Origin: Tachypleus tridentatus
Lineage: Eukaryota; Arthropoda; Merostomata; Xiphosura; Limulidae
DNA: 64,000 bases
Assembly (NCBI RefSeq): GCF_004210375.1
Contig: NC_134837.1
Coordinates: 15,693,798-15,757,797, forward strand
Direction: 5' to 3'
Below, piece after piece: positions 1-64,000 of the stretch. Position 1 is the stretch's first letter; each line of letters begins with the position of its first letter. Below the pieces are notes generated by a model that was given only the letters and a program-made list of their open reading frames with translations, did no database searches and had not been told where the DNA came from. Position numbers and translations under genes: made by a program.

Positions 1-250
1 TGCCAATCTAATCACACTCTGGTTACAAATATCTTTTCACAGAAAATCCTCATTCAAAGCAGTTGACATTGGTTACAGTTACCTTTCCATAGACAATATA
101 GATTCAAGCCAACCAATTACTAAATACATTTATATTTTCAGAGAAAGATATTTGCCTTAGCCAATAAACACTGAATACAGTTGTCGTTTCGTTGAGTTGG
201 CTAATTTTAACCAATCAAAACCAATCAATTTGTCTTCCTTGATCAGTGTT
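1..250. repeat. possible highly degenerate tandem repeat (~60 bp)
   Basis: Loosely recurring pieces such as TTGGTTACA, TTCACAGA/TTCAGAGA and GCCAA/CCAATC suggest a decayed minisatellite running in from the left window edge. The similarity is weak and seen by eye only. Confidence 0.25.
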
Positions 251-781
251 AATAAGCAATGGAACTTTAATCTTCGATTAAATCTCTAGACATTTTCTCC
301 TCACATTCTTATGGCAGCCAATAAAGAGGTTGTTAACATATAACACCTTAATGGAAACTGTAGATATTGTTTAGTTAGATTATAAAATTAAGAACTCCGC
401 TCAGATGGATGTGTAAACCGACGTGAGTAATAAAGTCACAAAGAACAAACTTTGATACAGTAATTATACAGATAATCAAAGATAGATGTAAACTAGTTTT
501 GTTCAACATAATTACGTTAGAAACAACATAATTTTATAGTGAAGGTTATACTTGTGATTTACAACAACTTCTGAGGGTTAATGTCCAGTAATCTTGAGCC
601 GGATTATAATAAGCTTCTTAACCTTCTGTAGGAAGATCGTTCCAAGCGAAACGATGTATGAATATATACACAAAATTTAATTTTTGTATGAGAGAAACAT
701 ATTAATAAATCACCAACTTTTTGTGTTACGTTTTTGAAGAAAATGGAGAGAAAAGAACGTTTATTCTGATTACTTGATATA
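251..781. other. AT-rich interval, nothing recognised
   Basis: No long open frame, RNA gene or repeat signature was seen. Stops are frequent in all frames. Confidence 0.4.
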
Positions 782-1011
782 GCAAATAATACTATGCACT
801 AATAATAGGCAGACAAACAACGATCTATTAGCATAAAGTTTTATTGATAATGGAATATACTACTGGTTAGTATCTCAGTCACTTATAAATGATAATAAAA
901 TACTTTCACTTAAGTATATCATCGTGTGGTGTGTTCCACTATCAATAAAACTTTTCACTATTTTTATAAATTGTTGTTTGCCTACCAATTACCGTATTAA
1001 CATATTTTGCT
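782..1011. mobile_element. imperfect inverted-repeat element (MITE-like)
   Basis: The arm at 836-861 (core AGTTTTATTGATAATGGAA) is the reverse complement, with mismatches, of 930-957 (core TTCCACTATCAATAAAACT). Outside it, AGGCAGACAAACAAC near 808 pairs with GTTGTTTGCCT near 973. The outer ends (GCAAATAA near 782; TATTTTGC near 1003) pair weakly. The result is a ~230-bp hairpin-forming unit with no coding capacity. No target-site duplication was identified, so the ends are uncertain. Confidence 0.35.
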
Positions 1012-1075
1012 TCCTTGCTCAAATACTAACATTGTTTCGAAACTAGTCTGGTGAAAACGATAATGGGCACTTGGT

Positions 1076-1346
1076 TTTGTTTGTTTGTTTTGAATTTCGC
1101 ACAAAACTACTCGAGGGCTATCTGTGCTAGCAGTCTCTAATTTAGCAGTGTAAGACTAGAGGAAAGACAGCTAGTTATCACCGCCAACTCTTGGGCTACT
1201 CTTTTACCAACGAATAGTGGGATTGACCGTCACATTATAACGCCCCCACGGCTGAAAGAGCGAGCATGTTTGGCGCGACGGGGATACGAACTCGCAACCC
1301 TCAGATTACGAGTCGCATGCCTTAACACGCTTGGCCATGCCGGGCC
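1076..1346 (-). mobile_element. SINE family A, full length
   Basis: Read on the minus strand, the element begins with a tRNA-like head (GGCCCGGCATGGCC, then a B-box-like stretch). It then has a constant body (GTGGGGGCGTTATAATGTGA, later CCAAGAGTTGGCGGTG) and a tail resembling AGCTTTGTGCGAAATTC followed by (AAAC)n. CACTTGG flanks it at 1069-1075 and 1351-1357, a probable 7-bp target-site duplication. This copy defines the family used in later entries. Confidence 0.85.
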
Positions 1347-1357
1347 TGGCCACTTGG

Positions 1358-2781
1358 ACCTCAGTTCTTAACATATCAGAGTGTTCTCAACTTCAAAGCT
1401 TTTAACGAAGTGTACATTCAGTGTAACGTACAAAACTTTAATATAATATGTGTTTGAGTACTTAGAACAACAGCACTAAGCCACATTATTAATAAATTTA
1501 ATAAACAGAACAAAAAAACCACTTTCACAAACAATAAACCAAAACGTTCAGAAGTTTAATGAACAGAACAGCACATCACTTTAACAGTGATCAGGAGTCT
1601 AGCAAACCGAATGATATATCAGTTTAAAACAACTGTAAGTCCAAATATTCTAACATTTCTTAAATATAAAAACAGGTCACGACTATCTGTGTGTAAATTT
1701 TTATTCAAGAATTATAATATAAAAAACAAAATTATTTCACCCTAGCAAAAAACAAAACAAAACAATATTAGAAATTACGACATGTGTTAATTTTTAATGA
1801 TATTTTTTAGAACTCTGAGAGAAAAGTTGTGACGAACAGAGCACGTTTTGTAAGCTAAATGGCGTTCATTACTTGCTATATTCGTTCAAGTGTACATGTT
1901 GAAGAGTGTATTTTATGCCACGTGACAACATTGGATCTCCGCCAGATACTAATAGTAATTTAATTATACCTTGTTTCACGTTTTCATAGTTGTTTACACG
2001 GTCAAGCAAGAAGTGACCTGTAATAACTGCATTAGTCCGGATGCAATGAATTTCTTTGGTGATTAAAAATTAGACACAGGAGTGTAACGCGGCTAAGGGA
2101 ACTATTTATCTCATTGGTTATAAAAAAACATATAAGATGTTAGAGTTTCGAGTTAACAAGACGTAAATGGTGGTGTGTAATTTCTTCATTTGGTAAATAT
2201 TTAAAATATCTTGTGTGTATAATATCTTGGTCTGTTTTCTAAATCCACAAATAGAAAATTCAAAGAAACATTTTTATACAATATTATGAATCTGTAAAGA
2301 TGTATACATTCAGATAATGAAGATAGAATAAACATAATCAAATAATTATAACAACAACGTTTAGTTTAACTGACGTTTCACCTTTGTGGCTTCTTTAGGG
2401 ATATTATAAAACACCGAATATTAAGCAAAGTTATGAAAGTTCCCAACCTCATAGGGTTAAATACCCTTTCGTTATCAGGGAGAAAATAACATACACATAC
2501 GTGTGTAATATGTTATAATTACATGACAGAAAAGGTTCAGTGCAGATTTACTTTCTTTAAGATGATACAGTCTGGATTCCAGATTCTCGAACGGAACCAT
2601 AATGGAAAGTTAAGTGTGGGTTTGGCACCTTAACTTATTTGAAACTTATACAGGTGAAACTGGTCTTATCCCGTTATTTGTTTATTGCTGAGTACAAAGA
2701 TCCACAATAAAGTTGTCTGCGCTGGCCATCGTTGGGGATAGAACCGCGAATTTTAGCTGAGACACTTTTGAATTCACAATT
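1358..2781. other. AT-rich interval, nothing recognised
   Basis: No exon-like open frame, RNA gene or repeat family was recognised in these 1.4 kb. Confidence 0.4.
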
Positions 2782-2793
2782 ACTAAGAGTGTG

Positions 2794-3070
2794 GGCCCGG
2801 CATGGCCAAGTGTGTTAAGGCGTTCGACTCGTAATCCGAGGGTCGCGAGTTCCCATCTCCCTCCCGCCATACATGCTCGCCCTTTCAGCCGTGGGGCCGT
2901 TATAATGTTACGGTCAATCCTACTATTCGTTGGTAAAAGAGTAGCCAAAGAGTTGGCGGTGGGTGGTGATGACCAGCTGCCTTCCCTCTAGTCTTACACT
3001 GCTAAATTAGGGACGGCTAGCACAGATAGCCCTCGAGTAGCTTTGTGCGAAATTCAAAACAAACAAACAC
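2794..3070 (+). mobile_element. SINE family A, full length, clean TSD
   Basis: Complete forward copy from GGCCCGGCATGGCC to the AAACAAACAAAC tail. ACTAAGAGTG at 2782-2791 is repeated exactly at 3071-3080, and the match extends to about 14 bp with one mismatch, so insertion by target-primed reverse transcription is well supported. Short open frames on both strands here are SINE sequence, not genes. Confidence 0.92.
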
Positions 3071-3329
3071 ACTAAGAGTGCGGGAAATGTAATTTTCTTT
3101 TCTAGAAAGTTAATAATTCAACTGAAAAATGTACATGAATAAAATTCGTAAAGCAGAAAAAAATATTAATACACAAAACAAACAAATGGAATATTTTTTT
3201 CGACCACGTTCCTGTTATATTTATAACTATTTTAAACAGCTGTTTAACGTTTCTATTTTTCCATTTCTTCACGTTCTTAAGACATATGTATTTAATATGC
3301 CAATCTTCAGATTTTACTAGACTTATAAA

Positions 3330-3820
3330 ATTAACCATTTACAAAACAATATTTGCATCTGACTTCTGGCGCTGTCGTCTATTTACAAGACATTTGAATT
3401 TTACTCTGACAGTATCTTGCCAAACAATACTCCACTGACATGTACATATAAAACATATTTGATATTTGGCTCTGGCAATCATATACAAATATATATAAGT
3501 GTGTGTATGTGTGTGCACCTGATATCTGTCGCTGTCATGTTTTATTTGACCCTCGCAACTATTTACATAAACATATGTGCATCTGATTACAGGTGTTATT
3601 ATTTATATAAAAAACAACGTCTGAATCTAAGTTCTGACTCTTTGTTAACCTGAAGATAATCTAAGAAAGTCCAGACGTTGTTCTCTACTTTATTTTAATA
3701 AAGGTTTTAATACCCAAATCAGCATCCTTAAAATACATGACTCTGTCAGTCATTTACAAAATACCGGGTGCACTTGAGTTTTGGCTTTATCATATATTCA
3801 CATAAAAATGCTCCAACTGT
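3330..3820. repeat. degenerate tandem repeat
   Basis: The theme TTTGCATCTGA...TGGC(G/T)CTG(T)C...ATTTACA recurs with heavy decay near 3350, 3460, 3520, 3575 and 3745. The variation suggests an old minisatellite with units of roughly 60-75 bp. A (GT)n-like stretch lies near 3500. Confidence 0.35.
3644..3715 (+). mobile_element. solo arm related to the inverted repeat at 14,514-14,647
   Basis: TTAACCTGAAGA, then a GACGTTGTTCTCT core and TTTTAATAC, follow the order of the right arm of the 14.5-kb element (TTAACCTGAAGA, AACGTTCTTCTCT, GTGTTAATAC). Only one arm is present here. It is probably a fragment of the same dispersed family. Confidence 0.4.
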
Positions 3821-5269
3821 GATTCGAAATAAACTGTTATAATACAACACAGTTTGTAACTTTTCTATAATCTCAAGAAGGTAACAGTTAAGACAAAGAA
3901 TAAATATGCCATAATATACTAAAACACTATATCTCCTATATGAAGACCCAAAGAGGACTTTAAACCAACAGCAGGTTACATCTGGTCTACCAGGATCCGA
4001 CACATATAGTAGTGGTATAGACGCTATTTATATCATCGTCTGGAAGAACAACTGTTACGGTTAAACTTGAATAAGTGAGTGAAGAGTAATTATTATGAAT
4101 TCTATTCACGTCAGATATAAATCAAAACTACGGTTGTTATTAATAACATAATATTATCTACTTATTTGTTATTGTTAATGTTACTTTAGTTAGCTTTCTT
4201 CCGACGTTACTAATAACGCGCTCAAAATATCCTAGAGCAGAGAAGAGGTTGTGATAACCAGATGTGATCGTTCGTCTTACTTTCCAACCTTCATTCTCCA
4301 CAACGTGTTTAAAATATCCTAATACTACACGTATCACATGAGACGTTCAGCGAATAATCTGGATATTTAAAGAGAATGGATAAACTCAAATAGAACTGCT
4401 ATACCGTTACACTTCCACTTAAAAAAACTGATTACTGTTTAACGAAATCTTTAAATATTATATACATATATATTCTACAGTTAATGCTCTATAATCCTGC
4501 ATTAAAAAAAAAATTCTGTCGTCAAAACTGTCTATATTTAGCCAATTCCAGCTACTCTTATTATAACAAAACCGTCTCTTCCGACCAATGCTCTAAAGTC
4601 GACAATTTTATTTCTTATACTGCTAGTATTACAATATTAATGGTTTACCCTACCATTAAAGCTACTTTTGTACTTTGTTTCTGCACTATACTTTACCCTA
4701 TATATTATTTTTCTTTATTATTCTTGCTCACATCTGTGCCTGGTCTTAATTTAAAACTGGTCCTACAGTTGAATTAATATTCTTTGCAAATAAGCTGGTC
4801 ACTATCCATGGAAACTTCCTTTCACTTCGAATTAATGCCACAAAGCCAATGAGCCAAGCTGCTAAGCCTTACATACTAACTAAAACTTAGTATTCAGTCC
4901 TAGTAATCTACTTATAATTTCATCCAAACAGCTAAGTATTGGCAGTATCTGTGACAGAATCAAATTATTATGGACTTTTTTATTTTAATGCTTTTATAAA
5001 TGCCTTGTACGTAACAATTAGCTCCTTTGACCTACCAGTCCCAAAATAATTAGTTCATATGCGTATCAAAGATACTGAATCACTGCTGTCACCCTTTTTT
5101 ATATCATTTGCTCTATCAGTTATATCTTTCACCCATAGCACTCTGTAATTCTTGTCTCCCAGTTTACTTCACAGCTTCTTATATTTACATGCCGTACTAA
5201 AGAATCACCTCCTGAACATAATCTCTTCACTTCCATCTGCATCTTTCCATTTCATTATCTCTCCCTTCC
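3821..5269. other. AT-rich interval, nothing recognised
   Basis: The longest open stretch (4484-4777, 97 codons, plus strand) has biased AT-rich composition and no recognisable domain. I do not call it a gene. Confidence 0.4.
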
Positions 5270-6440
5270 CTCAGAGAAACAAAGAGAAAGTTATTAGATC
5301 TTAAAAGGGAAAACTCCTCAAGAAACCAAAATTTAAACAGACTACTAAAAATCGTTATAATTAGAAAATTCTTACAAAAATAAAGATTCTAAAACAGACA
5401 ACTATAAGTGCTTGTGTTCAGAAACTTCTCAGGAAACCAGAGAGTAACATACACCATTATTTTCCATTTTTGTTAGAGATGCTTCGAAAAACCAAAGACT
5501 AAAACACACACCACTCTTAGTCCTTCTTCCAGGAGAAGCTTCCGAAAACATTAGATAAAACAGACAACTTTGTATCCCTATGAGCATACACTGCCCAATA
5601 AACCAGAAGTTGAAATAAACAGCTATAAATATTTATAATCAGAAACTCCTCAGAAAACCAGTGACTAAAACAGACCACTATCCATACTTCTAAAACCCCT
5701 AAATCAAAATTTAAAACCGTTGTCAAACCTTCTTAAAGACCATTAAGAAAACCTAATATTAAAACATGATACTCTTAAACCTTCTTGCTATATATGATTT
5801 ATAAACCAGAGTCTACAACAAATCACCCTCAGTTAATCCATATTCATCTCAGAATACCAGCAATCTAAATATTTAGCAGCTTTTCTGAAAAATAAAAAAG
5901 AAGACCATTGTCATTCCTTATAATCAGAAACTCCCCTCAAAACCGGATACTAAAACACCGGACACTATCAGTCCTTATATTTAGCAACTTTTTACCAACT
6001 ATCTGCACTAGCCGTCCCTAGTTTAGCAGTGTAAACAGCTACTGATCACCACCTAACACTAATGCTTGGGCTACTCTTTTACCAACGAATAGTGGAAATA
6101 ATCTTTAAATTATAACTCCCCACGGCTGAAAGGGCGAGCATGTGCGGTGTGACGGAGATTCGAACTCGTGACCCTCAGAATATGAGTCGAGCTATCTGAC
6201 CACTTGGCTGTGCTAGGCCAACAAAGAACAGAAAAAAACAAGACCGTTGTCATTCCTTATAATCAGAAACTCACTTGAAAACCGGACACTAAAACACCTG
6301 ACACCATCAGTCCTTATAAGGAAAAACGCCTCAAAAAGCTAAAAACTACAATATACTTTTATCAAGTTGCAATTCAGAGACACTTCAAAAACCAGAGGTA
6401 GAAAAAGGTTGTAACCGAAAACATTTGAGAAACTCGGTGG
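5270..6440. repeat. degenerate ~55-60-bp tandem repeat, split by a SINE
   Basis: The phrase ATAATCAGAAACTC, then CAGAAAACCAG(A/T)GACTAAAACA, recurs many times with decay (for example near 5405, 5635, 5920 and 6260). The units on both sides of the SINE at 5998-6221 are related: ACACC(G/T)GACAC(T/C)ATCAGTCCTTAT occurs on each side. The array therefore existed before that SINE inserted. Confidence 0.5.
5998..6221 (-). mobile_element. SINE family A, 3'-truncated, old copy
   Basis: The body and tRNA-like head are recognisable (ACCAACGAATAGTGG, TATAACTCCCCACGGCTGAA, GAACTCGTGACCCTCAG), but the AAAC tail is missing and the head is diverged (GTGCTAGGCC). It sits inside the degenerate array described above. 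Confidence 0.7.
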
Positions 6441-7225
6441 CAAAATTAGATTTTTTCATTTTTTAATTAAGTTTTTTTCGTTTAATACGTGGGCTATAAA
6501 CATGTTAAATTATTTTAGTATTTAACATTCTTGTTCAGAATGACACCTTATGTTGCAAGCACACGGGCTAAACTTATCCGAGCAGTGCTTCTGACCATTA
6601 AAATTGAAAGTTTAGAGTTTTCTTAGCGGCATATCGCGACTAGAACCCAAAATCATCTGTTCTTCCTCTCAACATGCTAACAGTTAAACGATTCTCACAA
6701 TATTACAATTAACCTTCAAGCTGCTGGCATTTCTAATTTCGAGGGTATTAGCATTCATCGAATCTATTATAATAATATCCAGTTTGTGTCTGTTATGAAA
6801 ATGTCTGCGCACTTCACCTTCTAAATACACATGCACGAGCACTTCATTTGAACAGATGTAAAAAAAGAAAAGCAAATATAACTAAAATTCAGTAGACATT
6901 TTGTACAACAATGTATTAAAAGCTTGCCAATGTTTTTAAAAAGGTCTAACTTTAAGTTGTAGATTGAAATTATAAGTTTATTTTCGATAAAGTTTAGTAC
7001 TAACTAAGCCAAGCCACAAAACGTACACAAATTACAGTCTTAACTTTTCTCTTTATGCAATATAGGACGTATAAAGACCTGACTAGTGTTAGGCCGAAAA
7101 TAAGTGAATTTATAGATTTCGATGTTCGCAATTAGAATTTTTCTTTTGCATTATTCTAGAAATATTGTATTTAAAAAGGTACTGTTGTATTACACACTCA
7201 TTTTATTATAAATATTTTGCGGATC
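6441..7225. other. AT-rich interval, nothing recognised
   Basis: No supported gene or repeat. Confidence 0.4.
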
Positions 7226-7237
7226 TCTGCTAGTATT

Positions 7238-7490
7238 ATGGCCCGGCAAGTCCAAGCGTGTTAAGGCGTGCGACTCGTAATCTGAGGGTCGCGGGTTCAC
7301 ATCCCCGTCACGTCAAACATGTTCGCGCTTTCAGCCGTGGGGGCGTTATAATGTGATGGTCAATCCTACTATTCGTTGGTAAAAAGTAGCCCAAGAGTTG
7401 GTGGTGGGTGGTGATGACTAGTGCTAAATTAGGGACGGTTAGCACAGATAGCCCTCGTGTAGTTTTGTGCGAAATTCAAAACAAACAAAC
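7238..7490 (+). mobile_element. SINE family A with perfect 12-bp TSD
   Basis: Complete forward copy. TCTGCTAGTATT occurs at 7226-7237 and again at 7491-7502, immediately after the AAACAAAC tail. The body has a small internal deletion around 7420, where the family normally reads CTAGCTGCCTTCC. High identity to the other copies suggests a fairly young insertion. Confidence 0.93.
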
Positions 7491-7502
7491 TCTGCTAGTA
7501 TT

Positions 7503-7953
7503 GTTAAAATAAGGATTTTTTATTGCGCTTCCCATTAAAAATTATATTTATAATAAGAGATCTTAAGCGTTTAAATACATTAGTTTAGTAAGAGGTCACA
7601 GAAGGTGAACTTAGATACACAGTGATCCTTAAAGAGAGTGAATATCTCTCGAGCTTCTAGGGCAATATAGACGCTGGAAAAAATTAAAATGTGGTGATCT
7701 AACTCCGAAAGCATGCTTGAACTTAACATTCCCTCTCTCAGAAGCCAAGTTAAAAATAGCTACAGCCTACTTTGTTTTGTTCCTTTAAAACTAAACTCTT
7801 TGTGTCAACTTTAATTTCGACTTTAATTCTCAAAATTATTTTATTTTCTTACATGCTGTTGGGTATAATTCAAGAAGACATTAGCTGTTTCACCGATTTT
7901 ATTAACTCTGCAATATTGTGCACATCATATAAATATTTTTTTTTGTTCCTACA
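7503..7953. other. AT-rich interval, nothing recognised
   Basis: No supported feature. A short open frame at 7772-7978 runs into the SINE and is not credible. Confidence 0.4.
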
Positions 7954-8490
7954 AGGCTCGGCATGGCCGGGTGGTTAAGGCACTCGATTCATAATCTGAG
8001 AGTCGCGGGTTCGAATCCCTGTCACACCGCGCATGCTCACCCTTTCTATCGTGGGAGCATTATAATGTGACGGGCAATCCCACGATTCGTTTGTTTTGAA
8101 TTTCACGCAAAGCTATACGAGGGCTATCTGCGCTAGACGTCCCTAATTTAGCAGTGTAAGACTAGAGGGAAGGAAGCTACCGTCAACTCTTGGGACACTC
8201 TTTACCAAAAATAGTGGGGTTGACCGTCACATTATAACGCCCCCAAGGCTGAAAGGGCGAGTATGTTTGGTGTGATGTGGATTCGAACCCGCGACCCACG
8301 GATTACGAGTCGAATGCCTTAACCACCTGGCCATGCCGGGCCCTATTCGTTGGTAAAAGTAGCCCAATAGTTGGCGGTGGGTGGTGATAACTAGCTGCCT
8401 TCCCTCTAGTCTTACACTACTAAATTAGGGATGGCTCGTGCAGATAACCCTCGTGTAGCTTTGCGCGAAATTTAAAACAAACCAAACAAA
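7954..8490 (+). mobile_element. SINE family A, host copy interrupted by another SINE
   Basis: The forward copy starts GGCTCGGCATGGCC and proceeds normally to CACGATTCGT at 8090. It resumes at 8345 with ATTCGTTGGTAAAAGTAG and runs to its tail near 8490. The 254 bp between are a reverse-oriented copy of the same family. The host is the more diverged of the two, in keeping with being older. Confidence 0.88.
8091..8344 (-). mobile_element. SINE family A nested inside another family A copy
   Basis: Reverse-oriented full copy ending CCATGCCGGGCCC. ATTCGT at 8085-8090 is repeated at 8345-8350. It is both host sequence and the apparent target-site duplication, so the nesting order is clear. Confidence 0.88.
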
Positions 8491-8923
8491 TCTTCTCACA
8501 CAATCCACTAAAAATCGAGCTATTTAAAGGAAGTAGTAAACAGATTATTAGTTACTTAAGTAGTGCTTTTAAATTGTATCAGGTCTCTACCAGTAGATCC
8601 ACAGATCTCTGAATCCTTTTTTGTTCAATAAATAAAATTTAATATTTTCTATCATTCTAACAACAAAATAGTTGTACCTATTTTCCGAAATTTTCTTTTG
8701 AATTTGGAATCTATCTTCAGCAGACATAAAATAACTCATTTTTTTTTCTGTATGGTACTTTAAGTACTCTTCACTCGACATAAATTTCACGGTGATTTAT
8801 TCTTTGATATGCATAATATCAAACGTTATTGTATACTGAATTGGTGGCATTGATACAGAAAGCTTCTGGAAGATATTGGAGCTTCAGACACAGTGCACAT
8901 AACTGGTTGACAGGTATACTGAA
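8491..8923. other. AT-rich interval, nothing recognised
   Basis: No supported feature. Confidence 0.4.
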
Positions 8924-8926
8924 TTA

Positions 8927-9401
8927 CACTATGTAACAAAATGTTTACTTTTTCTTGTTCCAAGACAGAAAGTGTTATTTCGCAATTGCTTATGCCTAAA
9001 GTAAATGGAAAAGACCTATTTTTTTCTTCAAACTTTGCTTTTGTGACCTGGGAGCGTATAACGAAAACATGATGGGATACTATAAATAATTTGGGAGCTG
9101 ATACGTAAAAGTGATTTACATAACAGTCGCAAATTCCGAAAACCTACTCACTTCTAAACATTGTTGTTCTTTTTTGTATGTGAATTTTGATTCATATGTT
9201 GTTTTATACAGACCTTATGTAAATGAAAATGTGCAAATCTGCCCGTTTTAACATAGAAAATAGGTTAATTTCTAAATTTCATTATTCGGGTCACAAAAGC
9301 ATAGTTTAAAGGGAATAATGGCCATTTTCTGTACTTTTAAAACATAAGCAATTAAGAAATAACACATACTATCCAGGAACAAAAATTTGTGTTACATAGT
9401 G
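8927..9401. mobile_element. 475-bp foldback/MITE element with long terminal inverted repeats
   Basis: The element starts CACTATGTAACA and ends GTGTTACATAGTG. The arms extend inward for about 130 bp: TATTTC(G/T)(C/T)AATTGCTTATG near 8976 pairs with CATAAGCAATTAAGAAATA near 9343, and TTTGCTTTTGTGACC near 9036 pairs with GGTCACAAAAGCATAG near 9290. TTA lies directly outside both ends (8924-8926 and 9402-9404), giving a 3-bp target duplication. It has no coding capacity, so it would depend on another element's transposase. A TTA/TWA duplication fits PIF/Harbinger-type elements, but the superfamily is not established. Confidence 0.78.
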
Positions 9402-9404
9402 TTA

Positions 9405-10110
9405 GCTAAAACCAGTTTAATTCAGTGACAAGTGGCAAAACGCGTTTTTTGCTTCTCTAAGTCCACAATTTTAGTTACAAGAAAAATGATTTAAGTGTCG
9501 TGTGTGAAGTTACGTTTTATCAAGATAGTGATGAAAAAATAGGTCCTGTTACTACAGAACCTGATTCATTATTACAATACAGCCTCCTGTCACGTTTAAG
9601 CTGTGGATTAGAAGAATAGTGCACTGTTCATCATTTGGATAAAAGAGTCATATATCAGGTTGCCCATTTGTATTTTATTAGATCAAATTCAATGTGTTTA
9701 CAGCATATGATTTTAATATGAACTAAACAATTAATATTCCAAATTGTCATAAGACATATCGAGTTATGTTTTGGGTGCATAATATAATTTTCAAACGTCA
9801 TTAAAATATACGAAGTCCAATGAATATTTTGAAAAAATCAACTCATTTCTTTGTATTGTGGAGCGTAATCATTGTGGTTCTGTTTTATTTGAAGCAAGCT
9901 TTAGGGTTCTGCTCGATGTAGAAATGAATCTAGTTCTTGTATAGTAAGACGACAAGTAATTACCTAGAAAGACGCGAAGTATAATTTGGCTAATGTAACA
10001 TTTATTGCGATACGTTCACAGAAGACACAGAAGAAATCAATAATATTCCTCTCTCTTTCTCTTTATGTACTCGACATATGTGTGTAGGTATTTTTTATAT
10101 ATTATATAGA
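9405..10110. other. AT-rich interval, nothing recognised
   Basis: No supported gene, RNA or repeat family. Confidence 0.4.
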
Positions 10111-10115
10111 TATAT

Positions 10116-10360
10116 GTTTGTTTTGTTTGTTTTTTAATTTCGTGCAAAGCTACACGAGAGTTATCTGCAATAGCCGTCTCTAATTGAGCAGTGTAAGACT
10201 AGAAAGAAGCCAGCTAGTCATCACCACCCACCGCCAATTTTTGGGCTACTCTTTTACCAACGAATAGTGGGATTGACCGTCATGGCTAAGAGGCAAGCAT
10301 GTTTGGCGTGACGGCAATTCGAATCCGCGACTTCGAACGCTTTAAACGCCTGGTCATGCT
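10116..10360 (-). mobile_element. SINE family A, diverged
   Basis: Tail-to-head reverse copy from GTTTGTTTTGTTTG to GCCTGGTCATGC. The segment with TTATAACGCCCCC is deleted around 10283, where the text jumps from GACCGTCA to TGGCTAAG. TATATGT flanks both ends, but the surroundings are simple AT repeats, so the duplication is weak. Confidence 0.82.
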
Positions 10361-11610
10361 TGCTATATGTATATATATATATAACAATACATAATGCTCC
10401 GAACATGTAGCGTCCAAAACCTTACAAGAACAGATACCTTCCAATTCGAAGCGTAATGTACGAGATACATGTGTCATAATTGCGAGTTTTATATAGAACC
10501 TGGGTTTAAGAAGGCTTTTGAACGTCAAGTAATCTCAAATTTCGATATCCTTGGAGAAAATTCTCCACTAAAAAGAAATGTGGTCGACAAAAAAGATTTA
10601 CTAGGAAGGTTAGGATAAAATTTTGCTGGTATTAGTTTGTCTTGAGAATCACATCAAAATACAGTTTATTGAGAGTCAACTTTAGACACTGCTAGTTGCA
10701 ATTTTTCTCTGTAATTATCAAAACTATGCCTTCTATCAGCAGAGTGACTATCCAGGACATCCTTCGACATATCAGGTGGTTACGCAGTTATTAAAGTACA
10801 GAATAGCGTTGGATTATAAATACAGAGTAACCACGCCTACCATACGAGTAAGCTCACACAAAAGGAAAGAGATGTACACCTGCTCTTTTTACAGTTTACA
10901 AGAAACTGACATGAAGTTTATATTGCTTTAAAAATTGACATGTCGTTTTGGTCTGTGTGAAAGTTTGTCTCAGACAACTGACATATTTTTGTGGTTATTT
11001 TTAAACAATAAAACAAACAAGACCTTAATGGAACCTTTCCGAACCAGCACATTTGTCAGTCCAAATAGAGTCGCTCTTTATCAGTTTGTCAGCTGTTTGT
11101 GGCGTTATTAAAACCTTGATGGACTTTCTGTTATTTATCAGACGACACCTCGCTAGTGATGAAGGTCAACACATTATTGTAGAGAAGTTGTTGTCCATTT
11201 CAAAAGAGTTGATTCAAACAGTTTTCACTATTAAAGTACATCATTATAACCCAACGTTTAAACTAGATTCCATCGATTCGTTAAACGTTATAAGTAAATT
11301 GTTATCTTTTACGTGTGTTTTTTTTTACCTGAAAAACACAAATGAGAAGTTTCAATTCAGGATATAATGACCGTTCTTGTGATGACATTTCTGAAAATAT
11401 AGTTTTAATAGTCTTATTTGAGAAAAATTAAATAAGTTTACTCCATGAAATAACAAGAAACCATACAAAATCGAGTACGTCCAGTTTTGAGAGAGCTGTT
11501 CGTAATTTTAGAATATAACTGAACAAATCTGTTTTCTAACAACTACATTCAATGAAGTTACATAGCATGTTCTTACCTTCAGAAATGAAAAAAGATTTAA
11601 CTTCTTTAAA
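10361..11610. other. AT-rich interval with one unexplained open stretch
   Basis: A short (TA)n run lies near 10,370. Positions 11,053-11,367 on the plus strand are open for 104 codons, beginning with TTG rather than ATG (or with ATG at 11,119), and the translation has a mixed, moderately hydrophobic composition. I recognise no domain, see no convincing splice sites, and do not call it a gene. Confidence 0.35.
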
Positions 11611-11620
11611 ACTATTGACA

Positions 11621-11900
11621 GTTTGTTTGTTTGTTTTTGAATTTTGCGCAAAGCTACATGAGGACTATCTGCGCTAGCCGTCCTTAATTTAGTGGTGTAA
11701 AATTAGATGGAAGGCAACTAACTATCACCCCCCAACGCCAATTCTTAGGCTACTTTTTATACCAACGAATAGTGGGATTAACCGTCACATTATAACGCTC
11801 CCACCGGTGAAAGGGCGAACATGTTGTGTGCGACGGAGATTCGAACCCGCGACCCTGAGATTACAAGTCGAACGCCTTAACCCACCTGGCCATACCGGCC
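11621..11900 (-). mobile_element. SINE family A, full length
   Basis: Complete reverse copy ending CCATACCGGCC. ACTATTGA occurs just before (11,611-11,618) and just after (11,901-11,908), an 8-bp probable target-site duplication. Confidence 0.92.
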
Positions 11901-11910
11901 ACTATTGAAA

Positions 11911-13150
11911 GATATAGATGACAGTAGAATGTTTTCCATAGCAATATAGTAGATTAATTTCATGTTTATTTTTATCAAACGTTCCTGTTAAAATAGTTTC
12001 CTTTTACAAATAAGTTTAATACCAAAGAGTGATTTAGAAGTAATAATCAATTTGAAGAGTTGTTCCAAGCAAATCTTTAAATTGCATTTTTAAAACTTCC
12101 AAACAGAGAGTTATGATACAATATTATATTCATATATATCTTTCAACTGTCCATCTAACTGTCTTCGTAGTTACATAAGTTGAAGAATGTCATTTTAAAG
12201 GACCTATATTACCCTAATAGAATAATGTTATCATAGAATACTCTTCTAACTAGGTACTTAAAACAAAACACTTTTAGCACAGTGTGAATGTACTAGTGCT
12301 GAACCAGGGAGATAATTTATGAACAATGCTTTAGTAATTAGCGTTTTTCTCTTCAGAATATGAGTTTTTTAACGACTGCTAATGATCTGTTTCCTTTATT
12401 GAACACGAGGTTACTGATAGACGAAGTTAAGAGCAAATCATTATTAGATGAAATAGAATCACAAAGCTGTCCCTGATCACGTTCGGTGAGAGGAGCGGTT
12501 TTCTGTGTCTGCTCATTGAAAAAAATAGAGTCAAATACATCTTTCAAGTATTAAAAAATCCACAGAAATACTTCACCCAGGAAGAACAGAGAAGGATGTC
12601 CCTACATCGTAGCTTAAATCAGGGAACTTGATAAAAATACTCTCAGTACAGTAATTGGACAAAAGTAGTAACTTTATAATGTGTCCTTGCCTTACAACCT
12701 GTTATAGTATATATATATTGAAATCTAGTCCTTCCAATACTATCTGGGTTATATCTATTCCAGGGCATTGCAAGACTGATGGATCTCACATATCTCATAA
12801 AATATTTCATATGTGCGTTCCATTAATATATTGTAAAAACAATGATGTATTTTGTTTTCAGAACTGGGAAAATAAAAATTTCATTGTAAGTTATTCTTGC
12901 GCTACTTGCTCTTCAGAATATATATATTTAAGGTTTCCGTAAAAAGCGACTGGGACGTACGTAACCCAACAAAAATTCCTGTCAAGACACATGCTACATG
13001 TGCAAGTATCAGAAACCGTGTGTGGAAAACTTTCCACATCTTGAGAAGGAATTTTTTATGTGTCTTAGGAAATTTATTTGTATTATTTTTATTATAGAAA
13101 TATAAAAGTCGTAGTAAAAGGTTTAAATATTTTGATATTAGTTTGAATAA
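11911..13150. other. AT-rich interval, nothing recognised
   Basis: Several open stretches of 60-95 codons occur on both strands around 12,350-13,180. They overlap one another, share AT-rich composition and show no domain or splice pattern that I can support. Confidence 0.35.
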
Positions 13151-13160
13151 GACTGCATGA

Positions 13161-13290
13161 CGCGCCCAGTAGTGGCTCAACGGTATGTCTGCGGACTTAC
13201 AACACTAAAATCCGGGTTTTGATACCCATGGCGGGCAGAGCACAGATAGCCCATTGTGTAGCTTCGTGCTTAATTCAAAATAATAACAAC
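13161..13290 (+). mobile_element. SINE family B, full length, perfect TSD
   Basis: A shorter tRNA-headed SINE. It has an A-box-like AGTGGCTCAACGGTATG, a B-box-like GGGTTTTGATACCC, then GGCGGGCAGAGCACAGATAG and a tail GTAGCTTCGTGCTTAATTC. GACTGCATGA at 13,151-13,160 recurs at 13,291-13,300. The tail is clearly related to that of family A although the head differs. This copy defines family B. Confidence 0.92.
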
Positions 13291-13300
13291 GACTGCATGA

Positions 13301-13698
13301 TATTTTTTATTAATAAATATTCTACATCACATTTGATAGTACTATTTTACCACATATTAGTACTAGGTACCGCATGTTTGGTTTATATAATTTTTAAAAG
13401 CATTGTTACCTAAAAACCTACAGACAGTGAAAAGAAAACAGTGACTAACGTCAAGAACAGATATCACTACTCTGACGTCAAACGATAGCATATATTAACG
13501 TCACACAGTCCTCACATTGTGACGTCTAACAGAACCCTATATGTATAAAATCCTGACGACTTCTATGACAAAAAAGTCGGATAACTGAGTACTCCGCTAC
13601 TTTATACAGTTATTTTGTGTTAATTATCAAGTCTTACACCGTGATACTACGGTGTCAATTTAACACTAAATATCTAACCGTGTTTTAGTCTCTATCTT
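13301..13698. other. interval with a cluster of ACGTCA/ACGTCT words
   Basis: Four ACGTC-type words occur at 13,448, 13,475 (full TGACGTCA palindrome), 13,498 and 13,522, spaced 23-27 bp. This could be a decayed ~25-bp minisatellite or a chance CRE/ATF-like cluster. There is no other evidence of a promoter. Confidence 0.25.
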
Positions 13699-13699
13699 A

Positions 13700-13979
13700 G
13701 GCCCGGCATGGCCAAGCGTGTTAAGGCTGGCGACTCGTAATCTGAGGGTCACAGGTTCGCATCCCCCTCCCGCCAAACATGCTCGCCTTTTCAGCCGTGG
13801 GGGCGTTATAATGTGACGGTCAATCCCACTATTCGTTGGTAAAAGAGTAGCCAAAGAGTTGGCGGTGGGTGGTGATAACTAGCTGCCTTCCCTCCAGTCT
13901 TACACTGCTAAATTAGGGACGGCTAGCACAGATAGCCCTCAAGTAGCTTTGTGCTAAATTTAAAAAAAAACAACAACAA
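13700..13979 (+). mobile_element. SINE family A, full length
   Basis: Forward copy with an intact head (GGCCCGGCATGGCCAAGCG) and body, and an A-rich/CAACAACAAC tail. The flanks share only TCTCT, so the target duplication is not clear. Confidence 0.9.
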
Positions 13980-14239
13980 CTCTCTGTCTCATCTTTCTCG
14001 CTCTTCGCCTCATGTTTATATCTAAAAGTTTCTTTTGAATGGCCCTAAAAATATTCATTGCAAAATGAAATACTTACATTTGCTAAGCCTCGCAAACCAC
14101 ATTTAATCAAAATGGCAAATTGTTTCAGGAAACATAATAAGAAATACGTCATTATATCAATCAAGACTTTAATTACATTTCGATGTTCTAGTTTCGCTTA
14201 AACTAGTACATTTTTTAAAAAAATGTGTTGTCTGCTCTG

Positions 14240-14467
14240 TTTTGCTTTCATATTAAGTGAAAACATTTCAGTAGTTTCTTGGTAAGACACGGAACGAATT
14301 TCAGACAGCGATGGGTAACGTAATTTTAGTTGTTTGTTTTATTAGAGACAGAAGATATCTTAACCAGGGCGAGGTAACACGATTTAAATGGTGTCTTTTA
14401 AAGATATGAGAAATCTCAACCAGCGAGAGGTAACGTAGTTTCAATGGCTTCTTGGTAAGAGTTTGAT
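14240..14467. repeat. degenerate ~60-bp tandem repeat
   Basis: GAGGTAACACGATTTAAATGG, GAGGTAACGTAGTTTCAATGG and GGGTAACGTAATTTTAG recur. They are linked by TTTCTTGGTAAGA at 14,275 and CTTCTTGGTAAGA near 14,449. About three decayed units are visible. Confidence 0.4.
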
Positions 14468-14510
14468 TTGGTTTGTTTTGAATTTCGAGCAAAGCAACAG
14501 GAGGGCTATA
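14468..14510 (-). mobile_element. SINE family A tail fragment
   Basis: Only the 3' tail is present (TTGTTTTGAATTTCGAGCAAAG, then GGAGGGCTAT). It is severely 5'-truncated and stops where the inverted-repeat element at 14,514 begins. Confidence 0.6.
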
Positions 14511-14513
14511 CTC

Positions 14514-14647
14514 TTATTAACAATTTTATTGATAAAGAGAGAACAACATTTCAACCTTCCTTGGTCAACTTCTTAACCTGAAGACCTTAACCTTAACCTA
14601 GGAAGGTCAAAACGTTCTTCTCTCCTTATCAATAAAAGTGTTAATAC
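14514..14647. mobile_element. 134-bp inverted-repeat element
   Basis: The left arm (TATTAACAATTTTATTGATAA, then AGAGAGAACAACATTTCAACCTTCC) and the right arm (GGAAGGTCAAAACG, then TTCTTCTCTCC and TTATCAATAAAAGTGTTAATA) are imperfect reverse complements around a short centre containing TTAACCTGAAGACCTTAACC. It is non-coding and can form a hairpin. Part of the right arm recurs at 3644-3715. No target duplication was identified. Confidence 0.6.
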
Positions 14648-15020
14648 ACATAACAACCGTTCTGAGATACATTTTTATTTCAAGTGGGTCTCTTATCATC
14701 AAGACGTGTTAGCTTACTTATAGAACACCTACTGTTTTAAAATATAGAGCGTAATTTTGCAACAACGAGACCCAAACCTGATTTTTTAGGTTTAAAGCCC
14801 AGACACGCTAGATCACTAGGTCACACTAGATGGTGGTAAAAGCAGAATGACAGTCGTAGGTTGCAGGGACAATGACAAATACAGATGGTGGTCACACTAT
14901 CGCTTACGTAGATGCTGATAAAACATGAATTTTATTGACATGTTTGAGATGTATATAAAAAAAATCGAAATAGTTCCATAAACAATTATTCCGAATAAAT
15001 TTCTCAACTTTTCTGTTTAT
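14648..15020. other. interval, nothing recognised
   Basis: No supported feature. A partial tRNA-SINE-like phrase (AGACACGCTAGATCACTAGG) near 14,800 is too short to call. Confidence 0.35.
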
Positions 15021-15031
15021 ATCTCTGTGCC

Positions 15032-15125
15032 CAGATTTATAATGCTAAAATCAGGCGTTCGATTACCCTCGGAGGGCTCAGCAGATAGTCCAATGTGGCT
15101 TTGCTATAAGAAAAACACAAACACA
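15032..15125 (+). mobile_element. SINE family C with 11-bp TSD
   Basis: Short copy with a B-box-like region (CAGGCGTTCGATTACCCTCGG), then GGGCTCAGCAGATAGTCC, and a tail ATGTGGCTTTGCTATAAG. ATCTCTGTGCC at 15,021-15,031 recurs exactly at 15,126-15,136, so this is probably a 5'-truncated insertion. The tail (CAGATAG...GGCTTTGCTATA) is a variant of the module seen in families A and B. This copy defines family C. Confidence 0.82.
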
Positions 15126-15136
15126 ATCTCTGTGCC

Positions 15137-16254
15137 TTCCCAACTTACAACATTGATCTGTATTGATACAGTTGCAGTGTGTCCACAATTCCTATTTCTC
15201 GAAGTTCGCTGCAAGTTTGATTTATTGTTTCCAAAAAATCGAGGTCTCCGCTGTTTGTGCCTTTCAGTGTATGATGGATTGTGTGGATTGGGCCTTCCGC
15301 TTTTCCGACACAGAGTGATTTACACAAACAAGAAAACTTTTGACTTACTCTGATTTCTATAAATACAGAAGTAAAATAGAAGGTTAATATTTTTAATATT
15401 TATCTTCTGCATCTATCAATCACTTTTTTATCATCACATCAAACGATCATTTCATGTTCGACGGTTCCCCACTTTTTGTATTAAATGTGTTTTTTTTTTA
15501 ACCCTTCCTTCAGCCATAGAGGCAATTCTTTATACGTGGTAAGGTAGACAGGCGGAGAAACAGATACGTAGTAGAACAGAAAGAGGAAATGGTTACAGAA
15601 AAATAAATACAACATCGATAGGCCGACAGAAAGACAGATCAATTAATGGGTTCATGGTGAGATAAATCGAGGTGGATACACTTACGAAATATTAATTTAT
15701 AAGGCACAGATATTAATACAATACTATCATATAAGATATCACATTGACAGAATAGCTAAGAAATAGTGTATTAATAAAATATGACTCCTCGTGGACTCTT
15801 TGAAAGAAGATTTTTTAAAAATTCTTTTGAAGATAATATCGTATTGAAATTATTTTTGTTAGGTTGAAATTCTGTAAGATTTGAGATTTACCGAAGGCTT
15901 TGTTTCATCTGTTATTTTATTATATGATTTTTTTATGTATTGATCTATTCCCATAGTTAAGTAAAAGTTTCATTTTGTTGATTATCTTAATATAACGGTT
16001 ATATAAAATTTAAAGTTATTTATATTTTATTCCAGTAGTTAAGTATAAGTTTATTTAATGTATTAGTTAATTCGAACAGATAATTAAGACTTACGTATTC
16101 CAGAAGAAGGAGAACACGGTTGTTAATAAATATCTACCTCGAGCTCTCATTTTATGTCTACGTTTACGTATATCGATGAGTACAGAGACATTTGTGTGTA
16201 TTGAAGACGACATTGACAACTAATTTTGAAAGTTTGTGAAATAAAAGTTAGATC
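15137..16254. other. AT-rich interval, nothing recognised
   Basis: Two overlapping open stretches on opposite strands (15,145-15,353) are higher in GC than their surroundings, but I recognise no protein family in either. They could be an unrecognised transposon fragment. Confidence 0.35.
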
Positions 16255-16450
16255 ATTTGTTTTGAAATCGCACAAAGCTACACGAGGACTATCTGCGCTA
16301 GCCGTCCCTAACTTAACAGTGTAAGACTAAAGAGAAGGCAGCTACCGCTAACTATTGGGCTACTTTTTTACTAACTAATAGCATGATTAACAATCACATT
16401 ATAACGCCCTCACGGCTGAAAGAGCGAGAATGTTTGCTGTGATGGGAAAT
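16255..16450 (-). mobile_element. SINE family A, 5'-truncated or eroded
   Basis: The tail and body are present (TTTGAAATCGCACAAAGC through CTCACGGCTGAAAGAGCGAG), but the tRNA-like head is absent beyond about 16,446. Confidence 0.75.
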
Positions 16451-16755
16451 AATACAAGTACTCGTAGTCATGAGTATAATTTGATCCACCTGAAAACATA
16501 CATTGTCATTTATTGTTTTTTACTTTGAAAACTTCTTGTTGACCAAACTCTTAGACTTTTATGTTTGGTAAAGTTTTATCCCTCCGTATTTTATGCATAT
16601 TAATGATTTTAAGACTTTCGCTTTACGCCTTGTTTTACAATTTTCAGGTATCTTGCTCTGGTATTTTGAAAAACGTGATTGTAACATCTTAAGAACAAAC
16701 ATTTCCTCGTAGCATACAATCTATGAGTTACGTGTTAAAATCCTGTCACTGAATA

Positions 16756-16862
16756 TTCTCGTCCTTGTAGCCATGGGGCGTCATAAAGTGACTGTTAATC
16801 TCACTATTTGCTGGTAAAGGCGTAACTAAAGAGCTGGAGGCGGTTGGCGTCGACTAGCTTGA
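16756..16862 (+). mobile_element. SINE family A body fragment, diverged
   Basis: GCCATGGGGCGTCATAAAG, CACTATTTGCTGGTAAAGG and GAGCTGGAGGCGGTTGGCG follow the order of the family A body, with many substitutions. Head and tail are missing. The 300 bp before it hold nothing recognised. Confidence 0.5.
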
Positions 16863-16924
16863 TTTTTTCGAAGCTATAACTTCAAAATTAAAGAAGGTGT
16901 GTGCGTTTTATTGGAGCAAATAAA

Positions 16925-17020
16925 CATTGGGATTTCTGCTGTGTCCACCGAGGAGAATCGGTCCCCTAATTTTAGCGTTGTAAATCCCTAGACTTACTGT
17001 TGTCCCAGCGGGGGACATTA
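16925..17020 (-). mobile_element. SINE family C-like copy
   Basis: Read on the minus strand, it shows the family C head order: GTCCCCCGCTGGGACAAC, then GATTTACAACGCTAAAAT and the CGGTGGAC motif. The tail is poorly preserved. Confidence 0.55.
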
Positions 17021-17137
17021 AAGAAGATTATGGCAGACAACGATCACATAGCTTTCTCTCTGAAATTCATCAAGATGGACAAACTGTCCCTCATCGTGCT
17101 GATGGACTGGACACACGTGTGTTAAGTAATTGGATTT

Positions 17138-17226
17138 GGTTGTTTTTCTTATAGCAAAGCCACCACGGGGAATCGAATCCCTGATTTTAGGGTTGTAAAT
17201 CAGTAGACTGTACTAGCGGTGGCCAA
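17138..17226 (-). mobile_element. SINE family C copy
   Basis: On the minus strand, GATTTACAACCCTAAAATC, then AGGGATTCGATTCCCCGTGG, and a tail GGCTTTGCTATAAGAAAAAC are recognisable. A second, older family C copy lies about 120 bp to the left. Confidence 0.7.
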
Positions 17227-17459
17227 GTAAGACGAATGGTTTGATATAATCTTTAATACAGAAACAACTCAACAGTGTGGACAAGAGTGAAGGTTGGCTA
17301 CGCATTTAATTACGAAACGATATTCAACTACCCTATATGTTCGTTATCAACGTAAACTTGGAATATTAGTAAAAATATTATTTCTCTTATTATGAGAATC
17401 ATTTTAAATATCTAATGGATCTTCAGGTCTCACCATAATTATATGGTCAACATCCTCCC

Positions 17460-18260
17460 TCACTGTAGCATCTAATTTTGAGAATGTTTTCTTGATTATT
17501 CCATTATTATGCCTTACCTTGAAAACGTGGCCATCCTTTTTCCACTACAACATTTCATTCTGACCAAGTATTCATTCTTTATCTCCTATCAGACTTTATT
17601 TTGGCTAGGTGTTTGTCTCTCTTTTATTATCAGACTCCATTTTAGCTAGGGTTCTATCTTTCTTTATTATCAGACTTCATTTTGTCTAGATTTCTATCTT
17701 TCTTTTATTTTCAGACTTTATTTTGTCTAAGTGTCTATCTTTCTTTTATTATCTAGACTTTATTTTGTCTAAGTGTCTATCTTTCTTTTATTTTCAGACT
17801 TTATTTTGTCTAAGTGTCTATCTTTCTTTTATTTTCAGACTTTATTTTGTCTAAGTGTCTATCTTTCTTTTATTATCTAGACTTTATTTTGTCTAAGTGT
17901 CTATCTTTCTTTTATTTTCAGACTTTATTTTGTCTAAGTGTCTATCTTTCTTTTATTTTCAGACTTCATTTTGTCTATGTGTCTATCTTTCTTTTATTAT
18001 CAGACTTCATTTTGGTTAGGTGTCTATCTTTCTTTTATTATCAGACTTTATTTTGTCTAGGTGTATATCTTTCTTTAATTATCAGACTTCATTTTGACTG
18101 GGGAGTTATTCATCTTCTACTATCAGACTTCACTTTAATTATGTTGCCCATATGACCATCCATCTTTCGTTTCAAGGTCCTACTTTAACTATGTAACCAT
18201 CCATTTTTTGCTACAAGGTTTCACTTTAATGAAGTTGTTATCTCCCCTTTACTATAAAGT
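17460..18260 (+). repeat. 41/42-bp minisatellite
   Basis: The core at about 17,590-18,100 repeats a pyrimidine-rich unit containing TTTATTTTGTCTAAGTGTC and then TATCTTTCTTTTATTTTCAG. An alternative 42-bp unit ends ATTATCTAGAC. About 12 well-conserved units are flanked on both sides by progressively decayed units (left from about 17,460, right to about 18,260), typical of unequal exchange acting in the centre. The central units are open for 113 codons in one frame, a by-product of low complexity. Confidence 0.93.
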
Positions 18261-18299
18261 CTCACGAAGCGACTTCTTAGACCTGCTACTAAATCTTTC

Positions 18300-18548
18300 G
18301 TTAAGATTTTGACTACACACCGTTCATTAGGATTGTGACTACACACCGTTCATTAGGATTGTGACTACACACCGTTCATTAGGATTGTGACTACATACCA
18401 TTCATAGGATTGTGACTACACACAGTTCATTAGGATTGTGACTACACACAGTTTATAGAATTGTGACTACACACCGTTCATAGAATTGTGACTTCACACC
18501 GTTTATAGAATTGTGACTACACACCGTTCATTAGGATTGTGACTTCAC
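18300..18548. repeat. 26-bp minisatellite, about 9 units
   Basis: The unit reads ATTGTGACTACACACCG followed by TTCATTAGG. A shorter variant (TTTATAGA or TTCATAGA in the second half) forms 25-bp units. It starts about 40 bp after the 41-bp array ends. Confidence 0.93.
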
Positions 18549-18647
18549 GTTTGTCTGACATTTTTAATAGTTGCATAACTGTCTCTAACTCTTAAATGTG
18601 TAAGTTATCACCGAACATAAGTACTCCCAGATTATTCAATGATAATT

Positions 18648-18750
18648 CTGAGAACTTGTAACGCTAAAGTGGGGTTTGACACCTGGAGTGAACCAAGTAA
18701 CAGATAACCCATGAAATAAATAGCATGGTATTTAACAACAAAGCAAACAA
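18648..18750 (+). mobile_element. SINE family B-like, diverged
   Basis: CTTGTAACGCTAAAGTGGGG, TTTGACACCTGGAGTGAACC and AGATAACCCATG follow family B order with many changes. The tail reads AACAACAAAGCAAACAAA. Confidence 0.45.
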
Positions 18751-18870
18751 ATTGTCCATAATCATAAACCTGTGAGAGATGAGCAAGTATAATATTCATT
18801 GTAAAATGGCTTTCTAAACATACAAAGAAAATTCTGACTAAGAGAAAAAGAAAAATCCAAGAAATAAATG

Positions 18871-19048
18871 TTTAGAAACAGAGGGGTTTAGTGGTTAGTG
18901 TCCGGACTGTAAATATGATGGTTTATCATTTAGAAGCAGAGGGGTTTAGTGGTTAGAGTGTCCGGACTGTAAATATGATTGTTTATCATTTAGAAGCAGA
19001 GGGGTTTAGTGGTTAGAGTGTCCGGACTGTAAATATGATGGTTTATCA
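18871..19048 (+). repeat. three tandem ~60-bp copies of a tRNA-like SINE head
   Basis: Units start at 18,871 (58 bp), 18,929 (60 bp) and 18,989 (60 bp). Each carries GAGGGGTTTAGTGGTTAG, then GTCCGGACTGTAAATATGAT and GTTTATCA. The first unit lacks an AG in GTTAGAGTG. The unit resembles the beginning of the family D element at 62,096, where TGGTGGTTAGCGTG is followed by GGACTGTGAAT and GATGGTTTA. Confidence 0.88.
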
Positions 19049-19810
19049 ATTACGTCCCATTGACGTAAGAAACACAAATTGATCTAGCTTTGGATTCGCT
19101 AAAATTGTAATGGTAAAATGCTAGAATTTGAATAGTCAAATAAAGCCTAAATGTTGTGGGTGACTGCTTTTCACTAACTATTCTTTGCTTTTAGTCTAAT
19201 AGCTCAAAATTAACGATAGCTAACTCTTTTGTAAGTTTTAAATACATAAACAAAAATTTATAAGAAATAATACTTTCTCTTGCATTACAGTGCATGAATG
19301 TGCTAACATATGTGCTTGCTGCTGTTTGTTATAGTAAAAATGTGCAGAGTATTTGCTCTTGATTGTTTGCAATGTTTTTCAATACATCTCCTACTGATGG
19401 ATGTAGCTTTGTCTTCTAAACAAACAGACAATCTGAGTGCACTGAAAGATAGTCTTACCACAGAAACAATAGAATCGATTGACTATTTGGCATTCAAATA
19501 CGAAGTTGTGTCACTCGAATGACCACATCACTTAAGTATGTAGAATAATGGATATTTGACACTCAACTGACCACACGATATGAAACTGAAAAATTGAATC
19601 ATGTCACATGGATATGATATGAACATGTATTCTGAAATGATCAGGAATTTAATTTACGCTTGCAAATTAATTAAAAAATTAATTTAAAGAAATTAAAATT
19701 TACTAAGATGGCTTTACGATTTTACAATTCGTGATATTTCACTATATGATTATATTTTATATTGAAGTGTGAGATATCACACTTCAATGTGAACTATACA
19801 TACACACACT
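19049..19810. other. AT-rich interval, nothing recognised
   Basis: A splice-acceptor-like TTTCTCTTGCATTACAG at about 19,273-19,290 precedes an open stretch (19,310-19,522), but an in-frame TAA separates the two. I recognise no protein similarity. Confidence 0.35.
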
Positions 19811-19824
19811 TCAATGTGATATAT

Positions 19825-19945
19825 GCCCTCCAGTGGCTCAGCGTTATGTCTGCGGACTTACAACACTAAAACCGGGTTTCGATACACGTGGTGGGCAGAG
19901 CACAGATAACCCATTGTGTAGCTTTGTGCTTAATTCAAAACAACA
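19825..19945 (+). mobile_element. SINE family B, full length
   Basis: Forward copy with CAGTGGCTCAGCGTTATG, then CCGGGTTTCGATACACGTGG and a tail GCTTTGTGCTTAATTC. TCAATGTGATATAT (19,811-19,824) recurs as TCAATATGATATAT (19,946-19,959), a 14-bp target duplication with one later substitution. Confidence 0.92.
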
Positions 19946-19959
19946 TCAATATGATATAT

Positions 19960-20345
19960 AGTCATCACTTGTCTGTCTAACGACAAGACATCCAGTTGCA
20001 ACTGCAAACACTTGATTCAGTCTTGAAATAGGTACCGATGGTTCTCTGTTTAGTGAAACATTCATCTGCCTTTCTAGATATCTACTCCAGATTTATGAGC
20101 AACTTTTAAAACTTTGAATTTTGTGATTCACTTGATAGTGAGAAATAAAACGACAGTGTTTGAAATACTACATACAGCATATGATAAATAAGCAGTCATA
20201 TGTACGTTAAAGATCGTGTGATGGATCATCAGATTTTCGTAATAACGAGATGTGGGTATCGGTTGATATAGTTATAACATTATAAGTTCCTTTTATAAGT
20301 AGTTCAGGATACTTTTCTAAGCTAAATAACCCTAGCGCCAATCAG
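19960..20345. other. interval, nothing recognised
   Basis: No supported feature. Confidence 0.35.
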
Positions 20346-20351
20346 AGTTGA

Positions 20352-20480
20352 TGTTTGCTTGTTTGTTTTGTAGTTAAGCACAAAGCTACACAGAGGGCTA
20401 TCTGTGCTTTGCTTACCACGAGTATCGAAACACAATTCCAAGCGGGTCTAAGTCCACAGATACTTCTGTGGCACTGGGGA
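20352..20480 (-). mobile_element. SINE family B, diverged
   Basis: Starts with the reverse of the family tail (GTAGTTAAGCACAAAGCTAC), then CTATCTGTGCT and CCACGAGTATCGAAAC. The head on the far side is eroded (AAGTCCACAGATACTTCTGT). Confidence 0.72.
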
Positions 20481-21375
20481 ACAGGTTGGACGAAATTTAT
20501 TGTTTAACCTAACTCCAAATGGTACAAGATTTCATGTGCAAAAACTTCGGCCATAGAGTGACTATTGTAAAATCAGGTACTTTGTTGTACGTTTACATTT
20601 TTAAAAAAATAATATTCAGAAAGCTATTCCACAAATTTTATTATTATTATTATTCAATTTTGATAATGCGTTACAAATTGACGTGAGTTTTAAAATTGTA
20701 GATTTTAATTCAAAACAGGCATTTAAAAAATTGAATAAAACGATGAACTATGAAACCTAAAGACATAAAGGAGATTATCTCGATAAATATTATGAATTTA
20801 CAAAATTTAAACTGAGAGATAGAGTGGAGTTTCTACAGAACTATAGAGACACCTGGAGTTTCGATTTAAAAATAAAAATAATGAAAATGACTTATAAGAA
20901 TTAGCTTTCTGACAATATTAAAAAGTTAAAATTTATCTCAATCATATAGTATCTAGGAAGACATAAATATTACAAATGAAGCATCAGAACTAGAAATGTT
21001 TCCCGAAGTTTTAAAAGATGCTAAAATCACACAAAATTGACTCTCTTATTCATCTTCGGCAAGTTAACGAATGTTAGGCACATTTCTCATGATTGTGGAG
21101 CTTCCAACGTCGCTGTATTTTCATAGAATGTATAAGAGTTGTTCATTATACATACGTTATTCCTTGTGAGAGAAATTTTCAATAGCTTATAAAATAAACT
21201 TTGTAAAATTATTTGTTCAAATGCGATATAATAAATAAGATTCAAGTTGTATTCGGTTAAACGATATCTTGCTTTATCAATCTGTTAACTTTTTTCAAGG
21301 ATGTTATTTAATATCTGGAAGATAAAAGAGTGTGGATTGGTGTGCCTATATTTTCAGAATCGATTTATTAGCTGC
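20481..21375. other. AT-rich interval, nothing recognised
   Basis: A short (ATT)n microsatellite lies near 20,640. Nothing else was recognised. Untranslatable upstream remains of the adjacent LINE cannot be excluded. Confidence 0.35.
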
Positions 21376-21384
21376 CACACAAAA

Positions 21385-21995
21385 TACTATCTAATATGGA
21401 TGGAAAACACTCAATAATGCAGTAGAAGAAAATAATCTTGTAGTAGTGGTGGATATGTCACTCAAGCCAGTGAACCTGTGCTATGTAAGTAAATCTAATA
21501 TCAGTGTAGGGCATATTTATAAACATGTTGGTTACAAGTCCAAAGAAACAATATTGTCTCCATACAAGTCACTAGTTAGGCCTAACTTGATATACTGCGT
21601 TCAGTTTAGGTTTTATTTTCTAAGAAAGGATATTGATTTACTGAAAAGGGTACCGAAGACGGTTACTAGGATGATTCCAAGAATGGAAGGGTTAACTTAT
21701 AGTAACAGGTTAAGATTTATTAACAGAATTTCTATTAAGAAAACAAAGATATAAAGTAATCTTATTGCAGCTCGCAAGGTTATTTGAGCTGTCAACAGAA
21801 TAAAGGCTACTCGTATCTTTTTCACATCTCTTTAAGATGCATTCTGAAAATAATAGAACGAATTGGCATATGTTTAAAATTTACAAAAGATGCGATAGAC
21901 TCCATTTAAGACAGTTTTGCTTTTTTAACAATGTGATTAACTTAACTCCCTGTCGACAAGTCTGTAGGTCAGTACTTTACAAGAGTTTAAGACAA
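21385..21995 (+). pseudogene. broken 3' end of a LINE (non-LTR retrotransposon) reverse transcriptase ORF
   Basis: The translation resembles the conserved C-terminal region of the reverse-transcriptase ORF in jockey/CR1-type LINEs. It runs through VVVVDMSLKP, IYKHVGYKSKE, SLVRPNLIYCVQF, LRKDIDLLKRV and GLTYSNRLR (up to 21,754), and continues after a frame change with KIYKRCDRLHLRQF and NNVINL (21,855-21,995). The frame closes at 21,752, then the matching order resumes in a different frame, so at least one frameshift and several stops are present. The catalytic palm (FADD box), the N-terminal half and ORF1 are absent, so this is a dead, 5'-truncated copy. The match is from memory of the family's conserved motifs. 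I am fairly sure of the class and unsure of the clade. Confidence 0.75.
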
Positions 21996-22620
21996 TTAAA
22001 ATGATTTCATGGAATTAAAGGATAAGCATATTTCATTAAAAACAAAAAGGTCATAAATCTGTCAAATGTTATTTAGGTTTTTACTTTTCCAAAGGGTGTG
22101 TCTGAAAGGGCAACTTTGAATGAAAAATGGTCTTTAATTGTCCTTATGCTATCTTGTTTTGTTCAATGTGTAAATGAAAGAGAAATACTTACGTCATAGA
22201 TGCAATAGGTAAAAGCACAGTCGCAGTGTTTGAAGGAAAGTGAGTAGTCGGTGAAATATTATTCAATTTTGATGCAATAACTGAAGTTCGTGCATTCTTA
22301 AGGGGTGTTCTAATTTGCAGTGACATATTTACTTCTCGTGTTTTGTGACAGAATGTGAGTTGTCACATATCATCTGTGACTCCCACGAATATGGGTGTTC
22401 GGCTCGTTTTAATTCGTTACTTTAAGAATTCCTTTAAGATAGTTTTTCCATAACTTAAAGACTGACATTAATATCCACTTATTGGCTACGTTCTTGCTGA
22501 ACAAGTTATTTCGTCTTCTTTAAAGTATGGTACGAAAGAAACGAGGAAACAAATGACATGAAGTTTCATTAAAACTGATGTAACATTGATCTGACACACG
22601 TAGCCTAAAGCTACGTCAGG
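21996..22620. other. interval with a doubtful minus-strand exon candidate
   Basis: On the minus strand, 22,362-22,193 is open for 56 codons with a Ser/Thr/Asn-rich translation (contains NNISPTTHFPSNTATVLLP). It ends exactly at a consensus donor, GAC|GTAAGT (intron would start at 22,192). A stop at 22,365-22,363 bounds it upstream, and I see no strong acceptor there. I treat it as unproven. Confidence 0.2.
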
Positions 22621-22906
22621 TGTTTGTTTGTTTATTTGTTTTGAATTTCGTGCAAAGGTACACGAGGGCTATCTGCGCTAGCCGTCCCTAATTTAGAAGT
22701 GCAACTCTAGAGAGGGAAGGCAACTAGTCCTCACCACCCACCGCCAACTTTTGGGCTACTTTTTTTACCAACGAATAGTAGGATTGACAATCACATTATA
22801 ACGCCCTCACTGCTGAAAGGGCGAGCATGTTTGGTGTGACGACGATTCGAACCCACGACCCTCAGATTACGAGTCGAGTGCCTTAACCACCTGGCCATGC
22901 CGGGCC
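22621..22906 (-). mobile_element. SINE family A, full length
   Basis: Nearly consensus reverse copy from TGTTTGTTTGTTTATTTG to CCATGCCGGGCC, with clear B-box complement (GATTCGAACCC). Confidence 0.95.
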
Positions 22907-23229
22907 TATGTTAGTTGGGTATAAAATAAGTGCAACGCCTCTTCAAGTTCTTTTCAATAGAGTTGGTGTCGTTCGGATGAACTAGTTTAAGGACAAGCAC
23001 TTTATTTCACTTAAATGTATCTTACACTACCTAATATACTGTACTGCTTGTTGCACGATGTTATACATTGTAAATAATACACGAGAATGTGTTAATTGAC
23101 ATGATATAAGCACTTCTGGCCGTCTTTAAAATAACTGTAGAGTATGGTTTTGGTCAAAATTATAATAATAAAGGAAAATCGTTGTCAGGGTGTTTCTGTT
23201 GCTAGCCAATATTTACCTACGTGAGACAT
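22907..23229. other. interval, nothing recognised
   Basis: No supported feature. Confidence 0.35.
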
Positions 23230-23840
23230 GTAACGTTTTAGAAAAATCATTAAACTAACACCAACTGAAACCGAATTTATTTTATAATAACACTCATCTT
23301 AGTAGTTTGTATAAACCTATTATATCGTATGATAGCATCCATACAATTAAATTATTGAAACGAGGTGTATGTTATGATACAACACATAAAAGTAGTTTGC
23401 TAAAACCAAGTTATCCTTTAATAACCCTTGCAAATAATTTGTCAAAATCAAGTTATCCTTTAATAACCCTTGCAAATAATTTGTGGAAACCTTGTATTTC
23501 TGTTAATAACACCTATAGAAAGGTTTGTGGAAACCTTGTGTTTCTGATAATAACACCTATAGAATAGTTTGATTAAACCTAGTGTAATTTAAAATATCAC
23601 CAATCTTGGTACGTTAATGGAATCTTGGGTATCTTATAACAACACCCATTATAGTAGTTAGTTTAAGTCTGGTCATACCATATAAATAATTTGCTAAAAC
23701 CTTTGCATAGTATTCACTTTCTTCACGAGTAATTTTTAAAAAATATCTATCGTATAGCACAATAGCATCCACAAAAGTGGCTTATAAATCCTATTGTATC
23801 TTATAATAACGATCACGCATATTGTTATCTGAACTCTGAA
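23230..23840. repeat. degenerate ~43-bp tandem repeat
   Basis: The best units, at 23,395-23,580, alternate two sub-types: AAGTTATCCTTTAATAACCC then TTGCAAATAATTTG, and ACCTTGT(A/G)TTTCTG then ATAACACCTATAGAA. Each is locally duplicated. Weaker units (TAAACCTATT..., ATAACACCCATT...) extend about 150-260 bp to each side. Confidence 0.65.
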
Positions 23841-24239
23841 AATGAAAACGAGTTCTTATTTCGTCTTTATCCATAATAACATTTTTTTTCTACGCTTATT
23901 TTTAGGCATTCTCACTTAATGAACAAAGATGTTGGACGTAAGTGTTTATGTAGTGAAATTCCGTTTTTGTTTATTAACCAATATCATTATTTTGTCATAG
24001 GTAGCATGAATAATATATTCTTAAGTGGTTATTTTAATGGTTGCATGTTATTCTCTGTTTTCATCTAATCGTAGCACTACCAATGTACTGACACTCACAA
24101 GAATATCCACGTGTTTTATTGGGAAACTGTGATTTTTTAGCGATACTACACAGGGTTTGTTTTAATTATAAGTAGTTTCCAATATGGTACATTGTATTTG
24201 TAAGATTGTTGTCTACACTAGATATTTTGTTTGTCATTA
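23841..24239. other. interval, nothing recognised
   Basis: No supported feature. Confidence 0.35.
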
Positions 24240-24434
24240 ATATATATTGTCTAGAAGATGATAAAGTTTCGGAGTAAACTTACACAAGCATTCTCTTACG
24301 TTATAAAAAGTATTTATTACACACCTTATTTACAACGTCAATCAATAAATACTTACCACACATTTCCCAAGAGGCATTTACTCACAACATCTTTCGGTAA
24401 AAATTTATTTCATAATACTTTAAATGACATTTAT
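24240..24434. repeat. outermost decayed left edge of the 29-bp satellite
   Basis: Scattered remnants of the satellite unit are visible (ACATTTCCCAAGAGGCATTTACTC, GACATTTATTCTACAAAACC) without a regular period. This is the transition from unique DNA to the array. Confidence 0.5.
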
Positions 24435-24653
24435 TCTACAAAACCTTCCAAGCAATAGTTACTTTGTGAATAGTAATAAACATTTGCTCCAAACTTTCCG
24501 AAAAATCATTGATTCCACAACATCTTATTAAAAAACTTTCCACTAAATCTTCCAAGAGATATTTATCCTATAATGACTCTAAAAATAGTCTCATTTCATA
24601 ACATCTCCAACGCCATTAATTTCTCCAAAGCTTTCAAGCATGCGTTTGCTCCA
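24435..24653. repeat. satellite linker, copy 1 (native left edge)
   Basis: 219 bp starting TCTACAAAACCTTCCAAGC and ending GCATGCGTTTGCTCCA. It contains pieces related to the 29-bp unit (CTTCCAAGAGATATTTATCC), so it is itself decayed satellite. Three further near-identical copies lie inside the array. Because this copy adjoins the unique flank through more decayed units, it is probably the ancestral one. Confidence 0.9.
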
Positions 24654-25490
24654 CCACATCTTCCAAACAGAGATTTATTTCCACACGTCTTCCAAAGAGA
24701 CATTTATTTCCACATGTCTTCTAAACAGACATTTATTTCCACACGTCTTCCAAACAAACATTTATTTCCACACGTCTTCCAAACAGACATTCATTTCCAC
24801 GCGTCTTCCAAACAGACATTTATTTCCACACGTCTTCCAAACAGACATTTATTTCCACGCGTCTTCCAAACAGACATTTATTTCCACACGTCTTCCAAAC
24901 AGACATTCATTTCCACGCGTCTTCCAAAGAGACATTTATTTCCACATGTCTTCCAAAGAGACATTTATTTCCACACGTCTTCCAAAGAGACATTTATTTC
25001 CACACGTCTTCCAAACAGACATTTATTTCCACACGTCTTCCAAACAAACATTTATTTCCACACGTCTTCCAAACAGACATTCATTTCCACGCGTCTTCCA
25101 AACAGACATTAATTTCCACGCGTCTTCCAAAGAGACATTTATTTCCGCATGTCTTCCAAACAGACATTTATTTCCACGCGTCTTCCAAACAGACATTCAT
25201 TTCCACGCGTCTTCCAAACAGACATTCATTTCCACGCGTCTTCCAAACAGACATTTATTTCCACATGTCTTCCAAAGAGACATTTATTTCCACACGTCTT
25301 CCAAAGAGACATTTATTTCCACACGTATTCCAAAAAGACATTCATTTCCACGCGTCTTCCAAAGAGACATTTATTTCCACACGTCTTCCAAACAGACATT
25401 CATTTCCACGCGTCTTCCAAAGAGACATTTATTTCCACACGTCTTCCAAACAGACATTCATTTCCACGCGTCTTCCAAACAGACATTTAT
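24654..25490 (+). repeat. 29-bp satellite, block 1 (about 29 units)
   Basis: The unit begins ACATTTATTTCC, continues with a CACACGTC/CACGCGTC core and ends TTCCAAACAG or TTCCAAAGAG. Units here are a mixture of variants, including many ATTCATTT forms. The plus strand lacks all three stop words, so several long open frames overlap; none is credible as a gene. Confidence 0.97.
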
Positions 25491-25710
25491 TCTACAAAAC
25501 CTTCCAAGCAATAGTTACTTTGTGAATAGTAATAAACATTTGCTCCAAACTTTCCGAAAAAATCATTGATTCCACAACATCTTATTAAAAAACTTTCCAC
25601 TAAATCTTCCAAGAGATATTTATCCTATAATGACTCTAAAAATAGTCTCATTTCATAACATCTCCAACGCCATTAATTTCTCCAAAGCTTTCAAGCATGC
25701 GTTTGCTCCA
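25491..25710. repeat. satellite linker, copy 2
   Basis: 220 bp, nearly identical to copy 1. It has one extra A in the CCGAAAAAATC run. Confidence 0.96.
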
Positions 25711-28700
25711 CCACATCTTCCAAACAGAGATTTATTTCCACACGTCTTCCAAACAAACATTTATTTCCACACGTCTTCCAAACAGACATTCATTTCCACG
25801 CGTCTTCCAAAGAGACATTTATTTCCACACGTCTTCCAAACAGACATTTATTTCCACGCGTCTTCCAAACAGACATTTATTTCCACATGTCTTCCAAAGA
25901 GACATTTATTTCCAGACGTCTTCCAAAGAGACATTTATTTCCACACGTCTTCCAAACAGACATTTATTTCCACACGTCTTCCAAAGAGACATTCATTTCC
26001 ACGCGTCTTCCAAAGAGACATTTATTTCCGCATGTCTTCCAAACAGACATTTATTTCCACGCGTCTTCCAAACAGACATTCATTTCCACGCGTCTTCCAA
26101 ACAGACATTTATTTCCACGCGTCTTCCAAACAGACATTTATTTCCACGCGTCTTCCAAAGAGACATTTATTTCCACACGTCTTCCAAACAGACATTCATT
26201 TCCACGCGTCTTCCAAACAAACATTTATTTCCACATGTCTTCCAAAGAGACATTTATTTCCAGACGTCTTCCAAAGAGACATTTATTTCCACACGTCTTC
26301 CAAACAGACATTTATTTCCACACGTCTTCCAAAGAGACATTCATTTCCACGCGTCTTCCAAAGAGACATTTATTTCCGCATGTCTTCCAAACAGACATTT
26401 ATTTCCACGCGTCTTCCAAACAGACATTTATTTCCACGCGTCTTCCAAACAGACATTTATTTCCACGCGTCTTCCAAACAGACATTTATTTCCACGCGTC
26501 TTCCAAAGAGACATTTATTTCCACACGTCTTCCAAACAGACATTTATTTCCACATGTCTTCCAAAGAGACATTTATTTCCACGCGTCTTCCAAACAGACA
26601 TTTATTTCCACGCGTCTTCCAAACAGACATTTATTTCCACATGTCTTCCAAAGAGACATTTATTTCCACACGTCTTCCAAAGAGACATTTATTTCCACGC
26701 GTCTTCCAAAGAGACATTTATTTCCACACGTCTTCCAAAGAGACATTTATTTCCACGCATCTTCCAAAGAGACATTTATTTCCACGCGTCTTCCAAAGAG
26801 ACATTTATTTCCACACGTCTTCCAAAGAGACATTTATTTCCACGCGTCTTCCAAACAGACATTTATTTCCACGCGTCTTCCAAACAGACATTTATTTCCA
26901 CGCGTCTTCCAAACAGACATTTATTTCCACACGTCTTCCAAACAGACATTTATTTCCACACGTCTTCCAAAGAGACATTTATTTCCACACGTCTTCCAAA
27001 CAGACATTTATTTCCACGCGTCTTCCAAACAGACATTTATTTCCACACGTCTTCCAAAGAGACATTTATTTCCACACGTCTTCCAAAGAGACATTTATTT
27101 CCACACGTCTTCCAAACAGACATTTATTTCCACGCGTCTTCCAAACAGACATTTATTTCCACACGTCTTCCAAACAGACATTTATTTCCACATGTCTTCC
27201 AAAGAGACATTTATTTCCACACGTCTTCCAAAGAGACATTTATTTCCACGCGTCTTCCAAACAGACATTTATTTCCACACGTCTTCCAAAGAGACATTTA
27301 TTTCCACACGTCTTCCAAACAGACATTTATTTCCACACGTCTTCCAAAGAGACATTTATTTCCACACGTCTTCCAAACAGACATTTATTTCCACACGTCT
27401 TCCAAACAGACATTTATTTCCACACGTCTTCCAAAGAGACATTTATTTCCACACGTCTTCCAAAGAGACATTTATTTCCACACGTCTTCCAAAGAGACAT
27501 TTATTTCCACACGTCTTCCAAAGAGACATTTATTTCCACACGTCTTCCAAACAGACATTTATTTCCACACGTCTTCCAAACAGACATTTATTTCCACGCG
27601 TCTTCCAAAGAGACATTTATTTCCACGCGTCTTCCAAACAGACATTTATTTCCACGCGTCTTCCAAACAGACATTTATTTCCACACGTCTTCCAAACAGA
27701 CATTTATTTCCACACGTCTTCCAAACAGACATTTATTTCCACACGTCTTCCAAACAGACATTTATTTCCACACGTCTTCCAAACAGACATTTATTTCCAC
27801 ACGTCTTCCAAACAGACATTTATTTCCACACGTCTTCCAAAGAGACATTTATTTCCACACGTCTTCCAAAGAGACATTTATTTCCACACGTCTTCCAAAC
27901 AGACATTTATTTCCACACGTCTTCCAAAGAGACATTTATTTCCACACGTCTTCCAAACAGACATTTATTTCCACATGTCTTCCAAACAGACATTTATTTC
28001 CACACGTCTTCCAAACAGACATTTATTTCCACACGTCTTCCAAACAGACATTTATTTCCACGCGTCTTCCAAACAGACATTTATTTCCACACGTCTTCCA
28101 AACAGACATTTATTTCCACACGTCTTCCAAACGGACATTTATTTCCACACGTCTTCCAAAGAGACATTTATTTCCACACGTCTTCCAAACAGACATTTAT
28201 TTCCACGCGTCTTCCAAACAGACATTTATTTCCACACGTCTTCCAAAGAGACATTTATTTCCACACGTCTTCCAAACAGACATTTATTTCCACACGTCTT
28301 CCAAAGAGACATTTATTTCCACACGTCTTCCAAACAGACATTTATTTCCACACGTCTTCCAAACAGACATTTATTTCCACATGTCTTCCAAAGAGACATT
28401 TATTTCCACGCGTCTTCCAAACAGACATTTATTTCCACACGTCTTCCAAACGGACATTTATTTCCACGCGTCTTCCAAACAGACATTTATTTCCACACGT
28501 CTTCCAAACAGACATTTATTTCCCAGACACGTCTTCCAAACAGACATTTATTTCCACACGTCTTCCAAAGAGACATTTATTTCCACACGTCTTCCAAACA
28601 GACATTTATTTCCACGCGTCTTCCAAACAGACATTTATTTCCACACGTCTTCCAAACAGACATTTATTTCCACACGTCTTCCAAACAGACATTTATTTCC

Positions 28701-29618
28701 ACACGTCTTCCAAACAGACATTTATTTCCACACGTCTTCCAAACAGACATTTATTTCCACACGTCTTCCAAACAGACATTTATTTCCACACGTCTTCCAA
28801 ACAGACATTTATTTCCACACGTCTTCCAAACAGACATTTATTTCCACACGTCTTCCAAACAGACATTTATTTCCACACGTCTTCCAAACAGACATTTATT
28901 TCCACATCCAAACAGACATTATTTCCACACGTCTTCCAAACAGACATTTATTTCCACACGTCTTCCAAACAGACATTTATTTCCACACGTCTTCCAAACA
29001 GACATTTATTTCCACACGTCTTCCAAACAGACATTTATTTCCACACGTCTTCCAAACAGACATTTATTTCCACACGTCTTCCAAACAGACATTTATTTCC
29101 ACACGTCTTCCAAACAGACATTTATTTCCACACGTCTTCCAAACAGACATTTATTTCCACACGTCTTCCAAACAGACATTTATTTCCACACGTCTTCCAA
29201 ACAGACATTTATTTCCACACGTCTTCCAAACAGACATTTATTTCCACACGTCTTCCAAAGAGACATTTATTTCCACGCGTCTTCCAAAGAGACATTTATT
29301 TCCACACGTCTTCCAAAGAGACATTTATTTCCACACGTCTTCCAAAGAGACATTTATTTCCACACGTCTTCCAAAGAGACATTTATTTCCACACGTCTTC
29401 CAAACAGACATTTATTTCCACACGTCTTCCAAACAGACATTTATTTCCACACGTCTTCCAAACAGACATTTATTTCCACACGTCTTCCAAACAGACATTT
29501 ATTTCCACACGTCTTCCAAACAGACATTTATTTCCACACGTCTTCCAAACAGACATCTATTTCCACACGTCTTCCAAACAGACATTTATTTCCACACGTC
29601 TTCCAAACAGACATTTAT
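25711..29618 (+). repeat. 29-bp satellite, block 2 (about 135 units)
   Basis: The block runs from a mixed-variant left half through a long tract of near-perfect consensus units (about 28,620-29,240). It ends with a short run of AAAGAG units and then AAACAG units before the next linker. Two indels are visible: an insertion near 28,523 (TTTCCCAGACACG) and a truncated unit near 28,905 (CCACATCCAAACAGACATTA). Continuous plus-strand open frames of over 1,200 codons in all three frames are a consequence of the stop-free unit. Confidence 0.98.
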
Positions 29619-29836
29619 TCTACAAAACCTTCCAAGCAATAGTTACTTTGTGAATAGTAATAAACATTTGCTCCAAACTTTCCGAAAAATCATTGATTCC
29701 ACAACATCTTATTAAAAAACTTTCCACTAAATCTTCCAAGAGATATTTATCCTATAATGACTAAAAAATAGTCTCATTTCATAACATCTCCAACGCCATT
29801 AATTTCTCCAAAGCTTTCAAGCATGCGTTTGCTCCA
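29619..29836. repeat. satellite linker, copy 3
   Basis: 218 bp. It differs from the other copies by a small deletion in ATGACTCTAAAAATAG (here ATGACTAAAAAATAG, 29,757-29,771). This closes one frame that stays open in the other copies. Confidence 0.96.
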
Positions 29837-32800
29837 CCACATCTTCCAAACAGAGATTTATTTCCACACGTCTTCCAAACAGACATTTATTTCCACACGT
29901 CTTCCAAACAGACATTTATTTCCACGCGTCTTCCAAAGAGACATTTATTTCCACACGTCTTCCAAACAGACATTTATTTCCACACGTCTTCCAAACAGAC
30001 ATTTATTTCCACATGTCTTCCAAAGAGACATTTATTTCCAGACGTCTTCCAAAGAGACATTTATTTCCACACGTCTTCCAAACAGACATTTATTTCCACA
30101 CGTCTTCCAAAGAGACATTCATTTCCACGCGTCTTCCAAAGAGACATTTATTTCCGCATGTCTTCCAAACAGACATTTATTTCCACACGTCTTCCAAACA
30201 GACATTCATTTCCACGCGTCTTCCAAACAGACATTTATTTCCACGCGTCTTCCAAACAGACATTTATTTCCACGCGTCTTCCAAAGAGACATTTATTTCC
30301 ACACGTCTTCCAAACAGACATTTATTTCCACGCGTCTTCCAAACAGACATTTATTTCCACATGTCTTCCAAAGAGACATTTATTTCCAGACGTCTTCCAA
30401 AGAGACATTTATTTCCACACGTCTTCCAAACAGACATTTATTTCCACACGTCTTCCAAAGAGACATTCATTTCCACGCGTCTTCCAAACAGACATTTATT
30501 TCCACACGTCTTCCAAACAGACATTTATTTCCAGACGTCTTCCAAACAGACATTTATTTCCACACGTCTTCCAAACAGACATTTATTTCCACACGTCTTC
30601 CAAACAGACATTTATTTCCACACGTCTTCCAAACAGACATTTATTTCCACACGTCTTCCAAACAGACATTTATTTCCACACGTCTTCCAAAGAGACATTT
30701 ATTTCCACACGTCTTCCAAAGAGACATTTATTTCCACACGTCTTCCAAACAGACATTTATTTCCACACGTCTTCCAAAGAGACATTTATTTCCACACGTC
30801 TTCCAAACAGACATTTATTTCCACATGTCTTCCAAACAGACATTTATTTCCACACGTCTTCCAAACAGACATTTATTTCCACACGTCTTCCAAACGGACA
30901 TTCATTTCCACGCGTCTTCCAAACAGACATTTATTTCCACACGTCTTCCAAACAGACATTTATTTCCACACGTCTTCCAAACGGACATTCATTTCCACGC
31001 GTCTTCCAAAGAGACATTTATTTCCACGCGTCTTCCAAACAGACATTTATTTCCACGCGTCTTCCAAACAGACATTTATTTCCACGCGTCTTCCAAACAG
31101 ACATTTATTTCCACGCGTCTTCCAAAGAGACATTTATTTCCACACGTCTTCCAAACAGACATTTATTTCCACATGTCTTCCAAAGAGACATTTATTTCCA
31201 CGCGTCTTCCAAACAGACATTTATTTCCACGCGTCTTCCAAACAGACATTTATTTCCACATGTCTTCCAAAGAGACATTTATTTCCACACGTCTTCCAAA
31301 GAGACATTTATTTCCACGCGTCTTCCAAAGAGACATTTATTTCCACACGTCTTCCAAAGAGACATTTATTTCCACGCATCTTCCAAAGAGACATTTATTT
31401 CCACGCGTCTTCCAAAGAGACATTTATTTCCACACGTCTTCCAAAGAGACATTTATTTCCACGCGTCTTCCAAACAGACATTCATTTCCACGCGTCTTCC
31501 AAACAGACATTTATTTCCACGCGTCTTCCAAACAGACATTTATTTCCACACGTCTTCCAAACGGACATTCATTTCCACGCGTCTTCCAAACAGACATTTA
31601 TTTCCACACGTCTTCCAAAGAGACATTTATTTCCACACGTCTTCCAAACGGACATTCATTTCCACGCGTCTTCCAAACAGACATTTATTTCCACGCGTCT
31701 TCCAAACAGACATTTATTTCCACATGTCTTCCAAAGAGACATTTATTTCCACACGTCTTCCAAAGAGACATCTATTTCCACGCGTCTTCCAAACGGACAT
31801 TCATTTCCACGCGTCTTCCAAACAGACATTTATTTCCACGCGTCTTCCAAACAGACATTTATTTCCACACGTCTTCCAAAGAGACATTTATTTCCACACG
31901 TCTTCCAAACAGACATTTATTTCCAGACGTCTTCCAAAGAGACATTTATTTCCACACGTCTTCCAAACAGACATTTATTTCCACACGTCTTCCAAACAGA
32001 CATTTATTTCCACACGTCTTCCAAAGAGACATTTATTTCCACACGTCTTCCAAAGAGACATTTATTTCCACACGTCTTCCAAAGAGACATTTATTTCCAC
32101 ACGTCTTCCAAAGAGACATTTATTTCCACACGTCTTCCAAACAGACATTTATTTCCACACGTCTTCCAAACAGACATTTATTTCCACGCGTCTTCCAAAG
32201 AGACATTTATTTCCACGCGTCTTCCAAACAGACATTTATTTCCACGCGTCTTCCAAACAGACATTTATTTCCACACGTCTTCCAAACAGACATTTATTTC
32301 CACACGTCTTCCAAACAGACATTTATTTCCACACGTCTTCCAAACAGACATTTATTTCCACACGTCTTCCAAACAGACATTTATTTCCACACGTCTTCCA
32401 AACAGACATTTATTTCCACACGTCTTCCAAAGAGACATTTATTTCCACACGTCTTCCAAAGAGACATTTATTTCCACACGTCTTCCAAACAGACATTTAT
32501 TTCCACACGTCTTCCAAAGAGACATTTATTTCCACACGTCTTCCAAACAGACATTTATTTCCACATGTCTTCCAAACAGACATTTATTTCCACACGTCTT
32601 CCAAACAGACATTTATTTCCACACGTCTTCCAAACGGACATTTATTTCCACGCGTCTTCCAAACAGACATTTATTTCCACACGTCTTCCAAACAGACATT
32701 TATTTCCACACGTCTTCCAAACGGACATTCATTTCCACGCGTCTTCCAAAGAGACATTTATTTCCACGCGTCTTCCAAACAGACATTCATTTCCACGCGT

Positions 32801-35800
32801 CTTCCAAACAGACATTTATTTCCACACGTCTTCCAAAGAGACATTTATTTCCACACGTCTTCCAAACAGACATTTATTTCCACACGTCTTCCAAAGAGAC
32901 ATTTATTTCCACACGTCTTCCAAACAGACATTTATTTCCACGCGTCTTCCAAACAGACATTTATTTCCACATGTCTTCCAAAGAGACATCTATTTCCACG
33001 CGTCTTCCAAACAGACATTTATTTCCACACGTCTTCCAAACGGACATTCATTTCCACGCGTCTTCCAAACAGACATTTATTTCCACACGTCTTCCAAACA
33101 GACATTTATTTCCACACGTCTTCCAAACGGACATTCATTTCCACGCGTCTTCCAAACAGACATTTATTTCCACACGTCTTCCAAACAGACATTTATTTCC
33201 ACACGTCTTCCAAAGAGACATTTATTTCCACACGTCTTCCAAACAGACATTTATTTCCAGACGTCTTCCAAAGAGACATTTATTTCCACACGTCTTCCAA
33301 AGAGACATTTATTTCCACACGTCTTCCAAACAGACATTTATTTCCACACGTCTTCCAAACAGACATTTATTTCCACACGTCTTCCAAAGAGACATTTATT
33401 TCCACACGTCTTCCAAACAGACATTTATTTCCAGACGTCTTCCAAAGAGACATTTATTTCCACACGTCTTCCAAACAGACATTTATTTCCACACGTCTTC
33501 CAAACAGACATTTATTTCCACACGTCTTCCAAAGAGACATCTATTTCCACGCGTCTTCCAAACAGACATTTATTTCCACGCGTCTTCCAAACAGACATTT
33601 ATTTCCACACGTCTTCCAAACAGACATTTATTTCCACACGTCTTCCAAACAGACATTTATTTCCACACGTCTTCCAAACAGACATTTATTTCCACACGTC
33701 TTCCAAACAGACATTTATTTCCACACGTCTTCCAAACAGACATTTATTTCCACACGTCTTCCAAACAGACATTTATTTCCACACGTCTTCCAAACAGACA
33801 TTTATTTCCACACGTCTTCCAAACAGACATCTATTTCCACACGTCTTCCAAACAGACATTTATTTCCACACGTCTTCCAAACAGACATTTATTTCCACAC
33901 GTCTTCCAAACAGACATTTATTTCCACACGTCTTCCAAACAGACATTTATTTACGTCTTCCAGACATTTATTTCCACACGTCTTCCAAACAGACATTTAT
34001 TTCCACACGTCTTCCAAACAGACATTTATTTCCACACGTCTTCCAAACAGACATTTATTTCCACACGTCTTCCAAACAGACATTTATTTCCACACGTCTT
34101 CCAAACAGACATTTATTTCCACACGTCTTCCAAACAGACATTTATTTCCACACGTCTTCCAAACAGACATCTATTTCCACACGTCTTCCAAACAGACATC
34201 TATTTCCACACGTCTTCCAAACAGACATCTATTTCCACACGTCTTCCAAAGAGACATTTATTTCCACGCATCTTCCAAAGAGACATTTATTTCCACACGT
34301 CTTCCAAAGAGACATTTATTTCCACACGTCTTCCAAAGAGACATTTATTTCCACACGTCTTCCAAAGAGACATTTATTTCCACACGTCTTCCAAACAGAC
34401 ATTTATTTCCACACGTCTTCCAAACAGACATCTATTTCCACACGTCTTCCAAACAGACATCTATTTCCACACGTCTTCCAAACAGACATTTATTTCCACA
34501 TGTCTTCCAAAGAGACATTTATTTCCACACGTCTTCCAAAGAGACATTTATTTCCACGCATCTTCCAAAGAGACATTTATTTCCACGCGTCTTCCAAAGA
34601 GACATTTATTTCCACACGTCTTCCAAAGAGACATTTATTTCCACGCGTCTTCCAAACAGACATTCATTTCCACGCGTCTTCCAAACAGACATTTATTTCC
34701 ACGCGTCTTCCAAACAGACATTTATTTCCACGCGTCTTCCAAACAGACATTTATTTCCACACGTCTTCCAAAGAGACATTTATTTCCGCATGTCTTCCAA
34801 ACAGACATTTATTTCCACGCGTCTTCCAAACAGACATTCATTTCCACGCGTCTTCCAAACAGACATTTATTTCCACGCGTCTTCCAAACAGACATTTATT
34901 TCCACGCGTCTTCCAAAGAGACATTTATTTCCACACGTCTTCCAAACAGACATTTATTTCCACATGTCTTCCAAAGAGACATTTATTTCCACGCGTCTTC
35001 CAAACAGACATTTATTTCCACGCGTCTTCCAAACAGACATTTATTTCCACATGTCTTCCAAAGAGACATTTATTTCCACACGTCTTCCAAAGAGACATTT
35101 ATTTCCACGCGTCTTCCAAAGAGACATTTATTTCCACACGTCTTCCAAAGAGACATTTATTTCCACGCATCTTCCAAAGAGACATTTATTTCCACGCGTC
35201 TTCCAAAGAGACATTTATTTCCACACATCTTCCAAAGAGACATTTATTTCCACGCGTCTTCCAAACAGACATTCATTTCCACGCGTCTTCCAAACAGACA
35301 TTTATTTCCACGCGTCTTCCAAACAGACATTTATTTCCACGCGTCTTCCAAACAGACATTTATTTCCACACGTCTTCCAAAGAGACATTTATTTCCACAC
35401 GTCTTCCAAACGGACATTCATTTCCACGCGTCTTCCAAACAGACATTTATTTCCACACGTCTTCCAAAGAGACATTTATTTCCACACGTCTTCCAAAGAG
35501 ACATTTATTTCCACACGTCTTCCAAACAGACATTTATTTCCACGCGTCTTCCAAACAGACATTTATTTCCACGCGTCTTCCAAACAGACATTTATTTCCA
35601 CATGTCTTCCAAAGAGACATTTATTTCCACACGTCTTCCAAAGAGACATCTATTTCCACGCGTCTTCCAAACGGACATTCATTTCCACGCGTCTTCCAAA
35701 CAGACATTTATTTCCACGCGTCTTCCAAACAGACATTTATTTCCACACGTCTTCCAAAGAGACATTTATTTCCACACGTCTTCCAAACAGACATTTATTT

Positions 35801-38089
35801 CCAGACGTCTTCCAAAGAGACATTTATTTCCACACGTCTTCCAAACAGACATTTATTTCCACACGTCTTCCAAACAGACATTTATTTCCACACGTCTTCC
35901 AAAGAGACATTTATTTCCACACGTCTTCCAAAGAGACATTTATTTCCAGACGTCTTCCAAAGAGACATTTATTTCCACACGTCTTCCAAAGAGACATTTA
36001 TTTCCACACGTCTTCCAAACAGACATTTATTTCCACACGTCTTCCAAACAGACATTTATTTCCACGCGTCTTCCAAAGAGACATCTATTTCCACGCGTCT
36101 TCCAAACAGACATTTATTTCCACGCGTCTTCCAAACAGACATTTATTTCCACACGTCTTCCAAACAGACATTTATTTCCACACGTCTTCCAAACAGACAT
36201 TTATTTCCAGACGTCTTCCAAACAGACATTTATTTCCACACGTCTTCCAAACAGACATTTATTTCCACACGTCTTCCAAACAGACATTTATTTCCACACG
36301 TCTTCCAAAGAGACATTTATTTCCACACGTCTTCCAAAGAGACATTTATTTCCACACGTCTTCCAAACAGACATTTATTTCCACACGTCTTCCAAAGAGA
36401 CATTTATTTCCACACGTCTTCCAAACAGACATTTATTTCCACATGTCTTCCAAACAGACATTTATTTCCACACGTCTTCCAAACAGACATTTATTTCCAC
36501 ACGTCTTCCAAACGGACATTCATTTCCACGCGTCTTCCAAACAGACATTTATTTCCACACGTCTTCCAAACAGACATTTATTTCCACACGTCTTCCAAAC
36601 GGACATTCATTTCCACGCGTCTTCCAAAGAGACATTTATTTCCACGCGTCTTCCAAACAGACATTCATTTCCACGCGTCTTCCAAACAGACATTTATTTC
36701 CACACGTCTTCCAAAGAGACATTTATTTCCACACGTCTTCCAAACAGACATTTATTTCCACACGTCTTCCAAAGAGACATTTATTTCCACACGTCTTCCA
36801 AACAGACATTTATTTCCACGCGTCTTCCAAACAGACATTTATTTCCACATGTCTTCCAAAGAGACATCTATTTCCACGCGTCTTCCAAACAGACATTTAT
36901 TTCCACACGTCTTCCAAACGGACATTTATTTCCACACGTCTTCCAAACAGACATTTATTTCCACACGTCTTCCAAACAGACATTTATTTCCACACGTCTT
37001 CCAAACAGACATTTATTTCCACGCGTCTTCCAAACAGACATTTATTTCCACACGTCTTCCAAAGAGACATTTATTTCCACGCGTCTTCCAAACAGACATT
37101 TATTTCCACGCGTCTTCCAAACAGACATTTATTTCCACACGTCTTCCAAACAGACATTTATTTCCACACGTCTTCCAAACAGACATTTATTTCCACACGT
37201 CTTCCAAACAGACATTTATTTCCACACGTCTTCCAAACAGACATTTATTTCCACACGTCTTCCAAACAGACATTTATTTCCACACGTCTTCCAAACAGAC
37301 ATTTATTTCCACACGTCTTCCAAACAGACATTTATTTCCACACGTCTTCCAAACAGACATTTATTTCCACACGTCTTCCAAACAGACATTTATTTCCACA
37401 CGTCTTCCAAACAGACATTTATTTCCACACGTCTTCCAAACAGACATTTATTTCCACACGTCTTCCAAACAGACATTTATTTCCACACGTCTTCCAAACA
37501 GACATTTATTTCCACACGTCTTCCAAACAGACATTTATTTCCACACGTCTTCCAAACAGACATTTATTTCCACACGTCTTCCAAACAGACATTTATTTCC
37601 ACACGTCTTCCAAACAGACATTTATTTCCACACATCTTCCAAACAGACATTTATTTCCACACGTCTTCCAAACAGACATTTATTTCCACACGTCTTCCAA
37701 ACAGACATCTATTTCCACACGTCTTCCAAAGAGACATTTATTTCCACGCATCTTCCAAAGAGACATTTATTTCCACACGTCTTCCAAAGAGACATTTATT
37801 TCCACACGTCTTCCAAAGAGACATTTATTTCCACACGTCTTCCAAAGAGACATTTATTTCCACACGTCTTCCAAACAGACATTTATTTCCACACGTCTTC
37901 CAAACAGACATTTATTTCCACACGTCTTCCAAACAGACATTTATTTCCACACGTCTTCCAAACAGACATTTATTTCCACACGTCTTCCAAACAGACATTT
38001 ATTTCCACACGTCTTCCAAACAGACATCTATTTCCACACGTCTTCCAAACAGACATCTATTTCCACACGTCTTCCAAACAGACATTTAT
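29837..38089 (+). repeat. 29-bp satellite, block 3 (about 285 units)
   Basis: The largest block. Its internal order suggests two modules. A mixed-variant part leads to a consensus tract (about 33,600-34,200), followed by a characteristic group with CTATTT, AAAGAG and CACGCATC variants (34,190-34,480). The same order then repeats, with a consensus tract at about 37,130-37,640 and the same end group at 37,690-37,870. One malformed unit sits within the first consensus tract (33,951-33,964, TTTACGTCTTCCAGACA). All three plus frames stay open for about 2,650-2,790 codons. Confidence 0.98.
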
Positions 38090-38308
38090 TCTACAAAACC
38101 TTCCAAGCAATAGTTACTTTGTGAATAGTAATAAACATTTGCTCCAAACTTTCCGAAAAATCATTGATTCCACAACATCTTATTAAAAAACTTTCCACTA
38201 AATCTTCCAAGAGATATTTATCCTATAATGACTCTAAAAATAGTCTCATTTCATAACATCTCCAACGCCATTAATTTCTCCAAAGCTTTCAAGCATGCGT
38301 TTGCTCCA
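38090..38308. repeat. satellite linker, copy 4
   Basis: 219 bp, essentially identical to copy 1, including the CTCTAAAAATAG stretch that is shortened in copy 3. Confidence 0.96.
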
Positions 38309-41300
38309 CCACATCTTCCAAACAGAGATTTATTCCCACACGTCTTCCAAACAAACATTTATTTCCACACGTCTTCCAAACAGACATTCATTTCCACGCG
38401 TCTTCCAAAGAGACATTTATTTCCACACGTCTTCCAAACAGACATTCATTTCCACGCGTCTTCCAAACAAACATTTATTTCCACATGTCTTCCAAAGAGA
38501 CATTTATTTCCAGACGTCTTCCAAAGAGACATTTATTTCCACACGTCTTCCAAACAGACATTTATTTCCACACGTCTTCCAAAGAGACATTCATTTCCAC
38601 GCGTCTTCCAAAGAGACATTTATTTCCGCATGTCTTCCAAACAGACATTTATTTCCACGCGTCTTCCAAACAGACATTCATTTCCACGCGTCTTCCAAAC
38701 AGACATTTATTTCCACGCGTCTTCCAAACAGACATTTATTTCCACGCGTCTTCCAAAGAGACATTTATTTCCACACGTCTTCCAAACAGACATTCATTTC
38801 CACGCGTCTTCCAAACAAACATTTATTTCCACATGTCTTCCAAAGAGACATTTATTTCCAGACGTCTTCAAAGAGACATTTATTTCCACGTCTTCCAAAC
38901 AGACATTTATTTCCACACGTCTTCCAAAGAGACATTTATTTCCACGCGTCTTCCAAACAGACATTTATTTCCACACGTCTTCCAAACAGACATTTATTTC
39001 CAGACGTCTTCCAAACAGACATTTATTTCCACACGTCTTCCAAACAGACATTTATTTCCACACGTCTTCCAAACAGACATTTATTTCCACACGTCTTCCA
39101 AACAGACATTTATTTCCACACGTCTTCCAAACAGACATTTATTTCCACACGTCTTCCAAAGAGACATTTATTTCCACACGTCTTCCAAAGAGACATTTAT
39201 TTCCACACGTCTTCCAAACAGACATTTATTTCCACGTCTTCCAAAGAGACATTTATTTCCACACGTCTTCCAAACAGACATTTATTTCCACATGTCTTCC
39301 AAACAGACATTTATTTCCACACGTCTTCCAAACAGACATTTATTTCCACACGTCTTCCAAACGGACATTCATTTCCACGCGTCTTCCAAACAGACATTTA
39401 TTTCCACACGTCTTCCAAACAGACATTTATTTCCACACGTCTTCCAAACGGACATTCATTTCCACGCGTCTTCCAAAGAGACATTTATTTCCACGCGTCT
39501 TCCAAACAGACATTCATTTCCACGTCTTCCAAACAGACATTTATTTCACACGCGTCTTCCAAACAGACATTTATTTCCACGCGTCTTCCAAAGAGACATT
39601 TATTTCCACACGTCTTCCAAACAGACATTTATTTCCACATGTCTTCCAAAGAGACATTTATTTCCACGCGTCTTCCAAACAGACATTTATTTCCACGCGT
39701 CTTCCAAACAGACATTTATTTCCACATGTCTTCCAAAGAGACATTTATTTCCACACGTCTTCCAAAGAGACATTTATTTCCACGCGTCTTCCAAAGAGAC
39801 ATTTATTTCCACACGTCTTCCAAAGAGACATTTATTTCCACGCATCTTCCAAAGAGACATTTATTTCCACGCGTCTTCCAAAGAGACATTTATTTCCACA
39901 CGTCTTCCAAAGAGACATTTATTTCCACGCGTCTTCCAAACAGACATTCATTTCCACGCGTCTTCCAAACAGACATTTATTTCCACGCGTCTTCCAAACA
40001 GACATTTATTTCCACACGTCTTCCAAACGGACATTTATTTCCACGTCTTCCAAACAGACATTTATTTCCACACGTCTTCCAAAGAGACATTTATTTCCAC
40101 ACGTCTTCCAAACGGACATTCATTTCCACGCGTCTTCCAAACAGACATTTATTTCCACGCGTCTTCCAAACAGACATTTATTTCCACACGTCTTCCAAAG
40201 AGACATTTATTTCCACACGTCTTCCAAAGAGACATCTATTTCCACGCGTCTTCCAAACGGACATTTATTTCCACGCGTCTTCCAAACAGACATTTATTTC
40301 CACGCGTCTTCCAAACAGACATTTATTTCCACACGTCTTCCAAAGAGACATTTATTTCCACACGTCTTCCAAACAGACATTTATTTCCAGACGTCTTCCA
40401 AAGAGACATTTATTTCCACACGTCTTCCAAACAGACATTTATTTCCACACGTCTTCCAAACAGACATTTATTTCCACACGTCTTCCAAAGAGACATTTAT
40501 TTCCACACGTCTTCCAAAGAGACATTTATTTCCACACGTCTTCCAAAGAGACATTTATTTCCACACGTCTTCCAAAGAGACATTTATTTCCACACGTCTT
40601 CCAAACAGACATTTATTTCCACACGTCTTCCAAACAGACATTTATTTCCACGCGTCTTCCAAAGAGACATCTATTTCCACGCGTCTTCCAAACAGACATT
40701 TATTTCCACACGTCTTCCAAACAGACATTTATTTCCACACGTCTTCCAAACAGACATTTATTTCCACACGTCTTCCAAACAGACATTTATTTCCAGACGT
40801 CTTCCAAACAGACATTTATTTCCACACGTCTTCCAAACAGACATTTATTTCCACACGTCTTCCAAACAGACATTTATTTCCACACGTCTTCCAAAGAGAC
40901 ATTTATTTCCACACGTCTTCCAAAGAGACATTTATTTCCACACGTCTTCCAAACAGACATTTATTTCCACACGTCTTCCAAAGAGACATTTATTTCCACA
41001 CGTCTTCCAAACAGACATTTATTTCCACATGTCTTCCAAACAGACATTTATTTCCACACGTCTTCCAAACAGACATTTATTTCCACACGTCTTCCAAACG
41101 GACATTTATTTCCACGCGTCTTCCAAACAGACATTTATTTCCACACGTCTTCCAAACAGACATTTATTTCCACACGTCTTCCAAACGGACATTTATTTCC
41201 ACGCGTCTTCCAAAGAGACATTTATTTCCACGCGTCTTCCAAACAGACATTTATTTCCACGCGTCTTCCAAACAGACATTTATTTCCACACGTCTTCCAA

Positions 41301-44300
41301 AGAGACATTTATTTCCACACGTCTTCCAAACAGACATTTATTTCCACACGTCTTCCAAAGAGACATTTATTTCCACACGTCTTCCAAACAGACATTTATT
41401 TCCACGCGTCTTCCAAACAGACATTTATTTCCACATGTCTTCCAAAGAGACATTTATTTCCACACGTCTTCCAAACAGACATTTATTTCCACACGTCTTC
41501 CAAACGGACATTTATTTCCATGCGTCTTCCAAACAGACATTTATTTCCACACGTCTTCCAAACAGACATTTATTTCCACACGTCTTCCAAACGGACATTT
41601 ATTTCCACGCGTCTTCCAAACAGACATTTATTTCCACACGTCTTCCAAACAGACATTTATTTCCACACGTCTTCCAAAGAGACATTTATTTCACACGTCT
41701 TCCAAACAGACATTTATTTCCAGACGTCTTCCAAAGAGACATTTATTTCCACACGTCTTCCAAAGAGACATTTATTTCCACACGTCTTCCAAACAGACAT
41801 TTATTTCCACACGTCTTCCAAACAGACATTTATTTCCACACGTCTTCCAAAGAGACATTTATTTCCACACGTCTTCCAAACAGACATTTATTTCCAGACG
41901 TCTTCCAAAGAGACATTTATTTCCACACGTCTTCCAAACAGACATTTATTTCCACACGTCTTCCAAACAGACATTTATTTCCACACGTCTTCCAAAGAGA
42001 CATTTATTTCCACGCGTCTTCCAAACAGACATTTATTTCCACGCGTCTTCCAAACAGACATTTATTTCCACACGTCTTCCAAACAGACATTTATTTCCAC
42101 ACGTCTTCCAAACAGACATTTATTTCCACACGTCTTCCAAACAGACATTTATTTCCACACGTCTTCCAAACAGACATTTATTTCCACGTCTTCCAAACAG
42201 ACATTTATTTCCACACGTCTTCCAAACAGACATTTATTTCCACACGTCTTCCAAACAGACATTTATTTCCACACGTCTTCCAAACAGACATTTATTTCCA
42301 CACGTCTTCCAAACAGACATTTATTTCCACACGTCTTCCAAACAGACATCTATTTCCACACGTCTTCCAAACAGACATTTATTTCCGCATGTCTTCCAAA
42401 CAGACATTTATTTCCACGCGTCTTCCAAACAGACATTCATTTCCACGCGTCTTCCAAACAGACATTCATTTCCACGCGTCTTCCAAACAGACATTTATTT
42501 CCACATGTCTTCCAAAGAGACATTTATTTCCACACGTCTTCCAAAGAGACATTTATTTCCACACGTCTTCCAAACAGACATTTATTTCCACACGTCTTCC
42601 AAACAGACATCTATTTCCACACGTCTTCCAAACAGACATCTATTTCCACACGTCTTCCAAACAGACATCTATTTCCACACGTCTTCCAAAGAGACATTTA
42701 TTTCCACGCATCTTCCAAAGAGACATTTATTTCCACACGTCTTCCAAAGAGACATTTATTTCCACACGTCTTCCAAAGAGACATTTATTTCCACACGTCT
42801 TCCAAAGAGACATTTATTTCCACACGTCTTCCAAACAGACATTTATTTCCACACGTCTTCCAAACAGACATTTATTTCCACACGTCTTCCAAACAGACAT
42901 TTATTTCCACACGTCTTCCAAACAGACATTTATTTCCACATGTCTTCCAAAGAGACATTTATTTCCACACGTCTTCCAAAGAGACATTTATTTCCACGCA
43001 TCTTCCAAAGAGACATTTATTTCCACACGTCTTCCAAAGAGACATTTATTTCCACACGTCTTCCAAAGAGACATTTATTTCCACACGTCTTCCAAAGAGA
43101 CATTTATTTCCACACGTCTTCCAAACAGACATTTATTTCCACACGTCTTCCAAACAGACATTTATTTCCACACGTCTTCCAAACAGACATTTATTTCCAC
43201 ACGTCTTCCAAACAGACATTTATTTCCACACGTCTTCCAAACAGACATTTATTTCCACACGTCTTCCAAACAGACATTTATTTCCACACGTCTTCCAAAC
43301 AGACATTTATTTCCACACGTCTTCCAAAGAGACATTTATTTCCACACGTCTTCCAAACAGACATTTATTTCCACACGTCTTCCAAACAGACATCTATTTC
43401 CACACGTCTTCCAAACAGACATTTATTTCCACACGTCTTCCAAAGAGACATTTATTTCCACACGTCTTCCAAAGAGACATTTATTTCCACACGTCTTCCA
43501 AACAGACATTTATTTCCACACGTCTTCCAAACAGACATTTATTTCCACACGTCTTCCAAACAGACATTTATTTCCACACGTCTTCCAAACAGACATTTAT
43601 TTCACACGTCTTCCAAACAGACATCTATTTCCACACGTCTTCCAAACAGACATCTATTTCCACACGTCTTCCAAACAGACATTTATTTCCACACGTCTTC
43701 CAAACAGACATTTATTTCCACACGTCTTCCAAAGAGACATTTATTTCCACACGTCTTCCAAACAGACATTTATTTCCACACGTCTTCCAAACAGACATTT
43801 ATTTCCACACGTCTTCCAAAGAGACATTTATTTCCACACGTCTTCCAAACAGACATTTATTTCCACACGTCTTCCAAACAGACATTTATTTCCACACGTC
43901 TTCCAAAGAGACATTTATTTCCACACGTCTTCCAAACAGACATTTATTTCCACACGTCTTCCAAACAGACATTTATTTCCACACGTCTTCCAAACAGACA
44001 TTTATTTCCACACGTCTTCCAAAGAGACATTTATTTCCACACGTCTTCCAAAGAGACATTTATTTCCACACGTCTTCCAAACAGACATTTATTTCCACAC
44101 GTCTTCCAAACAGACATCTATTTCCACACGTCTTCCAAACAGACATTTATTTCCACACGTCTTCCAAACAGACATTTATTTCCACACGTCTTCCAAACAG
44201 ACATCTATTTCCACACGTCTTCCAAACAGACATCTATTTCCACACGTCTTCCAAACAGACATCTATTTCCACACGTCTTCCAAACAGACATTCATTTCCA

Positions 44301-44464
44301 CATGTCTTCCAAAGAGACATTTATTTCCACACGTCTTCCAAACAGACATTTATTTCCACATGTCTTCCAAACAGACATTTATTTCCACACGTCTTCCAAA
44401 CAGACATTTATTTCCACGCGTCTTCCAAACAGACATTTATTTCCACGCGTCTTCCAAAGAGACA
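38309..44464 (+). repeat. 29-bp satellite, block 4 (about 212 units)
   Basis: The block opens with the same order of variant units as block 2 (AAACAAAC unit, then ATTCATTT plus CGCG units). It is unusually rich in small deletions. CA is missing from CCACACG in several units (near 38,889, 39,234, 39,523, 40,043 and 42,185). TTTCACACG replaces TTTCCACACG near 39,546, 41,691 and 43,603, and one A is missing near 38,869. The last units before 44,464 regain CGCG and CATG variants. It then ends abruptly in GACACAGCTTACTTTTC. Confidence 0.98.
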
Positions 44465-45010
44465 CAGCTTACTTTTCAGAGAAAAATAAAAAAAACAGCT
44501 AATCTTTCTCGAACTTTGTCTTCTTTTGACCTTGGTTTAACTTAATCTTCCTTCATAGGTTTTATATCGCAATTTTTAATATGTAAATTTTTCATGTAAG
44601 CTGTCTTGATCTTTCACAAATGACATTTTTTACCTATCTTTCTAACCATCAGTGAAGATATAACTTCTTATAACTTTTGGAACTTTGGGAATTCAAAAAC
44701 CCATAACCTACGCCAGGTTAAATCCACAGGATTTCTCTTATCGTGACCATGATTAATACAGCGAGGAAAAACTGCCAAACAAAGTTTTACCTTCAAAGAA
44801 CGGCGTATTTCTTTTTGTTTTATCACCATTTACATGGCAGTAAGTGACAAACAACGTTGGCAAGTTCACTCTTTCTAGCAATAGCTGTATATATTTTCTT
44901 GGAAATAAATCTCTGCTGGTGTTTGCATACACACTACACATTGTGTTACGTCAGAATGGAAAGTATTTGGGGTTTGGAAAAGATGAAGTTTTAAATCAGT
45001 GCTTGGAAAC
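44465..45010. other. right flank of the satellite, nothing else recognised
   Basis: Unlike the left side, the right boundary is sharp: after 44,464 only faint satellite-like words remain. A short open frame spanning 44,844-45,116 runs into the MITE and is not credible. Confidence 0.45.
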
Positions 45011-45012
45011 TA

Positions 45013-45252
45013 CAGGGTGTTCGGAAAGTCACTGTGCACTTATATATTTATTAACAGACATGTTTCGATATAGAATACAGGAGGTAAATATGAATGACAA
45101 TTATAAACAATGTTGAAAGTGATCCCCACTGGCATCAGTACAGGTCTGGATCCTTCTTATTTTGTTTCTAAACACTGCTATCAGCTGCTGGCTTGAAATA
45201 GACTGAATAAAATATGATTACAAAACTGCACAGTGACTTTCTGAACATCCTG
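45013..45252. mobile_element. 240-bp mariner/Tc1-type MITE, copy 1
   Basis: The left end is CAGGGTGTTCGGAAAGTCAC and the right end GTGACTTTCTGAACATCCTG; they form ~26-bp imperfect terminal inverted repeats ending at the shared TGCA. TA lies directly outside both ends (45,011-45,012 and 45,253-45,254), the hallmark of Tc1/mariner insertion. It has no transposase, so it is non-autonomous. A second copy of the same length lies at 52,838-53,077. Confidence 0.9.
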
Positions 45253-45257
45253 TATAA

Positions 45258-45900
45258 TAAGTTAGGAAAATTATAGAGCTCCACATCAATGCAGGAAATT
45301 TGGGTGCGCTAATAGAAAGACAGAGCTTTACATAAGTACGGAAAAAGTCACATGCGTTACGAAATTGATGTAGGTTTGAGTCAGTTCAGGGAAATTATTT
45401 TGCGTTAGGAAAATGATGTAGTGTGACATTGTTATTGAATAGTACTGTGTGTTAGGGATATTATAGAGGTGTGTATCGGTTTGTTTGTTTGTTTTTTGAA
45501 TTTCGCACAAAGCTACTCGAGGGCTATCTGTGCTAGCCGTCCCTAATTTAGCAGTGTAAGACTAGAGGGAAGGCAGCTAGTCATCACCACCCACCGCCAA
45601 CTCTTGGGCTACTCTTTTACCAACAAATAGTGGGATTGACCGTAACATTATAACGCCCCCACGGCTGAAAGGGCGAGCATGTTTGGCGCGACGGGGATGC
45701 GAATCCGCGACCCTCAGATTACGAGTCGCACGCCTTAACACGCTTGGCCACGCCGGCCTTGTATCGGTTCAAAAATATCATGCATTAGGAAAATAATGTA
45801 CGGGGAAATTACTGTGGGCGAAATAAAATAAAACTTTATATCAGTAGGAAACGTTCTGTGCGTTAGGAAAATGATAGACTTTTACATGTATATCAATACC
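45258..45900. repeat. degenerate tandem repeat, split by a SINE
   Basis: GCGTTAGGAAAATGAT(G/A) and close variants recur near 45,404, 45,785 and 45,861, with weaker copies (GCGTTACGAAATTGATG; GTGTTAGGGATATTAT). Units are roughly 50-70 bp. The SINE at 45,482-45,759 interrupts the array. Confidence 0.45.
45482..45759 (-). mobile_element. SINE family A, near consensus, 10-bp TSD
   Basis: Reverse copy from TGTTTGTTTG to GGCCACGCCGGCC. TGTATCGGTT at 45,472-45,481 recurs at 45,760-45,769. Little divergence from the family suggests a young insertion. Confidence 0.95.
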
Positions 45901-47090
45901 GAGAAACACTTTAAAAGATGAATTATTTTAAAATATTATTCTGTTGTTAACATATTTTAATGTTATCCCGAATATTTACGATTAACTACTAAAACTAGTT
46001 GATAAAAACTGAAGAAAATATTTCAACATTAACGATAAAAGCAAAGTAAAATAAAGTTAAATTTAAATACTACGTTAATATAACCTGGTTTTATTCAAAA
46101 CGCCCAGCATGGCCAGATTGTTTTACAACAATCTTATAAATATAAAGTAATGATACCTAAGCCAGGTGGTTCGTGTTTGAAGTCCAAAGATAGCAAAAAA
46201 AATGGACTATTTCTTTTCCACATCCGGGGGTTGTGTAATATTAAATTTGAAATTCATTGCCTAAATTTTGTAAACCATTGTTCTATGTAGATAATGTACA
46301 TCTTGTAAATACGTGTAACTTAGTTAATGGAAAAGTAGAGAGAACTCTTTTTGTACTAGAAGCGGAAGACATTTACAGAAACAAATTTAAAATCAAATGT
46401 TCTAGATAAGTTAGTAAGTTTATTGTTGTTTCCTTGGTTTACGTCTTTATACCATTGCTATCTCACATACCTACCATTTATGTTGGAGTTCATTACAAAA
46501 TCAATTTGTGCATGAGGCTAAGTGATACCGAAATACATTAACGTGAGCAACTAGCCATGTAATGGAATTTCTGGATGAGCTGGTCTTGTCGTCTTTGGGT
46601 TGGTGGTTATGCTTTCCCATAATAGTCTTATGCTTGTCCATTTAGAGTCTAAAGTTGAGATTTCTTGCATAATCAGAGGAAAATATTCCGTTGGTTTGGA
46701 AAAAAGACGGATAATTCTCCTCCGATAACTAAAAACAAGTGAAGTACTCACTGGCTTATATTCGAGCCCTCTACATAAACCTCTCAGACATCGTCAGGGG
46801 TCTGATGACCTCTTTTCTGGTTTTTCTAAAAAAAGAAATAAGCGAAAAAATGCATCTCGCGATCTTAAGGCGTGTACATTCAATCGATATCTAACGAAAA
46901 CTCTGTACCATCCGACCTATTTCTTTATCATAGGCACTTCCAAGTAAATATGTTTTTATTTAAAGTATAGATTTTTTGGCATCGTTTGGGAAAGAGTTTG
47001 TGACAGAAATATCCAAGAGATCATCCACCCTAAAATAGCCCGCTGACTTGGCAAAACCAAGAGGTTGGAGCATCGACTGTTACATTTGTA
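45901..47090. other. AT-rich interval, nothing recognised
   Basis: A scrap of SINE A head (CGCCCAGCATGGCCAG) sits near 46,101. A 66-codon minus-strand open stretch (46,551-46,751) has no recognised domain. Confidence 0.35.
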
Positions 47091-47361
47091 GTCGAATTTT
47101 CAAAACAACTGTAATATGTTGAAATTACGAATTTCAGTCATGTAACTGTAAGGCATTAGGACAAGAATTTCGATAAATAACTGTAAAATGCTGGAAAACA
47201 AACATTTCATTACAGTAAGTATAAAACTTAACAAAACAATAATTTCCACATAACTGACTGTAAAAAGCTAGATAAAAAGCATGTTGTTATAATAACGTAT
47301 CTTATCAAACGCACACTTCGATACACTGTATATACATTTGTGTGAAAAACTTCCATATAGA
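47091..47361. repeat. decayed left edge of the 38-bp minisatellite
   Basis: Remnant units such as AACTGTAAAATGCTGGAAAAC followed by AAACATTTCATTACAG are spaced irregularly and become closer to the repeat consensus toward 47,360. Confidence 0.6.
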
Positions 47362-49291
47362 AGCGTTAAAACGTTGAAGAACAAGCGTATAAGTACAATA
47401 ACAGTAAAACGTTGAAGAACAAACGTATAAGCACAATAACAGTAAAACGTTGAAGAACAAACGTATAAGCACAATAACAGTAAAACGTTGAAGAACAAGC
47501 GTATAAGCACAATAACAGTAAAACGTTGAAGATCAAGCGTATAAGTACAATAACAGTAAAACATTGAAGAACAAACGTATAAGTACAATAACGTTAAAAC
47601 GTTGAAGAACAAGCGTATAAGTACAATAACAGTAAAACGTTGATGAACAAACGTATAAGCACAATAACAGTAAAACGTTGAAGAACAAACGTATAAGCAC
47701 AATAACAGTAAAACGTTGAAGAACAAGCGTATAAGCACAATAACAGTAAAACGTTGAAGAACAAACGTATAAGCACAATTACAGTAAAACGTTGAAGAAC
47801 AAACGTATAAGCACAATAACAGTAAAACGTTGAAGAACAAACGTATAAGCACAATAACAGTAAAACGTTGAAGATCAAGCGTATAAGTACAATAACAGTA
47901 ACACATTGAAGAACAAACGTATAAGTACAATAACAGTAAAACGTTGAAGAACAAGCGTATAAGTACAATAACAGTAAAACGTTGAAGAACAAACGTATAA
48001 GCACAATTACAGTAAAACGTTGAAGATCAAGCGTATAAGTACAATAACAGTAAAACGTTGAAGAACAAGCGTATAAGTACAATAACAGTAAAACGTTGAA
48101 GAACAAGCGTATAAGCACAATAACAGTAAAACGTTGAAGAACAAGCGTATAAGCACAATAACAGTAAAACGTTGAAGAACAAGCGTATAAGTACAATAAC
48201 AGTAAAACGTTGAAGAACAAGCGTATAAGTACAATAACAGTAAAACGTTGAAGAACAAGCGTATAAGCACAATAACAGTAAAACGTTGAAGAACAAGCGT
48301 ATAAGTACAATAACAGTAAAACGTTGAAGAACAAGCGTATAAGCACAATAACAGTAAAACGTTGAAGAACAAGCGTATAAGCACAATAACAGTAAAACGT
48401 TGAAGAACAAGCGTATAAGCACAATAACAGTAAAACGTTGAAGAACAAGCGTATAAGCACAATAACAGTAACACATTGAAGATCAAGCGTATAAGCACAA
48501 GTAAAAGTTAACAACGTATAAGTACAATAACAATAAAACGTTGAAGAACAAGCGTATAAGTACAATAACAGTAAAACGTTGAAGAACAAGCGTATAAGCA
48601 CAATAACAGTAACACATTGAGGATCAAGCGTATAAGTACAATAACAGTAAAACGTTGAAGAACAAGCGTATAAGTACAATAACAGTAACACATTGAAGAA
48701 CAAGCGTATAAGCACAATAACAGTAAAACGTTGAAGAACAAGCGTATAAGTACAATAACAGTAAAACGTTGAAGAACAAGCGTATAAGTACAATAACAGT
48801 AAAACGTTGAAGAACAAGCGTATAAGTACAATAACAGTAAAACGTTGAAGAACAAGCGTATAAGTACAATAACAGTAAAACGTTGAAGAACAAGCGTATA
48901 AGTACAATAACAGTAAAACGTTGAAGAACAAGCGTATAAGTACAATAACAGTAAAACGTTGAAGAACAAGCGTATAAGCACAATAACAGTAAAACGTTGA
49001 AGAACAAACGTATAAGCACAATAACAGTAAAACGTTGAAGAACAAGCGTATAAGCACAATAACAGTAAAACGTTGAAGAACAAACGTATAAGCACAATAA
49101 CAGTAAAACGTTGAAGAACAAACGTATAAGCACAATAACAGTAAAACGTTGAAGATCAAGCGTATAAGCACAATAACAGTAAAACGTTGAGGAACAAGCG
49201 TATAAGCACAATAACAGTAAAACGTTGAAGAACAAACGTATAAGCACAATTACAGTAAAACGTTGAAGAACAAGCGTATAAGTACAATAAC
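47362..49291 (-). repeat. 38-bp minisatellite, about 51 units
   Basis: The plus-strand unit reads AACGTTGAAGAACAAGCG, then TATAAGCACAATAACAGTAA. Two-state sites are AAGCG/AAACG and AGCACAA/AGTACAA; rarer forms are GATCAAG, AATTACAG and AACACATTG. The consensus on the minus strand has no stop word, and 38 is not a multiple of three. All three minus frames are therefore open except where GATCA or AATTA variants create a stop, giving apparent proteins of up to 551 codons with Cys/Tyr/Leu-rich repeats. I regard these as artefacts. A shortened unit lies near 48,495-48,515. Confidence 0.97.
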
Positions 49292-49470
49292 GGGGAAACG
49301 CTTGAAAACAAATATTTTCTTACAGCAACTACAAAGCGTTGGAAGACAGTGAACTCAGTAAAATAACTGTTAAACTTGTGCTGGGGCGCAAACTTTCCGT
49401 CGCAGTAACTGTATAAATGTTGGTAAACAAACATTTCAATAAATTAGCGGTAAAACACGAATTCCCAGTT
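49292..49470. repeat. decayed right edge of the 38-bp minisatellite
   Basis: Units such as CGCTTGAAAACAAATATTTTC and AAATGTTGGTAAACAAACATTTC continue with growing divergence and irregular spacing. They mirror the left edge. Confidence 0.6.
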
Positions 49471-49758
49471 TTTCAGGACCACCCAGAACATTCTCTATCC
49501 TGAGTGAGACCCCCACACAATGAGTCTATTGATTTTAAGTATATTAAAAGTATTTTGAATCCCATTGCTCCCCTGACACTATCATCCATCCTTGGTGGTC
49601 CGTCACACCGGTTTTGTAACCCCAGAAGCAAAGAATTGGATAACAAACCAGAACTTGAACTGTAAGGTTTTGTTCACTTTACCAGTTACAATTGTAACAC
49701 TCAGTACTTGTTTGTATTAGTTTACCCTAATACACTATGAATTATTATTAATATTATA

Positions 49759-49876
49759 GTCCCCCACAATGGCTCCGTGGCAAAGTATGCAGGCTTACCA
49801 TGCTAAAAATCAACTTTCGATACGCGTATTGGACAGAGCATAGACATTGTGTAACTTTGTACTTGACAGCAACCAA
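49759..49876 (+). mobile_element. SINE family B, diverged
   Basis: CACAATGGCTCCGTGGCAAAG, GGCTTACCATGCTAAAAATC and TTTCGATACGCGTATTGG keep family order. The tail is GTGTAACTTTGTACTTGACAG. TATTAATAT-type sequence lies on both sides, but the duplication is uncertain in AT-rich DNA. Confidence 0.75.
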
Positions 49877-49951
49877 ACTATTAATATAATATAAACTAGG
49901 ACGAGACTGTTATTTTATTTAATACTAGCTTATGAAGAGGATTGTTCTTAC

Positions 49952-50027
49952 CTTTAGCTTTGACTCCTTGCATAAGAATCCAACAACAAGAGGTAAGTAG
50001 CAACAGGAAGTAGTGAAGACTAGACAT
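49952..50027 (-). CDS. candidate first coding exon: signal peptide of an unidentified secreted or membrane protein
   Basis: On the minus strand an ATG (50,027-50,025) opens a 25-codon segment that starts MSSLHYFLLLLTSCC and ends GVKAK. It has a short polar start, a Leu-rich hydrophobic core and small residues before a likely signal-peptidase site near VKA. The coding segment ends in AAAG|GTAAGA, a good 5' splice site with the intron beginning at 49,951. The intron phase is 1, common after signal-peptide exons. An in-frame TAG lies five codons upstream of the ATG, and the -3 base is A, so the start is well defined. The upstream DNA is CpG-rich, unlike most of the window. I cannot identify the protein, because the mature part would lie in later exons that I could not find. 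The satellite DNA to the left would fall in the first intron or beyond. A chance hydrophobic stretch cannot be excluded. Confidence 0.6.
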
Positions 50028-50039
50028 GATGAGGACTGA

Positions 50040-50850
50040 CTAACATTGACAGTTTCCTTTTCTTCCCGCGTAATTAACGTTTCGTTTAGCTGCTCGATGT
50101 CCACTCTGTTATCCCCGGCTTAAGGTCATTCTAATAATCCTTTCGTTATAATTCTTGATTTTTTTAAAGTGTTTCTTTAATAAGCAGTCATATGCGTGGA
50201 TCTACTACCGCGACGTGCTTGCTAGTTAGTCTTCTGTCTTGCCAAGAATGCTGGAAGTTGCTGCGTAGCTCGCTCATCGCGTCCTGAGTCGGACGCGTTC
50301 TTCGCAATAGTAACCGCAAATACTTATCGTTGAGTGGCGCTGTAGCACAGGGCACGTGGTATATTGTCCGATTAAACTTTGAAGCAAAATTTGAATTTGC
50401 CCGCCAGAGAAATACCCAGGCGGTAGTTTCGGAAACTGAATAATTGAATATAAGGGTATTCGTATAGATGTCGCTATAATTTAAGATAACCGATGGTTTT
50501 CCATGGTTTTAAAACAAATTACCTTGTTATAACTTGACAAAAAATCTTACTGTGTTTTACTAATTCTTTAGACGAAATAGGTGATAGAAACTGAACGTTT
50601 GGCTCGCAATACGTTCACAATTACGAAGAAGTAACCACAGACAAAGTGCAAAAAACGAAAAGCGAATGGCACATGAGAATTGTCACTTGAACTTCGATAA
50701 GATGCAAGGAAACATGAAATTGAGTGAGTGTGTGTGCCGCCGCTAGGTATCATGGGACAAAAATGACCCCGCGCAGTCGTAGAACACTCGTAATGTTATT
50801 CGGCGCTCCCGGATAGCGTACCGGAGAAAATAAGCCGGCTGTTTGTTAGT
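50040..50850 (-). promoter_or_regulatory. CpG-rich putative promoter / 5' UTR region
   Basis: CG dinucleotides are far denser here than in the surrounding AT-rich DNA, especially at 50,200-50,350 (ACCGCGACGTGC, GAGTCGGACGCG) and 50,755-50,835 (CCCCGCGCAG, CGGCGCTCCCGG). A palindromic E-box CACGTG lies near 50,354, and an arthropod initiator-like TCAGTC lies 10-15 bp upstream of the minus-strand ATG. No clear TATA box was seen. Its position directly upstream of the signal-peptide exon supports a promoter role, but no transcription evidence is available from sequence alone. Confidence 0.4.
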
Positions 50851-50900
50851 TGGAAGCGCCAGTGGATCAGCGTGGTCCTGCACAGAGGACCAAAAGAGGG

Positions 50901-50958
50901 ATGCTGTACATCAGATGGTTCTGTCGTCTTCTTCTTCCTACCTTGCTGGTTTTTGTGG
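50901..50958 (+). CDS. weak candidate first exon on the plus strand (signal-peptide-like)
   Basis: ATG at 50,901 opens 19 codons (starts MLYIRWFCRLLLPTLLVFV), a signal-anchor-like sequence. A donor-like GTG|G|GTAGGT would start an intron at 50,959, also in phase 1. An in-frame TAG lies at 50,847-50,849. The TSD of a family C SINE begins one base into the donor, so the SINE lies just inside the putative intron. Without the splice the frame closes at 50,998 after 32 codons. The run of CTTCTTCTTCC makes a chance hydrophobic reading likely. If real, it would be divergent to the 50.0-kb exon and share the CpG-rich region. Confidence 0.2.
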
Positions 50959-50968
50959 GTAGGTCTCA

Positions 50969-51099
50969 TGTATGTGTGTGTGTGATTTTCTAATAGCAAA
51001 GCTACATCGGGCTATCTGCTGAGCATACCGAGGGGAATCGAACCCCTGATTTTAGCGTTGTAAATCCGTAGACTTACCGCTGTATCAGCGAGGGACTGA
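50969..51099 (-). mobile_element. SINE family C, full length, 9-bp TSD
   Basis: The minus strand reads GTCCCTCGCTGATACAGCGG, then AAGTCTACGGATTTACAACG, a B-box-like GGGTTCGATTCCCC, and a tail GATAGCCCGATGTAGC followed by TTTGCTATTAG. TAGGTCTCA at 50,960-50,968 recurs at 51,100-51,108. This is the best-preserved family C copy. Confidence 0.92.
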
Positions 51100-51304
51100 T
51101 AGGTCTCACAACGTATTTTATAACATCAACACATGTTAACTTTGGTTTCCGTGATAGTGTCATTTTTCTCATGCTAACTTTAAAAATAACGATAGTGAAT
51201 GTCAGAATTTAAGGAACAGTACGAACACCAAACAAACGTATGTTTGAAGTAACCTCATAACCTTTACAAACAAAATTTCTAACCTTTTTACCTAGTTATC
51301 TTAG

Positions 51305-51535
51305 TAAGACTGGGCGAAGCGTGGCCCAGTAATTATTGGGTCAGGTTATGAATCCCAAGACTTTCTCGATCGCGATCCGTTGTTATGAAAACGCGTTATG
51401 CATTTTGGGACATTCGTGCGCTATAAAAGTAGCTGTCAAATCCTACTATTCGATCTGATAAAAATAGTCCCAGAATTGGCTATCGATGATGCGTTTAGGC
51501 AGATAAATTATCCGAGTTACTTTGTTTACTAACAA
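51305..51535 (+). mobile_element. possible SINE family D, diverged
   Basis: Starts with a tRNA-like GGGCGAAGCGTGGCCCAG. It continues with GGGACATTCGTGCGCTATA, then CCTACTATTCGATCTGATAA and AATAGTCCCAGAATTGGC, which parallels the order of the 62,096 element and, more distantly, the family A body (CCACTATTCGTTGGTAAAAG, CCAAGAGTTGGC). Confidence 0.45.
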
Positions 51536-52000
51536 TTAAATAGCGTTTGCAACAAAGAAGTCGGTCATCACTAGGTCATCTAACACAATCAACATATTTT
51601 AGTGGCTAACGAATACAACCTGAGCTTAAGGACCTAAAACTAATTTAAATTCTTTTATATTTGATAAACTAAGCATTATTATAAACTAGCAAGTGGATGT
51701 TAAATGGCAGTTGTATAATTTTCAACGTAGCATTGTTTTTATCGTGTGAACGTTAGACGAACTAAATTATTAAACTATCCGTTGCTTATGTCAGGAAGGC
51801 TGTTATTTTATAGCTAATTTCTGTCAAAACAGGTGTTATTTTCTTATGTCAATAGTTATACGTTACAGCCATCTTTATAGTAAATCATGTTGAGAAATGT
51901 AATATGGACAAATTATAATAACTTTTAATTTTATCAAGGTTAAGTCAGGTTACACATATATTAATTCAGACGAACCATCTAGTGATTTCGAGATTTTTTT
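51536..52000. other. AT-rich interval, nothing recognised
   Basis: No supported feature. Confidence 0.35.
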
Positions 52001-52002
52001 TC

Positions 52003-52122
52003 GTTAGAACTTAAGCACAGAGATGCACAATGAGTTATCTTTTCTCTACCCGCCACGGGTATCGAGATCCGGCTTCTAGCGTTGTAAGTCCGCAGACATA
52101 CATCTCTGCACTAAAGGGCCTA
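52003..52122 (-). mobile_element. SINE family B
   Basis: The reverse tail (TTAGAACTTAAGCACAGAG) is followed by CTACCCGCCACGGGTATCG and GCGTTGTAAGTCCGCAGAC, ending at AAAGGGCC. Order and content match the 13.2-kb copy. Confidence 0.82.
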
Positions 52123-52295
52123 TCTTAACCTTCTAATTGTTTTATTACTCTGCTCACTTTCTTAAGTTAAAACATTCCAATTCAACACATATTATTACAC
52201 TTTACTGCCCATAATGGATAAAATCAGCAAACCCAATCTCAGTTTCATGCTTACCTAAACAGACCTAAAACAATGCTATAAAAACTGTTTTTTGC

Positions 52296-52560
52296 ACAGG
52301 ATGGCCAGGTGGTTAAGACACTCGACTTATAATCTGAGGGTCGCGGGTTTGAATCCCCGTCACACCAAGCATTCTAGCCCTTTCAGCCTTGGGGGCGTTA
52401 TAAAGTAAAGGTCAATCTCACTATTCGTAGGTAAAAAAGTAGCCCAAGAGTTAGCGGTGAGTGGTCATGACTAGCTGCCTTCTCTCTCGTCTTACACTGC
52501 TAAATTATGGACGGCTAGCGCAGATAGCCCTCGTGTAGCTTTGTGAGAAATTCAAAACAA
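52296..52560 (+). mobile_element. SINE family A
   Basis: Forward copy from GCACAGGATGGCCAGGTGG to GTGAGAAATTCAAAACAAGG. It has a well-preserved B box (GGGTTTGAATCCCC) and lacks the long AAAC tail. Confidence 0.92.
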
Positions 52561-52837
52561 GGAATCAAATGATTTTTAGATAACATTTCTCTATCAAGAA
52601 ATCCGATCTGGTCAAAAGGGTATTGTGAAAAACCACTTAACCAACATCACTTTACTTGATGATGTCCATATAAGTGGTCAGAAAGTTCTTATAAAGTTTA
52701 AAGAATAAATAAATAATAATCCACTCACAATCCACTGTATCTCAGGATTCTTATCATTATCCTTAACTTGTACAGAATTATGACACAAGTTATTCTTTTT
52801 ATATTATTTGATACACACTAAACGTAGTGTATTTATA

Positions 52838-53077
52838 CAGGGTGTTTGGAAAGTTACTGTGCACTTATATATTTACTAACAGACATGTTTCAATATAGAA
52901 TACTGGAGGTAAATATGAATGACAGTTATAAACAATGTTGAAAGTGACCCCCGTTGGGATCAGTACAGGCTTGGATCCTTCTTATTTTGTTTCTACACAC
53001 CGCTATCAGTTGCTGGCTTGAAATCGACTGAACAAAATATGATTACAAAACTGCACAGTGACTTTCCGAACACCCTG
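52838..53077. mobile_element. 240-bp mariner/Tc1-type MITE, copy 2
   Basis: The same length, ends and internal sequence as the 45-kb copy. The ends are CAGGGTGTTTGGAAAG and CTTTCCGAACACCCTG, with flanking TA at 52,836-52,837 and 53,078-53,079. About 17 substitutions separate the copies by eye, including GATCCCCACTGG versus GACCCCCGTTGG. Confidence 0.92.
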
Positions 53078-53157
53078 TATATGATTTTAAACTAATTTTT
53101 TTAAAGAGCTCTGAAAGATTTTTAATGTCCTAGGCTTATATCTATTTTTATCAATAC

Positions 53158-53416
53158 ATTTGTTTTTGGATTTTGTGCAAAGCTACATTAGGGCTATCTG
53201 CGCTAACTGTCCATACTTTAGTAGTGTAAGACTAGAGGGAAAGCAGATAGTCATCACTAACCACCGCCAACTCTTGGAATATTCTTTTACCAAAGAATAA
53301 TGAGATTGACCGTCACATTATAATGCGTCCACGGCAGAAAGGGGTGTGACGAGGATTCGAACCCTCAACTCACAGATTACGAGTCAAGCGTCTTAACCAC
53401 CTGGCCATGCCGGTCC
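53158..53416 (-). mobile_element. SINE family A, moderately diverged
   Basis: Reverse copy from ATTTGTTTTTGGATTTTG to CCATGCCGGTCC. It lacks about 15 bp around the GGGCGAGCATGTTTG segment (53,338). Confidence 0.9.
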
Positions 53417-53531
53417 TTTTTTATTAATAAAACCAATGCTATTAATATTTATGTCTCATAAATCAAATCTAGACCAGTAAATCTTCTGTTAAACATTGTA
53501 TCTTGTAGATGGTACGGTAGATAAAGTCTTA

Positions 53532-53760
53532 TTTGACTAGAAATAACTTACAATCAAAGTTGTCCTTCAACTGGCGTTTCTGTTAATACACTTTCTATAA
53601 ATCTGGAGGAAATTTGACAAATGGATTGTTAAGGTTACTTATGTTTGACTAGAAATAACTTACAATCGAAGTTGTCCTGCAACTAACGTTTCTGTTAATA
53701 AACTTTCTATAAATCTGAAGGAAATTTAACAAATGAATTTTTAAGGTTACTTTTGTTTGA
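53532..53760. repeat. tandem duplication, period 112 bp, two copies
   Basis: TTTGACTAGAAATAACTTAC starts at 53,532 and again at 53,644. Both copies continue through AAGTTGTCCT(T/G)CAACT, ACTTTCTATAAATCTG and TTAAGGTTACTT, with only scattered differences. Confidence 0.9.
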
Positions 53761-53869
53761 TTTGTTTGAATTGACGTTCTTTAATTCGTATCTTCAGAAA
53801 CTTATACATAAATCATCTGGGTGATTTAGTTACTGTGTTCTGCGCCATCTTTAATTTTGTATTTTAGAA

Positions 53870-54610
53870 CTAGTTGACGGAAACATTGGTTTAATATTCA
53901 TATTGTATGTCGTAGCAAATAAGCAATGAAACATGAAATTAATATTAATATTACATGTCGTAACTAAGAAACAATGAAACGTGTGTTGAATATTAATGTT
54001 AGATGTTGTAACTAAGAAACAATGAAACATAGGGTAAATATTAATGTTGGATGTTGTAACTAAGAAACAATGAAACATGGGGTAAATATTAATGTTGGAT
54101 GTTGTAACTAAGAAACAATGAAACATGGGGTAAATATTAATGTTAAATGTTGTAACTAAAATCAATGAAACGTGTAATGAATGTTAATGCTCTATGTCGT
54201 AACTAAGAAACAATGAAACGTAATGAATGTTAATGCTATATGTCGTAACTAAGAAACAATCAAACATGTAGTGAATGTTAATGCTATGTGTCGTAACTAA
54301 GAAACAATGAAACATGTAGTGAATGTTAATGCTATATGTCGTAACTAAGAAACAATGAAACATGTAGTGAATGTTAATGCTATATGTCGTAACTAAGAAA
54401 CAATGAAACATGTAATGAATGTTAATGCTATATGTCGTAACTAAGAAACAATCAAACATGGGATGAATATTATTATTATATGTCGTAACTAAGAGACAAT
54501 GAAACATAGGGAAAAATATTAATGTTAGATGGTGTAACAAAGAAACAATGAAATATATATATTCATGTTGTTGTAGCAAAGACAATAAAATGACAAGTGA
54601 ATGTTAATGT
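53870..54610. repeat. 48-bp minisatellite, about 15 units
   Basis: The unit contains GTAACTAAGAAACAATGAAAC, then ATGTAGTGAATGTTAATGC and TATATGTC. Successive GAAACAATG words at 54,253, 54,301 and 54,349 give the 48-bp period. Because 48 is divisible by three, one minus-strand frame stays open (104 and 133 codons); this is a repeat effect. The outer units are less regular. Confidence 0.93.
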
Positions 54611-55010
54611 TGGTGGTTGTAGAAAAGTGAAAGTAGTTAGTTGTTGTTGTGTTGAATCATGCAACTTGTGACTGTTAACTACATATTGCAACAATCTGAT
54701 ATTCCATGTTTAGAACGACTCTTTTCGTTTTTAACCCAACATCTTTTGATCTATTTATGATGTTACCTTTGTTCTTTGTGGATCTTAACCGGTAACTGTT
54801 GTTGTTTATCCAATGAGATGTATCAAATGATGTCTTCATGTTTAACTCGGGAGGTCTCGCCTGAAATAATTAACAGATTATCAAAGCAAAGGGATCATTT
54901 CAACGTCAAAGTTGAGGTTAAGTGTCACATAATAGGTCACGTCAGCGCACATGACCTTTGTTGAGTTCTGTTGTTCAATAAACAGTTTCTTAAAGCGGTT
55001 GCAATAGCTC
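54611..55010. other. interval, nothing recognised
   Basis: A 62-codon plus-strand open stretch (54,776-54,964) shows no domain. No repeat family was recognised. Confidence 0.35.
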
Positions 55011-55149
55011 ATTGTAGTAGTTATTCTGAGTTATTTCTTCGAATTCTGGGTCTCAGATTTAGAATCTGTTATTTCTTCGCTTTCTGAGTTTCAAACAGTA
55101 ATTTCTTTGTCTTTTCGAGTCATGAAATTAGATTTGTTGTTTTTGTTCT
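55011..55149. repeat. decayed left edge of the 30-bp minisatellite
   Basis: ATTTCTTCG(A/C)(A/T)TTCTG and TTTCTTTGTC(T) units with irregular spacing lead into the regular array. Confidence 0.55.
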
Positions 55150-57610
55150 TTTCGAACCTCAAAAGCAGACTTATTTACTTCTTCAGTCTCAAAGGTAAAC
55201 TTAGTTACTTCTTTAATCTCAAAGGTAGACTTAGTTACTTCTTCAGTCTAAAAGGTAGACTTAGTTACTTCTTCAGTCTAAAAAGTAGACTTATGTACTT
55301 CTTCAGTCTAAAAGGTAGACTTAGTTACTTCTTTAATCTCAAAGGTAGACTTATTTACTTCTTTAATCTCAAAGGTAGACTTATTTACTTCTTCAGTCTA
55401 AAAGGTAGGCTTATTTACTTCTTCAGTCTAAAAGGTAGACTTATTTACTTCTTCAGTCTAAAGGTAGACTTAGTTACTTCTTCAGTCTAAAGGTAGACTT
55501 AGTTACTTCTTCAGTCTAAAGGTAGACTTAGTTACTTCTTCAATCTAAAGGTAGACTTAGTTACTTCTTTAATCTCAAAGGTAGACTTATTTACTTCTTT
55601 AATCTCAAAGGTAGACTTATTTACTTCTTCAGTCTAAAAGGTAGACTTATTTACTTCTTCAGTCTGAAAGGTAGACTTAGTTACTTCTTCAGTCTAAAAG
55701 GTAGACTTAGTTACTTCTTCAGTCTAAAAGGTAGGCTTATTTACTTCTTCAGTCTAAAAGGTAGGCTTATTTACTTCTTCAGTCTAAAAGGTAGACTTAT
55801 TTACTTCTTCAGTCTAAAAGGTAGACTTAGTTACTTCTTCAGTCTAAAAGGTAGACTTAGTTACTTCTTTAATCTCAAAGGTAGACTTAGTTACTTCTTT
55901 AATCTCAAAGGTAGACTTATTTACTTCTTCAGTCTAAAAGGTAGACTTAGTTACTTCTTTAACCTCAAAGGTAGACTAAGTTACTTCTTTAATCTCAAAG
56001 GTAGACTTATTTACTTCTTCAGTCTCAAAGGTAGACTTAGATACTTCTTTAATCTCAAAGGTAGACTTATTTACTTCTTCAGTCTAAAAGGTAGACTTAG
56101 TTACTTCTTCAGTCTAAAAGGTAGACTTAGTTACTTCTTCAGTCTAAAGGTAGACTTATTTACTTCTTCAGTCTAAAAGGTAGACTTATTTACTTCTTCA
56201 GTCTCAAAGGTAGACTTAGATACTTCTTTAATCTCAAAGGTAGACTTAGTTACTTCTTCAGCCTAAAAGGTAGGCTTATTTACTTCTTCAGTATAAAAGG
56301 TAGACTTATTTACTTCTTCAGTCTAAAAGGTAGACTTAGTTACTTCTTCAGTCTAAAAGGTAGACTTAGTTACTTCTTCAGTCTAAAAGGTAGACTTAGT
56401 TACTTCTTTAATCTCAAAGGTAGACTTATTTACTTCTTTAATCTCAAAGGTAGACTTATTTACTTCTTCAGTCTAAAAGGTAGACTTATTTACTTCTTCA
56501 GTCTGAAAGGTAGACTTAGTTACTTCTTCAGTCTAAAAGGTAGACTTAGTTACTTCTTCAGTCTAAAGGTAGGCTTATTTACTTCTTCAGTCAAAGGTAG
56601 ACTTATTTACTTCTTCAGTCTAAAAGGTAGACTTAGTTACTTCTTCAATCTAAAAGGTAGACTTATTTACTTCTTCAATCCAAAAGGTAGACTTATTTAC
56701 TTCTTCAGTCTCAAAGGTAGACTTAGATACTTCTTTAATCTCAAAGGTAGACTTATTTACTTCTTCAGTCTAAAAGGTAGACTTAGTTACTTCTTCAGTC
56801 TAAGAGGTAGACTTAGTTACTTCTTTAATCTCAAAGGTAGACTTATTTACTTCTTCAGTCTAAAAGGAAGGCTTATTTACTTCTTCAGTCTGAAAGGTAG
56901 ACTTAGTTACTTCTTCAATCTAAAAGGTAGGCTTATTTACTTCTTCAGTATAAAAGGTAGACTTATTTACTTCTTCAGTCTAAAAGGTAGACTTAGTTAC
57001 TTCTTCAGTCTAAGAGGTAGACTTAGTTACTTCTTCAGTCTAAAAGGTAGACTTAGTTACTTCTTCAGTCTAAAAGGTAGATTTAGTTACTTCTTTAATC
57101 TCAAAGGTAGACTTATTTAATTCTTTAATCTCAAAGGTAGACTTATTTACTTCTTCAGTCTAAAAGGTAGACTTATTTACTTCTTCAGTCTGAAAGGTAG
57201 ACTAAGTTACTTCTTCAGTCTAAAAGGTAGGCTTATTTACTTCTTCAGTCTAAAAGGTAGACTTATTTACTTCTTCAGTCTAAAAGGTAGACTTAGTTAC
57301 TTCTTCAATCTAAAAGGTAGACTTATTTACTTCTTCAGTCTAAAAGGTAGACTTATTTACTTCTTCAATCTAAAAGGTAGACTTATTTACTTCTTCAGTC
57401 TCAAAGACAGACTTATTTACCTCTTCAGTCTCAAAGGTAGACTTAGTTACTTCTTTAATCTCAAAGGTAGACTTAGTTACTTCTTCAGTCTCAAAGACAG
57501 ACTTATTTACATCTTCAGTCTCAAAGGTAGACTTAGTTACTTCTTTAATCTCAAAGGTAGACTTATTTACTTCTTTAGTCTTTAAGTTTAACTATCTTAC
57601 TTCTTCTGTT
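55150..57610 (+). repeat. 30-bp minisatellite, about 80 units, with higher-order structure
   Basis: The unit reads CTTA(G/T)TTACTTCTTCAGTC, then TAAAAGGTAGA. Two common sub-types are CAGTCTAAAAGG and TAATCTCAAAGG, and some units are 29 bp. A four-unit phrase (two TAATCTCAAAGG units, one CAGTCTAAAAGG unit, one CAGTCTGAAAGG unit) recurs with its last unit at 55,661, 56,500 and 57,186. This shows duplication of 23-28-unit segments. The plus-strand open frame at 55,107-55,490 is a ten-residue repeat artefact. Confidence 0.97.
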
Positions 57611-58100
57611 TCGAATTTTGAAGCCTTAATACGAGGCCTACACAGTTTTAGAATCTTTTGTTGACTCTTTGATAACGAAAGAGTTTTCCCTCTCTCTCCA
57701 AAACGTTTATTTGTAAGACATACTTTAAAGTGATTATTTTTTCTTTTTTCTTATTTTACGACCTTATAACCGGGAACTATATGAAAATCGATAGTTAGAT
57801 GTACTTCTAACATTTTATATATTTTTACAGACACTTTTATGTGCTTCATTGTGTGCATAATGCGGAATGGAATCGAACATGAAAACAGTTACTTTTCCTG
57901 GTATTTTAGTTTTCAACTCATGTTACTTCGAATAGTGTATTATTTTTAACAAACATCTTGCGTTTCCTTAATTGTACAGCGTTATCCGTACAGGACCAAA
58001 GTGCATGGGATAGATATAATTAAATGGAATTTCTTTGACGGTTTAATTTTATGCATGACTGTTTAAACAGCAAATTAATCTGTTTTCACACATTTCGTTA
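57611..58100. other. AT-rich interval, nothing recognised
   Basis: No supported feature. Confidence 0.35.
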
Positions 58101-58106
58101 ATTTGT

Positions 58107-58497
58107 GATATTCTGGACGCAGTTTGGTCAGTTTGTAATATTCTGGACACAGCTTTGTTTGTGATATCACGAACATAGTTTGGATAATTTGTGATATTCT
58201 GGACGCAGTCTGGTCAGTTTGTAATATTCTGGACACAGCTTTGTTTGTGATATCAGGAACATAGTTTGGATAATTTGTGATATTCTGGACGCAGTCTGGT
58301 CAGTTTGTAATATTCTGGACACAGCTTTATTTGTGATATCAGGAACATAGTTTGGATAATTTGTGATATTCTGGACGCAGTTTGGTCAGTTTGTAATATT
58401 CTGGACACAGCTTTGTTTGTGATATCAGGAACATAGTTTGGATAATTTGTGATATTCTGGACGCAGTCTGGTCAGTTTGTAATATTCTGGACACAGT
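58107..58497. repeat. 86-bp tandem repeat, about 4.5 units, each of three sub-units
   Basis: GATATTCTGGACGCAGT starts at 58,107, 58,193, 58,279, 58,365 and 58,451, exactly 86 bp apart. Within a unit, three related segments follow one another: GATATTCTGGACGCAGT, AATATTCTGGACACAGC and GATATCAGGAACATAGT. This is a higher-order repeat built from a ~29-bp ancestor. Confidence 0.96.
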
Positions 58498-59790
58498 TGA
58501 AGTTGGTTTCTATTAATGTTTGTCATTCGCTTCGCTCCCACGGGTAATGAAAAGTATTCCATTTATAATTAATGTACGTAGGAAGGAAGGAACTATTTTA
58601 TACAATGTTCTAAAAAGCATTTTAATAATAATGTATAGAACGTTCAGTTTCTTCAAAATAAAACCTGACGTTTGATGCTGTCTATTAACATGGAAAAGTT
58701 TCTTTATTTGAAACGTCCGTGGTGTAATTACAAGTAAATAGATTCCAAACTATACACAGTTTGGTTATTTGACATTATTGTATCAACAGTGCATGCTTTA
58801 TCATTAGGCCACGCCCTTGGTGTAATTATACGTATATATATAAATATATTCCAGATGCACCAACGATTTCTGGTTTTATATTTATAGAATAAAGGGAAAT
58901 CAGCTAGTGAACAACATTAACAACCACGTCTTGGGTTATTCTAATCAAAAAATAAAACTTGACTTTCCCGTTTAACACTCCCACAATCCCAAACGCGAAT
59001 CGTAATTTAGTAGCAACAGGACGAGAACCTAGGACCGTTAGATTCCACTACTGTACCACGTATTTATAACTTAATTTGTTACTTGTTAATATTTTATAAC
59101 CTAAATGTTGTTATACATCAATATTTGTCTCTTTTAAAAACACTACGAAGAGTTTTGCCAGAAAAATCTTCATTTTCTCTATTCATAAAAAAATATAACA
59201 TTTCGTGTAAATGCATTTTTTCACGCCTTCAGTAGATTTGATATTATGTTTTTTAACAAACTCCTGGAGAAAACAAAATGTACAATAAAAGTTAAGTGCT
59301 CTTGATGGATTATATATCACAGGTACTACTAGTTACGTGTCTTTTTTTCTGTTTCTTTCATCTTTAAAAGCTTCATTATAATTATGCAAATCACCAGGTT
59401 CACCGTCGAAAGAAAACGTGTAATTACTAGCTTGCTGTTATCGCTCAACTGTTTTTAAATTATGTATGTATGTACACTGATATACGGTTACTATCGTCTA
59501 AGTAATCTGGTGATTGCCACTTAAGATTTTTAACTCTATGGCTTTCTTCAATTCAACCCTCCCAATTATTTGTAAAGTAAACTTTCGAATCCTTTCAACA
59601 ATTCGTGTGCTATAAGTATATAAAGTAAACATGTGTAACAACCACGCCAAAAATCGCATTTACTACCAACAGAACAATGAACGTCCATTAGTTTATTATT
59701 CTGATAAAATATGTCAGTTATCTTTAATACCTTCTTTTCAAAGAAAATTCATTTCATAATTTTTGTGAATTTTTTTCACACGATGTAAGT
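58498..59790. other. AT-rich interval, nothing recognised
   Basis: A short (TA)n-type run lies near 58,835. No gene, RNA or repeat family was recognised. Confidence 0.4.
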
Positions 59791-59799
59791 CCTAAAATG

Positions 59800-60300
59800 T
59801 TAAATCTTGTTATGTTTCTTGATAAGAAATACAGACGTTATTGACTTTAAAGGTAAACTGAATTATGTGCTATCTATGTAGAAACATTTGATACGTTACA
59901 TTCTTATATATTACTTAACATGAAGCTTTTGACGCGACATTAGCCTTCCAAGTGTTTCTTATCTTCACTGTAAAAGACGTGATGAGATACTATCTTACAA
60001 CGCGTTTCTCTGTAAACTTCACTGTAAAGATGTGATAAGGTATTATCTTACAACGCGTTTCTCTGTTAATTTCAACGTAAAAGATATGATACGATATTAC
60101 CTCATACGTTTTGTGTTATAAATATTGTACAAAGTGTTATGTCCAACACATATTTGTTTAGTTTCACTGTGGAAGATTTGATACCACACTATTCTCTAAC
60201 GTCTTTGTACTGTATAAAGATTTGATATGATGCTATCTTGCAACATGTTTCTCTATCAACTAAACTACAGAAAATGTTGATAAAACGCTCTTATTCGTCG
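59800..60300. repeat. degenerate ~54-bp tandem repeat
   Basis: The best units begin TTCACTGTAAA at 59,964 and 60,018, with a third (TTCAACGTAAA) at 60,071, and contain GATACTATCTTACAACG or close forms plus TTTCTCTGT. Weaker units flank them on both sides. Confidence 0.65.
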
Positions 60301-60420
60301 TTTCGGATCAGGTAAACTTGTCAGGTATTTAGGAGACGGATATCCCAGACTGTTCGATAATTAAGTATTTCTCCTTCATACTGATCGCGTTGTAAGTATG
60401 CTTGATATAATAATGGTTTG

Positions 60421-60685
60421 TGTGTCTGTTTTTGAATTTCGCGCAAAGCTAAACGAGGGATATCTGTACCACCCGTCCCTAATTTAGCAGTTTAAGAGTA
60501 AAGGGAATGCAGCTAGTCATCACTACTCAACGCCAACTCTTGGACTGCCCTTTTACCAACGAATAGTTGGATTGACCATCACAGTATAACGCCCCTACGG
60601 CTGAAAGGGCGAGGATGTTTAGTATAATGGGGATTCTAACCCGCTATCCTTAGAGAGCACCCTAACCACCTGATCATGTCGGGCA
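60421..60685 (-). mobile_element. SINE family A
   Basis: Reverse copy from TGTGTCTGTTTTTGAATTTC to GATCATGTCGGGC. The head is shortened: CTTAGAGAGCACC replaces part of the anticodon-arm region. Confidence 0.9.
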
Positions 60686-60885
60686 GTTCTAATACTAATT
60701 ACAATTATATCAACAATTGATAGAGCAAAATATTATTCACAATCTATGATTATTTATTTATTTATCGTCATTGTTTTCATTTGTCAGTACTGGATAAAAT
60801 ATTAAAATATTTTAAATGATAACTGATCCCTCTTAATGTGAGTTTTGATATGTCCCAACTGTAATTTTGTTAGTTTTTAATTTAT

Positions 60886-60985
60886 AGACGACATGTCTGT
60901 AGACGTATAACGTTAGCAACCGGGTTTCGACACCTGGGAAGAGCACAGATAGCCCATTGTGTAGCTTTGTGTTTAACTTTAAGCA
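60886..60985 (+). mobile_element. SINE family B, diverged
   Basis: ATGTCTGTAGACGTATAACG, then CCGGGTTTCGACACCTGG and a tail GTGTAGCTTTGTGTTTAAC. Confidence 0.7.
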
Positions 60986-61100
60986 TAAGCTATGTATTGG
61001 TATAATCAGTTTTATGCTGACAAACAAAGTCTATTTACATATCTCAGTTCGTGTTGTTTTCAAATCAGAAGAGAGAACTGAAAATTATCCCAGATAAGGA

Positions 61101-61376
61101 TTGTTTGTTTGTTTTTGGAATTTCGCACAAAGCTACTCGAGGGCTATCTGTGCTAGCCGTCCCTAATTTAGCAGTGTAAGACTAGAGGGAAGGCAGCTAG
61201 TCATCACCACCCACCGCCAACTCTTGGGCTGCTCTTTTACCAACGAAAGTGGGATTGATCGTCACATTATACGCCCCCACGGCTGGGAGGGCGAGCATGT
61301 TTAGCGCGACGCGGGCACGAACCCGCGACTCTCGGATTACGAGTCGCACGCCTTACGCACTTGGCCATGCCGGGCC
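61101..61376 (-). mobile_element. SINE family A, young copy, 13-bp TSD
   Basis: Near-consensus reverse copy. TCCCAGATAAGGA at 61,088-61,100 is repeated exactly at 61,377-61,389, the longest perfect target duplication in the window. A short plus-strand open frame beginning at 61,361 starts inside the SINE and is not a gene. Confidence 0.96.
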
Positions 61377-61598
61377 TCCCAGATAAGGAAAAAAAACAAA
61401 CTCAACAAACTTCAAAGTTTCTACGTTGTTTAATAATATTTTTGTTCTTGCTGTGGACTTATTATAGCTCAGACACGCGTCGTTTAGTACAACGTATAAA
61501 ACGACATCTTCAGCCCAGCGTTAGACATTCTTCAGACATTTATAGACACCTAAATTAAGATTGTGATGGTGTGGTTGACGAAAGTAACTTCTTCAAAG

Positions 61599-61874
61599 TG
61601 TTTGTTTGTTTTTTACTTTCACGCAAAGCTACACGAGGGTTATCTGTGTTAGCCGTCCCTAATTTTGTAGTGTAAGACTAGAGGGAAGGCAGCTAGTCAT
61701 CAACACCCACCGCCAACTCTTGGACTACTCTTTTACCAACGAATAGTGAGATTGACTGTCAAATTATAACGCCCCCATGGGTGAAAGGACGAGAATGTTT
61801 GGTGTGACGGCGATTCGTACTCGTCACCTTAAGATTACGAGTCGAGCGTCCAAGCCCCTGGCCATGCTTGGCCC
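61599..61874 (-). mobile_element. SINE family A
   Basis: Reverse copy from TGTTTGTTTGTTTTTTAC to CCATGCTTGGCCC, with moderate divergence and no clear target duplication. Confidence 0.92.
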
Positions 61875-61904
61875 GATAATAATGGTGTGTAATTCTTCAT
61901 TATT

Positions 61905-61998
61905 AATCGCTATTTGTTAGTTAAGTGCAACCCAGAAGTTAGTGGCTAGGAATGACTAATGCAAATATCCCACTCTTTGTTTGCGCGAAATTCAACAG
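61905..61998 (+). mobile_element. SINE family A 3' fragment
   Basis: CCAGAAGTTAGTGGCTAGG, ATGACTAATGC and TTGCGCGAAATTCAACAGC follow the body-to-tail order of a forward copy whose 5' part is lost. It starts about 30 bp after the opposite-strand copy ends. Confidence 0.5.
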
Positions 61999-62095
61999 CA
62001 ACAACAAAAAATATTTTTTGATAAAATAAAGAATAAATGTTTTAAATTTTTAATTTCTAAGAATTACTAAAGAATGTTTTTGTTTGACACTTTAT

Positions 62096-62310
62096 TAACC
62101 TTGCATGACCTGGTGGTTAGCGTGCCTGGACTGTGAATTCGATGGTTTACATTTCATATTCTGTTAATATTCCACACTTTGAATCGTGAGTGTATTATAA
62201 AAGTTGCAGTTAAACCCCACTATTCGGTCAGACATGATCACTCCAATAGTTGGCAGTTGGTACTGTTGACCAGTTTATCGGCTCAAAATTCCGGACTTTA
62301 GTTTAAAATA
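62096..62310 (+). mobile_element. SINE family D (tRNA-headed)
   Basis: Head ACCTGGTGGTTAGCGTGCC, then GGACTGTGAATTCGATGG. The body has TGAGTGTATTATAAAAG, CCCCACTATTCGGTCAG and CCAATAGTTGGCAGTTGG, which parallels the body of family A. No clear tail or target duplication was seen. Confidence 0.55.
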
Positions 62311-62441
62311 AACACTTTATTTTTGAAGTGTTGTAACAGTTAGTTATCCTGGAGTTCGAAGTACAGCTTTCTGTAGAAACACAACCATATGTTAAGGTGG
62401 AACACATCTCACCATTTTAGGGAAACGTTTCCATATAAAAG

Positions 62442-62570
62442 GTCCCCTGCTGGTACAGTGGTAAGTGTACGAATTTACAACGCTAAAATCAGGGGTTTGA
62501 TTCTTCTTGGTGTAATCAGCGAATAACTCGATGTGGCTTTGCTATATTAAAACACACACCATTAAAAGTG
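62442..62570 (+). mobile_element. SINE family C
   Basis: Forward copy: CCCCTGCTGGTACAGTGG, ACAACGCTAAAATCAGGGG, and a tail GATGTGGCTTTGCTATATT followed by an A/C-rich end. Confidence 0.85.
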
Positions 62571-63308
62571 AAATGATAGAAGCTTGTTTTATTCATCTGG
62601 GATTATTCCGTCAAAATAAGCATTATTATTTTTTTGCCCAAGCTTTTATCTTAATTCTAGGATCGAATCCAACTAAAGCGACAACAAGATTAGAATAATT
62701 GAAACAGTTCATTCTCTCGATGAATCTCATGGTACACTCCTCTGCTTCTAGACTTCTATCTGCTAGCTATCAACTTACAATAATTAGCTCGTTAAAGCAC
62801 GTGGTATGACGGAGTCAAGATATCTACAAGCCGTCTAGATTATAATTGTATTAGATAATTATCATTTAACGAGGTTATTGTAATGACAAAGCTTGCACGC
62901 TGTTAGTAGAACTGTTGAATTCTATCTTTCCGTATTACAAAGTCGGTAATGGATTATGTAGACATTCAACATGTAAGTAAGTCAAGAGAAACTGAATATT
63001 AGCCTTTCTCTAAACAATTAAGAAATTAATTTCCAGAGATAGTGTTCTAGACGTGTGGGATCATACGTCTTCGAAAATGTCTTCACTATTATTTTTCACG
63101 TTTATATAAATAATGATAAATAGTTTTAGCTTACGTACAGATAAAAATAAACATTTTTATGAAGTTTTCAGCTTAAGTTCTTGTTTTCTTTGTTTTTATA
63201 TGAGACTTTAGAGTATTACTTTGGATGTAATTTCAGCTACAGTATTTTTGAGTTTTAGTTGCGTAGTTATCTTGCGTGAAACTGAGTTTATACCAGCTCT
63301 GACATATT
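62571..63308. other. AT-rich interval, nothing recognised
   Basis: No supported feature. Confidence 0.35.
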
Positions 63309-63503
63309 TTTGTTTGTTTTTTGAATTTCACTAAAAGCTACACGAGGGCTATTTGCGCTAACCGTCCCTAATTTAGCAGCGTAAGACTACATGGAAGGCA
63401 GCTAGTCATCACTACCCACAGCCAACTATTGGGCTACTCTTTCATTAACGAATAGTGGGATTGATCGGCACATTATAACGGTCCCATGGCGGAAAGGGCG
63501 AGA
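63309..63503 (-). mobile_element. SINE family A, head missing
   Basis: The tail and body run from TTTGTTTGTTTTTTGAATTTC to GGCGGAAAGGGCGAG, after which similarity stops. The tRNA-like head is absent, as in a 5'-truncated insertion. Confidence 0.85.
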
Positions 63504-64000
63504 GAGCGATAATAAAGTTATAACTACAGAAAATAAACACGCATTTTCTCCAAGCAGGACAAAGATACTTTAGTGATGAGAGTATGTAATCTGGAAAGAA
63601 AGAACGACCTCAGTGAGTTTGTTGCACGTGTTAGTAAACGTGCCGTATAATTATAAAACAATAATTTGTATTTCTGCCAAAACAAAATATCTTAAAATGA
63701 AGAGTAAATGGTCAGAAAGTCAGGTAGACTCTTGCATATACGAGATCTTTTAAAATCGCAAAAAATAAAAATTAGGGAAAGGTTTATTTTCTCGATATAT
63801 AAATAGTGTTTTAAAAATAATCAGTAAGAGTACAAATGAAAATTTTAAAATCCAATAAATCAAGTGGCATATGGGTAGTCTGTCCTAGACGTATATTAAC
63901 TTGCTGTTACTAAAGTTAACAGTAGTTATTTTAAATTGTTTTAGTTAGATTAGTAAGAACCGGACACATGTTAAGTTTATTGCTGAATGTACAGCTAAGC
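63504..64000. other. AT-rich interval, nothing recognised
   Basis: No supported feature up to the window end. Confidence 0.35.

Follow-up and report, generated by a model that had tools for sequence, protein, structure and literature searches.

The window analysed here is a 64,000-bp stretch (C13:15,693,798-15,757,797; C13 is 275.9 Mb in length) that contains a tandem array of a 29-bp unit. The array extends from 24,650 to 44,464 (TRF, period 29, 93% matches) and is 19.8 kb long. Decomposition into units gives 664 pieces of 53 kinds, of which 657 are separate units arranged in four blocks of 28, 133, 284 and 212. The other pieces are linker, three of them fused to the preceding unit, and the count of about 660 units given in an earlier note on this DNA agrees with 657 separate units and three fused to linkers. 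Variation among the units is concentrated in a few columns: A/G at position 6, C/T at 7, C/G at 18 and T/C at both 25 and 26. Each of the three forward frames of the array is open, for as much as 2,804 aa, which is not taken as a sign of coding because the unit read forward contains no stop triplet. The arrangement is as follows.

24300..24435, + strand: outer decayed edge of the array, about 64% identity to the unit in the 29-bp register
24436..24650, + strand: linker L1 (the original, in place), 215 bp, 62% identity to the unit consensus
24651..25491, + strand: block W1, 28 units, left edge common to the second version of the locus, with identity in 11 of 15 aligned units
25492..25707, + strand: linker L2 (first internal copy), 216 bp; L2 and the head of the following block are matched in the second version
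25708..29619, + strand: block W2, 133 units, with core copy 1 from 26,491
29620..29833, + strand: linker L3, 214 bp
29834..38090, + strand: block W3, 284 units, with core copies 2 (from 31,110) and 3 (from 34,901) and no linker between them
38091..38305, + strand: linker L4, 215 bp
38306..44464, + strand: block W4, 212 units, with core copy 4 from 39,576 and a sharp right end
14978..64000, + strand: part of the window matched by a 48,270-bp contig; the match continues to 75,585 of the window extended by 30 kb

The 48,270-bp contig (C13:9,879,596-9,927,865) holds a second version of the locus. It lies inverted, 5.8 Mb from the window, with 500-bp N gaps at both ends. Its 29-bp array measures 8.4 kb and contains three linkers, against 19.8 kb and four linkers in the window; its blocks are referred to below as P1, P2 and P3.

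The four linkers of the window are spaced by 4,128 bp (L2 to L3) and 8,471 bp (L3 to L4). Their starts had been placed correctly to within 1 bp by the earlier note, and their length, put at about 219 bp, was set slightly too high (measured, 214-216 bp). They are near-identical, as had also been proposed. Alignment with the second locus gives the same sequence in five copies (L1, L4 and the three of the second locus), with one extra A in L2 and a one-base loss plus a neighbouring change in L3. A genome search, the counts of which are lower bounds, returned at least seven linker matches, four in the window and three on the opposite strand at C13:9,914,455-9,918,329.

The linker is itself diverged repeat. 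In best-scoring alignments held to the 29-bp register, identity to the unit is 62.1% for the linker and 64.2% for the 136 bp from 24,300 to 24,435, then 95.2% for 24,651-25,300. The change to 95% at 24,651 is a step and not a slope. Windows of 150 bp starting at 24,300, 24,400 and 24,500 score 34, 29 and 30 against shuffle maxima of 17, 16 and 16 (60 shuffles each), and those starting to the left of 24,300 score at most equal to the shuffle maximum (60 shuffles each). The earlier view that the first linker is continuous with a decayed flank is thereby borne out. To the right of 44,464 no window in the same scan for unit similarity rises above its shuffles.

The internal linkers all begin in the same way. 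At each of the five internal junctions, counting both versions, a normal unit runs up to GACATTTATT and linker follows, in register; GACATTTATT is the in-phase 10-bp word within which normal unit joins linker at the internal copies. L1 and its counterpart in the second version instead run on leftward into decayed sequence. In addition, the two units that come behind the first unit after L1 are missing from all internal blocks of both versions. The identical junctions support the proposal that the internal linkers derive from the boundary of the array.

Blocks W2, W3 and W4 are collinear in unit order over 91-161 unit pairs, with SW scores of 81 (W2-W3), 59 (W2-W4) and 145 (W3-W4) against shuffle maxima of 12, 11 and 12 (six shuffles each). 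W1 and W2 are weakly collinear (SW 13, null maximum 8, six shuffles). The earlier note had named an absence of shared unit order after the linkers as grounds for abandoning its account; order proves to be shared far above shuffles for the second to fourth blocks and weakly between the first and second. Identity between aligned units is 98.7-99.6% among W2, W3 and W4 and between the two W3 halves; random pairs reach 94.7-95.4%, and part of the gap is expected because identical units are preferred in the alignment. In 25 of the 28 twenty-unit stretches that start between 26,259 and 34,292, including those that cross L3, one of the three best lags is 283-286 units (the misses start at 30,530, 33,430 and 33,720); the image of L3 at this lag is L4. 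Lags of 131-152 units match equally well or better over parts of the same region. A higher-order period is present in both versions, at a lag of 285 units in the window (0.438, expected 0.177) and of 44 units in block P2 (0.56, expected 0.223).

The relationship of the four core copies depends on the character used. Their lengths pair copies 1 and 3 and copies 2 and 4, with gaps of 0-2 units within pairs and, between pairs, of 3 units in the first half and 13-15 in the second. In a unit-level alignment the point variants place copies 2 and 3 closest together, with 6 and 7 mismatches in the two halves. A MAFFT alignment of the four cores had returned 59 sites in favour of (1,3)(2,4) against 1 for (1,4)(2,3); this result was withdrawn, since the pattern came from gap placement across the 13-15-unit length difference in the second half and the unit-level alignment disagreed. 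Only the length characters of the (1,3)(2,4) pairing were kept. Core lengths and point variants are both explained by one duplication of about 8.4 kb with later exchange between neighbours, and other orders of events are possible. The origin of the internal linkers by duplication of multi-kilobase segments, and not by unit-by-unit slippage, is supported for L3 and L4, where W2, W3 and W4 are collinear and the 283-286-unit lag applies. The step from L1 to L2 is a separate and older event, and W1 and W2 are only weakly collinear. Likewise, the promise of a readable growth history is kept in part: the unit variants form a mosaic among the blocks, core lengths and point variants conflict, and the duplication has been overwritten by conversion-like exchange.

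Comparison of the two versions covers the window from 14,978 to the extended position 75,585. With the longer tandem arrays masked, the match to the contig falls into six pieces of 99.36-100% identity. It spans the entire 48,270 bp and stops exactly at the N gap on either side. There are 76 substitutions in 33,902 aligned columns (0.22%) and 72 indels, 60 of which are of 1 bp and, by eye, mostly in homopolymers. This suggests residual long-read errors, and some unit indels may consequently not be real. W4 has eight odd unit spacings against two each in W2 and W3, several of them being the loss of AC from CCACACG. The last block of the second version has odd unit spacings similar to those of W4, which may be either real variants or consensus error.

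The left edge of the array is common to both versions. W1 and P1 align with an SW score of 20 against 10 (six shuffles), 11 of 15 units being identical, and the best alignment of all pieces is again the left edge (16 columns, 12 identical including the linker piece; 24 against 11, 20 shuffles). Among 593 sliding windows of the longer array, the head of P1 scores best at the head of W1. For the head of P2 the top score lies at the head of W2 and is shared by the four offsets that come next; the heads of W3 and W4 score slightly lower. The first capture of the edge is therefore shared by the two versions: these head matches, together with the shared lack of two units, make a single event leading from L1 to L2, older than the split of the versions, the most likely course. 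The head of P3 corresponds to none of the block heads (rank 376 of 593), so that its linker copy is not traced to any of them. The linker copies that arose later appear to be private to one version or the other.

The interiors have no common order above shuffles. When the first block and the first 13-16 units of the second are set aside, the SW score is 9, against a maximum of 12 in 20 shuffles; within the second version, P2 and P3 share their order (50 against 9). A direct comparison of W2 with P2 is marginal (14, null maximum 13), and the right ends of the two versions have a 5-column match, for which there is no shuffle control. The neighbouring arrays serve as controls. In the 30-bp array order is kept between versions (30 of 38 columns identical, 49 against 8), as it is in the short 41- and 48-bp arrays (6 against 3 and 10 against 4). 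It is not kept in the 38-bp array (7, shuffle 7), which means that loss of order is not peculiar to the 29-bp array. Lengths in the window and the second version are 2,415 and 1,523 bp for the 30-bp array, 661 and 552 bp for the 48-bp array and 1,945 and 1,880 bp for the 38-bp array, and the 41-, 26- and 86-bp arrays are equal in copy number.

Close copies of the 29-bp unit are found only at this locus and its second version. A 32-base degenerate pattern, allowed up to two mismatches, has 913 matches in the whole 2.17-Gb genome (646 forward, 267 reverse); 646 lie in the window and 267 on the second contig, with none left over. For copies within two mismatches in 32 bases, which is the scope of this claim, the repeat is a single-locus minisatellite. 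The label of satellite used previously has accordingly been given up, as the arrays at many loci that characterize satellite DNA are absent among such copies.

The surrounding sequence is also rich in repeats, and the 60.6 kb common to both versions form a repeat-dense stretch. Between 17587 and 75369 of the extended window, 15 tandem-repeat loci are recognized by TRF; their periods are 26-112 bp, and some have two copies only. The 38-bp minisatellite (47367-49311) is of near-equal length in both versions, and a TRF period of 114 bp (three units) is reported only in the window version. The 30-bp minisatellite (55140-57610) has 81 units in one and 51 in the other, the order being largely kept over 38 columns. 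An interspersed repeat of about 280 bp, SINE-like in size and density, occurs at 1073-1347, 2791-3075, 13692-13985, 22621-22910 and 45478-45760, with many copies among the matches listed. Scans of the window with Rfam (gathering thresholds) and ARAGORN were empty. Outside the array there are 148 ORFs of 50 aa or more; 10 of them were compared with Pfam, and nothing exceeded the curated cut-offs, the best match being a hAT dimerisation domain (E 0.0016 and 18.7 bits, the cut-off being 21.4). Hemocyanin_M exons are present elsewhere in the genome, with 25 matches; for two of these the best-matching solved chains are 1oxy/1lla/1ll1 and 3ixv, from Limulus and a scorpion, and the host is therefore probably a chelicerate.

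Taken together, the locus is probably one hypervariable 29-bp minisatellite represented by two alleles, one of 19.8 kb and one of 8.4 kb on a misplaced haplotig, with a history of three steps. In the first, common to both alleles, an unequal in-phase exchange inside GACATTTATT would have fused a normal unit with the decayed edge on the left, so that the array came to contain another copy of that edge (L2). In the second, multi-kilobase tandem duplications in each allele separately would have taken this internal edge with them and so produced L3 and L4 in the window and the third linker in the other allele. Finally, local conversion-like exchange among the blocks may have blurred the unit variants, and it is this mosaic that leaves the growth history only partly readable. 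That the events were unequal exchange, and not replication slippage or break repair, is inferred. Unequal crossover is reportedly the subject of Smith (1976).

The simplest explanation of the second contig is a haplotig carrying the other allele of the same individual, which scaffolding would have placed nearby and reversed. An inverted segmental duplication had been the first choice for the second locus and was dropped once both ends proved to be N gaps. A true inverted duplication 5.8 Mb away would imply much the same history in two paralogs, and its overlap with the allelic reading in all but allele status means that the confidences placed in them are not meant to add up to one. The contig is scaffolded on the same chromosome as the window, and an assembly may equally be interrupted where a recent duplication begins or ends. 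Homology that ends inside contigs beside unique sequence, as expected of a segmental duplication, was nonetheless not found: the contig is wholly homologous and stops exactly at both 500-bp gaps. In addition, 0.22% substitutions fits an ordinary allelic distance, and a Hi-C scaffolder tends to put a haplotig near its homologue. A duplication is thus judged unlikely. Misplaced haplotigs are a known source of false duplications in diploid assemblies, typically homologous over the whole contig, low in divergence and bounded by scaffold gaps, as here; the difference is that this haplotig supplies a second version for ordering events. The assembly may hold further false duplications besides C13:9,879,596-9,927,865.

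Two further alternatives concern the blocks themselves. Repeated or looped contig paths in a 20-kb repeat could produce a block structure as an artefact of assembly, and in favour of this are the indel pattern, which is that of noisy reads, and the excess of odd unit spacings in W4. Against this, the blocks are not clean copies: at 98.7-99.6% identity they are mosaic, their core lengths differ by 13-15 units, and the internal linker junction recurs on a separate contig, which makes such an artefact quite improbable. Separate copying of each internal linker from the left edge, by gene conversion or insertion, fits near-identical linkers drawn recently from one source. It appears the least probable of the explanations considered, given that the left breakpoint is the same in five of five internal copies, that the internal blocks all lack the two units following the first unit of L1, and that collinearity is found on either side of both L3 and L4.

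As a hypervariable minisatellite, the locus is of a known kind and unusually informative. MS32 and CEB1 are human examples of hypervariable minisatellites, and 19.8 kb is long for one such locus. As in human MSY1 and similar loci, the unit falls within 9-100 bp and has many variants; if the 48-kb contig is an allele, the length polymorphism (19.8 against 8.4 kb) and the diverse internal order are typical as well. The locus described here differs in having a 215-bp decayed edge as an internal marker. For minisatellites the unit size range is given as about 9-100 bp, and the usual germline route of rearrangement as largely interallelic, non-reciprocal exchange (PMC2599865). Alpha-satellite higher-order-repeat arrays offer a second comparison: older repeats are described at the array edges of human centromere 8 (PMC8997354), and a diverged edge, a uniform interior, higher-order periods and poor alignability of haplotypes more generally (PMC8997354, PMC11062924). 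The present array shares these features but is 20 kb in length, occupies one locus, has a 29-bp unit and shows a decayed layer on the left side only. A limited literature search of titles and the openings of abstracts returned no array with copies of its own decayed edge.

As a rule, repeat arrays wipe out the traces of their past. At this locus an internal 215-bp marker present in both versions, the flanks of which differ by 0.22% substitutions, separates one event that preceded their split from later, private-looking ones. It also illustrates that a misplaced haplotig can be useful, and that point variants and structure can disagree on the order of duplications. More speculatively, and with rather little confidence, the decayed edge might be a durable entry point for recombination, captured once in a 10-bp word and then carried by multi-kilobase duplications in separate lineages. 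If this were true, long minisatellites would grow by taking up their own boundary again, and the growth of an array could be timed by its captured edges.
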